64,000 nt of DNA from the NCBI RefSeq assembly GCF_900078705.1, contig NZ_FKIF01000002.1:620001-684000 (forward strand), given 5' to 3'. The DNA comes from Bordetella ansorpii (GTDB lineage Bacteria; Pseudomonadota; Gammaproteobacteria; Burkholderiales; Burkholderiaceae_B). The notes beneath the pieces were generated by a model, which was not told the origin of the DNA, did no database searches, and worked only from the letters and a program-made list of their open reading frames with translations. A program made the position numbers and the translations under genes. This document shows positions 1 to 64,000 of this stretch, one piece after another; position 1 is the first letter of the stretch; each line of letters opens with the position of its first letter.

Positions 1-1
1 C

Positions 2-667
2 TTCGTGTCGCCGCAGGCCAACTGGCTGATCCTGCGGCACTTCCACCTGGGCGCGCAGGTGCTGGCCTTCATCGCGCGCAATTCGCCGGTGCCCATCACC
101 ACCACGCCGCTGGAACCGCGCGTCATCGCGGACCTGCGCGATGAGATGTTCGTCAAGCATGACTTGAACCTGTTCAACTTCGTGATCCGGCTGAACCAGG
201 CGCTGCGTGACGCGGGCACCGACCTGCATGCGCCCGAGCGGGTCGACTTCTCGATGCTGCGCGATCCGGGCCTGAAGCTGTCGGACATGCCGAACCGGCG
301 CCGCAACTTCCTGGACCTGCAAAGCGCCATCGAACTGTTCACCCCGATGTATCAGCTGCTGCTGACGGACAACGACTTCTGGCGGGCCGCCAATTCGCTG
401 CAGCTGGACGAGACCATCGGCGTGTATGCCGCGCGGCTGATGGGAGCGCCTGAGCACCTGGTCCTGGTCAACAACAAGCATCCGCTGGTGCCGATGTCGA
501 CGCTGCGCGCCGGGCACCGCCTGGTGTTGCATGGCCTGTCGACCGAAATGCTGTACTGCCTGTTGCAGCGCGCACAGGCGGAACAGGCCGAGCGCGACGC
601 TCGGGGCGATACCCGTACGCCCGACGAGGCGCCGCTGGGCGCGCCGATGACGGGCGGTGCGGCCTGA
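2..667 (+). CDS. Unrecognised protein, 3' part only
   Basis: The reading frame is open to the left edge, so this is the C-terminal part of a longer protein; the GTG at 5 is probably internal. The visible 221 residues are mostly soluble and helical, without signal peptide or membrane segment, and end in an Arg/Glu/Ala-rich tail. I do not recognise the family and assign no function. A convergent permease gene follows about 100 bases downstream. The frame has the strong third-position GC bias of its neighbours, which supports it being real coding sequence. Confidence 0.7.
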   Translation, partial: FVSPQANWLILRHFHLGAQVLAFIARNSPVPITTTPLEPRVIADLRDEMFVKHDLNLFNFVIRLNQALRDAGTDLHAPERVDFSMLRDPGLKLSDMPNRRRNFLDLQSAIELFTPMYQLLLTDNDFWRAANSLQLDETIGVYAARLMGAPEHLVLVNNKHPLVPMSTLRAGHRLVLHGLSTEMLYCLLQRAQAEQAERDARGDTRTPDEAPLGAPMTGGAA

Positions 668-729
668 TCGGGGTCGGCGCGGTCCGGTAATCGCGCATAC
701 CCGTGATCCGGCGGCGCGGGATGCCATGG

Positions 730-750
730 GGCGCGCCCGGAAGGCGCGCC
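730..750. terminator. GC hairpin between convergent genes
   Basis: Two copies of the self-complementary octamer GGCGCGCC (730-737 and 743-750) flank the loop CGGAA, in the short gap between two convergent genes. No T-tract follows on either strand, so intrinsic termination is only a guess from position and stem strength. Confidence 0.35.
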
Positions 751-764
751 GTCGAACACCGTGC

Positions 765-2120
765 TCAGGCCGGCGCGTGGCCGCGCCTCAGGAAGTAGAG
801 GGCCGGCACGCCCAGGGCCAGCACGGCCAGGCCCAGCAGTGAGCCCACGCCCGCGTATACCGAACTGGACCACACCAGCCCCGCGCAGGTCAGCGCCAGC
901 AGGATGGGTGTGAGCGGATACAGCGGCACCTTGAAGGGGCGCGGCTGGCTGGGTTCGCGCTGGCGCAGCTTGATCAGCGCCAGCGCCACCAGCATCATGA
1001 ACAGCCAGAACACCGGCGCGGTGTAGGCCACCAGCGCCTGTACCGAGTTTTCGGCGAAGTGGCCGACGGCCACCAGCGCCAGCGTCAGCACGCCCTGGAC
1101 CAGCAGGCCGTTGGTGGGCGACTGGCCGCGCTCGCTCCAGCCCGACAGCTTGCGCAGGCCGGGCAGGTCGCGGCCCAGCGCGTGGTAGACGCGCCCGCCG
1201 GTCAGGATGGTGCCGTTGATGGTGGTCAATGCGCCCCAACTGACCGTCATCGCCAGCAGCACGGCCGCGTACGGGCCAGCCACCAGTTGCATGACCTCGC
1301 TGCCGACCGCCTGCGTGCGCTGCAGGCCGCCCAGGCCGAATATCTGCAGCAACGCAAGATTGACCAGCAGATAGGCGCTCACCACGATGGCGGTGCCGAT
1401 CAGCATGACGCGCACCACGTCGCGCGCGGGGTTGCGCAATTCGCCGCACAGATACGCCGCCTCGTTCCAGCCGCCGTAGGTCAGCAGCACGAAGACCATG
1501 CCCATGCCCAGCGCGCCGGCCAGGCTAGTCTCGATGGGCATGGGCGGCGGGGGCGGCGGCATCTCGGTGCCCAGCGACATCACGCCGGCCACCACGATGG
1601 CGGCCAGCGAAGCCACTTCCAGGCCGGTCAGCAGCAGTTGCAACCGCTTGGATGGCGAGGTGCCGATCATGTTCAGCAGGGTCAGCACGACCACCGATAT
1701 CACCGCGTGGATAGTGACGCCATGCGTGCCCAGCGGCAGCAACTGCTGGGCGTATTCGCCGTAGATGAAAGCCACCGTGGCGATGGCGCCGGTCTGGATG
1801 ACCGTACCGCGCGCCCAGCCGAACAGCATCGCGACGCGCGGCCCCCAGGCCCGGGTGAGATAGTGGTATTCGCCGCCGGAGTCGGGATAGGCCGAGCCCA
1901 GTTCCGCGTAGCACAGGGCGCCGATCAGCATCACCGCACCGCCCGCCAGCCACATGGCGATGTACATCGGCACCGAACCGGCGTTCTGCGCCACCAGGGG
2001 CGGAAAGCCGAAGATGCCGATGCCCATCACCACGCCGACCAGCACGCCCACGCCATCGGTGACCGACATGCCGTGGGAACGATCGGCCGTCGTTGTCGTC
2101 GTCGTCGCGGCGGCCGTCAT
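765..2120 (-). CDS. APC-family amino acid permease
   Basis: A 451-residue integral membrane protein of the amino acid-polyamine-organocation superfamily, expected to import an amino acid or amine across the inner membrane. About twelve hydrophobic segments are visible. The first helix carries the family's unwound glycine motif (VVMGIGIFGFPP), and a CYAELGSAYPDSGGEY stretch follows helix 2. The start at 2120 is chosen because upstream codons look non-coding. The N-terminus then begins with alanines and a run of six threonines from a GTC-type trinucleotide repeat. A loop near the middle holds a run of six prolines. The substrate cannot be read from sequence. It is divergent from the GMC oxidoreductase, so the 380-base gap probably holds promoters for both. 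Confidence 0.85.
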   Translation of the reverse strand: MTAAATTTTTTADRSHGMSVTDGVGVLVGVVMGIGIFGFPPLVAQNAGSVPMYIAMWLAGGAVMLIGALCYAELGSAYPDSGGEYHYLTRAWGPRVAMLFGWARGTVIQTGAIATVAFIYGEYAQQLLPLGTHGVTIHAVISVVVLTLLNMIGTSPSKRLQLLLTGLEVASLAAIVVAGVMSLGTEMPPPPPPMPIETSLAGALGMGMVFVLLTYGGWNEAAYLCGELRNPARDVVRVMLIGTAIVVSAYLLVNLALLQIFGLGGLQRTQAVGSEVMQLVAGPYAAVLLAMTVSWGALTTINGTILTGGRVYHALGRDLPGLRKLSGWSERGQSPTNGLLVQGVLTLALVAVGHFAENSVQALVAYTAPVFWLFMMLVALALIKLRQREPSQPRPFKVPLYPLTPILLALTCAGLVWSSSVYAGVGSLLGLAVLALGVPALYFLRRGHAPA

Positions 2121-2500
2121 GCGGGATACCCCGCGGGGGTTTTCAAGAGGAGGGGGAAGGCAGGCACGGCAGCCGGCCAGGCCGACGTTGGGCAAACAGA
2201 CATCCGACTTTCTCCGGGAGGACGCCCGCATCCTGGTGCTGAACGGACCGGCGGGGCGCGTTTCTGACAACAGACTGAAAAAATCACAGACCGAGCATAC
2301 CGGGGAAAGGTTCAAAAAACAGTTTTCCAATTGGGGGGCATTTCAGCCATCGGGCCGCCGGCATGATCCGGGCGGTAATGACTCTTGCCCGATTCTCCGG
2401 GGATGGCGGGCGGGTTGCGATTGGCAAGCCTGGGGCGCAAGATACGGCGGGACAAAACGACAGACCGCGCCGGCCACTGGCCAGACGCTTCGAGGAGACC
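2121..2500. other. Divergent intergenic region, permease / GMC oxidoreductase
   Basis: This 380-base gap contains no convincing gene. It should hold the promoters of both flanking divergent genes. On the plus strand a weak sigma-70-like pair is visible: TTGCGA at 2415-2420 and AAGATA at 2439-2444, 18 bases apart. No clear operator repeat was seen. Confidence 0.3.
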
Positions 2501-4129
2501 ATGCGCATGACCGCAGACAAGGCGGCGCCGTCCGCAGCCCGTTATGACTACGTGATCGTCGGCGCCGGCACGTCCGGCTGCCTGCTGGCCAACCGCCTGT
2601 CGGCCGATCCGGCCGTGCGGGTGCTGCTGCTGGAGGCGGGCGGCCCGGACAACTGGCACTGGATCCACATCCCGGTGGGTTACCTGTACTGCATCGGCAA
2701 TCCGCGCACCGACTGGTGCTACCGCACCCAGGCCGATCCGGGCCTCGGCGGGCGCAGCCTGGGTTATCCGCGCGGCCGGGTGCTGGGCGGCAGCTCGTCG
2801 ATCAACGGCATGATCTACATGCGCGGCCAGCGCGCCGACTACGACGGCTGGGCGGCGCTGGGCAATCCCGGCTGGAGTTGGGACGACGTGCTGCCGATGT
2901 TCAAGGCCAGCGAGGATCACCACGGCGGCGCCAGCGAGTTCCACGGCTCGGGCGGGCCATGGCGGGTCGAGCGCCAGCGCCTGACCTGGCCATTGCTGGA
3001 CGCGTTCCGCGAGGCGGCGGCCCAGGCGGGCGTGCCGTCCGTCAACGATTTCAATCGCGGCGACAACGAAGGCTGCGACTATTTCGAAGTGAACCAGAAG
3101 CGCGGCGTGCGCTGGAATGCGGCCAAGGCCTTCCTGCGGCCGGTCGCAGGAAGGCCGAACCTGACGGTGGCCACCGGCGCGCAGGTGTCGCGCGTGCTGT
3201 TCGAGGGCCGCCGCGCCGTGGGCGTGCGCTATCGCCAGGGCGAGGGCCCCGAGCAGGACGTCCGGGTGTCCCGCGAGGTGGTGCTGGCCTCGGGCGCCAT
3301 CGGTTCGGCGCAACTGTTGCAGGTGTCGGGCGTGGGGCCGGGGGCGTTGCTGCAGGCGCATGGCATTCCGGTGGTGCACGACCTGCCCGGCGTGGGCGGC
3401 AACCTGCAGGACCATCTGCAATTGCGCCTGGTGTACCGCGTGCGCCGGGCGCGTACCTTGAACATGATGGCGGCCACGTGGTGGGGCAAGGCGGCCATGG
3501 GCCTGCACTATGCCTTTGCGCGAGGCGGCCCGCTCAGCATGGCGCCGTCGCAGCTGGGCGCTTTCGCGCGCACCAGCCCGGATCAGTCACGCGCCAACGT
3601 GCAGTATCACGTGCAGCCCTTGTCGCTGGACAAGTTCGGCGACCCGCTGCACGCTTTCCCGGCCTTCACGGCATCGGTGTGCAATCTGCGGCCCACCAGC
3701 CGCGGACACGTGCGCATCGCGTCGCCGGATCCGCGCGACCCGCCCGAGATCCTGTGCAATTACCTGTCGACCGAGGCCGACCGCAAGGTGGCCGCCGACA
3801 GCATCCGCCTGACGCGCCGCATCGTGGCCCAGCCGGCGCTGGCGCGGTTCGATCCCGAGGAATACCGGCCCGGCCCGCAATGGCAGACCGATGCCGACCT
3901 GGCCCAGGCCGCCAGCGAGATCGGCACGACGATCTTCCATCCCGTGGGCACCTGCAAGATGGGCAGCGACGCGCAGGCAGTGGTGGACGCGCAACTGCGT
4001 GTGCACGGCGTGGAGGGCCTGCGGGTGATCGATGCGTCGATCATGCCGACGATCACGTCGGGGAACACGAATTCGCCGACGTTGATGATCGCAGAGAAGG
4101 GGGCGCGGCTGTTGCGGCAGGTTCAGTGA
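2501..4129 (+). CDS. GMC-family FAD-dependent oxidoreductase (choline dehydrogenase-like)
   Basis: A 542-residue flavoprotein of the glucose-methanol-choline family, which oxidises alcohols to aldehydes using bound FAD. Near the N-terminus is the dinucleotide-binding motif [14 protein letters not shown] with the acidic end of strand 2 (LLLEAGGP). GMC signature 1 follows ([19 protein letters not shown]). The C-terminal part carries HPVGTCKMG, with the likely catalytic histidine, and [15 protein letters not shown]. Length is typical. A GAGGAG at 2492-2497 suits either ATG 2501 or, with better spacing, ATG 2507. The substrate is unknown: no betaine aldehyde dehydrogenase or BetI-type regulator sits nearby, so betA is not claimed. 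Its stop overlaps the 3' end of the convergent hicB by 7 bases. Confidence 0.9.
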
Positions 4130-4518
4130 CTTAATGCCATATGGGCGATGTAGCCCGAGCGTGTCTCTCCCGCGGCGCGGGCCTTGGCGTCGATCCGCGC
4201 CAGAATGCGTCGGGGCAGGGTGATGTTGATGCGCTCGACGGTTTCGTCCATGACGGCAGGATCGATTCCCACGATGGCCCATACCCAACCCGCGAATTCG
4301 GGATTGGCGGCCTGCAAGTCTGTGATGCGGCTTGGCATGGGGACGGGGTCGCCGCTGTCCAATGCGGTTTCGATCCACAGGCCGATCGCTTCCTTTGCAT
4401 TCTCGATGGCTTGGTCGATGCCGTCATCGGCCGCTGAAAAGCAGCCTGGCAAGTCCGGCACGACGACGCCCCAAGCCTGGGTATCGTTTCCCGGTTCGAT
4501 CGCGATGGGGTATTTCAT
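4123..4518 (-). CDS. hicB: HicB-family antitoxin
   Basis: A 131-residue antitoxin of the HicAB type II toxin-antitoxin family. Residues 1-60 form the degraded-RNase-H-like HicB fold, recognisable from the pattern AWGVVVPDLPGCFSAADDG followed by an alanine-rich helix. The C-terminus (ERINITLPRRILARIDAKAR) looks like a ribbon-helix-helix DNA-binding segment, as in HicB proteins that repress their own operon. It lies downstream of the hicA remnant in the usual hicA-hicB order, about 45 bases away. Its frame is intact although its toxin partner is broken, so it is probably an orphan antitoxin or a remaining repressor. Confidence 0.88.
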   Translation of the reverse strand: MKYPIAIEPGNDTQAWGVVVPDLPGCFSAADDGIDQAIENAKEAIGLWIETALDSGDPVPMPSRITDLQAANPEFAGWVWAIVGIDPAVMDETVERINITLPRRILARIDAKARAAGETRSGYIAHMALSH

Positions 4519-4561
4519 TGCGCGCCTTTGGGTTTGTCCGGCACCTTGAAGGATGGGCCGT

Positions 4562-4745
4562 CTATTTCAAGCCGGCCTGCTTCAGCAGTTTGTCGACCAG
4601 CCCGAGACCGAGTTCCTTCTTTGGATGCGGCACACTGAGGTGTGCCCGGCTTGGCTGGATGCGAATAAACATGGTGCGAACCCTTGGTGCCGCGCAGGAT
4701 CCAGCCATCGCGTTCAAGCGCCTTGATAAGTTGCCTGCTGTTCCT
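4562..4745 (-). pseudogene. hicA: Broken hicA toxin gene (lost start codon plus frameshift)
   Basis: Two adjacent frames together spell a typical 60-residue HicA mRNA interferase. Reading down from 4745, one frame gives NSRQLIKALERDGWILRG and then TKGSHHVYSHPAKPG. After an extra base near 4641-4643 the other frame gives HLSVPHPKKELGLGLVDKLL to the stop at 4562. HicA proteins usually begin MNSRQL; here the codon at the Met position is AGG (4745-4743) and an in-frame TGA lies a few codons upstream. The catalytic histidine of the GSHH motif is kept. The toxin should not be made as one protein. Both lesions would have to be sequencing errors for the gene to be intact, which is unlikely. Confidence 0.82.
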
Positions 4746-4772
4746 GAGGCGTCTGGCAGGGCGTCATTTATG

Positions 4773-4789
4773 GTGTGTATTGTACACAC
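4773..4789. promoter_or_regulatory. Palindromic operator candidate upstream of hicA-hicB
   Basis: GTGTGTA (4773-4779) and TACACAC (4783-4789) form a perfect 7-base inverted repeat with a 3-base spacer, 28 bases upstream of the hicA start position. On the minus strand a good -10 hexamer TACAAT (4784-4779) lies inside the palindrome, so a bound repressor would block RNA polymerase. HicB antitoxins are known to autoregulate through such palindromes. The assignment to HicB is inferred from position. Confidence 0.55.
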
Positions 4790-4916
4790 TGATGGGGTGT
4801 CCGCGTCCTTTTCGGTCATGGCGTTGCGCTGTCTGGATGATCCGCATTTGTGACTGCTATAGTCCGACCCAAAACCGCGCACGGGCGCGGCCCCGCACAC
4901 AAATCAGACTCCCGGC

Positions 4917-6194
4917 ATGCCCCAGACCATAGAAATCGTGGCGACAGCCCTGTTCGCCGTTGCTGTTCTTCACACATTCTCCGTGTCGTTCTTCGCGCGC
5001 CTTGCGCACCGCAATGGCCCGCACGCGGGCATCTGGCACATGCTGTCCGAGGTCGAGGCGGTGTTCGGCGTCTGGGCCTTCGTGCTGCTGGTCTGCATGG
5101 CGCTGCTGGGCGGCACGCACAGCGCCATCGAGTACATGGACACGCGCAACTTCACCGAGCCGCTGTTCGTGTTCGCCATCATGGTGGTGGCCGCCAGCCG
5201 GCCCATCCTCGAAATGGTCAGCATCCTGCTGCGCGCGGCGGCGCGGCTTCTGCCGGTGCGCCGGGAACTGTCCACGTTCTTCGTGGTGATGGCGCTGGTG
5301 CCGCTGGGCGGCTCGTTCATCACCGAACCGGCCGCGATGACGCTGGCCGCGCTGCTGCTGCGTGACGGCTATTTCCGCGTGTCGGGCCGCGCCGGGTTCA
5401 AATACCTGACGCTGGGCGTGCTGTTCGTCAACGTGTCGATCGGCGGCGTGCTGACGGCCTATGCCGCACCGCCCGTGCTGATGGTGGCCAGCACTTTCGG
5501 TTGGGATACGGCTTTCATGGCCCAGCATTTCGGCTGGCGCGCGGCCGTGGCCGTGGTGGTCAATGCCCTCGTCCTGACGCTGGTCTGCCGCGCGGCGTTG
5601 CTGGAGGGCTCGGTGGGCACAGGCAAGGGCGTGGATGCGGACGACGGCGACAAGTCCCGGGCGCCCGTGCCGGCCTGGGTCATGCTGATGCACCTGCTCT
5701 TTCTGGCCGGCGTCGTGCTGACGGCCCACCATCCCGCCGTCTTCCTGGGCCTGTTGATGTTGTTCATCGGGTTTGCAGAGGGCTACAAGCGTCACCAGAA
5801 CCGCCTGCTGATCAAGGAAGGCCTGATGGTCGGTTTCTTCCTGGCGGGCCTGGTGGTGCTGGGCGGCCTGCAGAAATGGTGGCTGCAGGACCTGCTGGGC
5901 GGCCTGTCGCCCCTGGTGCTGTTCGGCGGCGCCACGGCGCTGACGGCCATCACCGACAACGCCGCGCTGACCTATCTGGGTTCGCTGGTCGAAGGCACCA
6001 ATGACGTCTGGCGCTACATGCTGGTGGCCGGCGCGGTCACGGGCGGCGGCCTGACCGTGATCGCCAATGCGCCCAATCCGGCCGGGTTCTCCATCCTGAA
6101 GAACCACTTCCCGGACGGCAGCATCTCGCCCGGGCGGCTGTTCGTGTGCGCATTGGCCCCCACGGCGGTGGCCTCCGTGATGTTCCTGGTTTAG
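4917..6194 (+). CDS. Putative Na+/H+ antiporter (Na_H_antiport_3 family)
   Basis: A 425-residue polytopic membrane protein with ten or more hydrophobic segments. The overall pattern, including FVVMALVPLGGSFITEPAAM around residues 120-140 and ATALTAITDNAALTYLGSLV near residue 350, fits the uncharacterised putative Na+/H+ antiporter family distantly related to NhaD. The two motifs, with an acidic residue beside small residues in broken helices, resemble the ion-binding repeats of ion-transporter folds. Expected role is sodium or proton exchange at the inner membrane; direction and ion are not readable. It is a single gene, with a -10-like TATAGT at 4858-4863 but no good -35. Confidence 0.8.
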   Translation: MPQTIEIVATALFAVAVLHTFSVSFFARLAHRNGPHAGIWHMLSEVEAVFGVWAFVLLVCMALLGGTHSAIEYMDTRNFTEPLFVFAIMVVAASRPILEMVSILLRAAARLLPVRRELSTFFVVMALVPLGGSFITEPAAMTLAALLLRDGYFRVSGRAGFKYLTLGVLFVNVSIGGVLTAYAAPPVLMVASTFGWDTAFMAQHFGWRAAVAVVVNALVLTLVCRAALLEGSVGTGKGVDADDGDKSRAPVPAWVMLMHLLFLAGVVLTAHHPAVFLGLLMLFIGFAEGYKRHQNRLLIKEGLMVGFFLAGLVVLGGLQKWWLQDLLGGLSPLVLFGGATALTAITDNAALTYLGSLVEGTNDVWRYMLVAGAVTGGGLTVIANAPNPAGFSILKNHFPDGSISPGRLFVCALAPTAVASVMFLV

Positions 6195-6382
6195 GCCGGG
6201 CTTTGTAACCGGGCGGGGCATCGGCGCGACTGCCGATACCGGCGTAAAGGCCTTGTCCGAATCTTCGGGCTAAAATTCCCGACTTGCCGTGATTTTTCCG
6301 GCTGTCCCGTCCGCGCGCCCGCGCTTGCCCCGCCTGTCGGCCGGCGGCACCGGGCGCCAGGCTTTCCGCAAGTGTTCGTCCA

Positions 6383-6694
6383 ATGCCCATCTACGCTTAC
6401 AAATGCACCGCGTGCGGCCATGCCGAAGACGTGCTGCAGAAAATGTCCGATGCTCCGCTGACCGTCTGCCCGTCCTGCGGCCAGGCGGCCTACGCCAAGC
6501 AGGTCACCGCCGCCGGCTTCCAGTTGAAGGGCTCGGGTTGGTACGTGACCGACTTCCGGGGCAACGGCTCGCAGCCGCCCGCCGCCAAGCCGGCGTCCGA
6601 TGGCGGTGCCGCCGCGCCCGCCGCCGCACCGGCTGCCCCGGCCGCCGCACCCGCGGCGCCCGCCACGCCGGCCCCCTCGTCGTCCTCGACCTGA
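6383..6694 (+). CDS. FmdB-family zinc ribbon protein
   Basis: A 103-residue protein whose first 45 residues form the FmdB/CxxC zinc ribbon. It starts MPIYAYKCTACGH and has a second cysteine pair in CPSCG. The rest is a low-complexity Ala/Pro tail ending in serines. FmdB was named as a putative regulator of formamidase, but the general role of the family is unknown. The gene sits directly before a DUF502 membrane protein and aspS, an order often seen in betaproteobacteria. Its stop overlaps the next start by one base (TGATG at 6692-6696), implying translational coupling. Confidence 0.85.
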   Translation: MPIYAYKCTACGHAEDVLQKMSDAPLTVCPSCGQAAYAKQVTAAGFQLKGSGWYVTDFRGNGSQPPAAKPASDGGAAAPAAAPAAPAAAPAAPATPAPSSSST

Positions 6695-7365
6695 TGGCCG
6701 GGCGCAGCGGCATGTTCAAGAAGTACTTCATCACCGGCCTGCTGGTCTGGGTGCCCCTGGCCATCACCATCTGGGTGCTGAGCCTGCTGGTCACCACGCT
6801 GGAAGGCTTCGTGCCCGGCTTCCTGACCGCGCAGTCGCTGTTCGGCGTCGACATCCCCGGCTTCGGCTTCGTGCTGGTCATCCTGGTGGTGCTGGGCACG
6901 GGCGTGCTGGCCGCCAACCTGCTGGGCCGCAGCCTGCTCGAACAATGGGAGCGCCTCTTGGGCCGCATCCCGCTGGTGCGCTCCATCTACAACTCGGTCA
7001 AGCAGGTCAGCGACACCGTGCTGGCCCCCAACGGCCGCGCGTTCCGCCAGGCCGTGCTCATCCAGTACCCGCGCGCCGGCTCGTGGACCATCGCGTTCCT
7101 TACCGGCGCGCCCAGCGGCGAGGTGGCCTCGTACCTGCCAGGCGAACACCTGAGCGTGTACATCCCCACCACGCCGAACCCCACCTCGGGCTTCTTCCTG
7201 ATGATGCCGCGCGACCAGGTGGTCGAGCTGCAGATGTCGGTCGACGCGGCCTTGAAGTACATCGTATCGATGGGCGTCGTGGCCCCGCCGCCGCAGTCCG
7301 GCGTGCCGCCCGAGTCCGTCCCGCCGGTTCCCGGAGCGCCCGCCGCGCCCCGCGCCGAACCCTGA
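6694..7365 (+). CDS. DUF502-family inner membrane protein
   Basis: A 223-residue protein with two N-terminal hydrophobic segments (about residues 12-35 and 55-80) followed by a soluble domain. The run PLVRSIYNSVKQVSDTV near residue 95 is the most recognisable DUF502 signature. A Pro-rich tail closes it. The family is widespread but of unknown function. ATG 6694 overlaps the fmdB stop; ATG 6712 (MFKKYF) is an alternative start matching the usual family N-terminus. It probably forms an operon with fmdB and aspS. Confidence 0.85.
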   Translation: MAGRSGMFKKYFITGLLVWVPLAITIWVLSLLVTTLEGFVPGFLTAQSLFGVDIPGFGFVLVILVVLGTGVLAANLLGRSLLEQWERLLGRIPLVRSIYNSVKQVSDTVLAPNGRAFRQAVLIQYPRAGSWTIAFLTGAPSGEVASYLPGEHLSVYIPTTPNPTSGFFLMMPRDQVVELQMSVDAALKYIVSMGVVAPPPQSGVPPESVPPVPGAPAAPRAEP

Positions 7366-7410
7366 TCCCACTGCTACGCTGAACAAGTTCATATACGGAG
7401 TCATCCCGCA

Positions 7411-9201
7411 ATGCGTACCTGCTACACCGGCCAGGTTTGTCGTGACCATCTCGGCCAGACCGTCACCCTGAATGGTTGGGTGAACCGCCGCCGCGACCAC
7501 GGCGGGGTCATCTTCATCGACATGCGCGACCGCGCCGGCCTGGCCCAGATCGTGTTCGATCCGGACAATGCCGAAGCCTTCGGCACCGCCGAGCGCCTGC
7601 GCAACGAGTTCTGCATCCGCATCACCGGCCTGGTGCGCGAGCGTCCCGCCGGCACGGCCAACGCCGAGCTGGCCTCGGGCGAAGTCGAAGTGCTGTGCCA
7701 GGAAGTCGAGATCCTGAACGCGTCGGTCACGCCGCCGTTCCAGCTGGACGACGACAACCTGTCCGAGACCACCCGCCTGACGCACCGCGTGCTGGACCTG
7801 CGCCGTCCGCAGATGCAGCGCAACCTGATGCTGCGCTACCGCGTGTCGATCGAAGTGCGCAAGTTCCTGGACGAGCTGGGCTTCGTCGACATCGAAACGC
7901 CGATGCTGACCAAGAGCACGCCCGAGGGCGCGCGCGACTACCTGGTGCCCTCGCGCGTCAACGCCGGCCACTTCTTCGCGCTGCCGCAGTCGCCGCAGCT
8001 GTTCAAGCAGATGCTGATGGTGTCGGGCTTCGACCGCTACTACCAGATCACCAAGTGCTTCCGCGACGAAGACCTGCGCGCCGACCGCCAGCCCGAATTC
8101 ACCCAGATCGACTGCGAAACCTCGTTCCTGAACGAATTCGAGATCCGCGAGATCTTCGAAGGCATGATCCGCCACGTCTTCAAGGTCGTGCAGAACGTCG
8201 ACCTGCCGGCGCCGTTCCCGCAGATGACCTGGACCGAAGCCATGCAGCGCTACGGTTCGGACAAGCCCGACATGCGCGTCAACCTCGAATTCACCGACAT
8301 CACCGACGTGATGGGCGATGTGGAATTCAAGGTGTTCGCCTCGGCCGCCACCACCGCCGGCAGCCGCGTCGTCGCGCTGCGCGTGCCGGGCGGCGCGTCC
8401 ATGCCCCGCAGCGAAATCGATGCCTACACCCAATTCGTGGGCATCTACGGCGCCAAGGGCCTGGCCTACATCAAGGTCAACGAAACGGCCAAGGGCCGCG
8501 ACGGCCTGCAATCGCCCATCGTCAAGAACATCCATGACGCCGCGATCGCCGAGCTGCTCAAGCGCACCGGCGCGCAGGACGGCGACATCCTTTTCTTCGG
8601 CGCCGACCGCGAGAAGGTCGTCAACGACGCCATCGGCGCGCTGCGCGTGAAGATCGGCCACAGCGAATTCGGCAAGAAGACCGGCCTGTTCACGGCCGGC
8701 TGGAAGCCGCTGTGGGTCATCGACTTCCCGATGTTCGAATACGACGAGGAAGAAGGCCGCTACACCGCTGCCCACCACCCCTTCACCAGCCCCAAGGACG
8801 GCCACGAGGACTTCCTGCAGACCGATCCGGGCCAGGCGTACGCCAAGGCCTACGACATGGTGCTCAACGGCTGGGAAATCGGCGGCGGCTCGGTCCGTAT
8901 CCACCGCGAGGAAGTGCAGAGCAAGGTGTTCCGCGCCCTGAAGATCGGCGCCGAGGAAGCCCGGGAGAAGTTCGGCTTCCTGCTGGACGCCCTGCAGTAC
9001 GGCGCGCCGCCCCACGGCGGCATCGCCTTCGGCCTGGACCGCATCATCACCATGATGGCCGGCGCCGAGTCGATCCGTGACGTCATCGCCTTCCCCAAGA
9101 CGCAGCGCGCCCAGGACCTGCTGACCCAGGCCCCGTCCGCCGTCGACGAGAAGCAACTGCGCGAGCTGCACATCCGCCTGCGCAACGTCGAAGCGAAGTA
9201 A
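7411..9201 (+). CDS. aspS: Aspartyl-tRNA synthetase
   Basis: A 596-residue class II aminoacyl-tRNA synthetase that charges tRNA-Asp, and possibly tRNA-Asn, with aspartate. The N-terminal OB-fold anticodon-binding domain (MRTCYTG, then [21 protein letters not shown]) occupies about residues 1-110. Class II motif 2 is seen at [18 protein letters not shown], and motif 3 at [13 protein letters not shown] near the C-terminus. The long bacterial form with an inserted GAD domain (about residues 290-420) accounts for the length. It follows the DUF502 gene by 45 bases. The start is supported by the canonical N-terminus. Confidence 0.98.
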
Positions 9202-9208
9202 GCCGCGT

Positions 9209-9234
9209 GGCGGCCGCCCACCGGGGTGGCCGCC
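9209..9234 (+). terminator. GC-rich hairpin after aspS
   Basis: GGCGGCC (9209-9215) pairs with GGCCGCC (9228-9234) across a 12-base GC-rich loop, a few bases after the aspS stop. There is no U-tract, so it may only be an attenuating or RNA-stabilising hairpin. Confidence 0.3.
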
Positions 9235-9265
9235 GTCCCGTGGTCAAGAAGGGCGCCGTACTGCC

Positions 9266-10126
9266 ATGTCTCTGTTGCGCGTCGTCAGCTACAACATCCA
9301 CAAGGGCCGCTCGGCCCTGGGGGGCCGTGAATCGCTGAACGAATTGCGCCTGGGGCTGTACGGCCTGCGGCCCGACCTGGTCTTCCTGCAGGAAGTCCAG
9401 GGCCGCAACGAAACCGCCACCGTCATCGACCAGCAGCACCAGTCGCTGGCGGCCGCGCTGCACATGCAGGTGGCCTACGGCCGCAACGCCATCCGCAATC
9501 GCAGCGACCACGGCAACGCCTTGCTGTCGCGCTTTCCCATCCTCGATTTCGAGAACCAGGACATCTCCGACCACCGCCTGGAGCAGCGCGGGCTGCTGCA
9601 CGCGCGCATCGACGTGGGCGGCACGAAGGTGCATTGCTTCGTGGTGCACCTGGGCCTGTTCGCGGCCAGCCGCTCGCGCCAGATCCTGGCGCTGACCGAG
9701 CGCATCGCCGCGCAGGTGCAGTCGCACGAGCCCATCGTCATCGCCGGCGATTTCAACGATTGGGGCGACAAGCTGGCGCCGCTGTTCGTGCAGCAGCTGG
9801 GCCTGTACGAAGTGTTCTCGAATGCGCCCCGTTCGCATGGCGGAGAGCTGCCCAAGCTGCGCGATTCGGTGCGGCGCCTGAGCCAGGTATTGCGCGGCAC
9901 GGCGCAACATCCGGGGATGATGGAGCGCAACAATCAGCTGGGCATGGGCGGCGCCTATTGCCCCGTGCCGCCGCCGCGCACCTTTCCGGCGGTGTTCCCC
10001 TGGTTTCGCCTCGATCGCATCTACCAGCGCGGCTTCGCCGTGCGCAGCGCGCGCGTGCTGCATGGCCGCCAATGGTCGCGCCTGTCCGATCATGCCCCCT
10101 TGCTGGCCGAGCTGGAACTGCCTTGA
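9266..10126 (+). CDS. Endonuclease/exonuclease/phosphatase-family protein
   Basis: A 286-residue metal-dependent phosphodiesterase fold (EEP superfamily, as in exonuclease III and DNase I). Signature parts are SYNIHKG at residue 6, LVFLQEVQG around residue 36 with the metal-binding glutamate, GDFNDW near residue 160, and a C-terminal LSDHAPL with the catalytic Asp-His pair. No signal peptide or membrane segment is seen, so it is probably cytoplasmic. It is directly coupled to a phospholipase D-type cardiolipin synthase: the stop TGA at 10124-10126 overlaps the next start. That pairing, common in proteobacteria, suggests a role with phospholipid phosphodiesters rather than DNA repair, but this is inference. 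Confidence 0.88.
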   Translation: MSLLRVVSYNIHKGRSALGGRESLNELRLGLYGLRPDLVFLQEVQGRNETATVIDQQHQSLAAALHMQVAYGRNAIRNRSDHGNALLSRFPILDFENQDISDHRLEQRGLLHARIDVGGTKVHCFVVHLGLFAASRSRQILALTERIAAQVQSHEPIVIAGDFNDWGDKLAPLFVQQLGLYEVFSNAPRSHGGELPKLRDSVRRLSQVLRGTAQHPGMMERNNQLGMGGAYCPVPPPRTFPAVFPWFRLDRIYQRGFAVRSARVLHGRQWSRLSDHAPLLAELELP

Positions 10127-11334
10127 AGAACACCGGTATCGGCGTGACCTGGGTCGACGGGAACCACGTCAGGCTGCTGCAGAACGGCGCGGATTTCTTT
10201 CCCGCGCTGTGCGCCGCCATCGACCGCGCGCAGACCAGCGTGCACCTGGAAACCTACATCTTCATCCCTGACCGAACCGGGCGCCGCGTGCTGGACAGCC
10301 TGCAGGCGGCCGCGCATCGCGGGGTCAAGGTGCGGGTGGTGCTGGATGGCTTCGGCAGCAACGACACCGCCCAAGCGGTCCAGGCGCGCATCGTGGCCGC
10401 GGGCGGGCAATGCCGTATCTTCCGTCCCGAACCGCGCTGGTTCGGCAAGCTGGCGTTCTCGCGCGCGCGCCTGCGGCGCCTGCACCGCAAGACGGCGGTG
10501 ATCGACGGCGAATGCGCCTTCGTGGGCGGCATCAACATCGTCGACGACTTCGACGACGTGGAACCCAGCGAAGAAGCGGGCGCGCCGCGTTTCGACTTTG
10601 CCGTCGAGGTGTGCGGTCCGCTGGTGTCGGACATCGTCTACGCGCAGGAACTGATGTGGGTGCGGCTGAACTGGGCCCGGCTGCGCCGCCATCCGCGCGA
10701 GTGGCGCCACATGCGCCTGATCAAGCCCGTGCACGTCGATGCCCCGCCGGCCGGCAACCAGCGCGCCGCGCTGGTGCTGCGCGACAACGTGCGCTTTCGC
10801 CAGACCTTCGAGCACGCGTACCTGTACGGCATCCGCCATGCGCGCCAGCAGATCCTGATTGCCAACGCGTATTTCTTTCCGGGGCGGCTGTTTCGTAAAG
10901 CCCTGCTGCAGGCCGCCGCGCGCGGCGTGCGCGTGCGCATGCTGCTGCAGGGCAAGCCCGAGTACCGCATGCAGTACTACGCCACGCGCGCGCTGTACGA
11001 CCAGTTGCTGGCGGGCGGCATCGAAATCTACGAATACATGCCGGGCTACCTGCATGCCAAGGTGGCGGTGATCGACCAGATCGCCAGCGTGGGCTCGTCC
11101 AACCTGGACCCCTTCAGCCTGCTGCTGGCGCGCGAGGCCAACGTGGTGATGGACGATCCGCCGTTTGCCGCCGAACTGCGGCAGCGGCTGGAGCACGCCA
11201 TCGAGACCGGCGGCCGCCTGGTGGTGCCGCAGGAGTACCTGAAGCGCGGCTGGATCCGGCGCGCCGTCGATGCGATGAGCTACTTGATGCTGCGCCTGGG
11301 CGTGGCGTTGACGGGGAAGTCGGGGCAGTACTAG
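10123..11334 (+). CDS. clsB: Cardiolipin synthase (phospholipase D family, ClsB-like)
   Basis: A 403-residue phosphatidyltransferase of the phospholipase D superfamily. Two HKD-type motifs are visible: LHRKTAVIDGECAFVGG at about residues 122-138 and YLHAKVAVIDQIASVGSSN at about residues 309-327. There are no N-terminal transmembrane helices, which fits ClsB rather than ClsA. The expected reaction makes cardiolipin from phosphatidylglycerol and a second phospholipid at the inner membrane. The chosen start is TTG 10123, overlapping the previous stop (TTGA); GTG 10144 is an alternative. The same frame is open far upstream, but that stretch is a shadow of the preceding gene. Confidence 0.88.
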   Translation: MKNTGIGVTWVDGNHVRLLQNGADFFPALCAAIDRAQTSVHLETYIFIPDRTGRRVLDSLQAAAHRGVKVRVVLDGFGSNDTAQAVQARIVAAGGQCRIFRPEPRWFGKLAFSRARLRRLHRKTAVIDGECAFVGGINIVDDFDDVEPSEEAGAPRFDFAVEVCGPLVSDIVYAQELMWVRLNWARLRRHPREWRHMRLIKPVHVDAPPAGNQRAALVLRDNVRFRQTFEHAYLYGIRHARQQILIANAYFFPGRLFRKALLQAAARGVRVRMLLQGKPEYRMQYYATRALYDQLLAGGIEIYEYMPGYLHAKVAVIDQIASVGSSNLDPFSLLLAREANVVMDDPPFAAELRQRLEHAIETGGRLVVPQEYLKRGWIRRAVDAMSYLMLRLGVALTGKSGQY

Positions 11335-11455
11335 CGTGCCGTCCCGCCGATACGCCGGCGTGAGGCGCTGCAGTGCGGGGCGTCGTCGCTACTGGAAAAG
11401 TAAACTGCCCGACGGTCTTTCGTCCGTAGGGGGAGCAGTGGCGCAGCGCCTCGCT

Positions 11456-12343
11456 TCATGCCACGCGCTTCTGCGGCCGCAGCCTGTCCGTCAGCCCCAG
11501 CGCCAACGCGGTGCCCGCCAGGATGATGGCGGCGCCCGACACGATGCGCGGCGTCAGCGCCTCGTCCAGGAACCACACCCCCCACAGCACGCCGAACACA
11601 GGCACCAGGAAGGTGACGCTGACCGCGGCCGTGGGACCCACGTTGGCGATCAGGCGGAAGAACATGATGTAGGCGATGCCGGTGCACACCACCGCCAGCA
11701 GGATGACGGCCTGCCAGGCGGCGAACGAGACGGGCTGCGGCGGCCAGTTCCAGATGGCCAGCGGCATCAGCACCAGCGCGGCGGCGGTCATGCTGCCGGT
11801 GGCGTTGGCCAGCGCGTCCACGCCGGCCAGATAGCGCTTGGTGGCATTGGCCGCCACGCCGTAGAACAGCGGCGCGCAGACCGCGGCCAGCACCGCCGGG
11901 CCGGTGCCGCCGGAATGGAATTCCAGCTTGTCCCAGACCAGCACCACGATCCCGACCATGGCGACGGCCAGGCCCAGTTGCCGCCGCGCCGGCAGGCTGT
12001 CCTTGAGCCACAGCCAGCCGATGACGGCGCCCCACACGGGCGTGCTGGCGTTGGCCACCGAGAGGAAGCCCGCGCCCAGCGACTTGGCCGCGTAGGCGTA
12101 CAGCAGGAAGGGGATGGCCGCATTGAAGATGCCCACGCCCAATACGGCGGGCCAGCGCGCGATGATGCTGGGCAGCTTGCCGCGCAAGGTGGCCAGCGGC
12201 AGCAGGAACAGCGCCGCCACGCCCACGCGCAGCTCCATCAGCGCGGCCGGCCCGAATTCAGGCACCGCGATGCGGATGAACAGGAATGAGCCGCCCCAGA
12301 CGGCGGCCAGGAAGAAAAGATCGAAACCGTCGCGTCGGGTCAT
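11456..12343 (-). CDS. EamA/DMT-family transporter
   Basis: A 295-residue membrane protein with ten predicted helices in two repeated EamA halves, typical of drug/metabolite exporters such as RhaT- and YdcZ-like proteins. It begins RRDGFDLFFLAAVWGGSFLF, and the second repeat contains the usual glycine/proline pattern before helix 10 (FGVLWGVWFLDEALTPR). It would export a small metabolite across the inner membrane; the substrate is not predictable. The start ATG at 12343 lies 18 bases downstream of the stop of the MFS gene on the same strand, so the two exporters are likely cotranscribed. Confidence 0.88.
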   Translation of the reverse strand: MTRRDGFDLFFLAAVWGGSFLFIRIAVPEFGPAALMELRVGVAALFLLPLATLRGKLPSIIARWPAVLGVGIFNAAIPFLLYAYAAKSLGAGFLSVANASTPVWGAVIGWLWLKDSLPARRQLGLAVAMVGIVVLVWDKLEFHSGGTGPAVLAAVCAPLFYGVAANATKRYLAGVDALANATGSMTAAALVLMPLAIWNWPPQPVSFAAWQAVILLAVVCTGIAYIMFFRLIANVGPTAAVSVTFLVPVFGVLWGVWFLDEALTPRIVSGAAIILAGTALALGLTDRLRPQKRVA

Positions 12344-12361
12344 GGTGAGTGCGGATGAGGC

Positions 12362-13804
12362 TTATCGGGTAATGACGTTTTTCATCTTGATGCGGTGCGC
12401 CAGCGCGGCGCCGGCCAGCGACAGCACGATGCACATCGCCAGGCCGGCGCGCACGCCGTCCAGCACCGAGGTGTGCGAGATGGCGATGCCCACCAGCGCC
12501 GTGCCCGCCGCGCTGCCCACGGCGCGCGTGGTCTGCACCAGCGCCGACGCCACGCCGACGTCGCGCCGTTCGCTCAACATCTGCATGAACAGCGTCAGGT
12601 TGGGCAGCAGGAAGCCCAGGGCGGTGCCGTTGACGAAGAAGGCCGCCAGGATCCACCAGGCCGGCGTGCCGGCGCCGATGACCAGGACCATGGCCGCGCC
12701 GATGGCCAGCAGGCAGTTGCCGAACACCATCAGGCGCTGTGGCTCGGATTGCCGGGGGAACAGCCGGCCGTTGATCAGGCTGCCCACCGAGATGGCCGCC
12801 ACCAGCGGCGTCAGCAGCAGGCCCGCCTGGCTGGGTGTGTAGTTCAGTTCGTGCTGCAGCAGCAGCGGGCTGAAGAAGATGAGCGTGAACATGACGGCGC
12901 CCACGGCCACCGAACAGAGATTCAGCAATTGCTGTTCTCGGCCGCCGAGCACGCGCAGCGGAAAGATGGGGGACGGAAACCGCTTTTCGTAGGGCACCAG
13001 CACCAGGGCGGCCGCGATGCCGGCCAGCGCCAGGCCCAGACCCAGGCCGGGATGCGCCGTGTCGCCGGGCGCGAATGCGATTTCCATGGCGGCCAGCGGC
13101 GCGCCCACCGCCACGACCAGCAGCACGCTGCCCAGCCAGTCGACGCGCCTGGTCTCGCCGGCCGCCGTGCGGGGCCGGATCGTCGGGAAATAGCGTGCCA
13201 GCAGGAACAGCGCCACCCCGCCGGCGATCGGAGAAATGAAGAACGCGGCGCGCCATCCCAGTGCCTGGGTGGCGGCGCCGCCCAGCGCCGGGCCGATGCC
13301 GCTGGCCATCGCGAAGGCGGCCGATACCAGCGCCATCCAGCGCACCCGTTGCTTGGCGTCGGGAAAGAGATCGGCTGGCGCGGCGAAGGCCGTGGCGATC
13401 ATCATGCCGCCCGCGATGCCCTGCAGGGATCTGAAGGCGATCAGCTGTGGCATGGTCTGCGCCAGCCCGCAGGCGATCGAACCCAGCGACACCATGGTGA
13501 CCGACGCCAGCATCAGCGGCTTGCGGCCGTACATGTCGCCCAGGCGGCCGAAGATGAGGATCGAGACCGCGGTGGCCAGCAGGTAGCCCGTGCCGACCCA
13601 AGCGTAGAGCGCCATGCCGTCCAGCGCGGCGGCCACGCGCGGCAGTGTGGTGCTGACGATGGTGGAGTCGAAGGCCACCAATACCACCGTGGCCGACACC
13701 CCCGCCATGGCCATCAGCAGGTCACGGCGAGATCGGGTGGGCTCGGTGTTGGAATCGGGGGGCGATGCGGAAGGAGGTTGCGAACCTGCTGGCGGCGTGT
13801 TCAT
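12362..13804 (-). CDS. MFS drug/proton antiporter, DHA2 (EmrB/QacA) type
   Basis: A 480-residue major facilitator with about fourteen hydrophobic segments. The loop 2-3 signature is GRLGDMYGRKPLM near residue 95. Helix 1 carries VAFDSTIVSTTLPRVAAAL, the D1-type motif of the DHA2 drug:H+ antiporters. A Pro/Ser-rich N-terminal tail of about 30 residues precedes helix 1. No membrane-fusion partner (EmrA) or TolC-like protein lies nearby, so it probably acts alone in the inner membrane. It is upstream of, and probably cotranscribed with, the EamA transporter. Confidence 0.9.
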   Translation of the reverse strand: MNTPPAGSQPPSASPPDSNTEPTRSRRDLLMAMAGVSATVVLVAFDSTIVSTTLPRVAAALDGMALYAWVGTGYLLATAVSILIFGRLGDMYGRKPLMLASVTMVSLGSIACGLAQTMPQLIAFRSLQGIAGGMMIATAFAAPADLFPDAKQRVRWMALVSAAFAMASGIGPALGGAATQALGWRAAFFISPIAGGVALFLLARYFPTIRPRTAAGETRRVDWLGSVLLVVAVGAPLAAMEIAFAPGDTAHPGLGLGLALAGIAAALVLVPYEKRFPSPIFPLRVLGGREQQLLNLCSVAVGAVMFTLIFFSPLLLQHELNYTPSQAGLLLTPLVAAISVGSLINGRLFPRQSEPQRLMVFGNCLLAIGAAMVLVIGAGTPAWWILAAFFVNGTALGFLLPNLTLFMQMLSERRDVGVASALVQTTRAVGSAAGTALVGIAISHTSVLDGVRAGLAMCIVLSLAGAALAHRIKMKNVITR

Positions 13805-13843
13805 GCCGCCAAGAATATCACCGCCGACCCGCCGCCCGAAGCG

Positions 13844-14413
13844 CTATCGGAACAGAGTGTGATAGCCCACCAGGACCACGATCACGGCCAGCGCCATCGC
13901 CCAGGACCAGCGCGAATTCGACAGGCCGCGCGGTTCGGGTTCGGGGGGCGGTGGCGGCGGCGCCAGGCGAGGCTGCCGGGCCATGTGCTCGATGAAGGCG
14001 CCGAAGAACTTGTCGACGATCTTGCCGCCGGCCTTCATGACGGTGGGTTCGCCCAGCTCGGCCAGCTTGCCGCCGGCCATCGCGGCCACGGTATAGCTCA
14101 GCCGCGTGCCTTCTTCCTTGGGGATCAGCGAGACCTGGGCGGTGCCGATGGCCAGGCCTGCCGCCAGGCCCTTGCCTTCGAAGGCCAGCGTGCAGCCGTT
14201 CGGTGCGTCGACGTCGGACAGCAGGATCTCGCCTTCGTAGTCGGTTTCGAATCCGGCGACCTTGGTGCGTATCACCAGGCCGTATTCGGTGGGGCTACGC
14301 TGTTCCACCTTGATGCAGCCGGGCAGGCAGCGCTGCAGCACGACGGGATCGATGAGCGCATCCCAGGTCTGGTGGGGCGAGGCAGGAATCCATTGGGCAT
14401 CTGCAATGCGCAT
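13844..14413 (-). CDS. CoxG-like SRPBCC-domain protein with C-terminal membrane anchor
   Basis: A 189-residue protein. Residues 1-145 match the CoxG (carbon monoxide dehydrogenase subunit G) branch of the START/SRPBCC fold, with phrases such as WDALIDPVVLQRCLPGC at the start and AGGKIVDKFFGAF near residue 130. A proline-rich linker follows, then a hydrophobic segment (about residues 168-186) that would anchor it to the membrane. CoxG recruits CO dehydrogenase to the membrane in Oligotropha, but no coxMSL genes are here. Stand-alone copies are common and of unknown role; binding a hydrophobic ligand or a molybdoenzyme elsewhere is possible. Confidence 0.82.
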   Translation of the reverse strand: MRIADAQWIPASPHQTWDALIDPVVLQRCLPGCIKVEQRSPTEYGLVIRTKVAGFETDYEGEILLSDVDAPNGCTLAFEGKGLAAGLAIGTAQVSLIPKEEGTRLSYTVAAMAGGKLAELGEPTVMKAGGKIVDKFFGAFIEHMARQPRLAPPPPPPEPEPRGLSNSRWSWAMALAVIVVLVGYHTLFR

Positions 14414-14484
14414 GGTTGTCTCCTTGTCAGGACGGCCTTCAGCGGGCCGTTGACAACCATTCTGGTCCTAAATTGCGCGTATGG

Positions 14485-15753
14485 CTACTGCGGACGTGGC
14501 GGGATCGTATCGTCCGGTGTCGCCCGGGGCCGGGACAGCACTGTCAGGACGGCGAGCATGACGACGTAGTAACTGATTGATCGCATGCCGCGGAACATCA
14601 GCTCCGTCAGGCCGAATATCGCGAAACCCAGGCACAGCGCCACGCCCATCGCGGCGGCGGTGCGCGCCGCCTGGGGATGGTCGCGGCGCATGCGGCGCAG
14701 GAACAGGCAGGCGGGCGCCAGGTACAGCGCCAACAGGCCCAGGCCGCCGGGCAGGCCGTACAGGGCCATCGCCATCAGCATGTCGTTGTGCGTTTCGCCG
14801 AAACCTTCGGCCACATATGCAGAGACCTGGCCTTCCTGGGCACGTTGTTTCAGGCCTGCGACGAATTGCGCGCCGTTGCCAACGCCCGTCCAGGGGTTTT
14901 CCTTGAACATCGCCCAGGCCGAGCGCCAGAGTTGCAGGCGGATGCACATGGAGGTGTCGGCGGTCTGCTGCGTCGATTCGCATTCGCGCACCTCTGTGAA
15001 GCCCTGCGCCACGCGTTCGCGAAGCCCGCCGTTGGTGGCGCCGATGGCGGCCAGCACGGCCAGCGTGGCGATCAGGAGGACCAGGGCGCGCACGGGATGG
15101 CGCACTCTGCGGCCAAGGGCCAGGGCGATGATGGCGAACAGTGGGAAGGCCATCCAGCCGGTACGGGTCTGGGTGAGGATGAAGCCGAGGAACGCCAGAC
15201 AGGCGACGGCGATCTTGAGCGTCTTTTCCAGCCTGGGCATGCGTGTCAGCGGCCATTCCAGGCTGTAGAGCACCATGACGCCCGTCAGCAACATCAGATT
15301 GCCGTAGCTGACGGCATTGAACTGCGGGGTGAGCGGGCGTTCGAAGGTGGGCCAGGACAGGTACAGAACCACCGCGAACGAGGCTGCGCCCGCCAGCAGC
15401 AATCCCCAGGCGAACCGCCGCAGGACCCGGTCATCCATCAGGAGCAGGCCGGCCAGCAGCAGCGGAAACGCCAGGGAGACGCGCAAGGCGCGCTCTATTT
15501 CAGTGGAGCGCCAGGCATGCAGGGTCCACTGGCTGAGAACCGTGGCGGCCAGCGGCAGGCACAGGGCGAGGATGAGCCAACGGTATGGCCGCAGGCGCGA
15601 CCGGGCCTCGCCGGCCCGAGGGGCGGCGACTAAGATACAGACCAGCAACAGGGCATAGAACAGGCCGCTGCTGCCGCCGACAGTCAGCATGGCGATTGGC
15701 GACAGTGCCAGCAGCAGGCAAGACAGGACGGAGGCGCGGTAGCTAGGCGTCAT
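14485..15753 (-). CDS. waaL: O-antigen ligase family membrane protein (WaaL-like)
   Basis: A 422-residue polytopic protein of the Wzy/WaaL superfamily with about eleven hydrophobic segments. It has a long periplasmic loop (about residues 240-330) containing arginines, cysteines and the conserved-type motif GFGETHNDMLMAMALYGLPG, where a histidine is essential in WaaL. It would transfer finished O-polysaccharide from undecaprenyl diphosphate to lipid A-core in the periplasm. The polymerase Wzy belongs to the same fold, but the Wzm/Wzt exporter in this locus makes a ligase more likely than a polymerase. It is divergent from the initiating transferase gene and marks the left edge of the polysaccharide locus. 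Confidence 0.8.
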   Translation of the reverse strand: MTPSYRASVLSCLLLALSPIAMLTVGGSSGLFYALLLVCILVAAPRAGEARSRLRPYRWLILALCLPLAATVLSQWTLHAWRSTEIERALRVSLAFPLLLAGLLLMDDRVLRRFAWGLLLAGAASFAVVLYLSWPTFERPLTPQFNAVSYGNLMLLTGVMVLYSLEWPLTRMPRLEKTLKIAVACLAFLGFILTQTRTGWMAFPLFAIIALALGRRVRHPVRALVLLIATLAVLAAIGATNGGLRERVAQGFTEVRECESTQQTADTSMCIRLQLWRSAWAMFKENPWTGVGNGAQFVAGLKQRAQEGQVSAYVAEGFGETHNDMLMAMALYGLPGGLGLLALYLAPACLFLRRMRRDHPQAARTAAAMGVALCLGFAIFGLTELMFRGMRSISYYVVMLAVLTVLSRPRATPDDTIPPRPQ

Positions 15754-15872
15754 CGGGCGCGATAGGTCAAAAATGCAGCGGTTTGCCGCAGCATTCCATT
15801 GTGGTCGGGCAGTATAGCCCGCTCGAACCAGAGGGACTTAGGTGCCCGGATGCAACAACGCTCGAAAAATCG

Positions 15873-15910
15873 CGTCATTCCGTCATTTCCCGTCATCCGC
15901 CCACTACAAT
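15873..15910 (+). promoter_or_regulatory. Candidate promoter with three CGTCAT direct repeats
   Basis: Three head-to-tail copies of CGTCAT-Y (15873, 15881, 15891) spaced 8 and 10 bases apart end 5 bases before a good -10 hexamer TACAAT at 15905-15910. The -35 position (about 15882-15887, GTCATT) is poor and lies inside the repeats, which suggests an activator-dependent promoter for the polysaccharide operon starting at 15951. No protein is assigned to the repeats. Confidence 0.42.
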
Positions 15911-15950
15911 CCGGGGCCATGCGTGTGGCACACCGACCCAACCCCTTTAT

Positions 15951-17081
15951 ATGCTTTATTTACTCGTAGCGTTTCTCGTATCGCTGGTATTTACGATGTT
16001 GGTGCTGCGATACCGGGCGTGGCACAGCCCGCTGACGGCGGATCACGATCTGGAGGGCGTGCAGAAGTATCACGCCAAGCCCGTGCCGCGCATCGGGGGG
16101 CTGTCGTTGGTGGCGGCCATGGTTGCAACCTGTATTGCGGCAGCCCAGCGTGAACCGCAGGTGCTGCCGGAACTGGTATTGCTTCTGGGGGCCTCCATTC
16201 CCGCCTTTCTCGGTGGGCTGGCCGAGGACCTGACCAAGCGCGTGCGAGTCATCGTCCGTCTGGGGCTGGCCATGCTGTCCGCCCTGTTGGCCTATTATCT
16301 GCTCGGCGCCGCAGTCACGCGCGTGGACATCGTGGGACTGGATTGGCTGCTGGGATTCAGCGCGGTATCCCTGGTCTTTACCATGGTGGCGGTCAGCGGC
16401 GCGGCCAACGCCATCAATATCATTGATGGCTACAACGGGCTGGCCGGAGTGGTTTCGGCGATGATATTCGCTGGTTTTGCCTACGTCAGTTTCTACCTTG
16501 GCGATCGGCTTCTGGTGGTCCTGGCGCTGGGCATGCTGGGCGGCATCGTCGGATTTCTTATCTGGAATTATCCCAACGGCCATATTTTCCTGGGCGATGG
16601 CGGTGCTTATTTTCTGGGTTTCATGATTGGCGAAATGTCGGTGCTGATGCTGGTGCGTCATCCCGAAGTCTCGGCATGGTTCCCGTTGCTGTTGTGTATT
16701 TATCCTGTTTTTGAAACCCTTTTCTCCATTTATCGGAAGCGGCTGTTGCGCGGGGTTTCTCCAGGCGCGCCGGATGGCGTGCACCTGCACATGCTGGTCT
16801 ACAAGCGAGTCGTGCGCTGGGCCGTGGGGTCGGCCGAGGTGCGGCACTTGACTCAGCGCAATGCGTTGACCTCGCCGTATCTGTGGCTGCTGTCGTCGCT
16901 GGGCGTGATTCCGGCCGTGCTGTTCTGGCAGATGCCCGTGGTGCTCATGATCTGCGTCTTTGCATTTTCGGTCACCTATGTCGTGCTTTATCGCCGTCTG
17001 GTGCTGTTCCGCATGCCGCGATGGATGATCATCAAGAAGCGCCACAAGCGGCGTGGCTATTTCGGCCCGAAAAATAAATGA
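15951..17081 (+). CDS. Undecaprenyl-phosphate sugar-1-phosphate transferase (WecA/MraY family)
   Basis: A 376-residue polyprenyl-phosphate N-acetylhexosamine-1-phosphate transferase with about ten membrane helices. It begins LYLLVAFLVSLVF. The cytoplasmic loops carry YHAKPVPRIGG near residue 43, NIIDGYNGLAG near residue 157 and HIFLGDGGAYFLGF near residue 210, the catalytic aspartate motifs of the family. It would start O-unit synthesis by moving a sugar-1-phosphate from a UDP-sugar onto undecaprenyl phosphate at the cytoplasmic face. WecA (GlcNAc), WbpL and TagO are all possible relatives, so no symbol is given. Start ATG 15951 is chosen on the hydrophobic N-terminus. Its stop overlaps the next ATG (ATGA at 17078-17081). 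Confidence 0.88.
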   Translation: MLYLLVAFLVSLVFTMLVLRYRAWHSPLTADHDLEGVQKYHAKPVPRIGGLSLVAAMVATCIAAAQREPQVLPELVLLLGASIPAFLGGLAEDLTKRVRVIVRLGLAMLSALLAYYLLGAAVTRVDIVGLDWLLGFSAVSLVFTMVAVSGAANAINIIDGYNGLAGVVSAMIFAGFAYVSFYLGDRLLVVLALGMLGGIVGFLIWNYPNGHIFLGDGGAYFLGFMIGEMSVLMLVRHPEVSAWFPLLLCIYPVFETLFSIYRKRLLRGVSPGAPDGVHLHMLVYKRVVRWAVGSAEVRHLTQRNALTSPYLWLLSSLGVIPAVLFWQMPVVLMICVFAFSVTYVVLYRRLVLFRMPRWMIIKKRHKRRGYFGPKNK

Positions 17082-18205
17082 TTGTTTTCGTCCGATCTTA
17101 TATCGCAGATTTTGACGCGAGGCTGGGAAAGTATTTTCAGGCGTTGGATTTGGCGGACCTGCCTTTCTCATTTATCGGCTGGAACAAGGATGGGCGGCAG
17201 TCCGGCGAGGCGCCTGGTTTCCGTTATTATCAGCGCCGGGCCCGCCTTGGTGCCGGGTGGGCGAATCTCCTGGTCCTGCTGGGTTGGAATTTCTATATCT
17301 TGCGGCAGTTGTTCGCGATGCGTCGTCAGGCGCGAGTGGTTCACGCTGTTGACCTGGATACGGGGCTGGCTGCCTGGATTTTCTGCACGATATTCCGACG
17401 CAAACTGGTGTTTGACCTGTACGACAAGTACACGGCGGTACGCGGCATTGGCGGCTTGCCCGGCAGCCTGATCGACGCACTGGAGCGTGGTATTGCACGC
17501 CGGGCGGCGCTGACTCTGATCGCCAGCGAAGAGCGGCTTCGCCAGCACGGCCTGGACCCTGGCTGGCGCAACGTCATGGCGCTCGAGAACGTGCCCCAGG
17601 CGGAGGTGGGCTTCACTGCGCCGCCCGGCGCGCGCTTACCCTGGAAAATCGGTTACTTCGGCGTGCTCGAGCCGCGCCATCGCGGCCTGGAGGATTTGCT
17701 GGCCGTCTGCGGCGGCCGGCGCGACGTCGAAGTGCATATCGCCGGCTATGGAGGGTTGGCGGATCATGTCGCCAACGCGGCCAGCCGTTTCGCAAACGTG
17801 CATTTTCATGGGGCGATGTCCAGTTCCGCCGGCCTTGCGCTGATGGCTGGCATGGACGTGTTGGTGGCTTTCTATTATTTGTCCGTGCCCAATCATGCCC
17901 ATGCCTCGCCGAACAAGTACTACGAGCACTTGATGCTCGGACGGCCGCTGGTCACCACGCAAGGCACGCCGCCAGGCGGTCGAATCGAGGCCGAAGGGAC
18001 TGGCTGGGCGCTCCGGGAAGGCAGGCAGTCCATCGCTGCCCTTCTCGATTCGCTGGACGCGCAGCAGATCCTGCGGCGCGGCGCGCGTGCGCGTGCATTG
18101 TGGGACAACAAGTATGCTTCGTATCTCGATCAACATTACCGGGGGGCATACGTGGCGCGAATACGTCTGATGCTGGGCTCCGGAGCGGCCGATGCTGTCC
18201 GGTGA
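17078..18205 (+). CDS. GT4-like glycosyltransferase
   Basis: A 375-residue protein with a GT-B layout. The N-terminal half contains ARVVHAVDLDTGLAAW and a KLVFDLYDKYTAVRG stretch; the C-terminal half contains KIGYFGVLEPRHRGLEDLL (about residues 189-207) and SPNKYYEHLMLGRPLVTT with the nucleotide-sugar-binding glutamate. This resembles family 4 glycosyltransferases that act on lipid-linked sugars in the cytoplasm. Donor and acceptor are unknown. Base composition is somewhat lower in GC than the housekeeping genes. It overlaps the preceding stop by 4 bases and the following start by 14 bases, so it is part of one operon. Confidence 0.8.
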   Translation: MIVFVRSYIADFDARLGKYFQALDLADLPFSFIGWNKDGRQSGEAPGFRYYQRRARLGAGWANLLVLLGWNFYILRQLFAMRRQARVVHAVDLDTGLAAWIFCTIFRRKLVFDLYDKYTAVRGIGGLPGSLIDALERGIARRAALTLIASEERLRQHGLDPGWRNVMALENVPQAEVGFTAPPGARLPWKIGYFGVLEPRHRGLEDLLAVCGGRRDVEVHIAGYGGLADHVANAASRFANVHFHGAMSSSAGLALMAGMDVLVAFYYLSVPNHAHASPNKYYEHLMLGRPLVTTQGTPPGGRIEAEGTGWALREGRQSIAALLDSLDAQQILRRGARARALWDNKYASYLDQHYRGAYVARIRLMLGSGAADAVR

Positions 18206-18956
18206 GAACCCGGCGGTCTCTGTCGTCATGCCCGCCTACAATGCGCGGCTTTCCATCGGAAAGGCGATCGAGTCGGTGCGTGCACAGACACTGACCGATT
18301 GGGAGCTCATCGTCGTCGATGACGCTTCCACGGACGGCACGGCCGAACTGGTGCGGGAATTCGCCGCTGGCGATGAACGTATCTGCCATGTCGTCAATGC
18401 GAAGAACGAGGGCGTCGCCTTGGCGCGCAATCGCGCCCTGGAGCTTGCGCGCGGTCGTTACGTGGCTTTCCTGGACAGCGACGATCTCTGGATGCCTGGC
18501 AAGTTGCAGGCCCAGGTGGCGTTTCTCGATAGCTCTGGCGGGTGGGTGTCCTACGGCAGCTATCGCCGCGTCGATGAGCAGGGACGCGAGATCGGCTTCG
18601 TTCAGGCCCGGGATCATGTCGATTACCCGGCCATGCTGCAGTCGAATTTCATTGGGAACCTGACTGGCATCTACCGGCGCGAGGCCTTGCCGAGCCTGCG
18701 GTTCAAAGTGCTCGGCCATGAGGATTACGTGTTCTGGCTGGAAGCGGTGCGGCAGGCCGGCACGGCGGTTGCCACACCCTTCGATGGGCCGCTGGCCGTG
18801 TATCGGGTGGCGGCGGGTTCCGTATCGGCCAACAAGTTGCGTGCGATCAAATGGCAATGGTCCGTGTACCGCAGGCAACTGGGGCTGCCTTGGCCGCGCA
18901 GTGTCTGGCTATTCGTTCATTACATTTTCTTTGCCTTGGCAAAGCGCCGAAGATAG
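18192..18956 (+). CDS. GT2 family glycosyltransferase
   Basis: A 254-residue GT-A fold enzyme. The N-terminal nucleotide-sugar domain is clear: VSVVMPAYNARLSIGKAIES from about residue 9, then VVDDASTDGTAEL, and the DXD-like LDSDDLWMPGKL near residue 95. An acceptor-side motif, GHEDYVFWLEAV, appears near residue 176. It has no membrane segments apart from a weakly hydrophobic C-terminus and would act at the inner face of the membrane on an undecaprenyl-linked chain. Sugar specificity is not readable. Confidence 0.88.
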   Translation: MLSGENPAVSVVMPAYNARLSIGKAIESVRAQTLTDWELIVVDDASTDGTAELVREFAAGDERICHVVNAKNEGVALARNRALELARGRYVAFLDSDDLWMPGKLQAQVAFLDSSGGWVSYGSYRRVDEQGREIGFVQARDHVDYPAMLQSNFIGNLTGIYRREALPSLRFKVLGHEDYVFWLEAVRQAGTAVATPFDGPLAVYRVAAGSVSANKLRAIKWQWSVYRRQLGLPWPRSVWLFVHYIFFALAKRRR

Positions 18957-19008
18957 TGCCGAGGTAGTCAGGTATTACGCAATTGCCCGTTCGGGTTACC
19001 TAAATAGA

Positions 19009-20493
19009 ATGCTTTTTATGAGATCGCAAAGCATGGATCAAGGAAATCAGGGAGAGGGTCAGCTTCCGCCTCCTCTGGTGATCGACCTGGACGGAACGCT
19101 GATCTACACGGATACGTTGCACGAGGGTGCACTACGGATGCTACGCGACCGTCCGCTGCAGACGCTTCGGATTCCCGTGTGGCTTGCCGAAGGCAAGGCC
19201 GCGCTCAAGCAGCGGTTGGCGTCGGGATCGCTATTCGATCCGGCCACGCTGCCTTATAACGACGAACTGCTGGATTGGATGCGCGGGCAGCGCGCCACGG
19301 GCCGCATGATCGTGCTGTGCACCGCGGCAGACCGTTCGTTGGCGCAAGCCGTGGCCGACCATCTGGGCCTGTTCGACGAGGTCATGGCCAGCGATGGCGC
19401 GCTCAACCTGTCGGGCTCCAACAAGGCCGAGGCGCTCGAACAGCGTTTCGGACGCCGTGGTTTCGACTATGCGGGGAATTCCAGCGTGGACTTCGCCGTA
19501 TGGGAGCGCGCCCGTCGCGCCATCGTGGTGAATGCATCGACCGCGGTGGCCGCCAAGGCTTCCGGGCAGTATCAGGTCGAGCGCACTTTTCCACCGAAGC
19601 CGCGCGGCGTAACTGCTTGGCGGCGTGTGTTTCGTGTGCACCAATGGCTGAAGAACCTGCTGCTGTTCGTGCCCCTGCTGGCCGCCCACGAATGGGCCAA
19701 CGCCGATATGGTGGCGTCGCTGATCGTGGCTTTCCTGGCATTCAGCCTGTGCGCCTCCAGCGTGTATGTGGCGAATGATCTGCTCGATCTCGAAAGCGAT
19801 CGCCTGCACCCGCGAAAGCGCTTCCGCCCCTTCGCCTCGGGCGCTGTACCGGTTTGGATGGGTGTTTTGCTCGCCCCCATGCTGATGCTCGTCAGTTTTG
19901 CCGGAGGCGCGCTGGTCGGCGGCCAGTTCCTGAAGTGGCTTGCCGTGTATTTCGTACTTACGTGCGCGTATTCCTGGGGCCTGAAGCGGGTGATGTTGGT
20001 CGATTGCCTGACCTTGGCTCTACTCTACACATTGCGCATCATCGCCGGCGCGGCGGCCGTCGGGCTGGGCCTGACTTTCTGGCTGCTCGCCTTCTCAGTG
20101 TTTCTCTTCCTGTCGCTGGCGTTCGTCAAACGCTACGCGGAGCTCGAGGCGCATCGGAAGAGCGGTAAGCAGAAGCTGCACGGTCGCGGTTATCACACGG
20201 ACGATGCCTCGCTCATCCAGACCATGGGTATCACTTCCGGCTACGCGTCGGTATTGGTGCTGGCGCTGTACCTGACAAGCGATACGGTTCTCATGCTGTA
20301 CCGGGTGCCCGAAATGATCTGGGGCGCCGTGCCTGTCATGCTGTTCTGGGTAAGCTGGATGTGGATGCAAGCCCATCGTGGCCGTATGCATGACGACCCG
20401 TTGGTCTTTGCCGTGAAGGACCCGGCCAGTCTGGCGGCCGGCGTTGTGTTCGCCCTCGTCATGGGCCTGGGAATCATTGGGATACCATGGTAG
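19009..20493 (+). CDS. HAD phosphatase-UbiA prenyltransferase fusion (DPPR synthase-like)
   Basis: A 494-residue two-domain protein. Residues 20-190 are a HAD-type phosphatase: DLDGT with D26 and D28, a CTAADRS second motif and GSNKAEAL with the conserved lysine. Residues 205-490 are a UbiA-type prenyltransferase with about eight helices; NDLLDLESD starting at N256 is the Mg-diphosphate motif. In mycobacteria the UbiA enzyme Rv3806c joins phosphoribosyl diphosphate to decaprenyl phosphate and a separate phosphatase removes the 5-phosphate. Here one protein could do both. The next two genes resemble DprE1 and DprE2, which supports this reading over quinone biosynthesis. ATG 19018 and 19033 are alternative starts; none has a strong ribosome site. 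Confidence 0.82.
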   Translation: MLFMRSQSMDQGNQGEGQLPPPLVIDLDGTLIYTDTLHEGALRMLRDRPLQTLRIPVWLAEGKAALKQRLASGSLFDPATLPYNDELLDWMRGQRATGRMIVLCTAADRSLAQAVADHLGLFDEVMASDGALNLSGSNKAEALEQRFGRRGFDYAGNSSVDFAVWERARRAIVVNASTAVAAKASGQYQVERTFPPKPRGVTAWRRVFRVHQWLKNLLLFVPLLAAHEWANADMVASLIVAFLAFSLCASSVYVANDLLDLESDRLHPRKRFRPFASGAVPVWMGVLLAPMLMLVSFAGGALVGGQFLKWLAVYFVLTCAYSWGLKRVMLVDCLTLALLYTLRIIAGAAAVGLGLTFWLLAFSVFLFLSLAFVKRYAELEAHRKSGKQKLHGRGYHTDDASLIQTMGITSGYASVLVLALYLTSDTVLMLYRVPEMIWGAVPVMLFWVSWMWMQAHRGRMHDDPLVFAVKDPASLAAGVVFALVMGLGIIGIPW

Positions 20494-21782
20494 CCATCAC
20501 GTCCTGGGGGCGACTGGTACAGGCCGAACATGCGATCACGCCGCTGGCCGACCGTGTAGGGGCGGGCACCGCGATTCGTCACGCCACGCCAGGCCTGGCC
20601 CATGGCATGGGGCGTAGCTATGGCGATGCCTGCCTGAATCCCGGTGGCGCGCTGTGGCTCACACGGGGACTGGACCGTTTTATTTCTTTCGATCCCGACT
20701 CCGGACGCCTGGCGTGCGAGGCGGGCGTGCTGCTGCGCGATATCCAGCGGCTGGCCGTGCCGCGCGGCTGGATGCTGCCAGTCACACCGGGCACGCAGTT
20801 GGCCACGGTAGGCGGGGCCGTTGCAAACGACGTGCACGGCAAGAACCATCATGTCGTGGGGTCTTTCGGTGACCAGGTCACTCGCCTGACCCTGCTGCGC
20901 ACCGATGGTGATGTCATCGAGTGCGGGCCGGATACTCGGCCTGACTGGTTTGCAGCCACGGTGGGGGGCATCGGCCTGACCGGGCTGGTCACGGCCGCCG
21001 AGATCCAACTGCGTCGAGTGGCGGGGCCTTGGCTCGAGTCCGAGACGCTGGTTTACCGCAGCCTGGAAGAGTTCCTGGCGCTGGCCGACGCCTCCGAGGC
21101 CGATTGGGAGCACACCGTGTCGTGGATCGATTGCCTGTCCGGCGGTCATCGTGGCTTGTTCATGCGTGCCAGGCATGCCGAGGGCGCCGACGGGCCGCCG
21201 CCCAAGGGCGGCGCCAAACGGATGCCGTTGACCCCGCCGGTCTCGCTGGTCAACGGCTTGAGTCTGCGCGCCTTCAACGCCGCCTATTTCCGAATGAACG
21301 CACGCAAGAAGGGCCGTGCGCGGGTACATTACGAGCCGTTCTTCTATCCGCTGGACAACCTGCTCGAATGGAACCGCATGTACGGGCCGCGCGGGTTTTA
21401 TCAGTACCAATGCGTCATTCCGCGAGAGCAGGGCCGGGTGGCCTTGCAGGCGATACTCGACGAGATTGCCCGGTCGGGCAACGGATCTTTCCTTGCCGTG
21501 CTGAAGACTTTTGGCAACCGCAGCTCCCTCGGCATGTTGGGATTCCCTCGGCCAGGCATCACGCTGGCGCTGGATTTCCCCAACAAGGGGTTGCCGACCG
21601 AGCGTCTGTTCGCGCGGCTGGATGCGGTGGTGGGCGAAGCTCGGGGCTGCCTGTACCTGGCCAAGGACGCGCGCATGCCCAGGTCCTTGTTCGAGGCGGG
21701 CTATCCCCGGTTGCCGCAGTTCCTGCCGTACCGGGACCCAGGCATTTCCTCGGCGATGTCACGTCGGCTGATGGGCTACTAG
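20487..21782 (+). CDS. DprE1-like FAD-dependent decaprenylphosphoryl-ribose oxidase
   Basis: A 431-residue FAD-linked oxidase of the PCMH/ALO type. The FAD-binding stretch GMGRSYGDACLNPGG lies near residue 39, and GGAVANDVHGKNHHVVGSFG (H117) matches the core of mycobacterial DprE1. The C-terminal LYLAKDARM keeps the lysine (K393) equivalent to DprE1 K418. The residue equivalent to the benzothiazinone target Cys387 is alanine (A361). Expected role: oxidise the 2-hydroxyl of polyprenylphosphoryl ribose to the keto intermediate, the first half of its epimerisation to arabinose. It overlaps the HAD-UbiA gene by 7 bases and precedes a DprE2-like reductase by 16 bases. Confidence 0.85.
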   Translation: MVAITSWGRLVQAEHAITPLADRVGAGTAIRHATPGLAHGMGRSYGDACLNPGGALWLTRGLDRFISFDPDSGRLACEAGVLLRDIQRLAVPRGWMLPVTPGTQLATVGGAVANDVHGKNHHVVGSFGDQVTRLTLLRTDGDVIECGPDTRPDWFAATVGGIGLTGLVTAAEIQLRRVAGPWLESETLVYRSLEEFLALADASEADWEHTVSWIDCLSGGHRGLFMRARHAEGADGPPPKGGAKRMPLTPPVSLVNGLSLRAFNAAYFRMNARKKGRARVHYEPFFYPLDNLLEWNRMYGPRGFYQYQCVIPREQGRVALQAILDEIARSGNGSFLAVLKTFGNRSSLGMLGFPRPGITLALDFPNKGLPTERLFARLDAVVGEARGCLYLAKDARMPRSLFEAGYPRLPQFLPYRDPGISSAMSRRLMGY

Positions 21783-21798
21783 AAAAAGGAATCACAGC

Positions 21799-22539
21799 AT
21801 GAGAATCGTCATCATTGGCGCCACGTCCGCCATCGCCGAGCATTGCGCGAGGATATGGGCATCGCGCTCCCCCTCTTCCTTCGTATTGGTCGGTCGGGAC
21901 GTGGGCAGGATGGAACGTATCGCGGAAGATCTGCGGGTTCGCGGTCCGCACGTCCAGGTCGATTGCCTCCAGGCTGATTTCCTCGATCCGGTCCGTATCC
22001 GCGAGACGGTCGATGGAATTTGCAACCATGGGCGCGCGGATCTGGTGCTCATCGCGCATGGCTCGCTGCCCGATCAGCAGCAGTGCCAGGATGATCTGAC
22101 GGCCTGTCACATGGCTCTCGAGGTCAACGGTACATCGCCGGTGCTGTTCGCCGAGGCGTTTGCCGCGCATATGGCGCGTACCGGCAGCGGTACGCTGGCG
22201 GTCATCGGGTCGGTGGCCGGCGATCGCGGTCGCCGTTCGAATTATGTCTATGGCGCGGCAAAGGGTCTTGTCACACGATATGTGCAGGGGCTGCAGCATC
22301 GTTTCGCCAGCACCGGCGTGAAGGCCGTGCTGATCAAGCCTGGTCCCACGGACACGCCGATGACGGCGGGCATCAAGCAGAAGGGCGCTCGCCTAGCGTC
22401 GGTCCAGGATGTCGCCGCATGCATCGTGCAGGGCATTGAACGCGGTCGGCCCGTGATCTATGCGCCCGGCAAATGGGCGTTGATCATGATGGTCATCCGG
22501 CACATGCCCCGTTTTGTGTTCAACAGAATGAACATCTAG
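21799..22539 (+). CDS. DprE2-like short-chain dehydrogenase
   Basis: A 246-residue SDR with the NAD(P)-binding motif GATSAIAEHCARIWA at residues 7-21, the active-site serine in VIGSVAGDRG, and YGAAKG with the catalytic Tyr-Lys pair. The C-terminal part ends in a hydrophobic patch (KWALIMMVIRHMP), as in DprE2 proteins that act on a lipid substrate. Expected role: reduce the keto intermediate from the DprE1-like enzyme to polyprenylphosphoryl arabinose. Alone it could be any SDR; the assignment rests on the neighbours. It ends convergently with the GtrA gene. Confidence 0.8.
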   Translation: MRIVIIGATSAIAEHCARIWASRSPSSFVLVGRDVGRMERIAEDLRVRGPHVQVDCLQADFLDPVRIRETVDGICNHGRADLVLIAHGSLPDQQQCQDDLTACHMALEVNGTSPVLFAEAFAAHMARTGSGTLAVIGSVAGDRGRRSNYVYGAAKGLVTRYVQGLQHRFASTGVKAVLIKPGPTDTPMTAGIKQKGARLASVQDVAACIVQGIERGRPVIYAPGKWALIMMVIRHMPRFVFNRMNI

Positions 22540-22579
22540 CATGAGGCGTGTCCAGGCCAGCTGAGTGCCGGCCTGCCGC

Positions 22580-22981
22580 CTAGGCAGGTTCCGTGCGGAA
22601 CACGTATTGCTTGTCCAGGCGGTACTTCACCACGTATCCGATGGCCAGGCCGATCACGCCGCCGATGTAGCGCATGGTCTTGGTCTCGAACAGGTGATGG
22701 AACCCGAACTCCACGCCCCAGAAGATGGCCGTGGTCGCCAGGCCCATCACGCAATACAGCACGAAGGTGCGGGTATCGTGCGCCACGTCGCGCGCCTGGA
22801 ATCGGAAGATGTAGCGCTTGTCCAGCACATATTTCACCACCAGCCCCACACCAGTTCCGATGACGATCGAGGCCAGGATGGCGAAGGGGCCGGAGTAGCC
22901 GCGAACCACCAGTTCCTGGGCGCCGATATTGGCTGCCGTCGCGATCGCCGCCAACAGCGCGTAAGTCAAGGCGAGTTTCAT
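22580..22981 (-). CDS. GtrA-family membrane protein (candidate lipid-linked sugar flippase)
   Basis: A 133-residue protein with four hydrophobic segments and the arginine/lysine-rich GtrA repeats, each ending in a KY-LDK-Y-F pattern (VKYVLDKRYIFRF and VKYRLDKQYVFRT). GtrA proteins are thought to flip polyprenyl-phosphate sugars; in mycobacteria Rv3789, beside dprE1, belongs to this family and was linked to arabinose supply. This gene is the last of a two-gene minus-strand unit with the GT-C enzyme (4-base overlap). It faces the DprE-like genes, and the arrangement suggests that it moves polyprenylphosphoryl arabinose to the periplasmic face. Confidence 0.85.
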   Translation of the reverse strand: MKLALTYALLAAIATAANIGAQELVVRGYSGPFAILASIVIGTGVGLVVKYVLDKRYIFRFQARDVAHDTRTFVLYCVMGLATTAIFWGVEFGFHHLFETKTMRYIGGVIGLAIGYVVKYRLDKQYVFRTEPA

Positions 22982-24735
22982 TTAGGGTTGCGTTCGCCGG
23001 GGGCGACGCCATCGTAGTCGAAGGCCGAGATCTGGTAACCCTCCTGGGCGGGGAAGTCGAGCGTGTGCAGGCGGCGCAGCGTGACGCGTGCGTCGGTCGG
23101 ATTGGCCAGGACTACGTCGATGAAAAAGTCGGGGCGGGCGCCGTACAGGTAATCCGGGAGGGAGCGGTTGGCCAACTGCGCTGCTGCCGCATCGTTGTTC
23201 GACAGGCCATCCAGGTTGATCACGCGGTCTTCCAGCACCAGGCCGAGCGCACCGGCGCTGTACGCGGCCACGGTCTTCGTCTGCCAATCTGGCACGTTTT
23301 CCTTGTACCAGAGCCCGGCGGCGATCATGGTGTTCTGCCAGCGTTTGCCTACGCCGTCGGTCAGGTCGGCGGCCGTGTACGGCTGGAATGCCCGATACCG
23401 GTCCAGCGAGCCGACTTGGGTAAATGCGATGGCGGTTAGGGCGAGCAGGGTGACGACGCGGGAAAGCGGTGCGGGCACCAGGCGAGTCAGCCACGCCCAC
23501 AGCAGGTAGACGCCGATACCTGCCACCAGGGATGAGATCGCCGGCGCGTCGTAGAAGTACCAACTGGCGTAGTACATCTCGTGCGGACGCTTAAGCGCCA
23601 TGGCCAGGCCCATGAGGAACGATCCCGCGGCGAATGCGGCGATGACCATTGGGACGACGGCAAGCGTGCGCGGCCCGCGAATGACCGAGCGCAGCGTGCC
23701 AATCAGACACACGGCGGCGGCCGCTCCCAGGGTGACGTAGAGGATGGTCTGCGTGCCGGGATCGCGCGCGGCGGCTGCCCAATTGGGTTGCGGCAGCATG
23801 ACCATGCTGGGACCGAACGAGCCGAACTGCAGCGCGGTCAGCAGGTAGTTCCAGGCCTGCCCGATCGCGCTCATGCTGAAACTCAGCGACGGCGCGGCCG
23901 ATTTGATCGCTGCGGAGAAAGGCACGAACACGCCGAAATAGGCCTTGGCGAAGACGAGCCATGCCAGCAGAGGGAGCGCCAGGCCCGTGATGTAAGGTTT
24001 GTACGCGCCACGGAATGCCCATGCGAATACCGCCAGGTATAGAAGGGTCGACGGAACCGGCCGTGTGATCGCCAGCAGGCCCGCGATCAGGCCCGCCAGG
24101 AAAATACGGCCGGGACGTGCCGATGCTTGCACACCCAGCGCCAGGTAGATGCTGAGCATCAGCAGCATGGCCGCAAAGGGGTTTTCCTTGCCGGTGGTCG
24201 AATTCAGGAAATTCCAGGCGTTGGCGAAGTAAACCGCCAGCGCGATGGCGCCACACACATACGCGGGACCCAGGAAGACACGGCCCGATGTCTTGCCCTG
24301 CTGGGCGCAGGCCCGCACGACAGCCATCATGATCAGGACGCCAGTGGCGGCGAAGAATACGGCATTCAGAAAGAGGGAAGTGCGCAGCAGTGAGGCGATG
24401 GAATCCGTCATCAGGCCAACGAGTGAAAGCAACAGCTCATAGCCTGGCTGGAACCCATAGGAAAGAACGCCGCCGAAAGACATCTCCTTGCCATGGGAGA
24501 AATTGAAGGCGGGAATGATGTAGTAGAAGCTATCGTCCTGGATGGACGCGGCCAGTGCGTACAGATCGCTGCCGAAGAAGATTCGTGCCGATTGCGATAG
24601 CACGATCCAGGCGCTGAAGCCTGCCAGCGCCCAGACGGCCACGGCGGTCAGCCGCTCTAGCCACGCAGTCCCGACCGTTGCCGACGCAGCGCCTTCCTCG
24701 TTGCGATCAGTGTTTGCCATGTCCGAAAATTTCAT
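22978..24735 (-). CDS. GT-C fold membrane glycosyltransferase (candidate arabinosyltransferase)
   Basis: A 585-residue protein with about ten or more hydrophobic segments. The first extracytoplasmic loop has SIQDDSFYY, the acidic pair typical of GT-C enzymes that use polyprenyl-phosphate sugars, followed by a GYELLLSLVG amphipathic stretch. The last 120 residues form a soluble periplasmic domain. Next to GtrA and opposite the DPA-like genes, it is the likely transferase moving the lipid-linked pentose onto polysaccharide, pilin or another acceptor. Acceptor and linkage are unknown. The frame is open to 24861, but the upstream codons look non-coding. M at 24735 or 24720 are both possible starts, neither with a clear ribosome site. 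Confidence 0.72.
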   Translation of the reverse strand: MKFSDMANTDRNEEGAASATVGTAWLERLTAVAVWALAGFSAWIVLSQSARIFFGSDLYALAASIQDDSFYYIIPAFNFSHGKEMSFGGVLSYGFQPGYELLLSLVGLMTDSIASLLRTSLFLNAVFFAATGVLIMMAVVRACAQQGKTSGRVFLGPAYVCGAIALAVYFANAWNFLNSTTGKENPFAAMLLMLSIYLALGVQASARPGRIFLAGLIAGLLAITRPVPSTLLYLAVFAWAFRGAYKPYITGLALPLLAWLVFAKAYFGVFVPFSAAIKSAAPSLSFSMSAIGQAWNYLLTALQFGSFGPSMVMLPQPNWAAAARDPGTQTILYVTLGAAAAVCLIGTLRSVIRGPRTLAVVPMVIAAFAAGSFLMGLAMALKRPHEMYYASWYFYDAPAISSLVAGIGVYLLWAWLTRLVPAPLSRVVTLLALTAIAFTQVGSLDRYRAFQPYTAADLTDGVGKRWQNTMIAAGLWYKENVPDWQTKTVAAYSAGALGLVLEDRVINLDGLSNNDAAAAQLANRSLPDYLYGARPDFFIDVVLANPTDARVTLRRLHTLDFPAQEGYQISAFDYDGVAPGERNPK

Positions 24736-25128
24736 ACGCGGGATTTCGCTGAGTAAGGCTTGCGAGAGGGCGGCGGCGGCCGGGGGAGCAGACGCCCCGA
24801 GGGGCGCCAAAGGTGCTGGAAATGCCTGGCCTGACATTCGTCCCTCAGGGAAGGACGGCATCTTTTCTACACAACCGGCGGATTATTCCGGCTTTTTGGG
24901 CTGGCAGTATACGGAATTCCACGGAGGGCGTGCCCCGTAAGTGCAGAAACTTGATGCCCGCGGCGGGCAGGCAGCCAGGCGCCCCAGCCTATAATCCGCA
25001 GGCATCGCGCCCGGCAGACGGCCGTCGGGCCATCTCGAAGCGGCCCCGCGCCGGGGCCGCCGCCAGCCCAAGGCCCCAAGCGAGGCAGTTCCGAACAAAC
25101 CGCGTGATATCCGCGCCGAACGCCCAGA
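24736..25128. other. Divergent intergenic region, GT-C / wzm
   Basis: This 393-base gap has no convincing gene on either strand. It should contain the promoter of the minus-strand GT-C/gtrA pair and that of wzm-wzt. It includes a perfect GC hairpin at 25040-25060. No clear -35/-10 pair stands out in the GC-rich background. Confidence 0.35.
25040..25060. repeat. Perfect 9-bp inverted repeat upstream of wzm
   Basis: GCGGCCCCG (25040-25048) and CGGGGCCGC (25052-25060) are perfect complements around the loop CGC, about 70 bases before wzm. Without a T-tract it is not a standard terminator; it may be a leader hairpin affecting wzm-wzt expression. Confidence 0.4.
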
Positions 25129-25980
25129 ATGAGTCATAGCAGAACCCGTACGTTGAATCCCGCTTCTCGGCATCGTGCCTCGCCCATGGCGTTGGCTGGA
25201 TCGATCCTGGCGCATCGGGCGCTGATAGGCAGCCTGGTTCGGCGTGAGGTCGTGGGCCGCTATCGTGGTTCCGCACTGGGCCTGCTGTGGTCGTTCTTCA
25301 ACCCGATCTTCATGCTGCTGGTCTATACCTTCGTGTTCAGCGTGGTCTTCAAGGCGCGCTGGCCGGGTGGCACCGAGTCGCGCACCGAGTTCGCGCTGGT
25401 GCTGTTCGCCGGCCTGATCGTGTTCAATTTCTTCGCCGAGTGCATCAACCGCGCGCCGTCGCTGGTGTTGTCCAACGTCAATTACGTCAAGAAGGTGGTG
25501 TTTCCGCTGGAGATACTGCCCTGCGTGGCCGTGGGATCGGCGCTGTTTCACCTGGCCATCAGCCTGACCGTGTGGGTGCTGTTCTACGTCATCTTCTACG
25601 GCGTGCCGCATGCCACGGTGCTGCTGTTCCCCGTGGTGGTGGTGCCGCTGATCGTGATGATCCTGGGCCTCTCGTGGTTCCTGGCGGCGTTGGGCGTGTA
25701 CTTGCGTGACGTCACGCAGTTCATCGGCATCCTGACCACCGTGCTGATGTTCGTGTCGCCAGTGTTCTATTCGCCCACGGCGTTGCCCGAACAGTACCGC
25801 TGGTTCATCAACCTGAGCCCGCTGACGATGATTGTCGAGCAAGGCCGTGCCGTGCTGTTCTGGGGGCAAGGCATCAATTGGCTTGGGTGGAGCGTGTACG
25901 CGGTTGCCTCGGTGATCGTGGCCATGCTGGGTTACGCCTGGTTCCAGAAAACCCGCAAGGGCTTTGCCGATGTCCTCTGA
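25129..25980 (+). CDS. wzm: Polysaccharide ABC exporter permease Wzm
   Basis: A 283-residue ABC-2 type permease with six hydrophobic segments. The N-terminal amphipathic region has VRREVVGRYRGSALGLLWSF, a hallmark of Wzm/TagG/KpsM permeases. It would pair with the next gene, Wzt, and move undecaprenyl-diphosphate-linked polysaccharide from cytoplasm to periplasm. Start at 25129 is tentative: M20 at 25186 (MALAGSILAHRAL) also fits the family's usual length. It overlaps wzt by 11 bases, so the two subunits are translationally coupled. Confidence 0.92.
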   Translation: MSHSRTRTLNPASRHRASPMALAGSILAHRALIGSLVRREVVGRYRGSALGLLWSFFNPIFMLLVYTFVFSVVFKARWPGGTESRTEFALVLFAGLIVFNFFAECINRAPSLVLSNVNYVKKVVFPLEILPCVAVGSALFHLAISLTVWVLFYVIFYGVPHATVLLFPVVVVPLIVMILGLSWFLAALGVYLRDVTQFIGILTTVLMFVSPVFYSPTALPEQYRWFINLSPLTMIVEQGRAVLFWGQGINWLGWSVYAVASVIVAMLGYAWFQKTRKGFADVL

Positions 25981-27280
25981 TTCCTTGGCCATTTCCGTCC
26001 AGCAACTGGGCAAGACGTACAACCTGTACGACAAGCCGCGGGACCGCCTGCTGCAGATGCTGTCGCGTGGCCGGCGGCAATACTACCGTCAGTTCAATGC
26101 CCTGGAGGACGTTTCATTCGAGGTCAGCAAGGGCGAGACGATCGGCGTGATCGGCCGCAACGGTTCGGGCAAGTCGACGCTGCTGCAAATCATCTGCGGC
26201 ACGCTGACACCCAGCGCGGGCACGGTCTGGACCAGCGGCCGCATCGCCGCGCTGCTCGAGCTGGGGGCGGGGTTCAATCCCGAATTCACGGGCCGCGAGA
26301 ACGTCTTCCTGAATGCCTCCATTCTGGGCCTGACGCGCGCCGAAACCGAAGCCCGTTTCGACGATATCGCCGCGTTCGCGGACATCGGCCGCTTCATCGA
26401 TCAGCCGGTGCGCACCTATTCCAGCGGCATGTACGTGCGGCTGGCGTTCGCGGTGGCCATCCACACGACGCCCGAGGTGCTTATCGTGGACGAGGCGCTG
26501 GCGGTGGGCGATGCCCGCTTCCAGTTCAAGTGCATGCGGCGCATCAAGGAAATCCAGCAGGATGGCGCGGCCGTGTTGTTCGTCAGCCATGACGTCAGCG
26601 CGGTGCGCAATCTGTGTCAGCGCGCCGTGTGGCTGGATCGCGGCAAGCTGCGCATGCAGGGCGATGTGTCCACGGTGACTAGCCGTTATGCCGAGTTCCT
26701 GTATGCCGACGCGCCGCCCGAAGACCTGCCTGACGATGCCAAGCCCCTGGCGTCCGGCCAGCCCGCGGTGGTGGCGGCGACGCCATCCGATGCCCATCTG
26801 AAGTTGGACGCCAAGCCGGCCGCGCACTGGGGTGCGCAGACCGGACTGATCCGTTATGCGGCCCTCGTGTCGCCCCAGGGCCGCAAGAAGGATGTGATGA
26901 GCTGGGGCGAGCCGGTCTGTGTGAAGATCGCCTTCCGTCCGCCAGAGGGCGTGGATCCGAACATGGTCAGCGTCGCGTTTTCCATCAAGAGCGATCGGGG
27001 CGTGGATCTGATCGTGGATTCGACCCGTGCCAACGACGCCTTGCGGCCGAGCGACGGATCGGCCGAGTTCGTGCTGAACTTCGCCTTCGTCAACTACCTG
27101 ATTCCAGGAAAGTACCTGCTGGTCGCCGCCATCGAAAGCGCGGAGCCGCGTTCGACGACCTACTACGAGTACATCGAAGGGGCGCAGTATTTTTCCGTGA
27201 TCTCCGATGAGCCCATGATGGGCGTGTTCCAGCCGAAAATAGAGAAGTACTTTGACGGAAAAGACCATGCCGCCGACTGA
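25970..27280 (+). CDS. wzt: Polysaccharide ABC exporter ATPase Wzt with carbohydrate-binding C-terminal domain
   Basis: A 436-residue ATPase. Residues 1-245 are the nucleotide-binding domain: Walker A GRNGSGKST, signature SSGMYVRLAFAVA, Walker B VLIVDEALAVGD and the switch histidine in LFVSHD. After a linker, residues 290-436 form a beta-rich Wzt_C-type domain (SAEFVLNFAFVNYLIPG and onward). In E. coli O8/O9a such a domain recognises the modified chain end before export. The extra domain therefore predicts a terminally capped polysaccharide. It overlaps both neighbours, wzm upstream and the methyltransferase downstream. Confidence 0.93.
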   Translation: MSSDSLAISVQQLGKTYNLYDKPRDRLLQMLSRGRRQYYRQFNALEDVSFEVSKGETIGVIGRNGSGKSTLLQIICGTLTPSAGTVWTSGRIAALLELGAGFNPEFTGRENVFLNASILGLTRAETEARFDDIAAFADIGRFIDQPVRTYSSGMYVRLAFAVAIHTTPEVLIVDEALAVGDARFQFKCMRRIKEIQQDGAAVLFVSHDVSAVRNLCQRAVWLDRGKLRMQGDVSTVTSRYAEFLYADAPPEDLPDDAKPLASGQPAVVAATPSDAHLKLDAKPAAHWGAQTGLIRYAALVSPQGRKKDVMSWGEPVCVKIAFRPPEGVDPNMVSVAFSIKSDRGVDLIVDSTRANDALRPSDGSAEFVLNFAFVNYLIPGKYLLVAAIESAEPRSTTYYEYIEGAQYFSVISDEPMMGVFQPKIEKYFDGKDHAAD

Positions 27281-28217
27281 TATCAATAGCCAGGACTACT
27301 GGAACGGCCGTTTCGATGCCGATTGGGAAGTCAACCATGGCCGCGAGCAGTCGCGTTTCTTCTCGCATGTGGCCTACGAAGGCATGCCCGCCTGGCTGCT
27401 TCAGCGGATACGCCTGCACGGCTGGTCCGTCTGCGATTGGGGATGCGCGCAGGGCGATGGCACGGATGTGCTGGCCACGTACCTGGGCGCGCAGAGGATG
27501 GTGGGTGTCGATTTCGCGGCCAGTGCCATCGAGAAGGCGCGGCGGGCCTATGGCGGTATCCGCTTCGAAACACAGGACTGGCTCACTGAGCCGGCGGTGT
27601 CCGAGTCTTTCGATGTCGTATTTTCGTCGAACACGCTCGAGCACTTCACGCGGCCCTTCGAGGTTCTGCCCCGGTTGCTGGAGCGTGCCCGCCACTGCGT
27701 GGTGCTGGCGCTGCCGTTTCTCGAGGTCGATCGTATCGATGAGCACTTCTTCAGTTTCCTGCCCGAGAACGTGCCGTATTCGCCGGAGCAGGGCTGGGTG
27801 CTGGCACATGCCGCTGTCCGGGATTGCCGCAAGCTCGAACCCACGCACTGGTTCGGCTACCAGATCGTCCTGGTCTACGCGCGTGTCGAATGGGCGCAGA
27901 CAGCGGGTTTGCATCTGGCCGATCTGCGGTTTCCTCAGTTGGATGAATCGTGTCGCAGCGCATTGGGCCATCATGCCGATGAGATCCTGGAGGAACGCCT
28001 GCGGGTTTTGCAGCAATTGAATGAGCAAGGCAACGAGCAATTGCAGGCGATGGCCCAGCGATTGAATACCCTGGGCGAACGCCTGGGGCAGGTAGAGATC
28101 GCGCGCGATGCCGAAATCAGGAGCCTGCGGCAAGAGCTCGCCACGCTGCGTGATTCCACGTCCTGGCGTGTGACCGCGCCGTTGCGTTCGCTGGGCCGCC
28201 TGCTGCGTCGCCACTAG
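27267..28217 (+). CDS. SAM-dependent methyltransferase with C-terminal coiled coil (candidate chain terminator)
   Basis: A 316-residue protein. Residues 40-200 are a class I methyltransferase with motif I SVCDWGCAQGDGTDVLATYL and VVFSSNTLEHFTRPFEVL, typical of sugar or lipid methyltransferases. Residues 235-300 form a heptad-like coiled coil rich in Leu, Gln and Glu. The C-terminus STSWRVTAPLRSLGRLLRR resembles membrane-associating tails of O-antigen enzymes. In E. coli O9a, WbdD caps the chain by methylation and its coiled coil sets chain length, with Wzt reading the cap. Position directly after wzt suggests the same role. ATG 27267 overlaps the wzt stop by 14 bases; TTG 27252 is an alternative. 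Confidence 0.8.
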   Translation: MPPTDINSQDYWNGRFDADWEVNHGREQSRFFSHVAYEGMPAWLLQRIRLHGWSVCDWGCAQGDGTDVLATYLGAQRMVGVDFAASAIEKARRAYGGIRFETQDWLTEPAVSESFDVVFSSNTLEHFTRPFEVLPRLLERARHCVVLALPFLEVDRIDEHFFSFLPENVPYSPEQGWVLAHAAVRDCRKLEPTHWFGYQIVLVYARVEWAQTAGLHLADLRFPQLDESCRSALGHHADEILEERLRVLQQLNEQGNEQLQAMAQRLNTLGERLGQVEIARDAEIRSLRQELATLRDSTSWRVTAPLRSLGRLLRRH

Positions 28218-28238
28218 CCGCCAACAGGGTAATTTCTC

Positions 28239-29270
28239 ATGTCTTCAACCATATTGGTCACTGGGGGAGCCGGATTCATCGGCTCGCACACCCTGGTCGA
28301 ATTGATGGCCGCGGGCTTCGACCCCGTGGTGCTGGATGATTTTTCCAACAGCCGGCCCGACGTGCTGGACCGTGTGCGGCAGATCGCCGGCAAGCCGGTA
28401 CCCTATGTCGAGGGCGATGTGCGCGATGCAGCGGGGTTGGACGCGCTGTTCGCTCGGCAAGCCGCCACGGGCCGGCCCGTAGGGGCCGTGCTGCATTTCG
28501 CCGCAGCCAAGGCCGTGGGTGAATCGGTGGCCAGGCCGCTGCACTACTACGACAATAACGTGGCGGGCACCGTGACGCTGCTGCAGGCCATGCAGCGCGC
28601 GCAGGTCTCCTGCCTCGTTTTCAGTTCATCGGCCACGGTCTATGGCTGGCCGCAGCGCTTGCCGTTCGACGAATCGCACCCTGTCCGTGCGATCAATCCC
28701 TACGGCCACACGAAGGCGATGATCGAGCAGGTGCTGCAGGACCTGTGCCAGGCCGATCCGCGGTTCACCGCCATCAGCCTGCGCTATTTCAATCCGATCG
28801 GCGCGCATCCCAGCGGCCTGATCGGCGAAGATCCGCGCGGCATTCCCAACAATCTGTTCCCTTTCATCACGCAGGTGGCCTCGGGCCGGCTGGCCGAGCT
28901 TCAGGTATTCGGCGACGACTACGACACGCCCGACGGCACCGGCGTGCGCGACTACCTGCATGTCTGCGATCTGGCGGCGGGCCACGTGCGCGCGCTGGAA
29001 TACGCCGGCAAGCCGGACAGCGCGGGATTCCGCGCCATCAACCTGGGCACGGGCCAGGGCACCAGCGTGCTTGAAATGGTGCGCCTGTTCGAAAACGTCA
29101 CGGGGCAAAAGGTGCCTTATCGCATCCGCGAGCGCCGCCCTGGCGACCTGGATGCGATGTGGGCGGACGCGGAGTTGGCCAAGACGCTGCTGGGATGGAC
29201 GGCGCAGCGCGACGTCAGCGAAATGTGCCGCGATGGATGGCGCTGGCAGGCATCGCGACAGCACGATTGA
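28239..29270 (+). CDS. galE: UDP-glucose 4-epimerase
   Basis: A 343-residue extended SDR that interconverts UDP-Glc and UDP-Gal, or the N-acetyl forms, with bound NAD. The N-terminal glycine motif is [15 protein letters not shown], the catalytic pair is in NPYGHTKAMIEQ with Ser nearby in FSSSATVYG, and LRYFNPIGAHPSGLIGEDPR is the substrate-binding region of GalE. RRPGDLDAMWAD near the C-terminus is also typical. The gene sits 21 bases after the methyltransferase and supplies a galacto-configured donor for the polysaccharide. Confidence 0.95.
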   Translation: MSSTILVTGGAGFIGSHTLVELMAAGFDPVVLDDFSNSRPDVLDRVRQIAGKPVPYVEGDVRDAAGLDALFARQAATGRPVGAVLHFAAAKAVGESVARPLHYYDNNVAGTVTLLQAMQRAQVSCLVFSSSATVYGWPQRLPFDESHPVRAINPYGHTKAMIEQVLQDLCQADPRFTAISLRYFNPIGAHPSGLIGEDPRGIPNNLFPFITQVASGRLAELQVFGDDYDTPDGTGVRDYLHVCDLAAGHVRALEYAGKPDSAGFRAINLGTGQGTSVLEMVRLFENVTGQKVPYRIRERRPGDLDAMWADAELAKTLLGWTAQRDVSEMCRDGWRWQASRQHD

Positions 29271-29291
29271 ACCGAGACAACGGCCCAGGCT

Positions 29292-29309
29292 GGCGGACGC
29301 GGGTCCGCC
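29292..29309 (+). terminator. Hairpin after galE
   Basis: GGCGGAC (29292-29298) pairs with GTCCGCC (29303-29309) around the loop GCGG, shortly after the galE stop and 45 bases before the next gene. There is no T-tract, so it may be an operon-internal hairpin only. Confidence 0.35.
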
Positions 29310-29353
29310 CATCGCGGCAATGCATTCGATAGACGAATCACTATTCTGAAAAA

Positions 29354-31939
29354 ATGAGCGAAGGCATGGAAAACAAGAGTTCGGCGTCCATCGGCCGGAA
29401 TATAGGGGTGTTCCTGTACCGGGCGGCGCGATTCGTGGGCAAGCGCCTGCCGCTGCCTCACGGCGTGAAATCCCGCGCCAAGGCGCAGGTGCTGGCCGTG
29501 GTGTCGTGGCTGCAGCAGCGCAGCCAGAACCGCAAGCAGTTGGACATCGGCAAGATGGTGGGCGGCGTGGAGATGCGGCCCGAGGCGTGCGGCCTGGTGC
29601 CGGGCCTGGTCAGTGTGATCCTGCCTGTCTACAACCAGGGCTACCTGATCGCCGAGGCCATCGAGAGCGTGCTGGCGCAGACCTACCAGGACTTCGAGCT
29701 CATCATCGTCAATGATGGCTCGTCCGATGGCGTCGAGCAGGTGCTCCAGCCGTACCTGTCCAATCCCAAGGTGCGCGTCTATACGCAGAAGAACCAGCGG
29801 CTGCCCAAGGCGCTGTCCAATGGCTTCGAACTGGCCCAGGGCGAGTTCTGGACCTGGACCTCGGCCGACAACATCATGGAGCCGCGCATGCTCGAAATGC
29901 TGGTCGAGCGCCTGCGCGGCGATCCCACCATCGGCATGACGTACGCCGACTACTACGCCATCGACGACCGCGGCGAGTTGCTGCAGGACCCGACCTGGCG
30001 GGCGCACAATCGCAAGGACGTGGCTTCCGGCGAGATCGAGCTGCCCCGCGACACCAACGTGTTGAACACCGTGCAGGACAATTTCATCGGGGCCTGCTTC
30101 ATGTATCGCGGCTGGATCGGCCGTTGCTTCGGCGACTACGATCCACAGTTGGGCATCGAGGACTACGACTACTGGATGCGCATCAACGCGTTCTTCCCGA
30201 TCAAGCATCTGGAAAAGAAGGCGTTCCTGTATCGCTACCGGGTGCACGACAACACGCTCAGCGCGCAGGCCCAGGAGCATCGCATCCTGGAGAAGGTGCA
30301 ACGCCTGATGAATTACGAAAGCGAGCGCGCCGCGTTCTACGCGCAGCCGCTGTCGTACGTGGTGGACGACGTGGCGCGCAAGTGGCTGTCGCGCCGCGGC
30401 GTGGCGTCGCGCCAAATGCAGGCCTTGCCGCAGGAAGGCCGAGTGCCCGATGGCGCCAACCAGGTCGTGGTCGTCAGCATCGCTACGCTGGCGAAGTCGC
30501 CGCATCGCTTGCACGGTACGGGCGCCCTGGCCGTCATCCTGGATGACGACCGGGCCGATTACGTCCGTGCGCACGATGCCCTGTCCACTGGCGCCGTGGC
30601 GCTGGCGCCCGATGCCGCGTCTGCCGCGCGCATGCGCCTGCTGTCCAAGTGCCCGGTGCTGGACATTTCGTCCGGCCAGGCGCTGGCAGGCCTGCGGGCC
30701 TATGCCAAGAACCGCCTGTTCTTCCACGCCACGCGCAAGGCCGACGAACTGGCGCGCCAGCGTCCCGAGCGGCTGTTGCCGCCTGCGGGCCTGGGCGTGA
30801 TGCTGCAGGTCGACGATTTCGTGCAGGGCGGCCTGGAGAATGTCGTCATCGACTTGGCCATTTCACTGCGTGATCTGGGCCACCGTGTCGGCATCGCCGT
30901 GCTGGGCCGTGAAGGCCATGCGGCGGAAGCGGCGCGCCAGGCGGGAGTGACGCTGCACTCGTTCGGCAAACACCCCTCGCCGAAAGCCTACACCGATCTG
31001 CTGCGCGAGCAGCGTATTGACGTGGTCAATGCCCACTACAGCCTGTTCGGCGCCGATATCTGTGCCAGCATGGGTATTCCGTTCGTGCAGACGGTGCACA
31101 ACTCGTATGTGTGGCTGGGTCCGGATGATCAGCAGGCGCACCAGCAGGCCGACCCGAGCACGGTGTCGTATGTATGCGTGTCTGCCACGGCCGCGCGCTA
31201 CGCCGACCTTGTGGTGGGCCTGGACGTGACCCGCATCAAGGTGATTCCCAACGGCATCGATCCGCGCACGATCGACCGTACGCACGTAGCCGAGAACCGA
31301 GCCCGCCTGCGTCAGGCCTGGGGGATCGGCGATGACGTGCCGGTGTTCCTGAACGTGGCATCGATCATGCGGCCCAAGGCACAGCTTCAACTGGTGCGTG
31401 CCTTTGCCGCAGTGGTGCGTCAGTCGCCCCAGGCGCGGCTGTTGCTGCTGGGCCGCGCGGTGGAAGAGGACTACCTGGCCGAGATCAAGGCGGCCATCGC
31501 CGAGAACGGCCTGGGTGGCAACGTCGTGCTGGCGGGGTTCGATCCCGACGTGGCGTCTTACTACCAGGCGGCCGATTATTTCGTCCTGCCGTCTTTCTGG
31601 GAGGGCTGGAGTCTGTCGCTGGGCGAGGCCGTGGCCAATGGCCTGCCTTGCGTCATCACCGACGTAGGGTCGGCTTACGAGTTCTACGACCACGAAGGCG
31701 TGGAAGTGGTGACGCCGCCGTTCGGCGACATCACCGAGTTGAACTGCGCCAATCTGGGGACGTACCTGGATGCGCGCGATCCGGCGTTCGAACAGCGCCT
31801 GGGCGAGGCCATGATACGAGTGCTGCAGCGCCGCGGTGCGGGGCTGGACGAGCGTTTCCTGGAGCGTGCGGACCGCGCCGTGGCTTATCGTCGCTACGCC
31901 ATCCATTTTGCCGACCTTGTCGGTCGCGAGAAACGCTGA
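29354..31939 (+). CDS. Two-domain glycosyltransferase (GT2 + GT4)
   Basis: An 861-residue fusion of two glycosyltransferases. Residues 84-310 are a GT2 domain (VSVILPVYNQGYLIAEAIES, IVNDGSSDG, and the acceptor motif GIEDYDYWMRINAF). Residues 470-850 are a GT-B domain of family 4 type: MLQVDDFVQGGLENVVIDLA at its start, VKVIPNGID-like IKVIPNGIDPR, and SFWEGWSLSLGEAVANGLP as the donor-binding E-x7-E region. One protein probably adds two successive sugars of the repeat, or polymerises it, as seen for bifunctional enzymes of ABC-exporter O-antigen systems. The specificities are not readable. Confidence 0.85.
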   Translation: MSEGMENKSSASIGRNIGVFLYRAARFVGKRLPLPHGVKSRAKAQVLAVVSWLQQRSQNRKQLDIGKMVGGVEMRPEACGLVPGLVSVILPVYNQGYLIAEAIESVLAQTYQDFELIIVNDGSSDGVEQVLQPYLSNPKVRVYTQKNQRLPKALSNGFELAQGEFWTWTSADNIMEPRMLEMLVERLRGDPTIGMTYADYYAIDDRGELLQDPTWRAHNRKDVASGEIELPRDTNVLNTVQDNFIGACFMYRGWIGRCFGDYDPQLGIEDYDYWMRINAFFPIKHLEKKAFLYRYRVHDNTLSAQAQEHRILEKVQRLMNYESERAAFYAQPLSYVVDDVARKWLSRRGVASRQMQALPQEGRVPDGANQVVVVSIATLAKSPHRLHGTGALAVILDDDRADYVRAHDALSTGAVALAPDAASAARMRLLSKCPVLDISSGQALAGLRAYAKNRLFFHATRKADELARQRPERLLPPAGLGVMLQVDDFVQGGLENVVIDLAISLRDLGHRVGIAVLGREGHAAEAARQAGVTLHSFGKHPSPKAYTDLLREQRIDVVNAHYSLFGADICASMGIPFVQTVHNSYVWLGPDDQQAHQQADPSTVSYVCVSATAARYADLVVGLDVTRIKVIPNGIDPRTIDRTHVAENRARLRQAWGIGDDVPVFLNVASIMRPKAQLQLVRAFAAVVRQSPQARLLLLGRAVEEDYLAEIKAAIAENGLGGNVVLAGFDPDVASYYQAADYFVLPSFWEGWSLSLGEAVANGLPCVITDVGSAYEFYDHEGVEVVTPPFGDITELNCANLGTYLDARDPAFEQRLGEAMIRVLQRRGAGLDERFLERADRAVAYRRYAIHFADLVGREKR

Positions 31940-32071
31940 CACAAGCGTTGGGTGGAAAGGGGGTGGGATAAACTTGATGCTCGCCCGGCAAGGCTTTCAA
32001 GCGTCCAATGATCGTTGCCTTGCTATCCTTTCCGCACGCTGCAATCCCTCTTCTTCCTGGCCCGGTTCGCT

Positions 32072-33169
32072 ATGCAGATCAACGATCTCGCCGCCCGCAT
32101 CAACGACAATCCCCAGCTTCGCCACGCGGTGGCTCGCGTCATCGACAGCGGCTGGTTGGTGCTGGGGCCCGAAGTGCGTCGTTTCGAGGGCGCCTTCGCC
32201 GCTTACCTGGGCGCGCCGCACTGCGTCTGCGTCGCCAATGGCACGGACGCCATCGAATTGGCCTTGCGGGCCATGGGTGTCGGCCCTGGGGACCGGGTGG
32301 CCACCGTTGCCAACGCCGGGATGTACGCTACCACCGCCATGCTGCAGATCGGGGCCGAGCCCCTCTTCATGGACGTGGACCTCGACACGCGCAATGTCGG
32401 CCTGAGCCAGGCGCGCGCCGCCATCGAGGCAGGCGCCAAAGTTATCGTGGCCACGCACTTGTACGGGCTGGCGGTGCCCGATATCGCGCAATTGGCGCGT
32501 CTTTGCGCCGACGCGGGCGTCGGATTGCTCGAAGACTGTGCACAGGCGCACGGCGCTCGCATCGACGGCCAGTGCGTCGGCACCTTCGGCGATGCCGCCA
32601 GCTTCAGCTTCTATCCGACCAAGAACCTCGGCGCGCTGGGCGATGGCGGCGCGGTCGTCACCCGCCGCGAGGACATCGCCAAGCGGGTCGCGGGACTGCG
32701 GCAGTACGGGTGGGGCGAGAAATACCAGGTGCAGCTCGAGGGTGGACGGAACAGCCGTCTAGACGAGCTGCAGGCGGCCATCCTGTCCAGCTTCCTGCCG
32801 CGTCTCGATGAAGCCAATGCGCGTCGGCGCGAGATCGCCGCGCGTTATGGCGCGGGTATCGTGCATCCGCAAGTGGCGCTTCCCTCCTGGCAGGGCGAGG
32901 CCTATGTGGGCCACCTGTATGTCTTGCGCAGCGCGCGGCGCGACGCGTTGCGCGCGCATCTGCGCAGCCACGAAATCGGCAGCGATGTGCATTACCCCGT
33001 ACCCGATCATCGGCAGCCTGTTTTCGGGCAGTGCTACAGCGCGTTGAGCCTGCCGAATGTCGAACGCTTGGCGTACGAGGTATTGACCCTGCCCTGCTAT
33101 CCGGAGATGAGCGATGCCGACGTCGCTCGCGTGGTGGCGGCGGTGAACGATTGGCAACCTTCCGTCTGA
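32072..33169 (+). CDS. DegT/DnrJ/EryC1 sugar aminotransferase (FdtB/QdtB-like)
   Basis: A 365-residue PLP-dependent aminotransferase of nucleotide sugars. It has NGTDAIELALRAMG near residue 57, EDCAQAHGAR with the PLP-contacting aspartate, and FYPTKNLGALGDGG with the Schiff-base lysine K184. The family includes FdtB and QdtB, which make dTDP-3-amino-3,6-dideoxyhexoses from 3-keto sugars. A 3,4-ketoisomerase of the FdtA/QdtA kind is encoded about 4.6 kb downstream, which supports that pathway over 4-aminotransferases such as ArnB. Start ATG 32072 matches the usual N-terminus; codons upstream of it look non-coding. Confidence 0.85.
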   Translation: MQINDLAARINDNPQLRHAVARVIDSGWLVLGPEVRRFEGAFAAYLGAPHCVCVANGTDAIELALRAMGVGPGDRVATVANAGMYATTAMLQIGAEPLFMDVDLDTRNVGLSQARAAIEAGAKVIVATHLYGLAVPDIAQLARLCADAGVGLLEDCAQAHGARIDGQCVGTFGDAASFSFYPTKNLGALGDGGAVVTRREDIAKRVAGLRQYGWGEKYQVQLEGGRNSRLDELQAAILSSFLPRLDEANARRREIAARYGAGIVHPQVALPSWQGEAYVGHLYVLRSARRDALRAHLRSHEIGSDVHYPVPDHRQPVFGQCYSALSLPNVERLAYEVLTLPCYPEMSDADVARVVAAVNDWQPSV

Positions 33170-33180
33170 GGCGCGGTGAC

Positions 33181-33933
33181 ATGGCGACTTCGAGCAATCC
33201 CTACGCCAATATCGGTTTCGAGGATTTCCGGCGCATGGCGCAGGATTCCTCGTTGTCGAAGTACGAGAAGATCGGGTTTCCCGACAGTTACCGGGCCAGC
33301 CACGAGCATGCCATCTTTGCGGACATCTGCGGCAAGCTGACGAACCTGCGGCAGACGCGGCGGGCCGTGCTGGACATCGGCCCAGGCTGCAGCGACCTGC
33401 CCGTCATGCTGCTGGATCTGTGCGGCCGGCAAGGGCATGAGGTCCACTTGATGGACAGCGCCGAGATGCTGGCGCTGCTGCCCGACGGACAGGGAGTGGC
33501 CAAGCACGCCGCGCTGTTTCCCAATTGCCCGGATTTCGTGCAGGCGAACCAGGGCCGCTTCGACGTCGTCCTGTGCTACAGCGTGCTGCATTACATCCTG
33601 GTCGATACCGCGTTCTTCCGCTTCCTGGATACGTCGCTGTCGCTGCTGGCGCCGGGAGGGCAGATGCTGATCGGCGACATTCCCAACGTGTCCAAGCGCA
33701 AGCGGTTCTTCTCCAGCGAGACCGGCACGCGCTTTCACCAGGCCTTCATGCAGACAGCGGATCTGCCCGAGGTGCATCATCACCGTATCGAACACGACCA
33801 GATCGACGATGCCGTGGTGATGGCTTTGGTGCAGCGCGCACGCGCCGCGGGATTCGACGCCTATGTCGTCCCGCAGGATGCCGCGCTGCCCATGGCGAAC
33901 CGCCGCGAGGACATTCTGATCACGCGGCCTTGA
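33181..33933 (+). CDS. SAM-dependent methyltransferase-like protein
   Basis: A 250-residue class I methyltransferase. Motif I is VLDIGPGCSDLPVMLLDL near residue 64, followed by an acidic strand end (LMDSAEM). DVVLCYSVLHYILVDTAF and LAPGGQMLIGDIPN match motifs IV-VI. The N-terminal 50 residues, YANIGFEDFRRMAQD and on, are seen in methyltransferases of polysaccharide loci. It may methylate a sugar of the repeat or a nucleotide sugar; the target is unknown. It lies between an aminotransferase and an acyltransferase gene and is separated from each by only a few bases. Confidence 0.82.
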   Translation: MATSSNPYANIGFEDFRRMAQDSSLSKYEKIGFPDSYRASHEHAIFADICGKLTNLRQTRRAVLDIGPGCSDLPVMLLDLCGRQGHEVHLMDSAEMLALLPDGQGVAKHAALFPNCPDFVQANQGRFDVVLCYSVLHYILVDTAFFRFLDTSLSLLAPGGQMLIGDIPNVSKRKRFFSSETGTRFHQAFMQTADLPEVHHHRIEHDQIDDAVVMALVQRARAAGFDAYVVPQDAALPMANRREDILITRP

Positions 33934-33938
33934 ACACC

Positions 33939-34625
33939 ATGACCACCATGACCAAGGACAGGAAGCTCGTCATCATCGGGGATTCGGCCTTCGCCGAGGT
34001 TGCCTATGAGTACTTCACCCACGACTCTTGCTACGAAGTCGTGGGCTTCAGCGTCGAGTCCGCCTATCTGCAGAAGACGCAGATGTTCGGCCTGCCCGTG
34101 GTGCCATTCGAATCGATCGAGTCGCATTTCGCGCCCGGCGAGGTCGATTTCTACGCGGCTCTGGTCTACAGCCAGTTGAACCGGTTGCGCACGCGCTTGT
34201 ATCGCCAGGCGAAGGCGAAGGGGTATGCCCCGGCCAGCTATGTCAGTAGCCGTGCTTTCGTCTGGCGCAATGTGCAGGTGGGGGAACACTGCTTCATCTT
34301 CGAGGACAATACGGTCCAGCCGTTCGCGTCCATCGGCGACAACGTCGTGCTCTGGAGCGGCAATCACATCGGGCATCACAGCCGCATCCACGACAATTGC
34401 TTCGTGTCGTCGCATGTGGTCGTGTCGGGATTCACCGAGATCGGCGCCAATTCTTTTCTGGGTGTGAACGCGGCCATTGCCAACAACCTGGTCGTCGGTC
34501 CCGACAACTGGATCGGGCCGGGGGTGTGCATCGCCAAGGATACCGGTCCTGCGCAACTGATCCGGGTCGAGCAGCCCGAGCCGGCGAAGGTGTCCACACT
34601 GCGTTTCTTCAAGGTGAAAGAATGA
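33939..34625 (+). CDS. Left-handed beta-helix sugar acyltransferase (NeuD/PglD-like)
   Basis: A 228-residue protein with an N-terminal Rossmann-like sugar-binding segment (KLVIIGDSAFAEVAYEYF) and a C-terminal hexapeptide-repeat helix from about residue 105. It has the likely catalytic histidine in SGNHIGHHSRIHDN and a further SHVVVSG repeat. Such enzymes acetylate or formylate the amino group of nucleotide-linked amino sugars. Here the likely acceptor is the 3-amino sugar made by the nearby aminotransferase, giving a dTDP-3-acetamido-3,6-dideoxyhexose. Its stop overlaps the next start (ATGA at 34622-34625). Confidence 0.85.
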   Translation: MTTMTKDRKLVIIGDSAFAEVAYEYFTHDSCYEVVGFSVESAYLQKTQMFGLPVVPFESIESHFAPGEVDFYAALVYSQLNRLRTRLYRQAKAKGYAPASYVSSRAFVWRNVQVGEHCFIFEDNTVQPFASIGDNVVLWSGNHIGHHSRIHDNCFVSSHVVVSGFTEIGANSFLGVNAAIANNLVVGPDNWIGPGVCIAKDTGPAQLIRVEQPEPAKVSTLRFFKVKE

Positions 34626-35544
34626 AGTGGCGAAAACTGGGCATCGTCTGGAACACGACGGGAGCGTTGCCATGGTCGCACACCCACGCCATGGGGCCTA
34701 CGCCGGTAGTACTGGACGAGAATGTCATCCGCGTTTTCCTGACCACGCTTGACGAGCAGGGCAGGGGCCGGCCCATGTACCTTGACGTATCGGCCCAGGA
34801 TCCCACCCGTGTGCTGGACGTGGCGCGTGAGCCGCTGATGGATATCGGTCAGCCGGGTGCGTTCGACGACAATGGACTGATGCTGACCACGCTGGTCCAG
34901 GTCGAGCCTAGCCGGCTCTTCATGTACTACGCCGGGTTCGAACTTTGCACCCACATCCGCTATCGCATTCTGACGGGCCTGGCGATCAGCGAGGATGGCG
35001 GCCGCACGTTCACGCGGCACAGCCGTGCGCCTGTCCTGGACCGCAGCGACACCGAGCTGTATTTCCGCTGTGGCCCCTTCGTGCTGCACGACGAAGGCGT
35101 GTTCAAGCTCTGGTATATCGCGGGGAGCGAATGGACGGAGGTGGGCGGCAAGTCCATGCCCGTCTACGACCTGCGCTACCAGGAGTCCCGTGACGGCATC
35201 CATTGGGCCGGCGAGGGCCGCATGTCGATGGCATTGACGGACCCGGACGAGCACGGTTTCGGTAGGCCCTGGATCATCAAACGCGGGCCCGACGACTACC
35301 AGATGTTCTATTCCGTAAGGCGCAGGTCTTTCGGTGCGTACCGACTGGGCTATGCCGAGTCGGCCGACGGCGTGGCATGGACGCGCAAGGACGCCGAAAT
35401 GAATCTGGACGTCACCCCCGGCGAATTCGATGCGAACGCGATCATGTACTCGGCGGTCGTGTCGGTGGGGGGCGTACGTATTGTTTCTACAACGGCGACA
35501 ATTTCGGCGGTACGGGATTCGGCGTGGCTGAACTGGTCGAATGA
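34622..35544 (+). pseudogene. Frameshifted beta-propeller hydrolase-like gene
   Basis: An intact frame runs from ATG 34622 to a run of six G at 35467-35472. A shift at that run (one G added or two removed) restores a natural ending, RTYCFYNGDNFGGTGFGVAE and so on. That ending stops with TGA 35542-35544 in an ATGA overlap with the next gene. The repaired protein has about 307 residues and repeated SEDGGRTFTR- and ESRDGIHWAG-type blades, as in five-bladed beta-propeller glycoside hydrolases of the GH43/GH32 group. Unrepaired, the frame runs on to 36130 through the next gene in the wrong frame. Enzyme activity is not established; related proteins in polysaccharide loci may process or transfer sugars. 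Confidence 0.72.
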
Positions 35545-36503
35545 GCCTGGAAATCAAGCCCTATGGGCCAGACGAAGAGGGCGCCTGGGACCGCTTCTGC
35601 GGCCTGTCGCCCAATGCCACGCTGCTGCACACGCGGCGGTTTCTGAGCTATCACGGCGACCGATTCACCGATCGCTCGCTGCTGATCCTGCGGGATGGGG
35701 AACTGGCAGGGGTGTTGCCGGCGGCGGAGCTGCCGTCGGATCACGCTACGGTCGCCAGTCACCCGGGAGCCACCTATGGCGGCATCGTGCATCAGGGCCA
35801 GTTGCGTGGCGCGGCGATGATCGACGCGCTGTCGGCGGTCGCCCGGTACTACGCCAGTCAGGGATACCAGCGGCTGCAGTACAAGCCCGTGCCGCATATC
35901 TACTGCCGACGTCCTTCGCAGGACGATCTGTATGCCTTGTTCCGGCTGGATGCAGCGCGCGTGCGTACGGACCTGTCATGCGCGATCGACCTGATGGACC
36001 GGGGCGACATCAGCAAACGCAGGCTGCGATCACGGAAGAAGGCTGCCGCAGCCGTCACGCTGTCCGCCGATTCCGGTCTGCTTGCGCCGCTGTGGCACGT
36101 GCTGGCCGGGAATCTGGCCCGCAAGCATGATGCGTGGCCGGTTCACAGCCTGGAGGAACTGGCCTTGCTGCATAGCCGGTTTCCCGAGCACATCCAGGTG
36201 CGTTGCGCCCTGGTGGATGGTCAGGTGGAAGCGGGCGTGGTGTTCTTCAACGCTGCGCCAGCCTGGCACGCGCAGTATATTGCCGCCAGCGAGCGAGGCT
36301 ACGACGTCTGCGCGCTCGATGCGGTATTCGCGGCGAGCATCGCCGAGGCGGACCAGACGGGTGCACGGTATTTCGACTTCGGTACCAGCAACGAACACGC
36401 CGGGCGCGTACTGAATGACGGCCTCTACCGCTTCAAGTCCGAGTTCGGAGGCAGCGGCGTGGCGCATGACTATTACGAGATCGAGCTAGCGGGACATGGC
36501 TGA
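35541..36503 (+). CDS. FemAB/GNAT-like acyltransferase of a polysaccharide locus
   Basis: A 320-residue protein resembling GNAT/FemAB-type transferases. The N-terminal half has an LLHTRRFLSYHGDRF segment; the C-terminal half carries ARKHDAWPVHSLEEL and the typical end ARYFDFGTSNEHAGRVLNDG, found in predicted acyltransferases near polysaccharide genes. It probably attaches an amino acid or acyl group to an amino sugar of the surface polymer. This is inferred from family context; the donor is unknown. It starts within the stop of the frameshifted gene and overlaps the following GT2 by 8 bases. Confidence 0.75.
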   Translation: MSLEIKPYGPDEEGAWDRFCGLSPNATLLHTRRFLSYHGDRFTDRSLLILRDGELAGVLPAAELPSDHATVASHPGATYGGIVHQGQLRGAAMIDALSAVARYYASQGYQRLQYKPVPHIYCRRPSQDDLYALFRLDAARVRTDLSCAIDLMDRGDISKRRLRSRKKAAAAVTLSADSGLLAPLWHVLAGNLARKHDAWPVHSLEELALLHSRFPEHIQVRCALVDGQVEAGVVFFNAAPAWHAQYIAASERGYDVCALDAVFAASIAEADQTGARYFDFGTSNEHAGRVLNDGLYRFKSEFGGSGVAHDYYEIELAGHG

Positions 36504-37425
36504 AAAGAAACTTTCCATCGTGGTACCTGTGTATTTCAACGCAGGCAGCCTACCTGGGTTGTTCGACGCGCTGTGCGGGGTCGAAGAGCAACTGGCTACG
36601 CGCGGCGTCGATCTCGAACTGATTTTCGTCGACGATGGTTCGAAGGACGAATCGCTCAAGCGCCTGCTGGAATTCCGGCAGCGCCGGCCCGGTACGCGCG
36701 TGGTCAAGCTGACGCGCAATTTCGGCGCGGTGCATTGTTCGAAGACGGGTTACCGTTTCGTCACGGGCGACGCCTTCATCACGATGGCCGCTGACCTGCA
36801 GGACCCGCCCAGCCTGGTGCTCGAGATGGTGGACCGTTGGCTGGCCGGCGCCAAGTACGTGATCTGCGAGCGCAGCACCCGGGACGACCCGCTGGTATCG
36901 AAAATCTATTCCCGCCTGTACTACAAGCTGCTGCGGATGCTGGTCATCCGCGATTATCCCGAGGGCGGATACGACATGGCGTTGCTGGACAAGGCATTCC
37001 TGCCGCATCTGGTCAACAGTTCCAAGAGCGTGTTCACGCCGCTGCTCGCCTATTGGCTGGGCTACCAACCCGAGGTCATCCGTTATCACCGGCCGGCGCG
37101 AGAGCATGGCAAGTCCGGTTGGACGTTCGCCAAGAAATTCCGCGCATTCCTCGACGTGATGCTGGGATTCTCGATCACCCCTATCCGGGCGATCTCCGGC
37201 GTCGGGGCCGTGGTTGCCTTTTGCAGCTTTCTGTATGGCGGGGTGGTGGTGGCCAGTGCCATATTGAACCGCATACCGATCCAGGGGTTCGCGACGGTCG
37301 TCGCCCTTATCACCTTCCTGCTGGGACTGATCCTTGTGATGCTGGGCATCATCGGCGAATATATCTGGCGCATTTTCGAAGAAACCAACAAACGGCCGGA
37401 AACGGTCATCGACGAAGTCTGGTGA
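36496..37425 (+). CDS. GtrB-like polyprenyl-phosphate glycosyltransferase
   Basis: A 309-residue GT2 enzyme with a cytoplasmic catalytic domain (SIVVPVYFNAGSLPGLFDAL, FVDDGSKDESL, MAADLQDPPSLVLEMV). Two hydrophobic segments follow near residues 225-255 and 265-295. This is the layout of dolichol-phosphate-mannose synthase-like and GtrB proteins, which transfer a sugar from UDP-sugar to polyprenyl phosphate. A GtrA flippase gene follows 1 base after the stop, and a GT-C transferase lies two genes on, giving a complete Gtr-type side-branch system. Confidence 0.88.
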   Translation: MAEKKLSIVVPVYFNAGSLPGLFDALCGVEEQLATRGVDLELIFVDDGSKDESLKRLLEFRQRRPGTRVVKLTRNFGAVHCSKTGYRFVTGDAFITMAADLQDPPSLVLEMVDRWLAGAKYVICERSTRDDPLVSKIYSRLYYKLLRMLVIRDYPEGGYDMALLDKAFLPHLVNSSKSVFTPLLAYWLGYQPEVIRYHRPAREHGKSGWTFAKKFRAFLDVMLGFSITPIRAISGVGAVVAFCSFLYGGVVVASAILNRIPIQGFATVVALITFLLGLILVMLGIIGEYIWRIFEETNKRPETVIDEVW

Positions 37426-37426
37426 C

Positions 37427-37801
37427 ATGGCCTTTCCGCGTTTCGTGGCCGCGGGCGCCATCAATACCGGCGCGACGTATCTGCTGTATGTGGCCCTGCT
37501 GTGGGTGATTCCCTACGGCTGGGCGTATTCCGTATCGTTCCTCGCGGGCATCCTGCTGGGGTACCTGCTGAACTCCCGGTGGGTATTTCGCGAGGCGCCA
37601 AGTCTGAAGACGGCCGCGGGCTATCCGCTGATATACGCGACGAATTATGTGCTGGGAATTTGTTTGCTGTGGTTGTTGGTGGATAAACTGGGCGCCCCCG
37701 CATTTCTTGCGCCGCTGGTCGTGATTCCCGTTTCGGTGCCGATCATGTATCTGCTTACCAGGGCCTTGTTCAAGAAAAACCATGACGCTCGCCTCGATTG
37801 A
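37427..37801 (+). CDS. GtrA-family flippase candidate
   Basis: A 124-residue protein with four hydrophobic segments. The N-terminal FVAAGAINTGATYLLYVALL and the arginine-bearing LLNSRWVFREAP are characteristic of GtrA. It should flip the polyprenyl-phosphate sugar made by the GtrB-like enzyme. This is the second GtrA in the window; the other, at 22580, belongs with the DPA-like genes and differs in sequence. It overlaps the ketoisomerase gene by 20 bases. Confidence 0.87.
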   Translation: MAFPRFVAAGAINTGATYLLYVALLWVIPYGWAYSVSFLAGILLGYLLNSRWVFREAPSLKTAAGYPLIYATNYVLGICLLWLLVDKLGAPAFLAPLVVIPVSVPIMYLLTRALFKKNHDARLD

Positions 37802-38204
37802 CGATTGCACGTTGATTTCATTTCCCAGGATCGTCGATCCTCGGGGCAGCCTTACCTTCATGGAAGGGAACCGCCACGTGCCTTTCGAGATGCGGCGCGT
37901 GTTCTATCTCTATGGCATCGAGCCTGGCGAAAGCCGCGGCGCGCATGCGCACCGCGAGCTGCATCAGCTGTTGATCTGCGTGGCGGGGGGCTTCGAGGTT
38001 GAAGTCGACGATGGCCGTTCGCAGCGACTGGTGCCCCTGAGCGATCCCTGGGTGGGATTGCACGTGCCTCCCATGATCTGGGCGGCACAGGTGCGTTTCC
38101 AGCCGGGTTCCGTCTGCCTGGTGCTGGCCTCGGAAAAGTACGAGGAAAGCGACTACATCCGCAATTACGATGATTTTCTCGCCACCGTCCGCGGCCAGTC
38201 CTGA
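37782..38204 (+). CDS. dTDP-4-keto-6-deoxyglucose 3,4-ketoisomerase (FdtA/QdtA/WxcM type)
   Basis: A 140-residue cupin. It has the family order FPRIVDPRGSLTFMEG, VFYLYGIEPGESRGAHAHRE with the active-site histidines, VAGGFEVEVDDG, and VPPMIWAAQVRF. It isomerises the 4-keto sugar from RmlB to a 3-keto sugar for the aminotransferase at 32072. FdtA and QdtA differ in the C4 configuration of their product (Fuc3N or Qui3N route), and I cannot decide which applies. The gene sits between gtrA and a GT-C gene, 4.6 kb from its aminotransferase partner. Confidence 0.87.
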   Translation: MTLASIDDCTLISFPRIVDPRGSLTFMEGNRHVPFEMRRVFYLYGIEPGESRGAHAHRELHQLLICVAGGFEVEVDDGRSQRLVPLSDPWVGLHVPPMIWAAQVRFQPGSVCLVLASEKYEESDYIRNYDDFLATVRGQS

Positions 38205-38222
38205 TCAGATCCGGCCTTACGA

Positions 38223-40172
38223 ATGATCATCGCGTCTTGTTCCCGTTCGGTGCTCGATGGGCTGCTGCTGGGGGCGGCCTTGCTGGTCGCGGGCCTGGCC
38301 GTGACGTCCGGGGTGCCGGGCGCCATGGGGTTCGTGGCGGCGGGTGTGACCTTTGCCGCCGTCGCGTGGCTGTCGCGCTGGCCGGCTGCCGATCGCATCC
38401 TGTTCGCGCTGTTCGCCGTCGCGCTCGGGGGGTGGACCTTTTATTACAGCAGCCACCAGGTCAGCGATTTCGGTGTCTATTTTCGCTGCGGCAGTGATTA
38501 TGTGCGGGACTGGACCTCGTTGCAGGATTGGACGCGGCAATGCACAGGCGAATACCTGCCGGGTTTCGCCACGTATTGGCGGCGCTCCTTGCTGTATTCC
38601 TTGCCAATCGGCTGGGTAAGCGGGGGCGGTTCGTATCTCGCATTCAAGATAGCCAATGCCCTGGCGCACCTCATCGCGGTCGCGTTACTTTATCGCGGCG
38701 TGCGCCAGGCCCTCGGCCGACGCGCGGGGGTGCTGGCCGCGGCGGCGTTGGCGCTCTATCCCGAGTTCTGGTTTTCGACAAGCCTGGTCGTCTCCGACAA
38801 TTTCGCGGTGACGGCGCTGGTTTGCCTGGGACTGGCGGTGGCCAGCCTGCAGCGGGAGGATAGCGGCCGGTATGGCGCCATCATTGCCGTGGCGTGTCTC
38901 GTGCTGGCCCTGGATTTGCTGAGAAGCGTCGGGCCCATTCTTGTTGTGGCGATGCTTTTCATCACGCTGGGCGCCGAGCGGGCCTCGCGTGCAAAACTGC
39001 TGGCCGCCAGCCTCGGCACGGCACTGGCCGTCTATGCCGGTGGCAGTCTGCCCGCATGGTTCGGATTGACCACGTTGCAGACCAATGGTGTGCTGGCATC
39101 CATCGTCGGCAATGGCCTGACGGGGCCGCGGGGCTGGTTCGAGACCTACACCTGGCACCAGTATGTGCTGCCGCTGGTTCCCGTCTTGGAACGAGGCAGC
39201 CTCATGGCAGGCGTGATCGCGCAGGATCTGCTGTCCGTCCATGCAGCTCCGCTTTTTTGGCTCGACAAGCTCCGAGTCCTGTTCGGCGGCGATGGCTATT
39301 ACATGTTTTCCACGGCCTTGCCGACGGGGGGCAATCCCGACGATGTGCCGATGGCCTGGCTCAAGGCGCCGATGTTGACCTATGTGCCGTTCTGGTCCGG
39401 CGCGATGCGCGGCATGGTGGCCTTCTTCTTTCTGGCGGCCGGGACCGGCGCGTTGCGTCTGGTCAGGCACCCGCTGGGACGCGCCAGCGTTGCCATCGCG
39501 GTGGCATTCATGCTGTACATCGTGTTGTTGGGCGAGGTGCAGCCGCGCTACAGCGTACTGATCGCGCCGGCGCTGTGCGTCGCCGCCGCAGGCTGGGCCG
39601 TGCCTCGTGACCGCGCCTCGCGCCGCATGGAACTCATCGGCGCGACCAGCCTCGTTGCCGCCATCGGCATTGCCCTGCTGGGCCTGGGCACGGCGTGGGC
39701 CGCAGCGACAACTTATCTGCGCCATGCGCCCCGTCTGCACTGGCAATCGGTTCCCGAGCCCGTGCTGACGGATTGTGCTCAGTCCGTGACCGATGCTCAG
39801 ATCATGCCACGGCGAGTGCTGCTGCCCATGGCCACCAAATCGTGCTATCGGTTGCGCGCAGTGGTCGAAGGCGACGTGCGAGGCGATCTGTCGTTTTTCT
39901 TAATGCGTGAACCGATGGCGCCCAAGTTCAGCAATGCGCCGCATCAGGCCGTGCACCTCGATCTTGTCCTGCGTGACGCCCAGGGCAAGGTGCTGCGGAC
40001 GATGCAGGCCCAGTTGGGCGAGCGCGTCGCCGCCGTGCCGGTTTCAGTGCCCGGCGCGGGGCTGGCGGCGCTGGATATCATCATCGCCGCCGACGGCGAG
40101 CCTGGCGGGGCGGTCAGCGTTGGCTATATCCATGACGACGCGGGCAATGCGATCAATCTGCGGGGCCAGTGA
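38223..40172 (+). CDS. GT-C-like membrane glycosyltransferase (GtrC candidate)
   Basis: A 649-residue protein with about eleven hydrophobic segments and a C-terminal soluble domain of about 130 residues expected in the periplasm. An acidic residue lies in the first extracytoplasmic loop (HQVSDFGVYFRCG), followed by further loops with YLPGFATYWRRSLLY. This fits GT-C enzymes that use polyprenyl-phosphate sugars. After gtrB and gtrA it would be the serotype-specific transferase adding a side sugar to the O-chain. Sequence among such transferases is poorly conserved, so specificity is unknown. Confidence 0.75.
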   Translation: MIIASCSRSVLDGLLLGAALLVAGLAVTSGVPGAMGFVAAGVTFAAVAWLSRWPAADRILFALFAVALGGWTFYYSSHQVSDFGVYFRCGSDYVRDWTSLQDWTRQCTGEYLPGFATYWRRSLLYSLPIGWVSGGGSYLAFKIANALAHLIAVALLYRGVRQALGRRAGVLAAAALALYPEFWFSTSLVVSDNFAVTALVCLGLAVASLQREDSGRYGAIIAVACLVLALDLLRSVGPILVVAMLFITLGAERASRAKLLAASLGTALAVYAGGSLPAWFGLTTLQTNGVLASIVGNGLTGPRGWFETYTWHQYVLPLVPVLERGSLMAGVIAQDLLSVHAAPLFWLDKLRVLFGGDGYYMFSTALPTGGNPDDVPMAWLKAPMLTYVPFWSGAMRGMVAFFFLAAGTGALRLVRHPLGRASVAIAVAFMLYIVLLGEVQPRYSVLIAPALCVAAAGWAVPRDRASRRMELIGATSLVAAIGIALLGLGTAWAAATTYLRHAPRLHWQSVPEPVLTDCAQSVTDAQIMPRRVLLPMATKSCYRLRAVVEGDVRGDLSFFLMREPMAPKFSNAPHQAVHLDLVLRDAQGKVLRTMQAQLGERVAAVPVSVPGAGLAALDIIIAADGEPGGAVSVGYIHDDAGNAINLRGQ

Positions 40173-40205
40173 CACGCCGCCGGGCCCACACGTGAAGGAG
40201 ACTCT

Positions 40206-41081
40206 ATGCGTAAGGCCATTATTCTCGCGGGCGGCAGCGGAACTCGCCTGTATCCGATGACGCGCAGCGCCAGCAAGCAACTGCTTCCCGTCTACGATAA
40301 GCCGATGGTGTATTACCCGCTGTCGGTGCTGATGCTGGCTGGCATCCAGGACATTCTGCTGATTTCCACGCCACAGGACCTGCCTAGATTCCGCAGCTTG
40401 CTGGGTGATGGCAGCGAGATCGGATTGCGCCTGGCCTACGCGGAGCAATCCGAGCCCCGCGGCCTGGCGGATGCGTTCATCGTGGGGGCCGATTTCATCG
40501 GCGACAGCGACGTGGCAATGATCCTGGGCGACAACGTCTTCTATGGCGCAGGGCTGTCGCAACTGCTGGGTCGTGCCCATGCACGCAGTACCGGTGCGAC
40601 GGTCTTCAGCTACCAGGTGCCGGATGCCCGGCCTTTCGGCGTGGTCGAGATCGACGCCGACGGCAAGGCGATCAGTCTGGAAGAAAAGCCTGCCGAGCCT
40701 CGGTCGGACCTTGCCGTGACGGGACTGTACTTCTACGACAGGCAGGTGGTGGACATCGCACGCGGCTTGCGCCCGTCCGCTCGTGGCGAACTGGAGATTA
40801 CCGACATCAACAGGCGCTACATGGAGATGGGCCAGCTCTATGTCGAGCAACTTGGCCGTGGTTATGCCTGGCTGGATTCCGGCACGCCCGACGGCCTGCT
40901 GGACGCCGCCAACTTTGTGGCCACCATCGAGCGCCGCCAGGGCATGAAGATTGCCTGCATCGAGGAAATCGCGTGGCGCCAGCACTGGATCGACCAGCCG
41001 GCGCTGTTGGCGCTTGCCGGCAGGATAGACAAGAGTTCATACGGACAATACCTGTTGCGCATTGCCCGGGACGCTCGTTAA
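40206..41081 (+). CDS. rmlA: Glucose-1-phosphate thymidylyltransferase
   Basis: A 291-residue nucleotidyltransferase that makes dTDP-glucose from dTTP and glucose-1-phosphate. It begins with the nucleotide loop [20 protein letters not shown], and has [20 protein letters not shown] with the metal aspartate, and [21 protein letters not shown] strong AAGGAG ribosome site (40195-40200) lies 5 bases before ATG. It feeds both the rhamnose genes (rmlC, rmlD, rmlB far downstream) and the 3-amino-sugar branch. It is convergent with wecB, 10 bases apart. Confidence 0.97.
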
Positions 41082-41091
41082 GGGTGGTCCG

Positions 41092-42234
41092 TCAGCGGCG
41101 CGTCGTGGCGGCCTGGAACGTCTGATGCAGGCGTTCGAGGATGCGGGCGCTGGCCTGGCCGTCGCCGTAGGGATTGTGCGCCACGCTCATGCGGCGGTAT
41201 TCGTCTTCGTCCGTCAGCAGCAGGGCGACCTGCGACGTGATGACGTCCACGTCCGTGCCCACCAGGCGCACCGTGCCCGCCGCGACCGCTTCGGGACGTT
41301 CGGTGGTGTCGCGCATGACCAGCACCGGCTTGCCCAGCGAGGGCGCTTCTTCCTGGATGCCGCCGGAGTCGGTCAGGATGATGTGCGAGCGGTCCATCAG
41401 GTACACGAACGGCAGGTAGTCCAGCGGTTCGACCAGGTGGACGTTCTTCAGGCCCTTCAGCAGGCGGTTCACCGGCTCGCGCACGTTCGGATTCAGGTGC
41501 ACGGGATAGACGAAATCGGCGTCGGGGAACTGTGCGGCGGACTGGGCGATGGCCTGGCAGATGCGTTCGAAGCCGGCGCCGAAGCTTTCACGGCGATGGC
41601 CCGTGATCAACACCACGCGGCGGTTTGCGTCCAGGTAGGGGAATTGCGTGGCCAGGCGATCGCGCAGGGCCGTATCGGTATCCAGCTTCTGTTTGACCCA
41701 GATCAGGGCATCGATGACGGTGTTGCCGGTGACGGCGACATCGGTATCGGCGATGCCCTCGCGCAGCAGGTTCTGCCGCGAGGTGTCGGTGGGGGCGAAA
41801 TGCAGCCGCGCCAGCGCGCCGGTGAGCTTGCGGTTGGCCTCTTCGGGCCAGGGGGAGTAGAGGTCGCCCGTGCGCAGCCCGGCTTCGACGTGGCCGACCG
41901 CGACCTTCTGGTAATACGAGGCCAGGGTGGTGGCCAGGGTGGTGGCCGTATCGCCGTGGACCAGCACGCAATCGGGGCGGAACTCGGCAAACACGCCGCG
42001 CATGCCGTTCAGGATGGAACAGGTGACGTCCGTCATGTCCTGGCCCGGCTTCATGATGTTCAGGTCGTAGTCCGGCTTGATTTCGAACAGGTCCAGGACC
42101 TGATCGAGCATCTCGCGGTGCTGGGCGGTGACGCAAACCTTGGCCTCGATGCCGGTGTCCTGGGCCAACGCGTGGACCACCGGCGCCATCTTGATCGCTT
42201 CCGGACGCGTACCGAATACCGTGAGAATTTTCAT
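41092..42234 (-). CDS. wecB: UDP-N-acetylglucosamine 2-epimerase (non-hydrolysing)
   Basis: A 380-residue GT-B fold enzyme converting UDP-GlcNAc to UDP-ManNAc. Start [19 protein letters not shown], then [42 protein letters not shown] and near the C-terminus [20 protein letters not shown] are all family hallmarks. No UDP-ManNAc dehydrogenase (wecC) is in the window, so ManNAc may be used directly or the dehydrogenase may lie elsewhere. It is the only minus-strand gene at this end of the polysaccharide locus. Confidence 0.96.
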
Positions 42235-42403
42235 GTGTGCAGGGAAATTGTTTCAGGCCAGGGCGGCGCGCCGCAGGCGGGAGGCGAGCGCGGCAAGGCC
42301 CCGCCTTGAACCCCGGATTTTAGCGTGTGGATGTCGCCGGGCCGGCACGGCGATGCATGTCTTGTTGTACATTCGCTGAAATTTATCGCACCGTCTTCCC
42401 TCG

Positions 42404-43420
42404 ATGCCCCTTCGCATTCTCATCGTCCGCACCTCTTCGCTCGGAGACCTGGTGCATATGCTGCCGGCCATCTCCGACATTGCGCGCCATGTGCCGGATG
42501 CCCGGATCGACTGGATCGTGGAGGAAGCGTTCGCCGAAATTCCCGCCTGGCATCCCGCCGTGAACGAGGTCATCCGCGTGGCGCACCGCCGCTGGCGCAA
42601 GGCCTGGTGGTCGGAAAAGGTGCGTGCCGAACGCCGCGCGCTGGCCCAGCGGCTGCGCGCCGAAACCTATGACATCGTGCTGGACATGCAGGCGCTGTTG
42701 AAGTCCGCCTGGCTGGTGCGCCAGACGCAGGGCGTGCGCCACGGCCTGGACTGGCGGTCGGCGCGCGAACCCCTGGCATCGCTGTTCTACAACGTGCGCC
42801 ACCGTGTGGAATTCTGGCAGCCCGCCGTGCTGCGCCAGCGCAAGCTGGCCGGGCTGGCCCTGGGCTACGAGCCCACCGGCAAGCCTGACTTCGGTCTGGA
42901 GCAGTTCGCGCGCCAGGCGGCCCAGGCCCAGCAGGACGCCGGGGTGGAGGCCGCGGGTGGCCGCGTGCATCTGGGCAGCCGCGATCCCGGCTATGCGGTG
43001 ATCATGCCGTCGGCCAGCCGCGACGACAAACTGTGGCCCGAGGAGGACTGGCGCGCGGTGTTCCGCCGCCTGCGCGACGCGGGCTGCACGTTGCGCCTGC
43101 TGGCGGGCAACGAGCAGGAGGCGCACCGCGCCCGCCTGCTGGTGGCCGGCATGGACGGCGTCGAGGTGATGCCGCGCATGGACCTGACGTCGGTGGCGCG
43201 GCTGCTGGCCGGCTCGCGCATGATGGTCGGCCTGGACAGCGGCCTGACGCACCTGGCCGCGGCGCTGGGGCGCCCGACCATCGGCATCTATCGCGCATCC
43301 ACGCCGGTACGCACGCCGCTGGTGGGGTCGAACTATACGGCCAGCCTGGGCGATCGCGGCGCCTCGCCCTCGCGCGAGGCGGTGATGGCGTCGGTGGAAC
43401 AGGCCTTGGGGGCGGTTTGA
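42404..43420 (+). CDS. waaC: LPS heptosyltransferase I
   Basis: A 338-residue GT9 enzyme that adds the first L-glycero-D-manno-heptose to Kdo of the LPS inner core. It starts LRILIVRTSSLGDLVHMLPA, and contains ARIDWIVEEAFAEIPAWHPA, YDIVLDMQALLKSAW and a C-terminal GLDSGLTHLAAALGRPTIGIY with the ADP-heptose-binding motif. Length and motifs match WaaC rather than WaaF. It lies 59 bases before waaA, so the inner-core pair is probably cotranscribed. Confidence 0.93.
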   Translation: MPLRILIVRTSSLGDLVHMLPAISDIARHVPDARIDWIVEEAFAEIPAWHPAVNEVIRVAHRRWRKAWWSEKVRAERRALAQRLRAETYDIVLDMQALLKSAWLVRQTQGVRHGLDWRSAREPLASLFYNVRHRVEFWQPAVLRQRKLAGLALGYEPTGKPDFGLEQFARQAAQAQQDAGVEAAGGRVHLGSRDPGYAVIMPSASRDDKLWPEEDWRAVFRRLRDAGCTLRLLAGNEQEAHRARLLVAGMDGVEVMPRMDLTSVARLLAGSRMMVGLDSGLTHLAAALGRPTIGIYRASTPVRTPLVGSNYTASLGDRGASPSREAVMASVEQALGAV

Positions 43421-43479
43421 GATGACGGCTCGCGGGTGCCTGCCGCGCCGCCTGGCGGCGCTCGTCCGGGGGCGCTGAC

Positions 43480-44775
43480 ATGGGACGCGGCGTCTACACG
43501 TTGGTGTTGCGCCTGGTGGCGCCGCTGCTTTGGCTGCTGATGTGGCGCCGCGCACGGCGCGCGGGCGGCCAGTGGGGCATTCTGTCGGCGGGCCGTTTCG
43601 GCGGCGAGGATGCCGCCGCATCGCCGGCCTGCGCATCGTTCGCCACGCCCGTCTGGGTGCATGCCGTCAGCCTGGGCGAAACCCGCGCGGCCCAGCCGCT
43701 GGTGCAGGCGCTGCTGCAACGCGGTCTGCCCGTATTGCTTACCCACGCCACCGCCACCGGCCGTGCCGAGGGCGCGCGCCTGTTCGCCGACGCGTTGGCG
43801 GCGGGCCAGTTGCGCCAGGCTTGGCTACCGTATGACCTGCCCGGTTCCGTCGCCCGCTTCCTGAACCGCTACGCGCCGCGTTGCGGCCTGCTGATCGAAC
43901 GCGAGGTGTGGCCCAATCTGCTGGCGGCGGCGCGGGCGCGCAAGGTGCCCATGGCGCTGGTCAGCGCGCGCTTCTCGGCGTCGTCGTTGCGGCGGGCCCG
44001 CTGGCTGGGCCGCGCGCTGCGCCAGGCCCTGGCGGGACTGGACCGGGTGCTGGCCCAGACCGAGGACGATGCGCGGCGCCTGCGCCAGGCCGGCGCGCCG
44101 GCCGCCACGGTGACCGGCAACCTGAAATTCGACCTGGCCTTGCCCGCCGCACAGGTGGCCGCCGGCCAGGCCTGGCGCCAGGCGCTGAATCGGCCCGTGA
44201 TCGCCCTGGCCAGCACGCGCGAAGGCGAGGACGCGCTGTTCATCCAGGCCTTGCTGGCACGCCGGGACGCCGCGCACCCTCAGCCGCTGTACCTGCTGAT
44301 CCCGCGCCATCCACAGCGCTTCGACGCGGCATACGCGCAGTCGAGCGCGGCCGGCCTGGCCACGGTGCGCCGGTCGGCGGGCGGTTCGCCGCCCGACGCG
44401 AACACCGCCGTGCTGCTGGGCGATTCGCTGGGCGAGATGGCGTTCTACTACGCGGCTGCGGACGTGGCCGTGGTGGCGGGCAGCTTCGCGCCGCTGGGCG
44501 GCCAGAACCTGATCGAGGCCTGCGCGGCGGGCACGCCGGCCATCGTGGGCCCGCATACGCGCAACTTCGCGCAGGCGGTCGAGGATGCGCTGGCCGCGGG
44601 CGCCGCCTTGCGCGCGCAGGATGCCGACGAGGCGGTCGACATGGCACTGGCCCTGCTGGCCGATACGCCGCGCCGCCAGGCGATGCAGGCCGCGGCGCAG
44701 GCCTGGACGCAGGCGCATGCCGGGGCCACCCAACGCACGATGCAAGCGCTTCAGGACTGGTTCGCGCCGCGCTAG
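43480..44775 (+). CDS. waaA: 3-deoxy-D-manno-octulosonic acid (Kdo) transferase
   Basis: A 431-residue membrane-anchored GT30 enzyme that attaches Kdo to lipid IVA. There is an N-terminal hydrophobic segment, VWVHAVSLGETRAAQPLVQA with the active-site glutamate, LLIEREVWPNLL, LVSARFSASS, and C-terminal ADVAVVAGSFAPLGGQNLIE. In Bordetella pertussis the enzyme is known to add a single Kdo; whether this one does is not readable. The next gene starts about 280 bases further on, and the gap shows no gene. Confidence 0.95.
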   Translation: MGRGVYTLVLRLVAPLLWLLMWRRARRAGGQWGILSAGRFGGEDAAASPACASFATPVWVHAVSLGETRAAQPLVQALLQRGLPVLLTHATATGRAEGARLFADALAAGQLRQAWLPYDLPGSVARFLNRYAPRCGLLIEREVWPNLLAAARARKVPMALVSARFSASSLRRARWLGRALRQALAGLDRVLAQTEDDARRLRQAGAPAATVTGNLKFDLALPAAQVAAGQAWRQALNRPVIALASTREGEDALFIQALLARRDAAHPQPLYLLIPRHPQRFDAAYAQSSAAGLATVRRSAGGSPPDANTAVLLGDSLGEMAFYYAAADVAVVAGSFAPLGGQNLIEACAAGTPAIVGPHTRNFAQAVEDALAAGAALRAQDADEAVDMALALLADTPRRQAMQAAAQAWTQAHAGATQRTMQALQDWFAPR

Positions 44776-45053
44776 CCGGCACGGCGCCACCGTGCCCGCA
44801 TGGGGCATGGCCGCGGCAGGCGCGCGCTGTGGCGGCGCATCGACAGGACTGCGCCCCCCGCGTTTTGCTGGCGGTCACCGTATCCGCGTCCCGCGCTGGC
44901 GAGAGAACCGGCCGGCAGGAGAACGGACCGTTGTCAGGGCTGGGCTACTATCGAACCGACCGCCAGGCCGGGCTGCAATGGGCCCGTCTCGACAGGTCGG
45001 GCAGCGGACCTGTCCCGTTGCCTGCGACGATGCAGGTTGTCCAGGAGATGCGC

Positions 45054-45434
45054 GTGATTTCCAGAAAGATGTGGGTTCTGGCGTTTGCGGTACTGGTTCC
45101 GGGCGTGGCGGCGGCGGCGCCTTCGGCCGATTGGCAATTGACCGGCGAACAACTGATCATGGCGGGCATCGATGGCTCGCTGGCGCCGGAGTTCCATGAC
45201 GAGAAGCGCCCCGAGCTGCAGGTGATGGTGTCGTCCAGCCGCGCGGCGGCCTTCATGCTGGGCGTGGCCAGCTATACCCATGGCACCCGTTGGTGCAAGG
45301 CCGATGGCCTGGGGCAGGAAGATTTCGCCAAGGTGGTGGAAACGCTGGGCAGCCTGCCGGACGACCGCTTGAAGACGCCCGCGGCGCCGTTGGTCGCGCA
45401 AGCCCTGGCCGAGCATTTCCCCTGCAGGCGCTGA
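45054..45434 (+). CDS. Exported Rap1a/Tai-like protein
   Basis: A 126-residue protein with a signal peptide (about residues 1-22, VLAFAVLVPGVAAAA). The mature part follows the Rap1a/Tai pattern: a central FMLGVASYTHGTRWCK helix-turn with cysteine, then VVETLGSLPDDR, and a final VAQALAEHFPC with a second cysteine likely to form a disulphide. Family members neutralise type VI amidase toxins (Ssp/Tae) in the periplasm, but many copies are orphans. No toxin is seen beside it. GTG 45054 is chosen because CAGGAG at 45042-45047 is well spaced; ATG 45048 would be too close. Confidence 0.68.
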   Translation: MISRKMWVLAFAVLVPGVAAAAPSADWQLTGEQLIMAGIDGSLAPEFHDEKRPELQVMVSSSRAAAFMLGVASYTHGTRWCKADGLGQEDFAKVVETLGSLPDDRLKTPAAPLVAQALAEHFPCRR

Positions 45435-45439
45435 CGGCC

Positions 45440-46561
45440 ATGCCCGGCCGTCGGTGTTTCGTCAAGGGCGCGTTGGGCATGGCGGTGGCCGGGATGGCGC
45501 CGGCATGGCCTTTGCGCGCCCAGCCCTCGTTGGCGGACCCGATGCGCGCGAAAGTGCCCGGCCCGATTCCTACCTTGGCTGCCCTGGACGCCTCGCTGGC
45601 CGCGGCCGGCGTGGGCCGGGCCGACCGCGAATGGCTGGCCGGCCTGGCGCAACCTGGCGTGGCCTTGCAGGATATGTCCGCGGACGACGCCGATATTCCC
45701 GTGGGCGCCAGCAAGGCGGGCGGCGATCCCGACCTGCCGGACGGCATGGCTTGGCCCACGCGTCCGCCCACGAGCGTGGGACGCAAGGAAGTCGAGGTGC
45801 TCAGGCAGTTGCAGGCCACGCAGCCCGCCGTGGGCGACGACTACCTGACGCGCCAGATTGCCGTGAAAGAGCCGTTGGCGCGGCGCGAGGCGCCCCTGGC
45901 ATTCCTGCTGCAGGTCGATCTGGCCGCGTGCGCGGCCACCGGTCCGCTGGACCCGGACATTCCGCGCGCGGGGCGCCTGCTGCTGTTCTACGACATGGTC
46001 TTCCTGCCCGGCTACGGACACGACAAGGAGGGGAACGCGCTGTTTCGCCTCGTGCATCTGGACGGCGGGACGGACACGTTGCGCCGCCGGACGCCGCCCG
46101 ATATGGGCGCTGCCGTCTATGCCGATGAACCGCCGCTGCGTGACCGGCTGCCCTCGGCCATGTTGAAGCCGGTCTACACCTACACCGTGCCCGACTTCGG
46201 ATCGGCCCCCGTGCTGGGCCGCTATGCAATGGCGGGCCGCTATCCGCACCAGGCCTGGGTCGAGGCCGATGGCGGCGCGGCCGCGCTCGGCACGCGCCTG
46301 GGCGGCTGGCCCGCCAACATCCAGAACGACATGGCCATCGAACTGGCCGCGATGGAGGCGGGCGTCGAGCCGCCGTACGGCACGCGGTATCCGGAATTCG
46401 TCAGAATGATGAGCAAGCGTGCGCAGCAGTGGGTGATGCTGTTGCAGGTGGTCAGCTATGGCGACGTGGACTACAACGGCAATTACTACGTCTGGATCAA
46501 GCGCGAGCACCTGCGGGCCCGGGATTTTTCCAAGGCCAGGCTGATTTATCAGACGGACTGA
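45440..46561 (+). CDS. DUF1963-like exported protein
   Basis: A 373-residue protein beginning PGRRCFVKGALGMAVAGMAP, which has a twin-Arg-like basic start and a hydrophobic core, so it is probably exported by Sec or Tat. The body contains SKAGGDPDLPDGMAWP, then PLAFLLQVDLAA and LLLFYDMVFLPGYG, and later LGGWPANIQNDMAIE. These steps (SK.GG.P.LP....WP, then a LQ-DL strand, then LG-WP..IQ) are those of the DUF1963/YwqG family. Function is unknown. It starts 5 bases after the Rap1a-like gene, so the pair is likely cotranscribed and may be functionally linked. Confidence 0.75.
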   Translation: MPGRRCFVKGALGMAVAGMAPAWPLRAQPSLADPMRAKVPGPIPTLAALDASLAAAGVGRADREWLAGLAQPGVALQDMSADDADIPVGASKAGGDPDLPDGMAWPTRPPTSVGRKEVEVLRQLQATQPAVGDDYLTRQIAVKEPLARREAPLAFLLQVDLAACAATGPLDPDIPRAGRLLLFYDMVFLPGYGHDKEGNALFRLVHLDGGTDTLRRRTPPDMGAAVYADEPPLRDRLPSAMLKPVYTYTVPDFGSAPVLGRYAMAGRYPHQAWVEADGGAAALGTRLGGWPANIQNDMAIELAAMEAGVEPPYGTRYPEFVRMMSKRAQQWVMLLQVVSYGDVDYNGNYYVWIKREHLRARDFSKARLIYQTD

Positions 46562-46571
46562 TGCGCCGCGC

Positions 46572-46733
46572 CTATCTGGCGTGCGGCGGTACCGTGACGC
46601 GGTCCGCGTTCAGTTCCTGGTTCAGGCGACCGGACATGCGGCCCTCGTCGTTGGGCGGCTGGCCCAGCCAGCCCTGGCTCATGGCGTAGGCCCACAGATT
46701 GGCCAGCAGGATTAGCACGAACAGGATGCGCAT
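46572..46733 (-). CDS. Small membrane protein (53 aa)
   Basis: A 53-residue frame with an N-terminal hydrophobic segment RILFVLILLANLWAYAMSQG followed by a polar tail. It lies 9 bases downstream of coaX on the same strand. The opening resembles the membrane anchor of SPOR-domain proteins often encoded after coaX in Bordetella relatives, but here it stops before any SPOR domain. It may be a truncated remnant or a genuine small protein. The family link is from memory and uncertain. Confidence 0.5.
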   Translation of the reverse strand: MRILFVLILLANLWAYAMSQGWLGQPPNDEGRMSGRLNQELNADRVTVPPHAR

Positions 46734-46742
46734 GGCGGTTCT

Positions 46743-47534
46743 CTACGGGGCGTCGGGCGCCGCCGCCCAGGCGGCCAGGCCGTCCAGCACGGGGCTTTCC
46801 AGGTAGACGGGCGTGGGGGCGGGGCCCAGCGCCGAGCAGGCCTGGGCCAGCAGGCGTTCGGTCTCGGCCTGCACCTCGGGCCAGCCCCCGCCCGTCACGT
46901 AGATGTCGGGCATGCTGCCGTAGCGGTCGCAGCCCGCCAGCCACTGGCGCACCACGGCGCCGGCCTGCGCGGCGGCGATGCCGGTGGCGATGGCCTGGTG
47001 CGTGTCGACGGGATAGGCGCTGACCTGTCCGTCGGCCAGCGGCAGGTTGGCCGTACCCTTGTTCAGCGCGTTGCGCATCATGGCCGGACCGGGCAGGATC
47101 AGGCCGCCGGGAAAGACGCCGTCGTCGCCGACGGTATCGATGGTGGTGGCCGTGCCGAAGCAGGCCAGCACGAAAGGCGGGTGCGGCCGGGGCAGGCGCA
47201 TGTGCGCGCCCAGCATGGCGGCCCAGCGGTCGGCGCCCAGCTGTTCGGGGCGGGCGTAGCCATTGATCAGGCCCAGGGCGCGCGGTCGCGCGTGCAGCCA
47301 GGTGACCGGGCAGCCCGCGGGCAGCGCCGCCGCGATGGCTGCGCCGCGTGCCTGGCCTGCCACGTTGACGCCGACCGCGCGTTGCGGCGACTGCGGCTGG
47401 ACGGCCAGCCAGTCGCGCAGCGCGTCGGGATCGAGATTGTCGAACGCGGTGACGATGGCGTCGCGCCGCGGGTCCGAGGGATCGAACCAGCCCACCTTGA
47501 GGCGGCTGTTGCCGGAGTCGATGAGCAGGATCAT
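46743..47534 (-). CDS. coaX: Type III pantothenate kinase (Baf)
   Basis: A 263-residue ASKHA-fold kinase that phosphorylates pantothenate, the first step of coenzyme A synthesis. Phosphate-1 motif [15 protein letters not shown] opens the protein. Residues around 90-115 hold [18 protein letters not shown], with the catalytic aspartate and the GxDR motif. [11 protein letters not shown] and [14 protein letters not shown] follow. In Bordetella the protein is also known as Baf, Bvg accessory factor, from its effect on toxin gene expression. Its start overlaps the birA stop by 4 bases (ATGA type), so the two are cotranscribed. Confidence 0.93.
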
Positions 47535-48385
47535 GCTTGCGGCCGGATGGAGATTTCACCGACGGTGATCGGCAGGACGCCGGTGGGCGTGGCGACCAGC
47601 AGGCGGCCCTGGGCATCGACGCCCCGCGCCACGCCGCTGTTGAGCACCGCGCCCTGGTCCAGCACGTTGACGGCGCGGCCGCCCAGCGCGTCGACCTGGG
47701 CGTAGCGGGCGGGGAAGGCGCCCGCCAGCAGGCTGGCGGCCTGGGAAAACGTATCGTGCAGGGCGCAGGCGACGGCGCACACCACGTCTGCGGCGCCCAC
47801 GCCCGTGACGCCCGAGGCCTCGGCGATCTGCGACCAGTCGGCCACCTGGCGCTCCAGCGCCCGCGACAGTTCGGCGGCATCGCGCAGGTTCACGCCCACG
47901 CCCGCGATGACGGTGTGGCCGGCCTCGGGGCCGCCGGCGTTGCGCGAGGATTCGATCAGCACGCCCACCAGCTTGCCGTCACGCCACAGCACGTCGTTCG
48001 GCCACTTGACGCATACGTCCGGCGCGGCCGCGCCGGCCAGGCCGCGCAGGCCTTCGCAGATGGCCATGCCGGCCAGGGGCGACAGGGCCGGCAGGGCGGC
48101 GGGCGGCAGGTACACGTCGAAGGCGCACGAGAACACCAGCGTGGCGCCGGGCCGGCTTTTCCAGGGACGGCCAGCGCGGCCACGGCCGTTTTCCTGCACG
48201 TGCGCGCCCAGCAGCCAGGGCTTGTCGCCCGAGGGGGCGTTGCGCGTGCGGGCCAGCAGGTCGGTGTTGGTGTTGCCGATGCGGTCCAGCCATTCGACGT
48301 GCCGGAAGGCGGGCAGGCGGTCGGACAGCGTGCGCGCGAACGCGTCGGGCGCGGGCAGGTCGGCGGTGAAGGCTTGGACTGACAT
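47531..48385 (-). CDS. birA: Biotin-[acetyl-CoA carboxylase] ligase
   Basis: A 284-residue biotin protein ligase. It has the biotinyl-AMP motif [20 protein letters not shown] near residue 70, [20 protein letters not shown] near residue 135, and a C-terminal SH3-like domain ending VGEISI. The N-terminal DNA-binding domain of E. coli BirA is missing, so this is a ligase without repressor function, as usual in this family. Start ATG 48385 is chosen because upstream codons do not match the family. It is followed by coaX. Confidence 0.93.
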
Positions 48386-48497
48386 GGCGGCGATTGTAGG
48401 GCACGGGGCGCCGCGCGCGGGCCGATTCATACCGGAGGATAAGTGTGTCTTAATCCCATGGCGTTTATCATGGGGAACCGCCATCGTCCGGCCGCCC

Positions 48498-49631
48498 ATG
48501 CCCCGTTCCGTCTCGACCGCCACGCACCCCCCGGCCCCCGTCCGCCAAGATGGGGACGCCTGCTATCTGGCGGGCGACTGGAGCATGCAGGCCCTGGCCG
48601 AGCCCGGCGTGGCCGCCGCCCGCCGCCAGGCGCTGGAGCGCCTGGACGCCGGCCTGCGCTGGGACCTGAGCGCCGTCGAGCGCCTGGACACCATCGGCGC
48701 GCACCTGATCTGGCACGCCTGGGGTTACAAGCTGCCCGACCGCCTGCGCGGCACCGAGGGGCAGCGCGCCGTGTTCGACGCCCTGAACGCCAACCGCGGC
48801 GAGATGCGCCCACCTGAACCGCCGCCGCACGACCGCCTCGAATGGATACGCGGCATTGGCGACGCCCTGGGCCACGGCCTGCGCAACGGCAGGTCGCTAT
48901 TGACGATGCTGGGCCAGCTGGTGCTGGACGTCGGCGGCCTGTTGCGCCATCCCCTGCGCGGCCCCTGGCGCGAGATCTCCGCGCAGGTCTATCGCATGGG
49001 GGCGCAGGCGCTGGGCATTACCGCGCTGGTCGGTTTCCTGATCGGGGTGGTGCTGTCGTATCTGTCGGCGCAGCAATTGCGCACTTTCGGCGCCGACCGC
49101 TTCATCGTGCAACTGCTGGGCGTGTCCATCGTGCGCGAACTGGGGCCGGTGCTGGCCGCCATCCTGGTGGCGGGCCGGTCCGGCTCGGCCATCACCGCGC
49201 AGATAGGCGTGATGCGCGTCACGCAGGAGCTGGACGCCATGAGCGTCATGGGCATCGCGCACGGCCAGCGGCTGATCCTGCCGCGCGTGGTGGCCCTGGC
49301 CGTCGTCATGCCGCTGCTGGTGCTCTGGACCGACGCGCTGGCGCTCCTGGGCGGCATGCTGGCCGCGAAGGCGCAACTGGGTATTTCACTGGAATGGTTC
49401 ATCGACGGGCTGTCGCGCGCCATTTCACTGGCCAATTACGGCATCGGGCTGCTCAAGGGCGCCACCTTCGGCATCGTGATCGCGCTGATCGCGTGCCATT
49501 TCGGCCTGCGCATCGAGCCCAACACCGAAAGCCTGGGCCGTGGCGTGACCACGTCGGTGGTCACGTCCATCACCGCGGTCATCCTGGTGGATGCCCTGTT
49601 CGCCATCGTCTTCAGCTCGGTGGGAATCTGA
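48498..49631 (+). CDS. mlaE: Lipid ABC transporter permease, STAS-MlaE fusion
   Basis: A 377-residue protein. Residues 15-95 look like a STAS domain, with GDWSMQALAE and LRWDLSAVERLDTIGAHLIW, i.e. a fused MlaB-like part. Residues 130-377 are a MlaE/YrbE permease with five to six helices, including FIVQLLGVSIVRELGPVLAA, AGRSGSAITAQIGVMRVTQELDA (given here in overlapping parts) and LLKGATFGIVIALIACHFGL. With the next three genes it forms an MCE-type transporter of phospholipids between the two membranes. It overlaps mlaF by one base. Confidence 0.9.
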   Translation: MPRSVSTATHPPAPVRQDGDACYLAGDWSMQALAEPGVAAARRQALERLDAGLRWDLSAVERLDTIGAHLIWHAWGYKLPDRLRGTEGQRAVFDALNANRGEMRPPEPPPHDRLEWIRGIGDALGHGLRNGRSLLTMLGQLVLDVGGLLRHPLRGPWREISAQVYRMGAQALGITALVGFLIGVVLSYLSAQQLRTFGADRFIVQLLGVSIVRELGPVLAAILVAGRSGSAITAQIGVMRVTQELDAMSVMGIAHGQRLILPRVVALAVVMPLLVLWTDALALLGGMLAAKAQLGISLEWFIDGLSRAISLANYGIGLLKGATFGIVIALIACHFGLRIEPNTESLGRGVTTSVVTSITAVILVDALFAIVFSSVGI

Positions 49632-50470
49632 TGGGCGCCCTGGCCAACGCCATGCCGGATTCCGACGTCGCCATGACGAAGGCGCCGGTGATCGCCGTCA
49701 ACGGCCTGCGCACGGCCTTCGGCGACCACGTCGTGCACGAGAACCTGAACCTGGCCGTGCTGCCGGGCGAGATCCTGTCGCTGGTGGGCGGGTCGGGTTC
49801 CGGCAAGACCACGCTGCTGCGCCAGATCATCGGCCTGGAGCGGCCCGCCGCGGGCAGCGTGCGGGTGCTGGGCCGCGACCTGCACGAGCTGTCGTCCTCC
49901 GAGTTCCGCAGCCTGTCCCAGCATTGGGGCATGTTGTTCCAGGCAGGGGCATTGTTCTCCGCGCTGTCCGTGTTCGACAATGTGGCGTTGCCGCTGCGCG
50001 AACTGCGCGCCTTGCCCGCCGACCTGATCTGCGACGTGGTGATGTGCCGGCTGGCCATGGTGGGCCTGACCGCCCGGGACGCCGACAAACGCCCGTCCGA
50101 TCTGTCGGGCGGCATGGTCAAGCGCGTGGCCCTGGCGCGCGCGCTGGCGCTGGATCCGGGGCTGCTCTTCCTGGACGAGCCCACGGCCGGCCTGGATCCG
50201 CTGCGTTCCGACGAATTCGTCGCCCTGGTCCGGTCGCTGCATGCGCAACTGGGTTTCACGGTGGTCATGGTGACGCACGATCTGGATACGCTGGTGGCGT
50301 TGTCCTCGCGCATTGCCGTGCTGGCCGAAAAACGGGTGATCGCCTGCGACACCATCGACAAGGTGGTACAGGTCGATCATCCATTCATTCACGAGTTCTT
50401 CCTGGGCGAGCGGGGCCGCCGCGCGCTGGGAGACCTGGTACCGAAGGAAGCGGGTCATGGAAAACCGTAG
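49631..50470 (+). CDS. mlaF: Lipid ABC transporter ATPase
   Basis: A 279-residue ABC ATPase of the MlaF/Mkl type. Walker A is GGSGSGKTTLLRQI near residue 55. The Q-loop is in HWGMLFQAGALFSALSVFDN, the signature is LSGGMVKRVALARALAL, Walker B is LLFLDEPTAGLDP, and VMVTHDL carries the switch histidine. It powers lipid movement by the MlaE-like permease. ATG 49631 overlaps the mlaE stop (TGATG). The last 14 bases overlap the MCE gene. Confidence 0.93.
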   Translation: MGALANAMPDSDVAMTKAPVIAVNGLRTAFGDHVVHENLNLAVLPGEILSLVGGSGSGKTTLLRQIIGLERPAAGSVRVLGRDLHELSSSEFRSLSQHWGMLFQAGALFSALSVFDNVALPLRELRALPADLICDVVMCRLAMVGLTARDADKRPSDLSGGMVKRVALARALALDPGLLFLDEPTAGLDPLRSDEFVALVRSLHAQLGFTVVMVTHDLDTLVALSSRIAVLAEKRVIACDTIDKVVQVDHPFIHEFFLGERGRRALGDLVPKEAGHGKP

Positions 50471-51392
50471 TCATGCCTTGCTGGCGGGGTTGTTCACGCT
50501 TGTGCTGCTGGCCGCGGCGGCATTGGTGGCGGTGTGGCTGAGCCGCGACCGCTCGCAGCAGGCCATTTACGAAATCATCTCGTCCACGGCGGTCACCGGC
50601 CTGACGGCGCAGTCCAGCGTGCGCTACCAGGGCGTGCCGGTGGGCAAGGTGCAGGCGCTGGCGCTCAATACCGAGCGGCCCGGCCAGGTGCGCATCCGCA
50701 TCGGCGTGGCGCCGAACACGCCCATCACCGAATCCACCTGGGCCGAGCTGGGCGTGCAGGGCATCACGGGCGGCGCCAACGTCGAACTGCGCGATGACGG
50801 GGCGCAGCCCCGTCTGCTGGCCACCTCGGCCGACCATCCCGCCGCGATTCCGCTGCGTCCGGGCTTTTTCGACCGTGTGCAGCAGCGCGGCACGGCGGTC
50901 CTTGAGAACGTGGACCGCGCCACGCAGCAGCTCAGCCAGTTGCTCAGCCAGCAGAACGTGCAGGCCATGACCGCGATGCTGCAGAACGCGGCCGATATGT
51001 CCTCGCAATTCAAGCAGGCCAGCCAGGACCTGGGCCCGCTGGTGCGGCGCCTGGATTCCGTCGCCGACGAAATGCGGGGCGCGGCCGAGCAGGCCAAGGG
51101 CCTGATGTTCGATGCCCGCCAGGCGCTGGCTCGCCTGGATGGACCCAACGGCCCGATGGCCGCGGCCACGCAGAGCATGCAGCAGATCACCTGGGCCGCC
51201 GCCCGCCTGGACAACGACACCCTGCCGGCGCTGTCGCGCATGGCCAACGGCGTGAGCGGCGCAGCGCGCACGGCGCAGTCGGCGCTGCGCCGCGTGGGCG
51301 ACACGCCGCAGTCGTTCCTGTTCGGCCCGCCGCCGGTGCAGGCAGGCCCCGGCGAACCGGGATTCGCCGGCTTCGGGCAGGGGCCGCAATGA
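50457..51392 (+). CDS. mlaD: MCE-domain lipid-binding protein (MlaD/PqiB-like)
   Basis: A 311-residue protein with one N-terminal membrane helix (about residues 9-27) and an MCE domain at residues 40-115 (SVRYQGVPVGKVQALAL, RIRIGVAPNTPITESTWAEL, GVQGITGGANVEL). It is longer than E. coli MlaD. The C-terminal half is a long helical region (residues 140-290) that could form a tube across the periplasm, as in PqiB/Yeb-type MCE proteins. It links the ABC core to an outer-membrane-directed lipoprotein encoded next. Confidence 0.9.
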   Translation: MENRSHALLAGLFTLVLLAAAALVAVWLSRDRSQQAIYEIISSTAVTGLTAQSSVRYQGVPVGKVQALALNTERPGQVRIRIGVAPNTPITESTWAELGVQGITGGANVELRDDGAQPRLLATSADHPAAIPLRPGFFDRVQQRGTAVLENVDRATQQLSQLLSQQNVQAMTAMLQNAADMSSQFKQASQDLGPLVRRLDSVADEMRGAAEQAKGLMFDARQALARLDGPNGPMAAATQSMQQITWAAARLDNDTLPALSRMANGVSGAARTAQSALRRVGDTPQSFLFGPPPVQAGPGEPGFAGFGQGPQ

Positions 51393-52057
51393 CACCGCCG
51401 TTCCAACGCACACTATCCATGCCGCCATCCATGCTGAAGATGAAACGATCCCTCGCCATCCTGGCCGTGGCGCTGGTCCTGGGCGGTTGCAGCCTGGGCA
51501 AGACCGGCCCCACGCCGACCCTGTACGACCTGGGCGCCGACCTGCGCCCCGCGCCCACGCTGGCCGCGCGTGCGCCGTTGTCGCTGTCGTTCACGGCCGT
51601 GCCCACGCTGGCCGACGTCGGCATGATCTGGCGCATCGGCGACAGCGCCAGCCCGCGCGCCTACGCGCAGGCCCGCTGGGCGGCGGCGCCGTCCGAGCTG
51701 GTGCGCCTGCGCCTGGCCGAGCGCCTGTCGCGGCAAGGCGCCGTGTTGCCCGAAGGCGTGACAGGCGTGCCGCAATTGCAGATTTCGCTGACCCGCTTCG
51801 AGCAGGTCTTCCAGCCCGACGGCAGCGCCAGCACCGGCCAGTTGGCCTTGCAGGCCGTGCTGTTGTCCGACCGCCGGGTCGTGGCGCAGCGCCGCATCGA
51901 GCGCGCGGTGCCCGCGGCCTCGCAGGATGCGGCGGGCGGCGCCACGGCGCTGCGCCAGGCCACCGACGAGGCCGCCGACGAACTGGCGCAATGGCTGGCG
52001 CAGGTCATGCCCGCCGCGTCAGGCGCGGCGGCATCGGGCGGCGCCCGCCCTCGCTGA
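51389..52057 (+). CDS. ABC-type transport auxiliary lipoprotein (PqiC-like)
   Basis: A 222-residue protein with a lipoprotein signal: a basic start, a hydrophobic core (SLAILAVALVLGG) and lipobox LGGC with the acylated cysteine. The mature part starts PTPTLYDLGAD, as in PqiC and related auxiliary lipoproteins of MCE transporters, and is followed by a beta-rich domain. It is probably anchored in the outer membrane to receive or deliver lipid. The start overlaps the MCE stop (ATGA at 51389-51392), so the four genes form one operon. Confidence 0.87.
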   Translation: MTPPFQRTLSMPPSMLKMKRSLAILAVALVLGGCSLGKTGPTPTLYDLGADLRPAPTLAARAPLSLSFTAVPTLADVGMIWRIGDSASPRAYAQARWAAAPSELVRLRLAERLSRQGAVLPEGVTGVPQLQISLTRFEQVFQPDGSASTGQLALQAVLLSDRRVVAQRRIERAVPAASQDAAGGATALRQATDEAADELAQWLAQVMPAASGAAASGGARPR

Positions 52058-52112
52058 TACTTTCCCGGCCGCATGGCGGCCGTTTCGTTTTTCCAGCTCC
52101 CCCATCGCACCC

Positions 52113-52766
52113 ATGTCTGCTCGTACCGAAATCGAAGGTTTTACTGGCGCCGCCGGGCGCATCGACTGCGCGCTGGATTGGCCCGAAGGCCAGCCGCGCG
52201 GCTGGGCGCTCATCCTGCATCCGCATCCGCTGCAGGGCGGCGCGCGCGACAACAAGGTCGTCACCACGCTGGCGCGTGCCTGCGTGCAGCACGGCCTGCT
52301 GGCCGTGCGGCCCAACTTCCGCGGCGTGGGCGCATCGGCCGGCGAATTCGACAAGGCTGTCGGCGAGACGCAGGACATGCTGGGCCTGGTGGCCCAGGTG
52401 CGCGAGCGCTTCCCGGAACTGGTCCAGGCACCCTGGGCGCTGGGCGGCTTCTCGTTCGGCACGGCCGTGGCCGCGGGCGTGCATGCCGGCCTGGCGCAGG
52501 CTGGCGATACGCATCTGCCCGCCGCGCTGATGCTGATGGGCGCCGCGGTGCAGCGCTTCCAGCCCGCCGATCTGAAGGTGCCCGAAGACACGCTGATGGT
52601 GCACGGCGAGCAGGACGAAGTCGTGCCGCTGGCCGAGACCATGGACTGGGCGCGGGCGCGCAATCTGGCCATCGTGGTGGTGCCGGACGCGTCGCATTTC
52701 TTCCATGGCAAGCTGCTGTTGCTGCGCCGTCTGGTGGCCGAGCGCCTGCAGGTGGCGTTACCCTGA
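52113..52766 (+). CDS. Alpha/beta hydrolase
   Basis: A 217-residue compact hydrolase. ALILHPHPLQGGARDNKVV near residue 30 is the oxyanion region of a small family of uncharacterised hydrolases. GFSFGT is the nucleophile elbow with the serine, while DEVVPLAETMDWA and ASHFFHGKL give the aspartate and histidine. The AVRPNFRGVGASAGEFD stretch is typical. It is probably cytoplasmic, as no signal is seen. Substrate is unknown. It lies 55 bases after the lipid transporter operon and could be cotranscribed. Confidence 0.87.
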   Translation: MSARTEIEGFTGAAGRIDCALDWPEGQPRGWALILHPHPLQGGARDNKVVTTLARACVQHGLLAVRPNFRGVGASAGEFDKAVGETQDMLGLVAQVRERFPELVQAPWALGGFSFGTAVAAGVHAGLAQAGDTHLPAALMLMGAAVQRFQPADLKVPEDTLMVHGEQDEVVPLAETMDWARARNLAIVVVPDASHFFHGKLLLLRRLVAERLQVALP

Positions 52767-52949
52767 CGCATCGCGGTGCAGCATGCGCCGGGCCTGCATT
52801 TCAAGGGCTTTGGCGCGTGCGGGCTCCGTCTACATTGCGTTGTATTTTGCGGGGCCCGGGAACATTTGAGCCCCAGGCCGATCGCATAGGCTGCCATAAT
52901 TGCAGCCACTTTGCCGCAAGGCCTGCTCCACCTCCGGATATCGTTGCCG

Positions 52950-54233
52950 ATGAAAAAATCGTCCCAGACCGCCGTTGTTTCCTTTGCATTCGCGCGCCGC
53001 GCACTGGCCGGCGCCATCGCCTCGGCCATGCTCGCCACCGCATTGCCGGTGGCCGCGCAGCAGCAACAGCAGCCGGCCAATCCTCCGCCCGCCACGTCCT
53101 CCAAGGCAACGTCGCCCACGTCGCTGCCCTTCACCGATCCCTCGGCGCCGCAGGTCGGCGACCTGGCCACGGTGCCCGCGCCCACCATCGCGGCCAAGGC
53201 CTGGATCACCGTCGACGTCAACAGCGGCCAGACGCTGGCCTCGTCCAATCCGGACATGAAGGTCGAGCCCGCCTCGCTGACCAAGATCATGACGGCCTAT
53301 GTCGTGTTCAACGCGCTGGAAGAAAAGCGCCTGACGTTGCAGCAACAGGTGCCGGTGTCGGAACACGCCTGGCGCACCGGCGGTTCGCGGATGTTCATCG
53401 AGCCGCGCAAGCCCGTCACGGTCGACGAGCTCAACCAAGGCATGATCGTGCAGTCGGGCAACGATGCCTCGGTGGCGCTGGCCGAGGCCGTCGGCGGCAG
53501 CGAGACCGCCTTCGCCGCGCTGATGAACCAGGAAGCGCAGCGCCTGGGCATGCGCAACACGCACTTCATGAACGCCACGGGCCTGCCCGACCCGCAGCAC
53601 GTCACCACCGCGCGCGACCTGGCGGTGCTGGCTTCGCACCTCATTTCCGATCACCCGGATTTCTTCCACTACTACAAGCAGAAGGAATACACCTACAACA
53701 AGATCACGCAGCCCAACCGCAACCGCCTGCTGTGGGCCGATCCCTCGGTCGATGGCATGAAGACGGGCCATACCGATTCGGCCGGTTACTGCCTGGTCAC
53801 CACCGCCATGCGCGGCGACCGCCGCATCCTCACCGTGCTGGTCGGCGCCGACAGCGAAGCCACGCGCGCCGAAGAAAGCCTGAAACTGCTGAACTGGAGC
53901 TTCCAGAACTTCGACACGGTCAAGCTGTACGGCCAGAACCAGCCTGGCCTGGAAGCGCGCGTCTGGGAAGGCAAGGCCGAGACCGTCAAGCTGGGGCCGC
54001 CCAGCGCGGTGTGGCTGGCCGTGCCACGCGGCAAGGGCGCCGAGATCAAGCCCGTGGCGCAGCGCACCGATCCGCTGGTCGCGCCCATCACCAAGGGTCA
54101 GCAGGTGGGCACCGTGCAGCTCACGCTGGATGGCAAGACGCTGCGCACCGAACCGCTGGTGGCCCAGGAAGACGTCGAACGCGCCGGCTTTTTCGGCCGC
54201 ATGGGCGACATGGTCAAGCGCTGGTTCCAGTAA
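52950..54233 (+). CDS. dacC: D-alanyl-D-alanine carboxypeptidase (PBP5/6 type)
   Basis: A 427-residue peptidoglycan DD-carboxypeptidase. A signal peptide (about residues 1-33, ending LPVAAQ) precedes a Gln/Pro-rich linker. The three active-site motifs are S109 in ASLTKIM, S169 in QSGNDAS and K271 in MKTGHTDSAG. The C-terminal domain (residues 320-410) is the PBP5-type beta domain, followed by an amphipathic tail (GDMVKRWFQ) for membrane association. It trims the terminal D-alanine of pentapeptides in the periplasm. It starts the dacC-dat-ybeD-lipB-lipA block. The choice of dacC over dacA is arbitrary. Confidence 0.94.
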   Translation: MKKSSQTAVVSFAFARRALAGAIASAMLATALPVAAQQQQQPANPPPATSSKATSPTSLPFTDPSAPQVGDLATVPAPTIAAKAWITVDVNSGQTLASSNPDMKVEPASLTKIMTAYVVFNALEEKRLTLQQQVPVSEHAWRTGGSRMFIEPRKPVTVDELNQGMIVQSGNDASVALAEAVGGSETAFAALMNQEAQRLGMRNTHFMNATGLPDPQHVTTARDLAVLASHLISDHPDFFHYYKQKEYTYNKITQPNRNRLLWADPSVDGMKTGHTDSAGYCLVTTAMRGDRRILTVLVGADSEATRAEESLKLLNWSFQNFDTVKLYGQNQPGLEARVWEGKAETVKLGPPSAVWLAVPRGKGAEIKPVAQRTDPLVAPITKGQQVGTVQLTLDGKTLRTEPLVAQEDVERAGFFGRMGDMVKRWFQ

Positions 54234-54317
54234 ACGCCCGCGGAGCAGGGCGGCCGGGGGGTAATGCGCCCGGCTTGCCTTGAAGCGGCACGGTGGCTTT
54301 TCCACGGGAGCGGTTCC

Positions 54318-55184
54318 ATGATCGCGGGCATGCCGGGCGACAGCCAGGTGTATCTCAATGGTGAATTCATGCGCGTGGACGAGGCGAAGATCTCCGTCCT
54401 GGATCGCGGGTTCATCTTCGGCGACGGCATCTACGACGTCGTCCCCGTTTACCAAGGCAAACCGTTCCGCGTCGACGGCCACCTGGACCGCCTGCAACGC
54501 AGCCTGGCCGCGCTGCGCATCGCGCCGCCCATGGACCGCGCCGGCTGGGCGGACCTGGTCCGGGAACTGGCGGCGCGTTGCCCCGAGCCGTATTGCATCG
54601 TCTACCTGCAGGTCACGCGCGGCGTGGCCAGGCGTGACCACGGCTTTCCCGCCGCCTCCATCGCGCCCACGGTGTTCGGCATGGCCACGCCGTTCACCCC
54701 GCCCACGCCCGAGTCGCTCGCCCGGGGCATGACCGCCATCACCATCGCCGATGAACGCTGGCTGCATTGCGAGATCAAGTCGATTTCGCTGCTGGGCAAT
54801 GTGCTGGCCAAGCAGCAGGCGCTGGAGGCCGGCGTGGACGAGGTCGTGCAGTTCCGCGACGGCTGGCTGACCGAGGGGTCGTCGTCCAATATCTGGGTGG
54901 TGTCCGGCGGCACGCTGCTGGCGCCGCCGCGCGACAACCTCATCCTGGAAGGCATTCGCTACGGCCTTCTGGCCGAATTGGCGCAGGAAGCCGGCGTGCC
55001 GTTCGAGGCGCGCCGGCTCTCGCGCCAGGAAGTGCTGGCGGCCGACGAGTTGCTGGTGACCTCGGCGGCCCGGGAAGTGCAGCCATTGCTGATGCTGGAC
55101 GGCAAGCCCGTGGGCGATGGCAAGCCCGGCCCTGTTTTTGCCAGGTTGCGTGCGGGTTATGATGCCCGCATCGCCGCGCTCTAG
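54318..55184 (+). CDS. dat: D-amino acid aminotransferase
   Basis: A 288-residue fold-type IV PLP enzyme. YLNGEFMRVDEAKISVLDRG opens the protein, FGDGIYDVVPVYQGKPF follows, the PLP lysine is K154 in CEIKSISLLGN, and EGSSSNIWVV marks the cofactor phosphate region. The family includes D-alanine aminotransferase and branched-chain aminotransferases; the position after dacC suggests D-alanine/D-glutamate metabolism. A GGGAG at 54306-54310 with 7-base spacing supports ATG 54318. Confidence 0.9.
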   Translation: MIAGMPGDSQVYLNGEFMRVDEAKISVLDRGFIFGDGIYDVVPVYQGKPFRVDGHLDRLQRSLAALRIAPPMDRAGWADLVRELAARCPEPYCIVYLQVTRGVARRDHGFPAASIAPTVFGMATPFTPPTPESLARGMTAITIADERWLHCEIKSISLLGNVLAKQQALEAGVDEVVQFRDGWLTEGSSSNIWVVSGGTLLAPPRDNLILEGIRYGLLAELAQEAGVPFEARRLSRQEVLAADELLVTSAAREVQPLLMLDGKPVGDGKPGPVFARLRAGYDARIAAL

Positions 55185-55291
55185 GCCCTCGCGTGCGTTT
55201 CGCACCGGGCCGTTCCGTGCGGCCCGCGCCGCCGTTCGCCGCCGGGACTTTCCCCGGCCCGGCCAGGCGGCCCTGCCAGGCTGAAGCAACG

Positions 55292-55564
55292 ATGAATATC
55301 CCGCCCGAAGAATCGCTGATCGAATATCCGTCCAACTTTCCCATCAAGGTGATGGGCAAGCAGCACCCGGATTTCGCGCAGCGGCTGACCGAAGTCGTGC
55401 TGCAGTTCGACCCTGGCTTCGACGCTTCCTCCGTCGAGATGCGCCCCAGCAAGGGCGGCAACTACCTGGGCCTGACGTTCACCGTGCGCGCCACCTCGCG
55501 CGAGCAGCTCGACGGGCTGTACCGCGCGCTGCATGGCCATCCGATGGTGTCCATCGTCCTGTAG
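55292..55564 (+). CDS. ybeD: YbeD/DUF493 family protein
   Basis: A 90-residue ferredoxin-like fold protein with [19 protein letters not shown] and the C-terminal [15 protein letters not shown] typical of YbeD. The family is conserved between dacA and lipB in many proteobacteria. It has been suggested to have a regulatory, ACT-like role in lipoate metabolism, but no activity is established. It ends 13 bases before lipB. Confidence 0.9.
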
Positions 55565-55577
55565 GCGTGCAGGGTCC

Positions 55578-56228
55578 GTGCAAGCCGTCACCAAGTGGCT
55601 GGACCGTCCGGCCGACTACCTGCCGGTGTGGCGCGCCATGCGCGACTACACCGAGGAACGCGCCTCCGATTCCGAAGACCAGATCTGGCTGTGCGAGCAC
55701 TCGCCGGTCTATACGCTGGGCCAGGCCGGCCTGGAAACCCACCTGCTGAAGGCCAACGGCATTCCCGTGGTGCATTGCGACCGCGGCGGGCAGATCACCT
55801 ACCACGGGCCCGGCCAACTGGTGGCCTACGTGCTGCTGGACCTGCGCCGCGCGCGCCTGTACGTGCGCGAATACGTGTCCCTGCTGGAAGAGGCCGTCAT
55901 CGGCACGCTGCGCGAGTTCGGCGTGCGGGGCGCCTGCAGGAAGCCGGGCGCGCCCGGCGTCTACGTACCCGATCCGCAAGGCGGCGCCGAACTGGCCAAG
56001 ATCGCCGCCCTGGGCATCAAGGTGCGCAACGGACATGCTTACCACGGTCTGTCGATCAACGTGGACATGGATCTGGCGCCCTTTCTGGGCATCAATCCTT
56101 GTGGCTACGAAGGGCTGCGTACCGTGGACATGGCTTCGTGCGGCGTGCGCGCCGACCTGGCCGAGGTCGGCGCCAGCGTGGCCCGGCGCGTGACGCCGCG
56201 GATTTCCGGCGAAGGCTTGTGCGGGTAG
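55578..56228 (+). CDS. lipB: Octanoyl-[acyl-carrier-protein] transferase
   Basis: A 216-residue octanoyltransferase, the first step of lipoate attachment: it moves octanoate from ACP to lipoyl domains. Signature runs are [49 protein letters not shown] with the catalytic lysine, and DMASCGVR with the catalytic cysteine. The start is GTG 55578, preceded by a weak AGGG. Lipoyl synthase lies two genes downstream. Confidence 0.95.
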
Positions 56229-56294
56229 GCGGTGCGGCGCCCCTGACGTACGCTATCACCAAGCGCGGCCGCTGGCCGCTTCTGGAGCCTCCTC

Positions 56295-56708
56295 ATGAAG
56301 ACGCAACCGGACGACGGCGACATCTGGCTGGTCTACGACGGCGAATGCCCGCTGTGCCGCACCTATTGCAAATACGTCCGTGTCCGCGAGGCGGCGGGCC
56401 GCCTGCACCTGGTCGACGCCCGCCAGCCCGGCCCGCTGATGGACGAAATCACCGCCGCCGGCCTGGACATCGATCAGGGCATGGTGGTGAAACTGGGCGG
56501 CCGCCTCCACTATGGCCCCGACGCCATCCGCGTCCTGACCCTGCTGAGCACGCCTTCGGGCCTTTTCAACCGCGCCAGCTACCTCTTCTTCGGTTCGGAA
56601 CGCGCCGCCGGCATCTGGTACCCCATCAGCAAGGCCGTCCGCAACCTCGTGCTGAAAGTCATGGGCATCCGCTACATCGAGAACCTGAAACGCGCGCCGC
56701 CCGGATGA
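56295..56708 (+). CDS. DCC-family thiol-disulfide oxidoreductase-like protein (DUF393)
   Basis: A 137-residue protein with the eponymous motif: VYDGECPLCRTYCKYVRVRE near residue 13 (Asp, then CxxC). It also has an R-L-V-D-A-R-Q strand and an IDQGMVVKLGGRLHYGPDAI stretch. The family has a thioredoxin-like fold and predicted redox activity, but no known substrate. Its position between lipB and lipA is unusual and may be coincidental or related to thiol chemistry. Confidence 0.87.
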   Translation: MKTQPDDGDIWLVYDGECPLCRTYCKYVRVREAAGRLHLVDARQPGPLMDEITAAGLDIDQGMVVKLGGRLHYGPDAIRVLTLLSTPSGLFNRASYLFFGSERAAGIWYPISKAVRNLVLKVMGIRYIENLKRAPPG

Positions 56709-56888
56709 ATTTGTTTCTGATCGCGCTAAAGAACCCACATCCCCGACAGCAACGAGACAATCCCCAAGACCCCACCCGTCCCCGGTTTGAAGAACGGCGG
56801 CCCGGGGGGGCACCTCCGGGAAGACCCTGTACACTAGCTTTTTTGCACGCAGGCGCAGGCGCTCCCGCCTTCGCCCCGAAGGTACCCA

Positions 56889-57887
56889 ATGTCCACGACT
56901 GGCGAATCCCCCACTTCCGTAGACCCGCAGGCCGCCGCGCCCGCCGCCTACGACGCGACCCAGAAGCAGAAGTCCCAGGCCAAGACCGCGCGCATTCCCA
57001 TCAAGATCGTGCCGGCCGAGCGCCTGAAGAAACCCGAATGGATCCGCGTGCGCGCGGCCTCGCCGGGATCGCGGTTCTACGACATCAAGCGCATCCTGCG
57101 CGAGCACAACCTGCATACGGTTTGCGAGGAAGCCTCGTGTCCGAACATCGGCGAGTGCTTCGGCAAGGGCACTGCCACGTTCATGATCATGGGCGACAAG
57201 TGCACCCGCCGCTGCCCGTTCTGTGACGTGGGCCATGGCCGCCCCGACCCGCTGGACGCCAACGAGCCCGCCAACCTGGCGCGCACCATCGCCGCATTGA
57301 AGCTGTCGTACGTGGTCATCACCTCGGTCGACCGCGACGACCTGCGCGACGGCGGCGCGGCGCACTTCGTCGATTGCATCACGCAGATCCGCGAACAGTC
57401 GCCTTCCACCCGCATCGAAGTGCTGGTCCCCGATTTCCGCGGCCGCCTGGACCGCGCGCTGGCCATCCTGAACAGCGGTCCGCCGGACGTGATGAACCAC
57501 AACCTGGAGACCGTGCCGCGCCTGTACAAGCAGGCCCGTCCGGGTTCCGACTACATGCACTCGCTGAAGCTGCTGGCCGAGTTCAAGCAGCTGCATCCCG
57601 AGGTGCCGACCAAGTCGGGCCTGATGCTGGGCCTGGGCGAGACGGACGAGGAAATCCTGCAGGTGATGCGCGACATGCGCGCACACAACGTCGACATGAT
57701 CACCATCGGCCAGTACCTCCAGCCGTCCGAGCACCACCTGCCGGTGCTGCGCTACGTCCATCCCGACACTTTCGCGATGTTCGAGCGCGAGGCCTATGCC
57801 ATGGGCTTCTCGCACGCGGCCGTGGGGGCCATGGTACGGTCTTCGTACCACGCCGACGAACAGGCCCACGCCGCCGGCGTCAACTGA
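56889..57887 (+). CDS. lipA: Lipoyl synthase
   Basis: A 332-residue radical SAM enzyme that inserts two sulphurs into octanoyl groups. The auxiliary cluster cysteines are in [13 protein letters not shown] (about residues 79-91) and the radical SAM cluster is [13 protein letters not shown] (about residues 105-117). SYHADEQA near the end holds the R-S-S-Y type final motif with the serine ligand. A variable N-terminal extension of about 35 residues precedes the core. It ends just before a clear intrinsic terminator. Confidence 0.97.
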
Positions 57888-57916
57888 TTCCGGCGTTTCG
57901 CGCGCTGCATCGGATC

Positions 57917-57941
57917 GGCGCGGTTTCGTCCGCGCCTTTTT
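57917..57941 (+). terminator. Rho-independent terminator after lipA
   Basis: A 7-bp stem GGCGCGG/CCGCGCC (57917-57923 and 57930-57936) with loop TTTCGT is followed directly by five T at 57937-57941, 30 bases after the lipA stop. This is the clearest intrinsic terminator in the window and closes the dacC-lipA block. Confidence 0.85.
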
Positions 57942-57984
57942 GTATCTGCCAGGTGGGCCGGCGTTTGTCGGACCGGGGGCGCGA

Positions 57985-58527
57985 TCAGTAGGTTTCGGCT
58001 TCCGCCAACGTCGGGGCCGCCTTGTCTCTTGCCGACAATTGCGGGGGCCCCTCCAATGGCCATCGCACACCGATCGCGGGATCATTCCACAACAGGCCCC
58101 GGTCGTACTCCGGTGCGTAGTATTCGGTGACCTTGTAGAGCACCTCGGCGCAGTCCGAGAGCACCAGCAAACCGTGCGCAAAACCCTCGGGTATCCACAT
58201 CTGGCGCCGGTTTTCCGCGGACAGCACGCCGCCCGCCCATTGACCGAATGTGGGAGAGCCGCGCCGCAGGTCGACCGCCACATCGAAGATTTCCCCCGCC
58301 ACTACGCGAACCAGCTTGGCTTGGGGGCGTTGGATCTGGTAGTGCAGGCCCCGCAGTACATTGCGCGAAGAGCGCGACTGGTTTTCCTGCACGAAGCGCA
58401 ACGGTCGGCCGACCACTTCTTCCAGTGCCGCCAGGCGGAAACTCTCGTAGAAATACCCTCGTGCATCCTCGTGTACCACAGGTTCGGTGATCAGGATGCC
58501 GGGAATGGTCGCGGGGGTGAATTTCAT
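57985..58527 (-). CDS. rmlC: dTDP-4-dehydrorhamnose 3,5-epimerase
   Basis: A 180-residue cupin that epimerises dTDP-4-keto-6-deoxyglucose at C3 and C5. Visible motifs are EDARGYFYESFR, FVQENQSRSSRNVLRGLHYQ with the catalytic histidine, VAVDLRRGSPTFGQW, and IPEGFAHGLLVLSD followed by YKVTEYYAPEYD with the catalytic tyrosine. It acts with RmlB and RmlD encoded 1.2-2.1 kb away and with RmlA 17 kb upstream. An aldo/keto reductase gene lies between it and rmlD. Confidence 0.96.
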   Translation of the reverse strand: MKFTPATIPGILITEPVVHEDARGYFYESFRLAALEEVVGRPLRFVQENQSRSSRNVLRGLHYQIQRPQAKLVRVVAGEIFDVAVDLRRGSPTFGQWAGGVLSAENRRQMWIPEGFAHGLLVLSDCAEVLYKVTEYYAPEYDRGLLWNDPAIGVRWPLEGPPQLSARDKAAPTLAEAETY

Positions 58528-58663
58528 GTTTTGGAAAAAAGCGGGAAAGCCCTATCAGCGTCCACTGTAGCGCAGCCGCATGCGGCAGGCCTGCCGACAG
58601 GCGTATGCTGCATGGCAGCGCTCTTCTCATTCGCCGGCCCACCATGCAAAAGGACGATTCTCC

Positions 58664-59674
58664 ATGAAATACCGCCGACTTGGCAGCAGCAATCTGCAGG
58701 TTTCCGCGCTTTGCCTGGGCACCATGATGTTCGGGGAGCAGACGCCGTTCGACGAGGCCCGCGCGATCGTCGCCTCGGCACGCGACCACGGCCTTAATTT
58801 CATCGACACCGCCGATGTCTACAACCAGGGGCGGTCGGAAGAAGTGGTGGGACAGTTGCTGGCGGGCCAGCGGCACGAGTGGGTGCTGGCCAGCAAAATC
58901 GGCAATGTCTTCGACAAGGCGCCCAATCATTCGCACTACTCGCGCCAGTGGCTGACGCAGGGCGTCGAGGGCAGTCTGAAGCGCATGGGCACCGATTACA
59001 TGGACATCCTTTACCTGCATCGCGATTTCCACCAGGAGAACCTGGAGGAGGCCGTGTGGACGCTGGGTGACCTGATCCGCGCGGGCAAGCTGCGCAGCTT
59101 CGGCGTATCCAACTTCCGCGGCTGGCGCATTGCCGAAATCGTGCGCCTGTGCGAACGACTGGGTGTGCCCAAGCCGGTCGTCTGCCAGCCTTACTACAAC
59201 ATGCTCAACCGCAATCCCGAAATCGAGATTCTGCCTGCCTGTGCGCATTACGGCCTGGGCGTGGTGCCCTACAGTCCGATCGCGCGCGGGGTGCTGACGG
59301 GCAAGTATCTGCCGGGCCAGGCACCGGCAGCCGATACCCGTGCCGGCCGCGGTGACAAGCGCATCCTGGATACCGAGTTCCGCGAGGAATCGCTGTTGAT
59401 CGCGGGCCAACTTGTCGATTACTGCAGGGATCGCGGCGTGCTGCCTGGCCATTTCGCGACGGCGTGGGTACTGGCCAATCCGATCGTCAGCGCCGTCATC
59501 GCCGGGCCGCGTACCCTGGGCCAGATGGAGGATTACTACGGTGCGTTGGACGTGGCGATTTCGCCGCAGGAGGAGGCCATGGTCAATGGTTGGGTGGTGC
59601 CGGGCCATGCGTCTTCGCATGGCTACAACGATCCGAGCTATCCGTTCTTCGGGCGGCCCGTGCCCGTGGCGTAA
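58664..59674 (+). CDS. Aldo/keto reductase
   Basis: A 336-residue TIM-barrel oxidoreductase using NADPH. It starts KYRRLGSSNLQVSALCLGTM, has the catalytic aspartate in FIDTADVYNQG, the lysine in VLASKIGN, and the barrel histidine in ILYLHRDF. NPIVSAVIAGPRTLGQME is the cofactor region. It resembles YghZ/voltage-channel beta-subunit-like AKRs of general metabolism. It is placed among rml genes but on the opposite strand and is not a known part of the rhamnose pathway. Confidence 0.9.
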   Translation: MKYRRLGSSNLQVSALCLGTMMFGEQTPFDEARAIVASARDHGLNFIDTADVYNQGRSEEVVGQLLAGQRHEWVLASKIGNVFDKAPNHSHYSRQWLTQGVEGSLKRMGTDYMDILYLHRDFHQENLEEAVWTLGDLIRAGKLRSFGVSNFRGWRIAEIVRLCERLGVPKPVVCQPYYNMLNRNPEIEILPACAHYGLGVVPYSPIARGVLTGKYLPGQAPAADTRAGRGDKRILDTEFREESLLIAGQLVDYCRDRGVLPGHFATAWVLANPIVSAVIAGPRTLGQMEDYYGALDVAISPQEEAMVNGWVVPGHASSHGYNDPSYPFFGRPVPVA

Positions 59675-59675
59675 G

Positions 59676-59713
59676 GGTTGCTTGGGGCCGGCGAACGCCG
59701 GCCCCAAGCAACC
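59676..59713. terminator. Perfect 18-bp inverted repeat between convergent genes
   Basis: The arms 59676-59693 and 59696-59713 are exact reverse complements around the dinucleotide AA. They fill the whole gap between the aldo/keto reductase stop and the rmlD stop and include the last base of rmlD. The stem is very stable, and both genes point into it, so a bidirectional terminator is likely. There is no U-tract beyond either arm. Confidence 0.6.
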
Positions 59714-60606
59714 TACCGGAGGTTAGACCGCATCAATGTTTGTATTGCGGCATCCAGGTCCTCACGCCAATCGGGCAATGCAATGCCCAGGGCCCGAGAA
59801 AGCGCGCTGCTGTCCAGGCGGCTGTTGCGTGGCCTGCGTGCCAGAGCGGGATCGTCCGGGGTGGGGATGGCCTCGATGTTTTCCAGCCGTAGGCCAAGCG
59901 CGGGATCATGGGCACGTGCGCGTTCGACAATGTGGCAGGCCAGCCCATGCCGGTCGACCGCGCCGGTCGGCGCGAGGTGATACAGCCCTGAGGCCAGAAG
60001 CCCGGCTTGGTGGGCAACGATGGCTTGCACGCTGACTGCGGCCAGACGATCGGCCGAGACAGGCGCGCCCACCTGGTCCGACACCATGCGCAAGGTATTT
60101 TGCGTGGCGGCCAGTTTCAGCACCGTCCTGACGAAATTCTCGCCATGCGTGGCATACACCCAACTCGTGCGCAGTACCAGCGCGCGGCAGCCGCTTTCGC
60201 GTACGGCGTTGTCGCCTGCCAGTTTGGTCTGTCCGTAGACGTTGAGGGGATGTGCGGCGTCGCTCTCGACATAAGCCCCGGCCTTGCGGCCGTCGAACAC
60301 GTAGTCGCTGGAATAGTGCACCAGCAGCGCATCGCGCTCACGCGCGATATCGGCCAGTACGGCGACCGCCTCGGCGTTGATTTGCCGGGCCAGGGCCTGT
60401 TGGTGCTCCGCCCGGTCCACCGCGGTATAAGCGGCCGCGTTCACGATGACGTCGGGAGCAATAGCGTCGACGACATCGCGCAAGGCCTGAATCTGCGTCA
60501 GGTCCGCCTGCGCCCGGCCCAGTGCCGTCAGGTCGCCCAGGCGGCGCAGTGCAGGGAGCAATGCCTGCCCCATCTGGCCCGCGGCACCCAGCAGGAGCAG
60601 TTTCAT
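59713..60606 (-). CDS. rmlD: dTDP-4-dehydrorhamnose reductase
   Basis: A 297-residue SDR that makes dTDP-L-rhamnose in the last pathway step. It begins [19 protein letters not shown]; further motifs are [26 protein letters not shown], and [15 protein letters not shown] with the Tyr-x3-Lys pair. The C-terminus [18 protein letters not shown] is typical of RmlD. Start ATG 60606 overlaps the rmlB stop (4 bases), so rmlB-rmlD are translationally coupled. Confidence 0.96.
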
Positions 60607-61661
60607 GGCATGTACTGTCGAGCGACCCAATTGCGATAGGCTCCGCTGGTGGCGCGCCATACCCATTCGGGATTGTCCAGATACCATTGGACCGTCCGGC
60701 GCAGGCCGCGCGCAAAATCATGCGCGGGTGACCAGTTCAATTCGCGCGCCACTTTTCGCATGTCGATGGCATAGCGGCGGTCGTGGCCCGGCCGGTCGCG
60801 CACGAACGTGATCAGCCGGCTATACGATCCCTGCGGATCGGGCCGAAGTTCATCGAGCAGCGAGCACAGCGCATGCACGACATCCAGGTTGGCCTGCTCG
60901 TTGTTGCCGCCGATGTTGTAGGTCTGGCCGGGCTCGCCGGCCTCGAGCACGCGGCGCAGGCCGCTGCAGTGATCGCCGACGTAGAGCCAGTCGCGCACTT
61001 GCATGCCATCGCCATAAATCGGCAACGGCTTGCCGGCCAGCGCGTTGTGGATGGCCAGTGGAATCAGTTTTTCTGGGAACTGGTATGGGCCGTAGTTGTT
61101 GGAACAATTGGTGGTAAGTACCGGCAGGCCATAAGTATGATGGTAGGCCCGAGCCAGGTGGTCGCTGGCCGCCTTGCTGGCCGAATAGGGACTGTTCGGT
61201 TGGTAGGGGTGCGCTTCGGTGAAGGCCTGATCGCCGGGTAGGAGCGACCCATAAACCTCGTCGGTGGAAATGTGCATGTGCCGGAAGTCGGTGTGTTGCG
61301 TGCCTTCCAACGTGCTCCAATATGCCCGGACTGCCTCCAGCAAATGGAAGGTACCCACGACATTGGTGTGTATGAATTCGCCGGGGCCCAGAATTGATCG
61401 GTCCACATGAGACTCCGCGGCGAAGTGGATGACTGCGCGCGGCCGGTGCTCGGCTAGCACGCGCTGCAGTAGCGAGGCATCGCAGATGTCGCCGTGCACG
61501 AACCGGTGACGCGGATCGCCGCGCAATCCGGTCAGGTTGTCCAGGTTGCCCGCATAGGTCAGCTTGTCCAGATTGACGATGGGTTCATCGTGCCCCGCGA
61601 ACCAGTCCAGGACGAAATTGGAGCCGATGAAGCCGGCGCCGCCAGTAACCAGCAGAGTCAT
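60603..61661 (-). CDS. rmlB: dTDP-glucose 4,6-dehydratase
   Basis: A 352-residue extended [19 protein letters not shown] binds NAD, and [15 protein letters not shown] is the family signature. STDEVYGSL holds the active-site Thr-Asp-Glu, and [20 protein letters not shown] holds the Tyr-x3-Lys pair. The product, dTDP-4-keto-6-deoxyglucose, feeds both the rhamnose branch (RmlC, RmlD) and the 3-amino-sugar branch (ketoisomerase at 37782, aminotransferase at 32072). This is the only rmlB in the window, so the two branches share it. Start ATG 61661. Confidence 0.97.
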
Positions 61662-61736
61662 TATGTGCGAGAGAGCGGGATCGGAGGCCCATTGTAAATG
61701 GGCGACTGGCATCAGTCCTCTCGCTATCCCTTTGTG

Positions 61737-62297
61737 TCAATCGGCCTGGCGGGCGTTCGGGCTGGTCCACAGCACGTCGGGGTGGCCGGCCACGCGGTTC
61801 AGGTGGCGGGCCAGCACGAACATCAGGTCCGACAGCCGGTTCAGGTATTGGCGCGAGGCGGCCTGCACCGCTTCGGTGTGGGACAGCGTGACCACCGAGC
61901 GCTCGGCGCGGCGCGCGACGGTGCGCGAGATGTGGGCCAGCGCGGCCGCCCGGCTGCCCCCGGGCAGGATGAATTCGCGCAGCGGTGGCAGGGCGGCGTT
62001 GTAGTGCGCCAGCCGCGCGTCCAGATGCGCCACCTGGGCTTCGGCCAGGGCCACGTGGCCAGGAATGCTCAGTTCGGCGCCCAGGTCGAACAGGTCGTTC
62101 TGGATGGCGCGCAGATCCGCCGCAACGTCGTCTGGCAACGTCTCGGCGCACAGCACGCCCAGCGTGCTGTTCAGTTCGTCCACGTCGCCCAGCGCGGCGA
62201 TGCGCGGGGCATCCTTGCCAGTGCGCGTGCCATCGCCCAGGCCGGTGGTGCCGTCGTCGCCGGTGCGGGTGGCGATCACGGAAAGACGGTTGGCCAT
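61737..62297 (-). CDS. Cob(I)alamin adenosyltransferase (PduO type)
   Basis: A 186-residue four-helix-bundle enzyme that transfers adenosyl from ATP to cobalamin. The N-terminus has VIATRTGDDGTTGLGDGTRT with the ATP loop, followed by GDVDELNSTLGVL. The C-terminal TVARRAERSVVTL and LNRLSDLMFVLARHLNR helices carry the conserved arginine and asparagine. In Bordetella relatives it serves B12-dependent enzymes such as methylmalonyl-CoA mutase. It lies next to rmlB on the same strand but is not related in function. Confidence 0.92.
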   Translation of the reverse strand: MANRLSVIATRTGDDGTTGLGDGTRTGKDAPRIAALGDVDELNSTLGVLCAETLPDDVAADLRAIQNDLFDLGAELSIPGHVALAEAQVAHLDARLAHYNAALPPLREFILPGGSRAAALAHISRTVARRAERSVVTLSHTEAVQAASRQYLNRLSDLMFVLARHLNRVAGHPDVLWTSPNARQAD

Positions 62298-62481
62298 GCG
62301 GGTCTCCTGGTGAGGTGAAGGGGGCAATCCTAGCACTGCGGGGGCCAGCCGGCCGCGCGCCATCCGGGCGGCACGCCAGGTACCGGCCTGTAATCCGCTG
62401 TAGCGCCAATATGTGCCCCGATGCGCATCGTGCACAGCCGCGTGCGCTATGCTGGACGCTGACATGCAGGAGGGTTTGCGC

Positions 62482-62778
62482 ATGAATTTTTCTTTTCGAC
62501 AAGGCGCCGCCGCCGCGGCGCTCATCGTGGCCGCGGCCGTTGCGCCCGCGGCCCATGCCCAGCAGGCCAGCGCCAGCGGTGAAGTGCGCCGGGTGGACCA
62601 GGCCGGCGGCAAGGTCACGCTCAAGCACGATGCCATTTCCGAACTCGAGCTGCCGGCGATGACGCTGGTGTACCAGGCCGATCCGGCGCTGCTGGCTGGC
62701 ATCAAGCCGGGCGACAAGGTCAGCTTCACCGCCGAACGCAAGGACGGCAAGTACGTGGTGACCAAGATCTCGAAATAG
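62482..62778 (+). CDS. Periplasmic copper-binding protein (CusF-like)
   Basis: A 98-residue protein with a signal peptide (about residues 1-27, ending AHAQ). A small beta-barrel domain follows: SGEVRRVDQAGGKVTLKHDA, then LELPAMTLVYQ and PGDKVSFTAER. CusF binds Cu(I)/Ag(I) through one His, two Met and a Trp. Here the histidine (KHDA) and one Met (PAMT) are in place, while the Trp and second Met are not clearly present, so metal affinity may differ. AGGAGG at 62468-62473 supports ATG 62482. No cusCBA genes are adjacent. Confidence 0.83.
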   Translation: MNFSFRQGAAAAALIVAAAVAPAAHAQQASASGEVRRVDQAGGKVTLKHDAISELELPAMTLVYQADPALLAGIKPGDKVSFTAERKDGKYVVTKISK

Positions 62779-62834
62779 CCCTGGCCTTTGCCATCGGGCA
62801 TGCGGTGGGCTATCGGCGCCAATGCCCTCCCGGC

Positions 62835-64000
62835 TTACAGCACGTAGCGCGCCAGATCCTGGCTGCCGGCCGTCTCGGCCAGTTGCTCGTCCACGTAGGC
62901 CGCGTCGATCTTCACCGTGTGCGCGCCGCGCGTGCTGGCGTCGAAGGACAGGTCTTCCAGCAGTTTTTCCATCACCGTGTACAGGCGGCGTGCGCCGATG
63001 TTCTCGGTGCGTTCGTTCACCGAGAAGGCCAGCTCGGCCAGGCGGGCGATGCCGTCGTCGGTGAACTCCAGCGTGACGTCCTCGGTGGCCAGCAGCGCCG
63101 TGTATTGCTTGATCAGCGATGCGTCGGTGTCGGACAGGATGCTGATGAAATCCTTGGCGGTCAGCGAATCCAGTTCGACGCGGATGGGAAAGCGGCCCTG
63201 CAGCTCGGGAATCAGGTCGGACGGACGCGCCAGGTGGAAGGCGCCCGAGGCGATGAACAGGATGTGATCCGTGCGCACCATGCCGTAGCGCGTATTCACC
63301 GTGGTGCCCTCGACCAGCGGCAGCAGGTCGCGCTGCACGCCCTGGCGCGACACGTCGGCGCCGCCGCTTTCCTGGCGCGCGGCGATCTTGTCGATCTCGT
63401 CCAGGAACACGATGCCGTTCTGCTCGACGTTGGCCACGGCCACCGCGCGCAGGTCTTCCTCGTTGACGCGCTTGGCGGCCTCTTCCTCGACGATCAGCTT
63501 GAAGGCTTCCTTCACCTTCATCTTCTTGGGCTTCTTCTTGTCCTTGGCCAGGCCCGCGAACATGCCGCGCAACTGTTCCGCCATTTCTTCCATGCCGGGG
63601 GGCGTCATCACGTCCATCTGCGGCATGGGCTGGGCGACTTCGATCTCGATCTCGAGATCGTCGATCTTGCCTTCGCGCAGGCGCTTGCGGAAGGTCTGGC
63701 GGGCCGTGCCGTCCTCACCGCGCTCCGGGTCGCCGGTGGCGGTGCGGGCCGGCGGCAGCAGCGCGTCGAGGATGCGGTCTTCGGCCGCGTCTTCAGCGTG
63801 GCTGCGCACGCGGCGCATCTCGATCTCGCGCGTCTGCTTGATGGAGTATTCGGTGAGGTCGCGGATGATGGTGTCCACGTCGCGGCCCACGTAACCCACC
63901 TCGGTGAACTTGGTGGCCTCGATCTTGATGAAGGGCGCGTTGGCCAGTTTGGCCAGGCGGCGCGCGATCTCGGTCTTGCCCACGCCGGTGGGACCGATCA
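62835..64000 (-). CDS. hslU: ATP-dependent protease ATPase subunit HslU, 3' part
   Basis: The frame runs off the right edge, so the first part of the gene is missing. The 388 visible codons begin in Walker A ([19 protein letters not shown]), and [20 protein letters not shown] is the pore-loop region with the GYVG motif. Then follow the inserted I domain (about 160 residues, charged and methionine-rich), Walker [16 protein letters not shown], and the C-terminal AAA subdomain ending QDLARYVL, which docks into HslV. HslU unfolds substrates for the HslV peptidase. hslV should lie upstream of hslU, outside the window. Confidence 0.97.

What the first reader, a model, noticed from the sequence alone, without database searches (positions are those of the whole stretch)
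19009..24735. Complete decaprenylphosphoryl-arabinose-like pathway in a betaproteobacterial O-antigen locus
Five adjacent genes match every step of the mycobacterial DPA route: a UbiA-type phosphoribosyl transferase fused to a HAD phosphatase, DprE1-like oxidase, DprE2-like reductase, GtrA flippase and a GT-C transferase. DPA is the D-arabinofuranose donor of mycobacterial cell walls. Gram-negative examples are few: pilin arabinosylation in some Pseudomonas aeruginosa and Nod-factor arabinosylation in Azorhizobium. Here it lies inside a surface-polysaccharide locus, so an Araf or ribofuranose decoration of LPS or pili is predicted. The HAD-UbiA fusion would replace two separate mycobacterial enzymes.
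Basis: partly seen in the sequence, partly recalled or inferred. Interest (0 to 1): 0.78.

Follow-up and report, generated by a model that had tools for sequence, protein, structure and literature searches.

The report
Arabinose-decorating cassette in O-antigen locus
A bacterium related to Achromobacter carries a five-gene cassette predicted to make a lipid-linked arabinofuranose and add it to its surface polysaccharide; this type of pathway was published in 2024 and has many relatives, and the fresh points are a natural empty site in a sister species and an AftB-like final transferase.

Summary
Five open genes at 19009-24735 encode a HAD-UbiA phosphoribosyltransferase, DprE1-like oxidase, DprE2-like reductase, GtrA flippase and GT-C transferase. 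The fused protein's only PDB matches are mycobacterial DPPRS; the next two match mycobacterial DprE1 and DprE2 best. Best explanation: the cassette makes undecaprenyl-phosphate D-arabinofuranose, flips it, and adds Araf side chains to an ABC-transporter-type O-antigen in the periplasm.

New evidence: (a) same-genus genome G011 has the collinear O-antigen locus without the cassette, 272 against 6,252 bases; (b) the window's GtrA subtype abuts a DPA gene in 10 of 10 other loci seen, 7 of them chosen through HAD-UbiA; (c) the GT-C is AftB-like by profile, though alone it does not match AftB; (d) locus L177 holds all five families in one co-directional run.

The novelty claim fails. Kelly et al. 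(PNAS 2024, PMC11127046) characterised a HAD-UbiA fusion and reported DprE1/E2 homologues for Araf glycans. Of the best 80 of 529 confirmed genomic relatives, 73 carry both DprE genes. Pili are unlikely: no PF00114 pilin was found.

The parts
19009..20493 (+). HAD phosphatase - UbiA polyprenyl-phosphate phosphoribosyltransferase fusion (other in-frame ATGs at 19018 and 19033)
   Evidence: Pfam UbiA and HAD; only PDB hits at E<=1 are Mtb DPPRS 8j8j/8j8k; HAD D26/D28/K139/D161 and UbiA N256, D257, D260, D264, R375, E378 invariant in 9 aligned sequences, same spacing as ORF15 N247, D248, D251, D255, R366, E369 in PMC11127046
20487..21782 (+). DprE1-like FAD oxidase (polyprenyl-P-ribofuranose 2-oxidase)
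   Evidence: PDB best Mtb DprE1, 1.1e-66; aligned H132, K134, K367, K418 conserved, C387 is Ala (residue list recalled)
21799..22539 (+). DprE2-like SDR (2-keto reductase)
   Evidence: PDB best Mtb DprE2 (entry 21gq, which also holds DprE1), 3.4e-26; NCBIfam PRK07102, then DprE2
22580..22981 (-). GtrA-family predicted flippase
   Evidence: PF04138; same subtype within 149 bases of a DPA gene in 9 of 9 other loci and in L177
22978..24735 (-). GT-C transferase, AftB-like by profile
   Evidence: no Pfam/NCBIfam hit; matched at 1.7e-13 by an HMM built without it; profile containing it hits AftB 9dlf_C, 1.1e-12; alone no match to AftB
18957..25112 (.). insert absent from the collinear locus of same-genus genome G011 (left border taken at the GT2 stop; the blastn block ends at 18860)
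   Evidence: blastn blocks 14443-18860 and 25113-31927 match L156 1-4400 and 4673-11474
14485..15753 (-). O-antigen ligase (Wzy_C), context
15783..17081 (+). WecA-like initiating transferase (Glycos_transf_4), context
17078..18205 (+). GT4-type glycosyltransferase (Glyco_trans_1_4), context
18192..18956 (+). GT2 glycosyltransferase, context
25129..25980 (+). Wzm-like ABC-2 permease, context
   Evidence: PF01061
25964..27280 (+). Wzt-like ATPase with C-terminal Wzt_C domain, context
   Evidence: PF00005 and PF14524
27252..28217 (+). methyltransferase with heptad-rich C-terminus, possible chain terminator (inference)
   Evidence: C-terminus read by eye from the translation
29354..31939 (+). two-domain GT2-GT4 protein, possible backbone polymerase (inference)

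Best explanation
A five-gene arabinofuranosylation cassette set into an ABC-transporter-dependent O-antigen locus. [quoted passage not shown] (2) The DprE1-like enzyme oxidises C2 and the DprE2-like enzyme reduces it, giving undP-D-Araf. (3) The GtrA protein flips it. (4) The AftB-like GT-C adds Araf to the exported O-polysaccharide in the periplasm before ligation. Family identity, linkage and the empty site are shown; every catalytic step in this organism, undP as carrier, O-antigen as acceptor and D-Araf as product are inferred from characterised relatives.
For: DPPRS, DprE1 and DprE2 are the best PDB matches, with most recalled or published active-site residues kept. A HAD-UbiA fusion of this plan makes farnesyl-P-ribofuranose in vitro, and Araf-containing glycans go with DprE1/E2 homologues (PMC11127046). 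73 of the 80 best relatives carry both DprE genes. Window-type GtrA occurs in 3 of 268 family genomes, the two others beside UbiA, DprE1 and DprE2. GT-C AftB-like by profile, decoys clean. L177 holds all five families in one co-directional run. G011 has the same O-antigen locus without the block. No PF00114 pilin.
Against: P0005 alone does not match AftB: E 2.5 against one AftB segment, about 20th in the list, behind many decoys; phmmer finds no GT-C in the PDB. Two other members of the profiles, L124 and L120, do match that segment (0.0011 and 0.0055), so the AftB signal may come mainly from them. The profile without P0005 and L120 does not list L120. Of 12 loci with such GT-Cs from a class-wide search, 1 has the full DPA set, 2 a UbiA homologue and 9 none in the stretch fetched, among these the two strongest matches. 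In 0 of the 80 best HAD-UbiA loci does tblastn at 1e-5 find P0005. DprE1/DprE2 score below NCBIfam cut-offs, and Y314, N385 and C387 differ. No structure could be predicted. No glycan data.
Confidence: 0.8

Rival explanations
1. The + strand genes make undP-Araf, but the - strand GtrA/GT-C pair is an independent gtr-type module using another lipid-linked sugar; Araf is added by an enzyme elsewhere.
For: The pair is on the opposite strand; GT-Cs of this profile also occur without DPA genes in the stretch fetched (9 of 12 loci).
Against: No polyprenyl-phosphate GT2 (GtrB) accompanies this pair, while the other GtrA/GT-C pair in the window has its own (36496-37425). This GtrA subtype abuts a DPA gene in 9 of 9 other loci, 2 of which were found through the GtrA alone. 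L177 has the same families in one run. G011 lacks all five genes together.
Confidence: 0.1
2. The end product is ribofuranose or another pentofuranose: the donor leaves before or without full epimerisation.
For: HAD-UbiA loci without DprE genes in the fetched stretch exist in the family (8 loci, L040-L047), and the C. youngae transferase accepts Rib and Xyl donors (PMC11127046).
Against: DprE1 and DprE2 are open, contiguous and conserved with HAD-UbiA.
Confidence: 0.07
3. The acceptor is a type IV pilin or other protein, as in some Pseudomonas strains.
For: Pilin arabinosylation is the older Gram-negative precedent (PMC12369383 passages).
Against: No PF00114 pilin in the genome; the same search rings in 1 of 14 control genomes, E. 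coli, so it can find one. Other pilin families were not searched. The block sits inside the O-antigen locus.
Confidence: 0.04
4. The UbiA protein is a quinone or other prenyltransferase and the neighbours are an unrelated oxidase and SDR.
For: UbiA is a broad family; weak NCBIfam matches to 4-hydroxybenzoate octaprenyltransferase, heme o synthase and other prenyltransferase models exist (20-51 bits).
Against: Decaprenyl-P phosphoribosyltransferase models score 130-147 bits and PRK08238 683; the only PDB matches at E<=1 are DPPRS.
Confidence: 0.01

Closest known systems
Pentofuranose three-component systems of C. youngae O1/O2 (Kelly et al. 2024, PMC11127046)
   Same: HAD-UbiA fusion with matching active-site spacing, epimerase gene(s) (in O2), flippase and GT-C acting on an ABC-transporter-dependent O-antigen; the paper reports DprE1/E2 homologues where Araf is present.
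   Different: GtrA-family flippase instead of a small EmrE/ArnE-like protein (called MATE in the paper); AftB-like GT-C, relation to GT136 not tested; two convergent gene runs.
Mycobacterial DPA pathway (Rv3806c, DprE1, DprE2, AftB)
   Same: Homologues by PDB match for UbiA, DprE1 and DprE2, and by profile for AftB. That Rv3789 belongs to the GtrA family is recalled; PMC11127046 calls it an SMR-family exporter.
   Different: HAD domain fused in place of Rv3807c; predicted undecaprenyl carrier; target an O-antigen, not arabinogalactan.
P. aeruginosa / P. paraeruginosa pilin arabinosylation (PSPA7_6245-6251, TfpW)
   Same: Lipid-linked Araf idea, genes on a genomic island (PMC12369383 passages).
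   Different: No PF00114 pilin here; the P. aeruginosa synthase lacks the fused phosphatase domain (PMC11127046).
gtr seroconversion cassettes (GtrA-GtrB-GT-C)
   Same: GtrA plus GT-C, variable between strains, periplasmic side-chain addition (PMC11127046 introduction).
   Different: Donor made from PRPP by UbiA, not by a GtrB GT2.

Membership tests
Pentofuranose three-component system (Kelly 2024) | UbiA-type polyprenyl-P phosphoribosyltransferase with N/D motif and loop IV R/E | tested here: met
   against residues listed in PMC11127046
Pentofuranose three-component system (Kelly 2024) | HAD-type phosphoribose phosphatase domain, fused | tested here: met
   PF12710 residues 24-159; DxD invariant in 9 sequences
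Pentofuranose three-component system (Kelly 2024) | DprE1/E2 homologues when the sugar is Araf | tested here: met
Pentofuranose three-component system (Kelly 2024) | small EmrE/ArnE-like flippase of the prototype (called MATE in the paper) | tested here: not met
   the flippase gene is GtrA PF04138; so it works like the system but is not of the prototype's make-up
Pentofuranose three-component system (Kelly 2024) | GT136 transferase | not tested
   no GT136 sequence in hand; the GT-C is AftB-like by profile
Pentofuranose three-component system (Kelly 2024) | pentofuranose side chain in the glycan | not testable with these tools
   needs NMR
AftB-like GT-C | sequence homology to AftB | tested here: inconclusive
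   profiles with it hit AftB 7.2e-9 and 1.1e-12; the protein alone does not
Mycobacterial DPA pathway | DPPRS, DprE1, DprE2 homologues | tested here: met
Mycobacterial DPA pathway | separate Rv3807c-type phosphatase | tested here: not met
   HAD domain fused instead
Pilin arabinosylation (TfpW type) | type IVa pilin gene in the genome | tested here: not met
   0 PF00114 matches in the genome
Quinone UbiA prenyltransferase | best match to quinone prenyltransferase models | tested here: not met

The most novel reading that the evidence does not exclude
The final transferase is a true AftB-type enzyme outside Actinobacteria that adds a beta-linked D-Araf to an O-antigen with retention, its donor supplied by a GtrA flippase dedicated to undP-Araf. 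PMC11127046 says that all but one of the pentofuranose side chains it found were alpha-linked and names AftB as the precedent for beta linkage.
Probability: 0.2. Interest if true: 0.6.

Novelty: new member of a known kind. Interest (0 to 1): 0.42.

Why it matters
It shows the mycobacterial lipid-linked arabinose chemistry (by prediction) as a portable side-chain cassette in an O-antigen locus, with a natural with/without pair in one genus, so the effect of the cassette on the glycan can be compared directly. It also links a GtrA subtype and an AftB-like transferase to lipid-linked Araf, which could help annotate orphan GtrA and GT-C genes.

Tried and rejected
P0005 found no relative in the first genome-contig scan, in plasmids, or in 268 family and 300 order genomes. 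One weak hit in 369 class genomes (G839, 5.5e-4) led to L133 and so to the profile; blastp of L133's GT-C against P0005 alone as database gave 2e-6. Tests of P0005 against GT-Cs of relatives by phmmer gave nothing below 0.12. The GT-C next to GtrA in L095 is not related at profile level. The only phage match to HAD-UbiA is a 32% match to the UbiA part in one 6.6 kb record. No direct repeat of 10 bases or more was found between 18850-19020 and 24850-25135. A quinone-UbiA reading was rejected. The listings showed no report of Araf in Bordetella or Achromobacter O-antigens. The SI of PMC11127046, which lists Araf systems, could not be opened, so this organism or a relative may be in it.

Gene models in fetched loci come from my own ORF picker (GC3-based), which missed some DprE genes that tblastn then found; counts rest on tblastn. 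One search was the same script with wrong file names and gave nothing. The seven loci without both DprE genes end 0 to 3 kb after HAD-UbiA. In one search, 28 of 268 genomes have the fused protein (one in two pieces) and 27 a UbiA-only match, judged by the part of the query covered. I fetched flanks for 16 of the 27 other fused ones and 6 of the 27 unfused ones; of these 6, 3 have DprE1 and DprE2 (L049, L152, L153) and 3 (L048, L050, L051) have neither. L040 and L043 lie near contig ends, so absence of DprE there is weak. A weak match of P0004 to the other GtrA subtype in L035 (27%, 2.6e-4) is not counted as window-type.
Full report
Observation. HAD-UbiA, DprE1-like and DprE2-like form a run on the + strand; GT-C then GtrA form a run on the - strand that meets it tail to tail. 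Neighbouring frames within a run overlap (HAD-UbiA/DprE1 by 7 bases, GT-C/GtrA by 4) or lie 16 bases apart (DprE1/DprE2).

Identity of the proteins. The fused protein matches NCBIfam PRK08238 over nearly its whole length at 683 bits, then decaprenyl-phosphate phosphoribosyltransferase models at 130-147 bits; the 4-hydroxybenzoate octaprenyltransferase and heme o synthase models score under 30. Its only PDB matches at E<=1 are two constructs of M. tuberculosis DPPRS. In an alignment of nine such proteins (window plus eight from the same family) the HAD DxD and the UbiA residues N256, D257, D260, D264, R375 and E378 are invariant. Their spacing equals that of N247, D248, D251, D255, R366 and E369 of C. 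youngae ORF15 as given in PMC11127046. The oxidase matches DprE1 (1.1e-66) and the SDR matches DprE2 (3.4e-26). Both score below NCBIfam's equivalog cut-offs. In DprE1 the aligned Y60, H132, K134, W230, Q334, Q336, K367, F369 and K418 are kept, while S228, Y314, N385 and C387 are V, F, T and A (the residue list is recalled).

How common it is. Fused HAD-UbiA occurs in 28 of 268 family genomes, and 27 more have a UbiA-only match. In the genus only the window's genome has it (1 of 15), and the same holds for DprE1 (1 of 15). Of these 80, 77 have DprE1, 73 DprE2 and 73 both; in 72 DprE1 follows HAD-UbiA within 150 bases on the same strand. The 80 are the nearest relatives, so they are not a sample of all HAD-UbiA genes. 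In the family, the eight fetched loci with HAD-UbiA at 39-46% identity (L040-L047) have no DprE1 or DprE2 in the fetched stretch, which fits a ribofuranose version.

The flippase. The window's GtrA subtype was found in 7 of the 80 loci (tblastn, 1e-5) and in 3 of 268 family genomes including its own. In these nine other cases it lies 5 to 149 bases from a DPA gene, and 15 bases from DprE1 in L177. The seven were chosen through HAD-UbiA, so for them nearness within 8 kb is given beforehand; the two family genomes were found through the GtrA alone. This ties the - strand GtrA to the + strand genes. The GtrA typical of many relatives (38 of 80) is a different subtype that lies within 105 bases of an amine-oxidase-like gene in 37 of 38.

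The transferase. P0005 has no Pfam or NCBIfam hit even at E 10 and no relative at 1e-5 in 268 family and 300 order genomes. A weak class-level hit led to a GT-C in G839 (L133). A profile of that protein and the GT-C that abuts HAD-UbiA in a Candidatus Competibacteraceae genome (L124), built without P0005, finds P0005 at 1.7e-13; apart from the two profile members, the best of the other membrane proteins scores 0.18 and the best of 200 shuffles 0.24. hhalign gives 96.3% over 412 columns, against 0.1-0.3% for three control proteins. Profiles including P0005 have AftB as their only GT-C match in the PDB, 7.2e-9 and 1.1e-12. Against this, P0005 alone does not match AftB, while L124 and L120 do weakly (0.0011 and 0.0055), so the link is transitive and may rest mainly on them.

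In a class-wide profile search, 12 of 369 genomes including the window's have such a GT-C. Of 12 loci from the 11 others, one (L177) has the full DPA set, two (L182, L185) have a UbiA homologue and nine have none in the stretch fetched, among them the two strongest matches. So this GT-C family is not exclusive to DPA loci. L177 carries GtrA, DprE1, DprE2, HAD-UbiA and GT-C in one co-directional run; its GT-C is hit by the profile built without P0005 at 1.8e-16 and by P0005 at 6.6e-6, each with that one protein as database. L120 (Pseudomonas nitroreducens) combines a partial AftB-like match (hhalign 95.2%, 226 columns; not listed by the two-member profile) with the window-type GtrA.

Context and empty site. 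The surroundings are an O-antigen locus of the ABC-transporter kind: O-antigen ligase, WecA-like transferase, GTs, Wzm, Wzt with a C-terminal Wzt_C domain, methyltransferase and GT2-GT4 protein. G011, of the same genus, is collinear at 78-89% DNA identity over these blocks, but between the GT2 and Wzm genes it has 272 bases where the window has 6,252. All five genes thus appear as one gain or loss unit; which of the two happened is not shown. A second difference, 9,185 against 150 bases, lies between the GT2-GT4 gene and the UDP-GlcNAc 2-epimerase gene. No PF00114 pilin was found in the genome, which speaks against pili.

Comparison with the known. PMC11127046 (parts 1-6 of 8 read, and a term search) shows by mutants, in vitro assay and NMR that a HAD-UbiA fusion makes polyprenyl-P-ribofuranose and that a GT-C adds it to an ABC-transporter-dependent O-antigen. 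It states that candidate systems for Araf-containing glycans have DprE1/E2 homologues.

Verdict. Confirmed observation, mostly correct pathway reading, overstated novelty. Shown: gene families, active-site residues, linkage, empty site. Inferred: each reaction, the sugar, its anomer and the acceptor.

Noticed in passing
window 31928-41112: A second 9.2 kb insert relative to G011 (150 bases there) holds a complete gtr-type trio (GT2 36496-37425 PgfS/ArnC-like, GtrA 37427-37801, GT-C 38223-40172) with FdtA, RmlA, an aminotransferase-like gene at 32015 (by reading) and acyl/methyltransferases: probably an amino-deoxy sugar side chain.
   Followed up: partly
L053-L132, for example L054:13286-15930: An NAD epimerase, an amine-oxidase-like FAD protein and a distinct GtrA subtype occur downstream of HAD-UbiA-DprE1-DprE2 in many relatives (45, 43 and 38 of 80); role unknown, not seen in the window's block.
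   Followed up: partly
window 20487-21782: DprE1 position C387, the covalent benzothiazinone target (recalled), is Ala in the window protein, so natural insensitivity is expected.
   Followed up: no
L040-L047: HAD-UbiA followed by a multi-TM protein of about 470-550 aa (PMT_2 family in the one tested, L041) with no DprE genes in the stretch; one genus has HAD-UbiA in 16 genomes, six of them fetched: candidate ribofuranose systems.
   Followed up: partly
window 27252-28217: Methyltransferase with a heptad-rich C-terminus (by eye) beside a Wzt with Wzt_C domain: looks like a chain-terminator and export pair.
   Followed up: no
window 34620-35540: Stretch that by eye resembles a propeller-type glycoside hydrolase (recalled likeness) inside the second insert; no Pfam hit for the longer open frame 34397-36130.
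   Followed up: no
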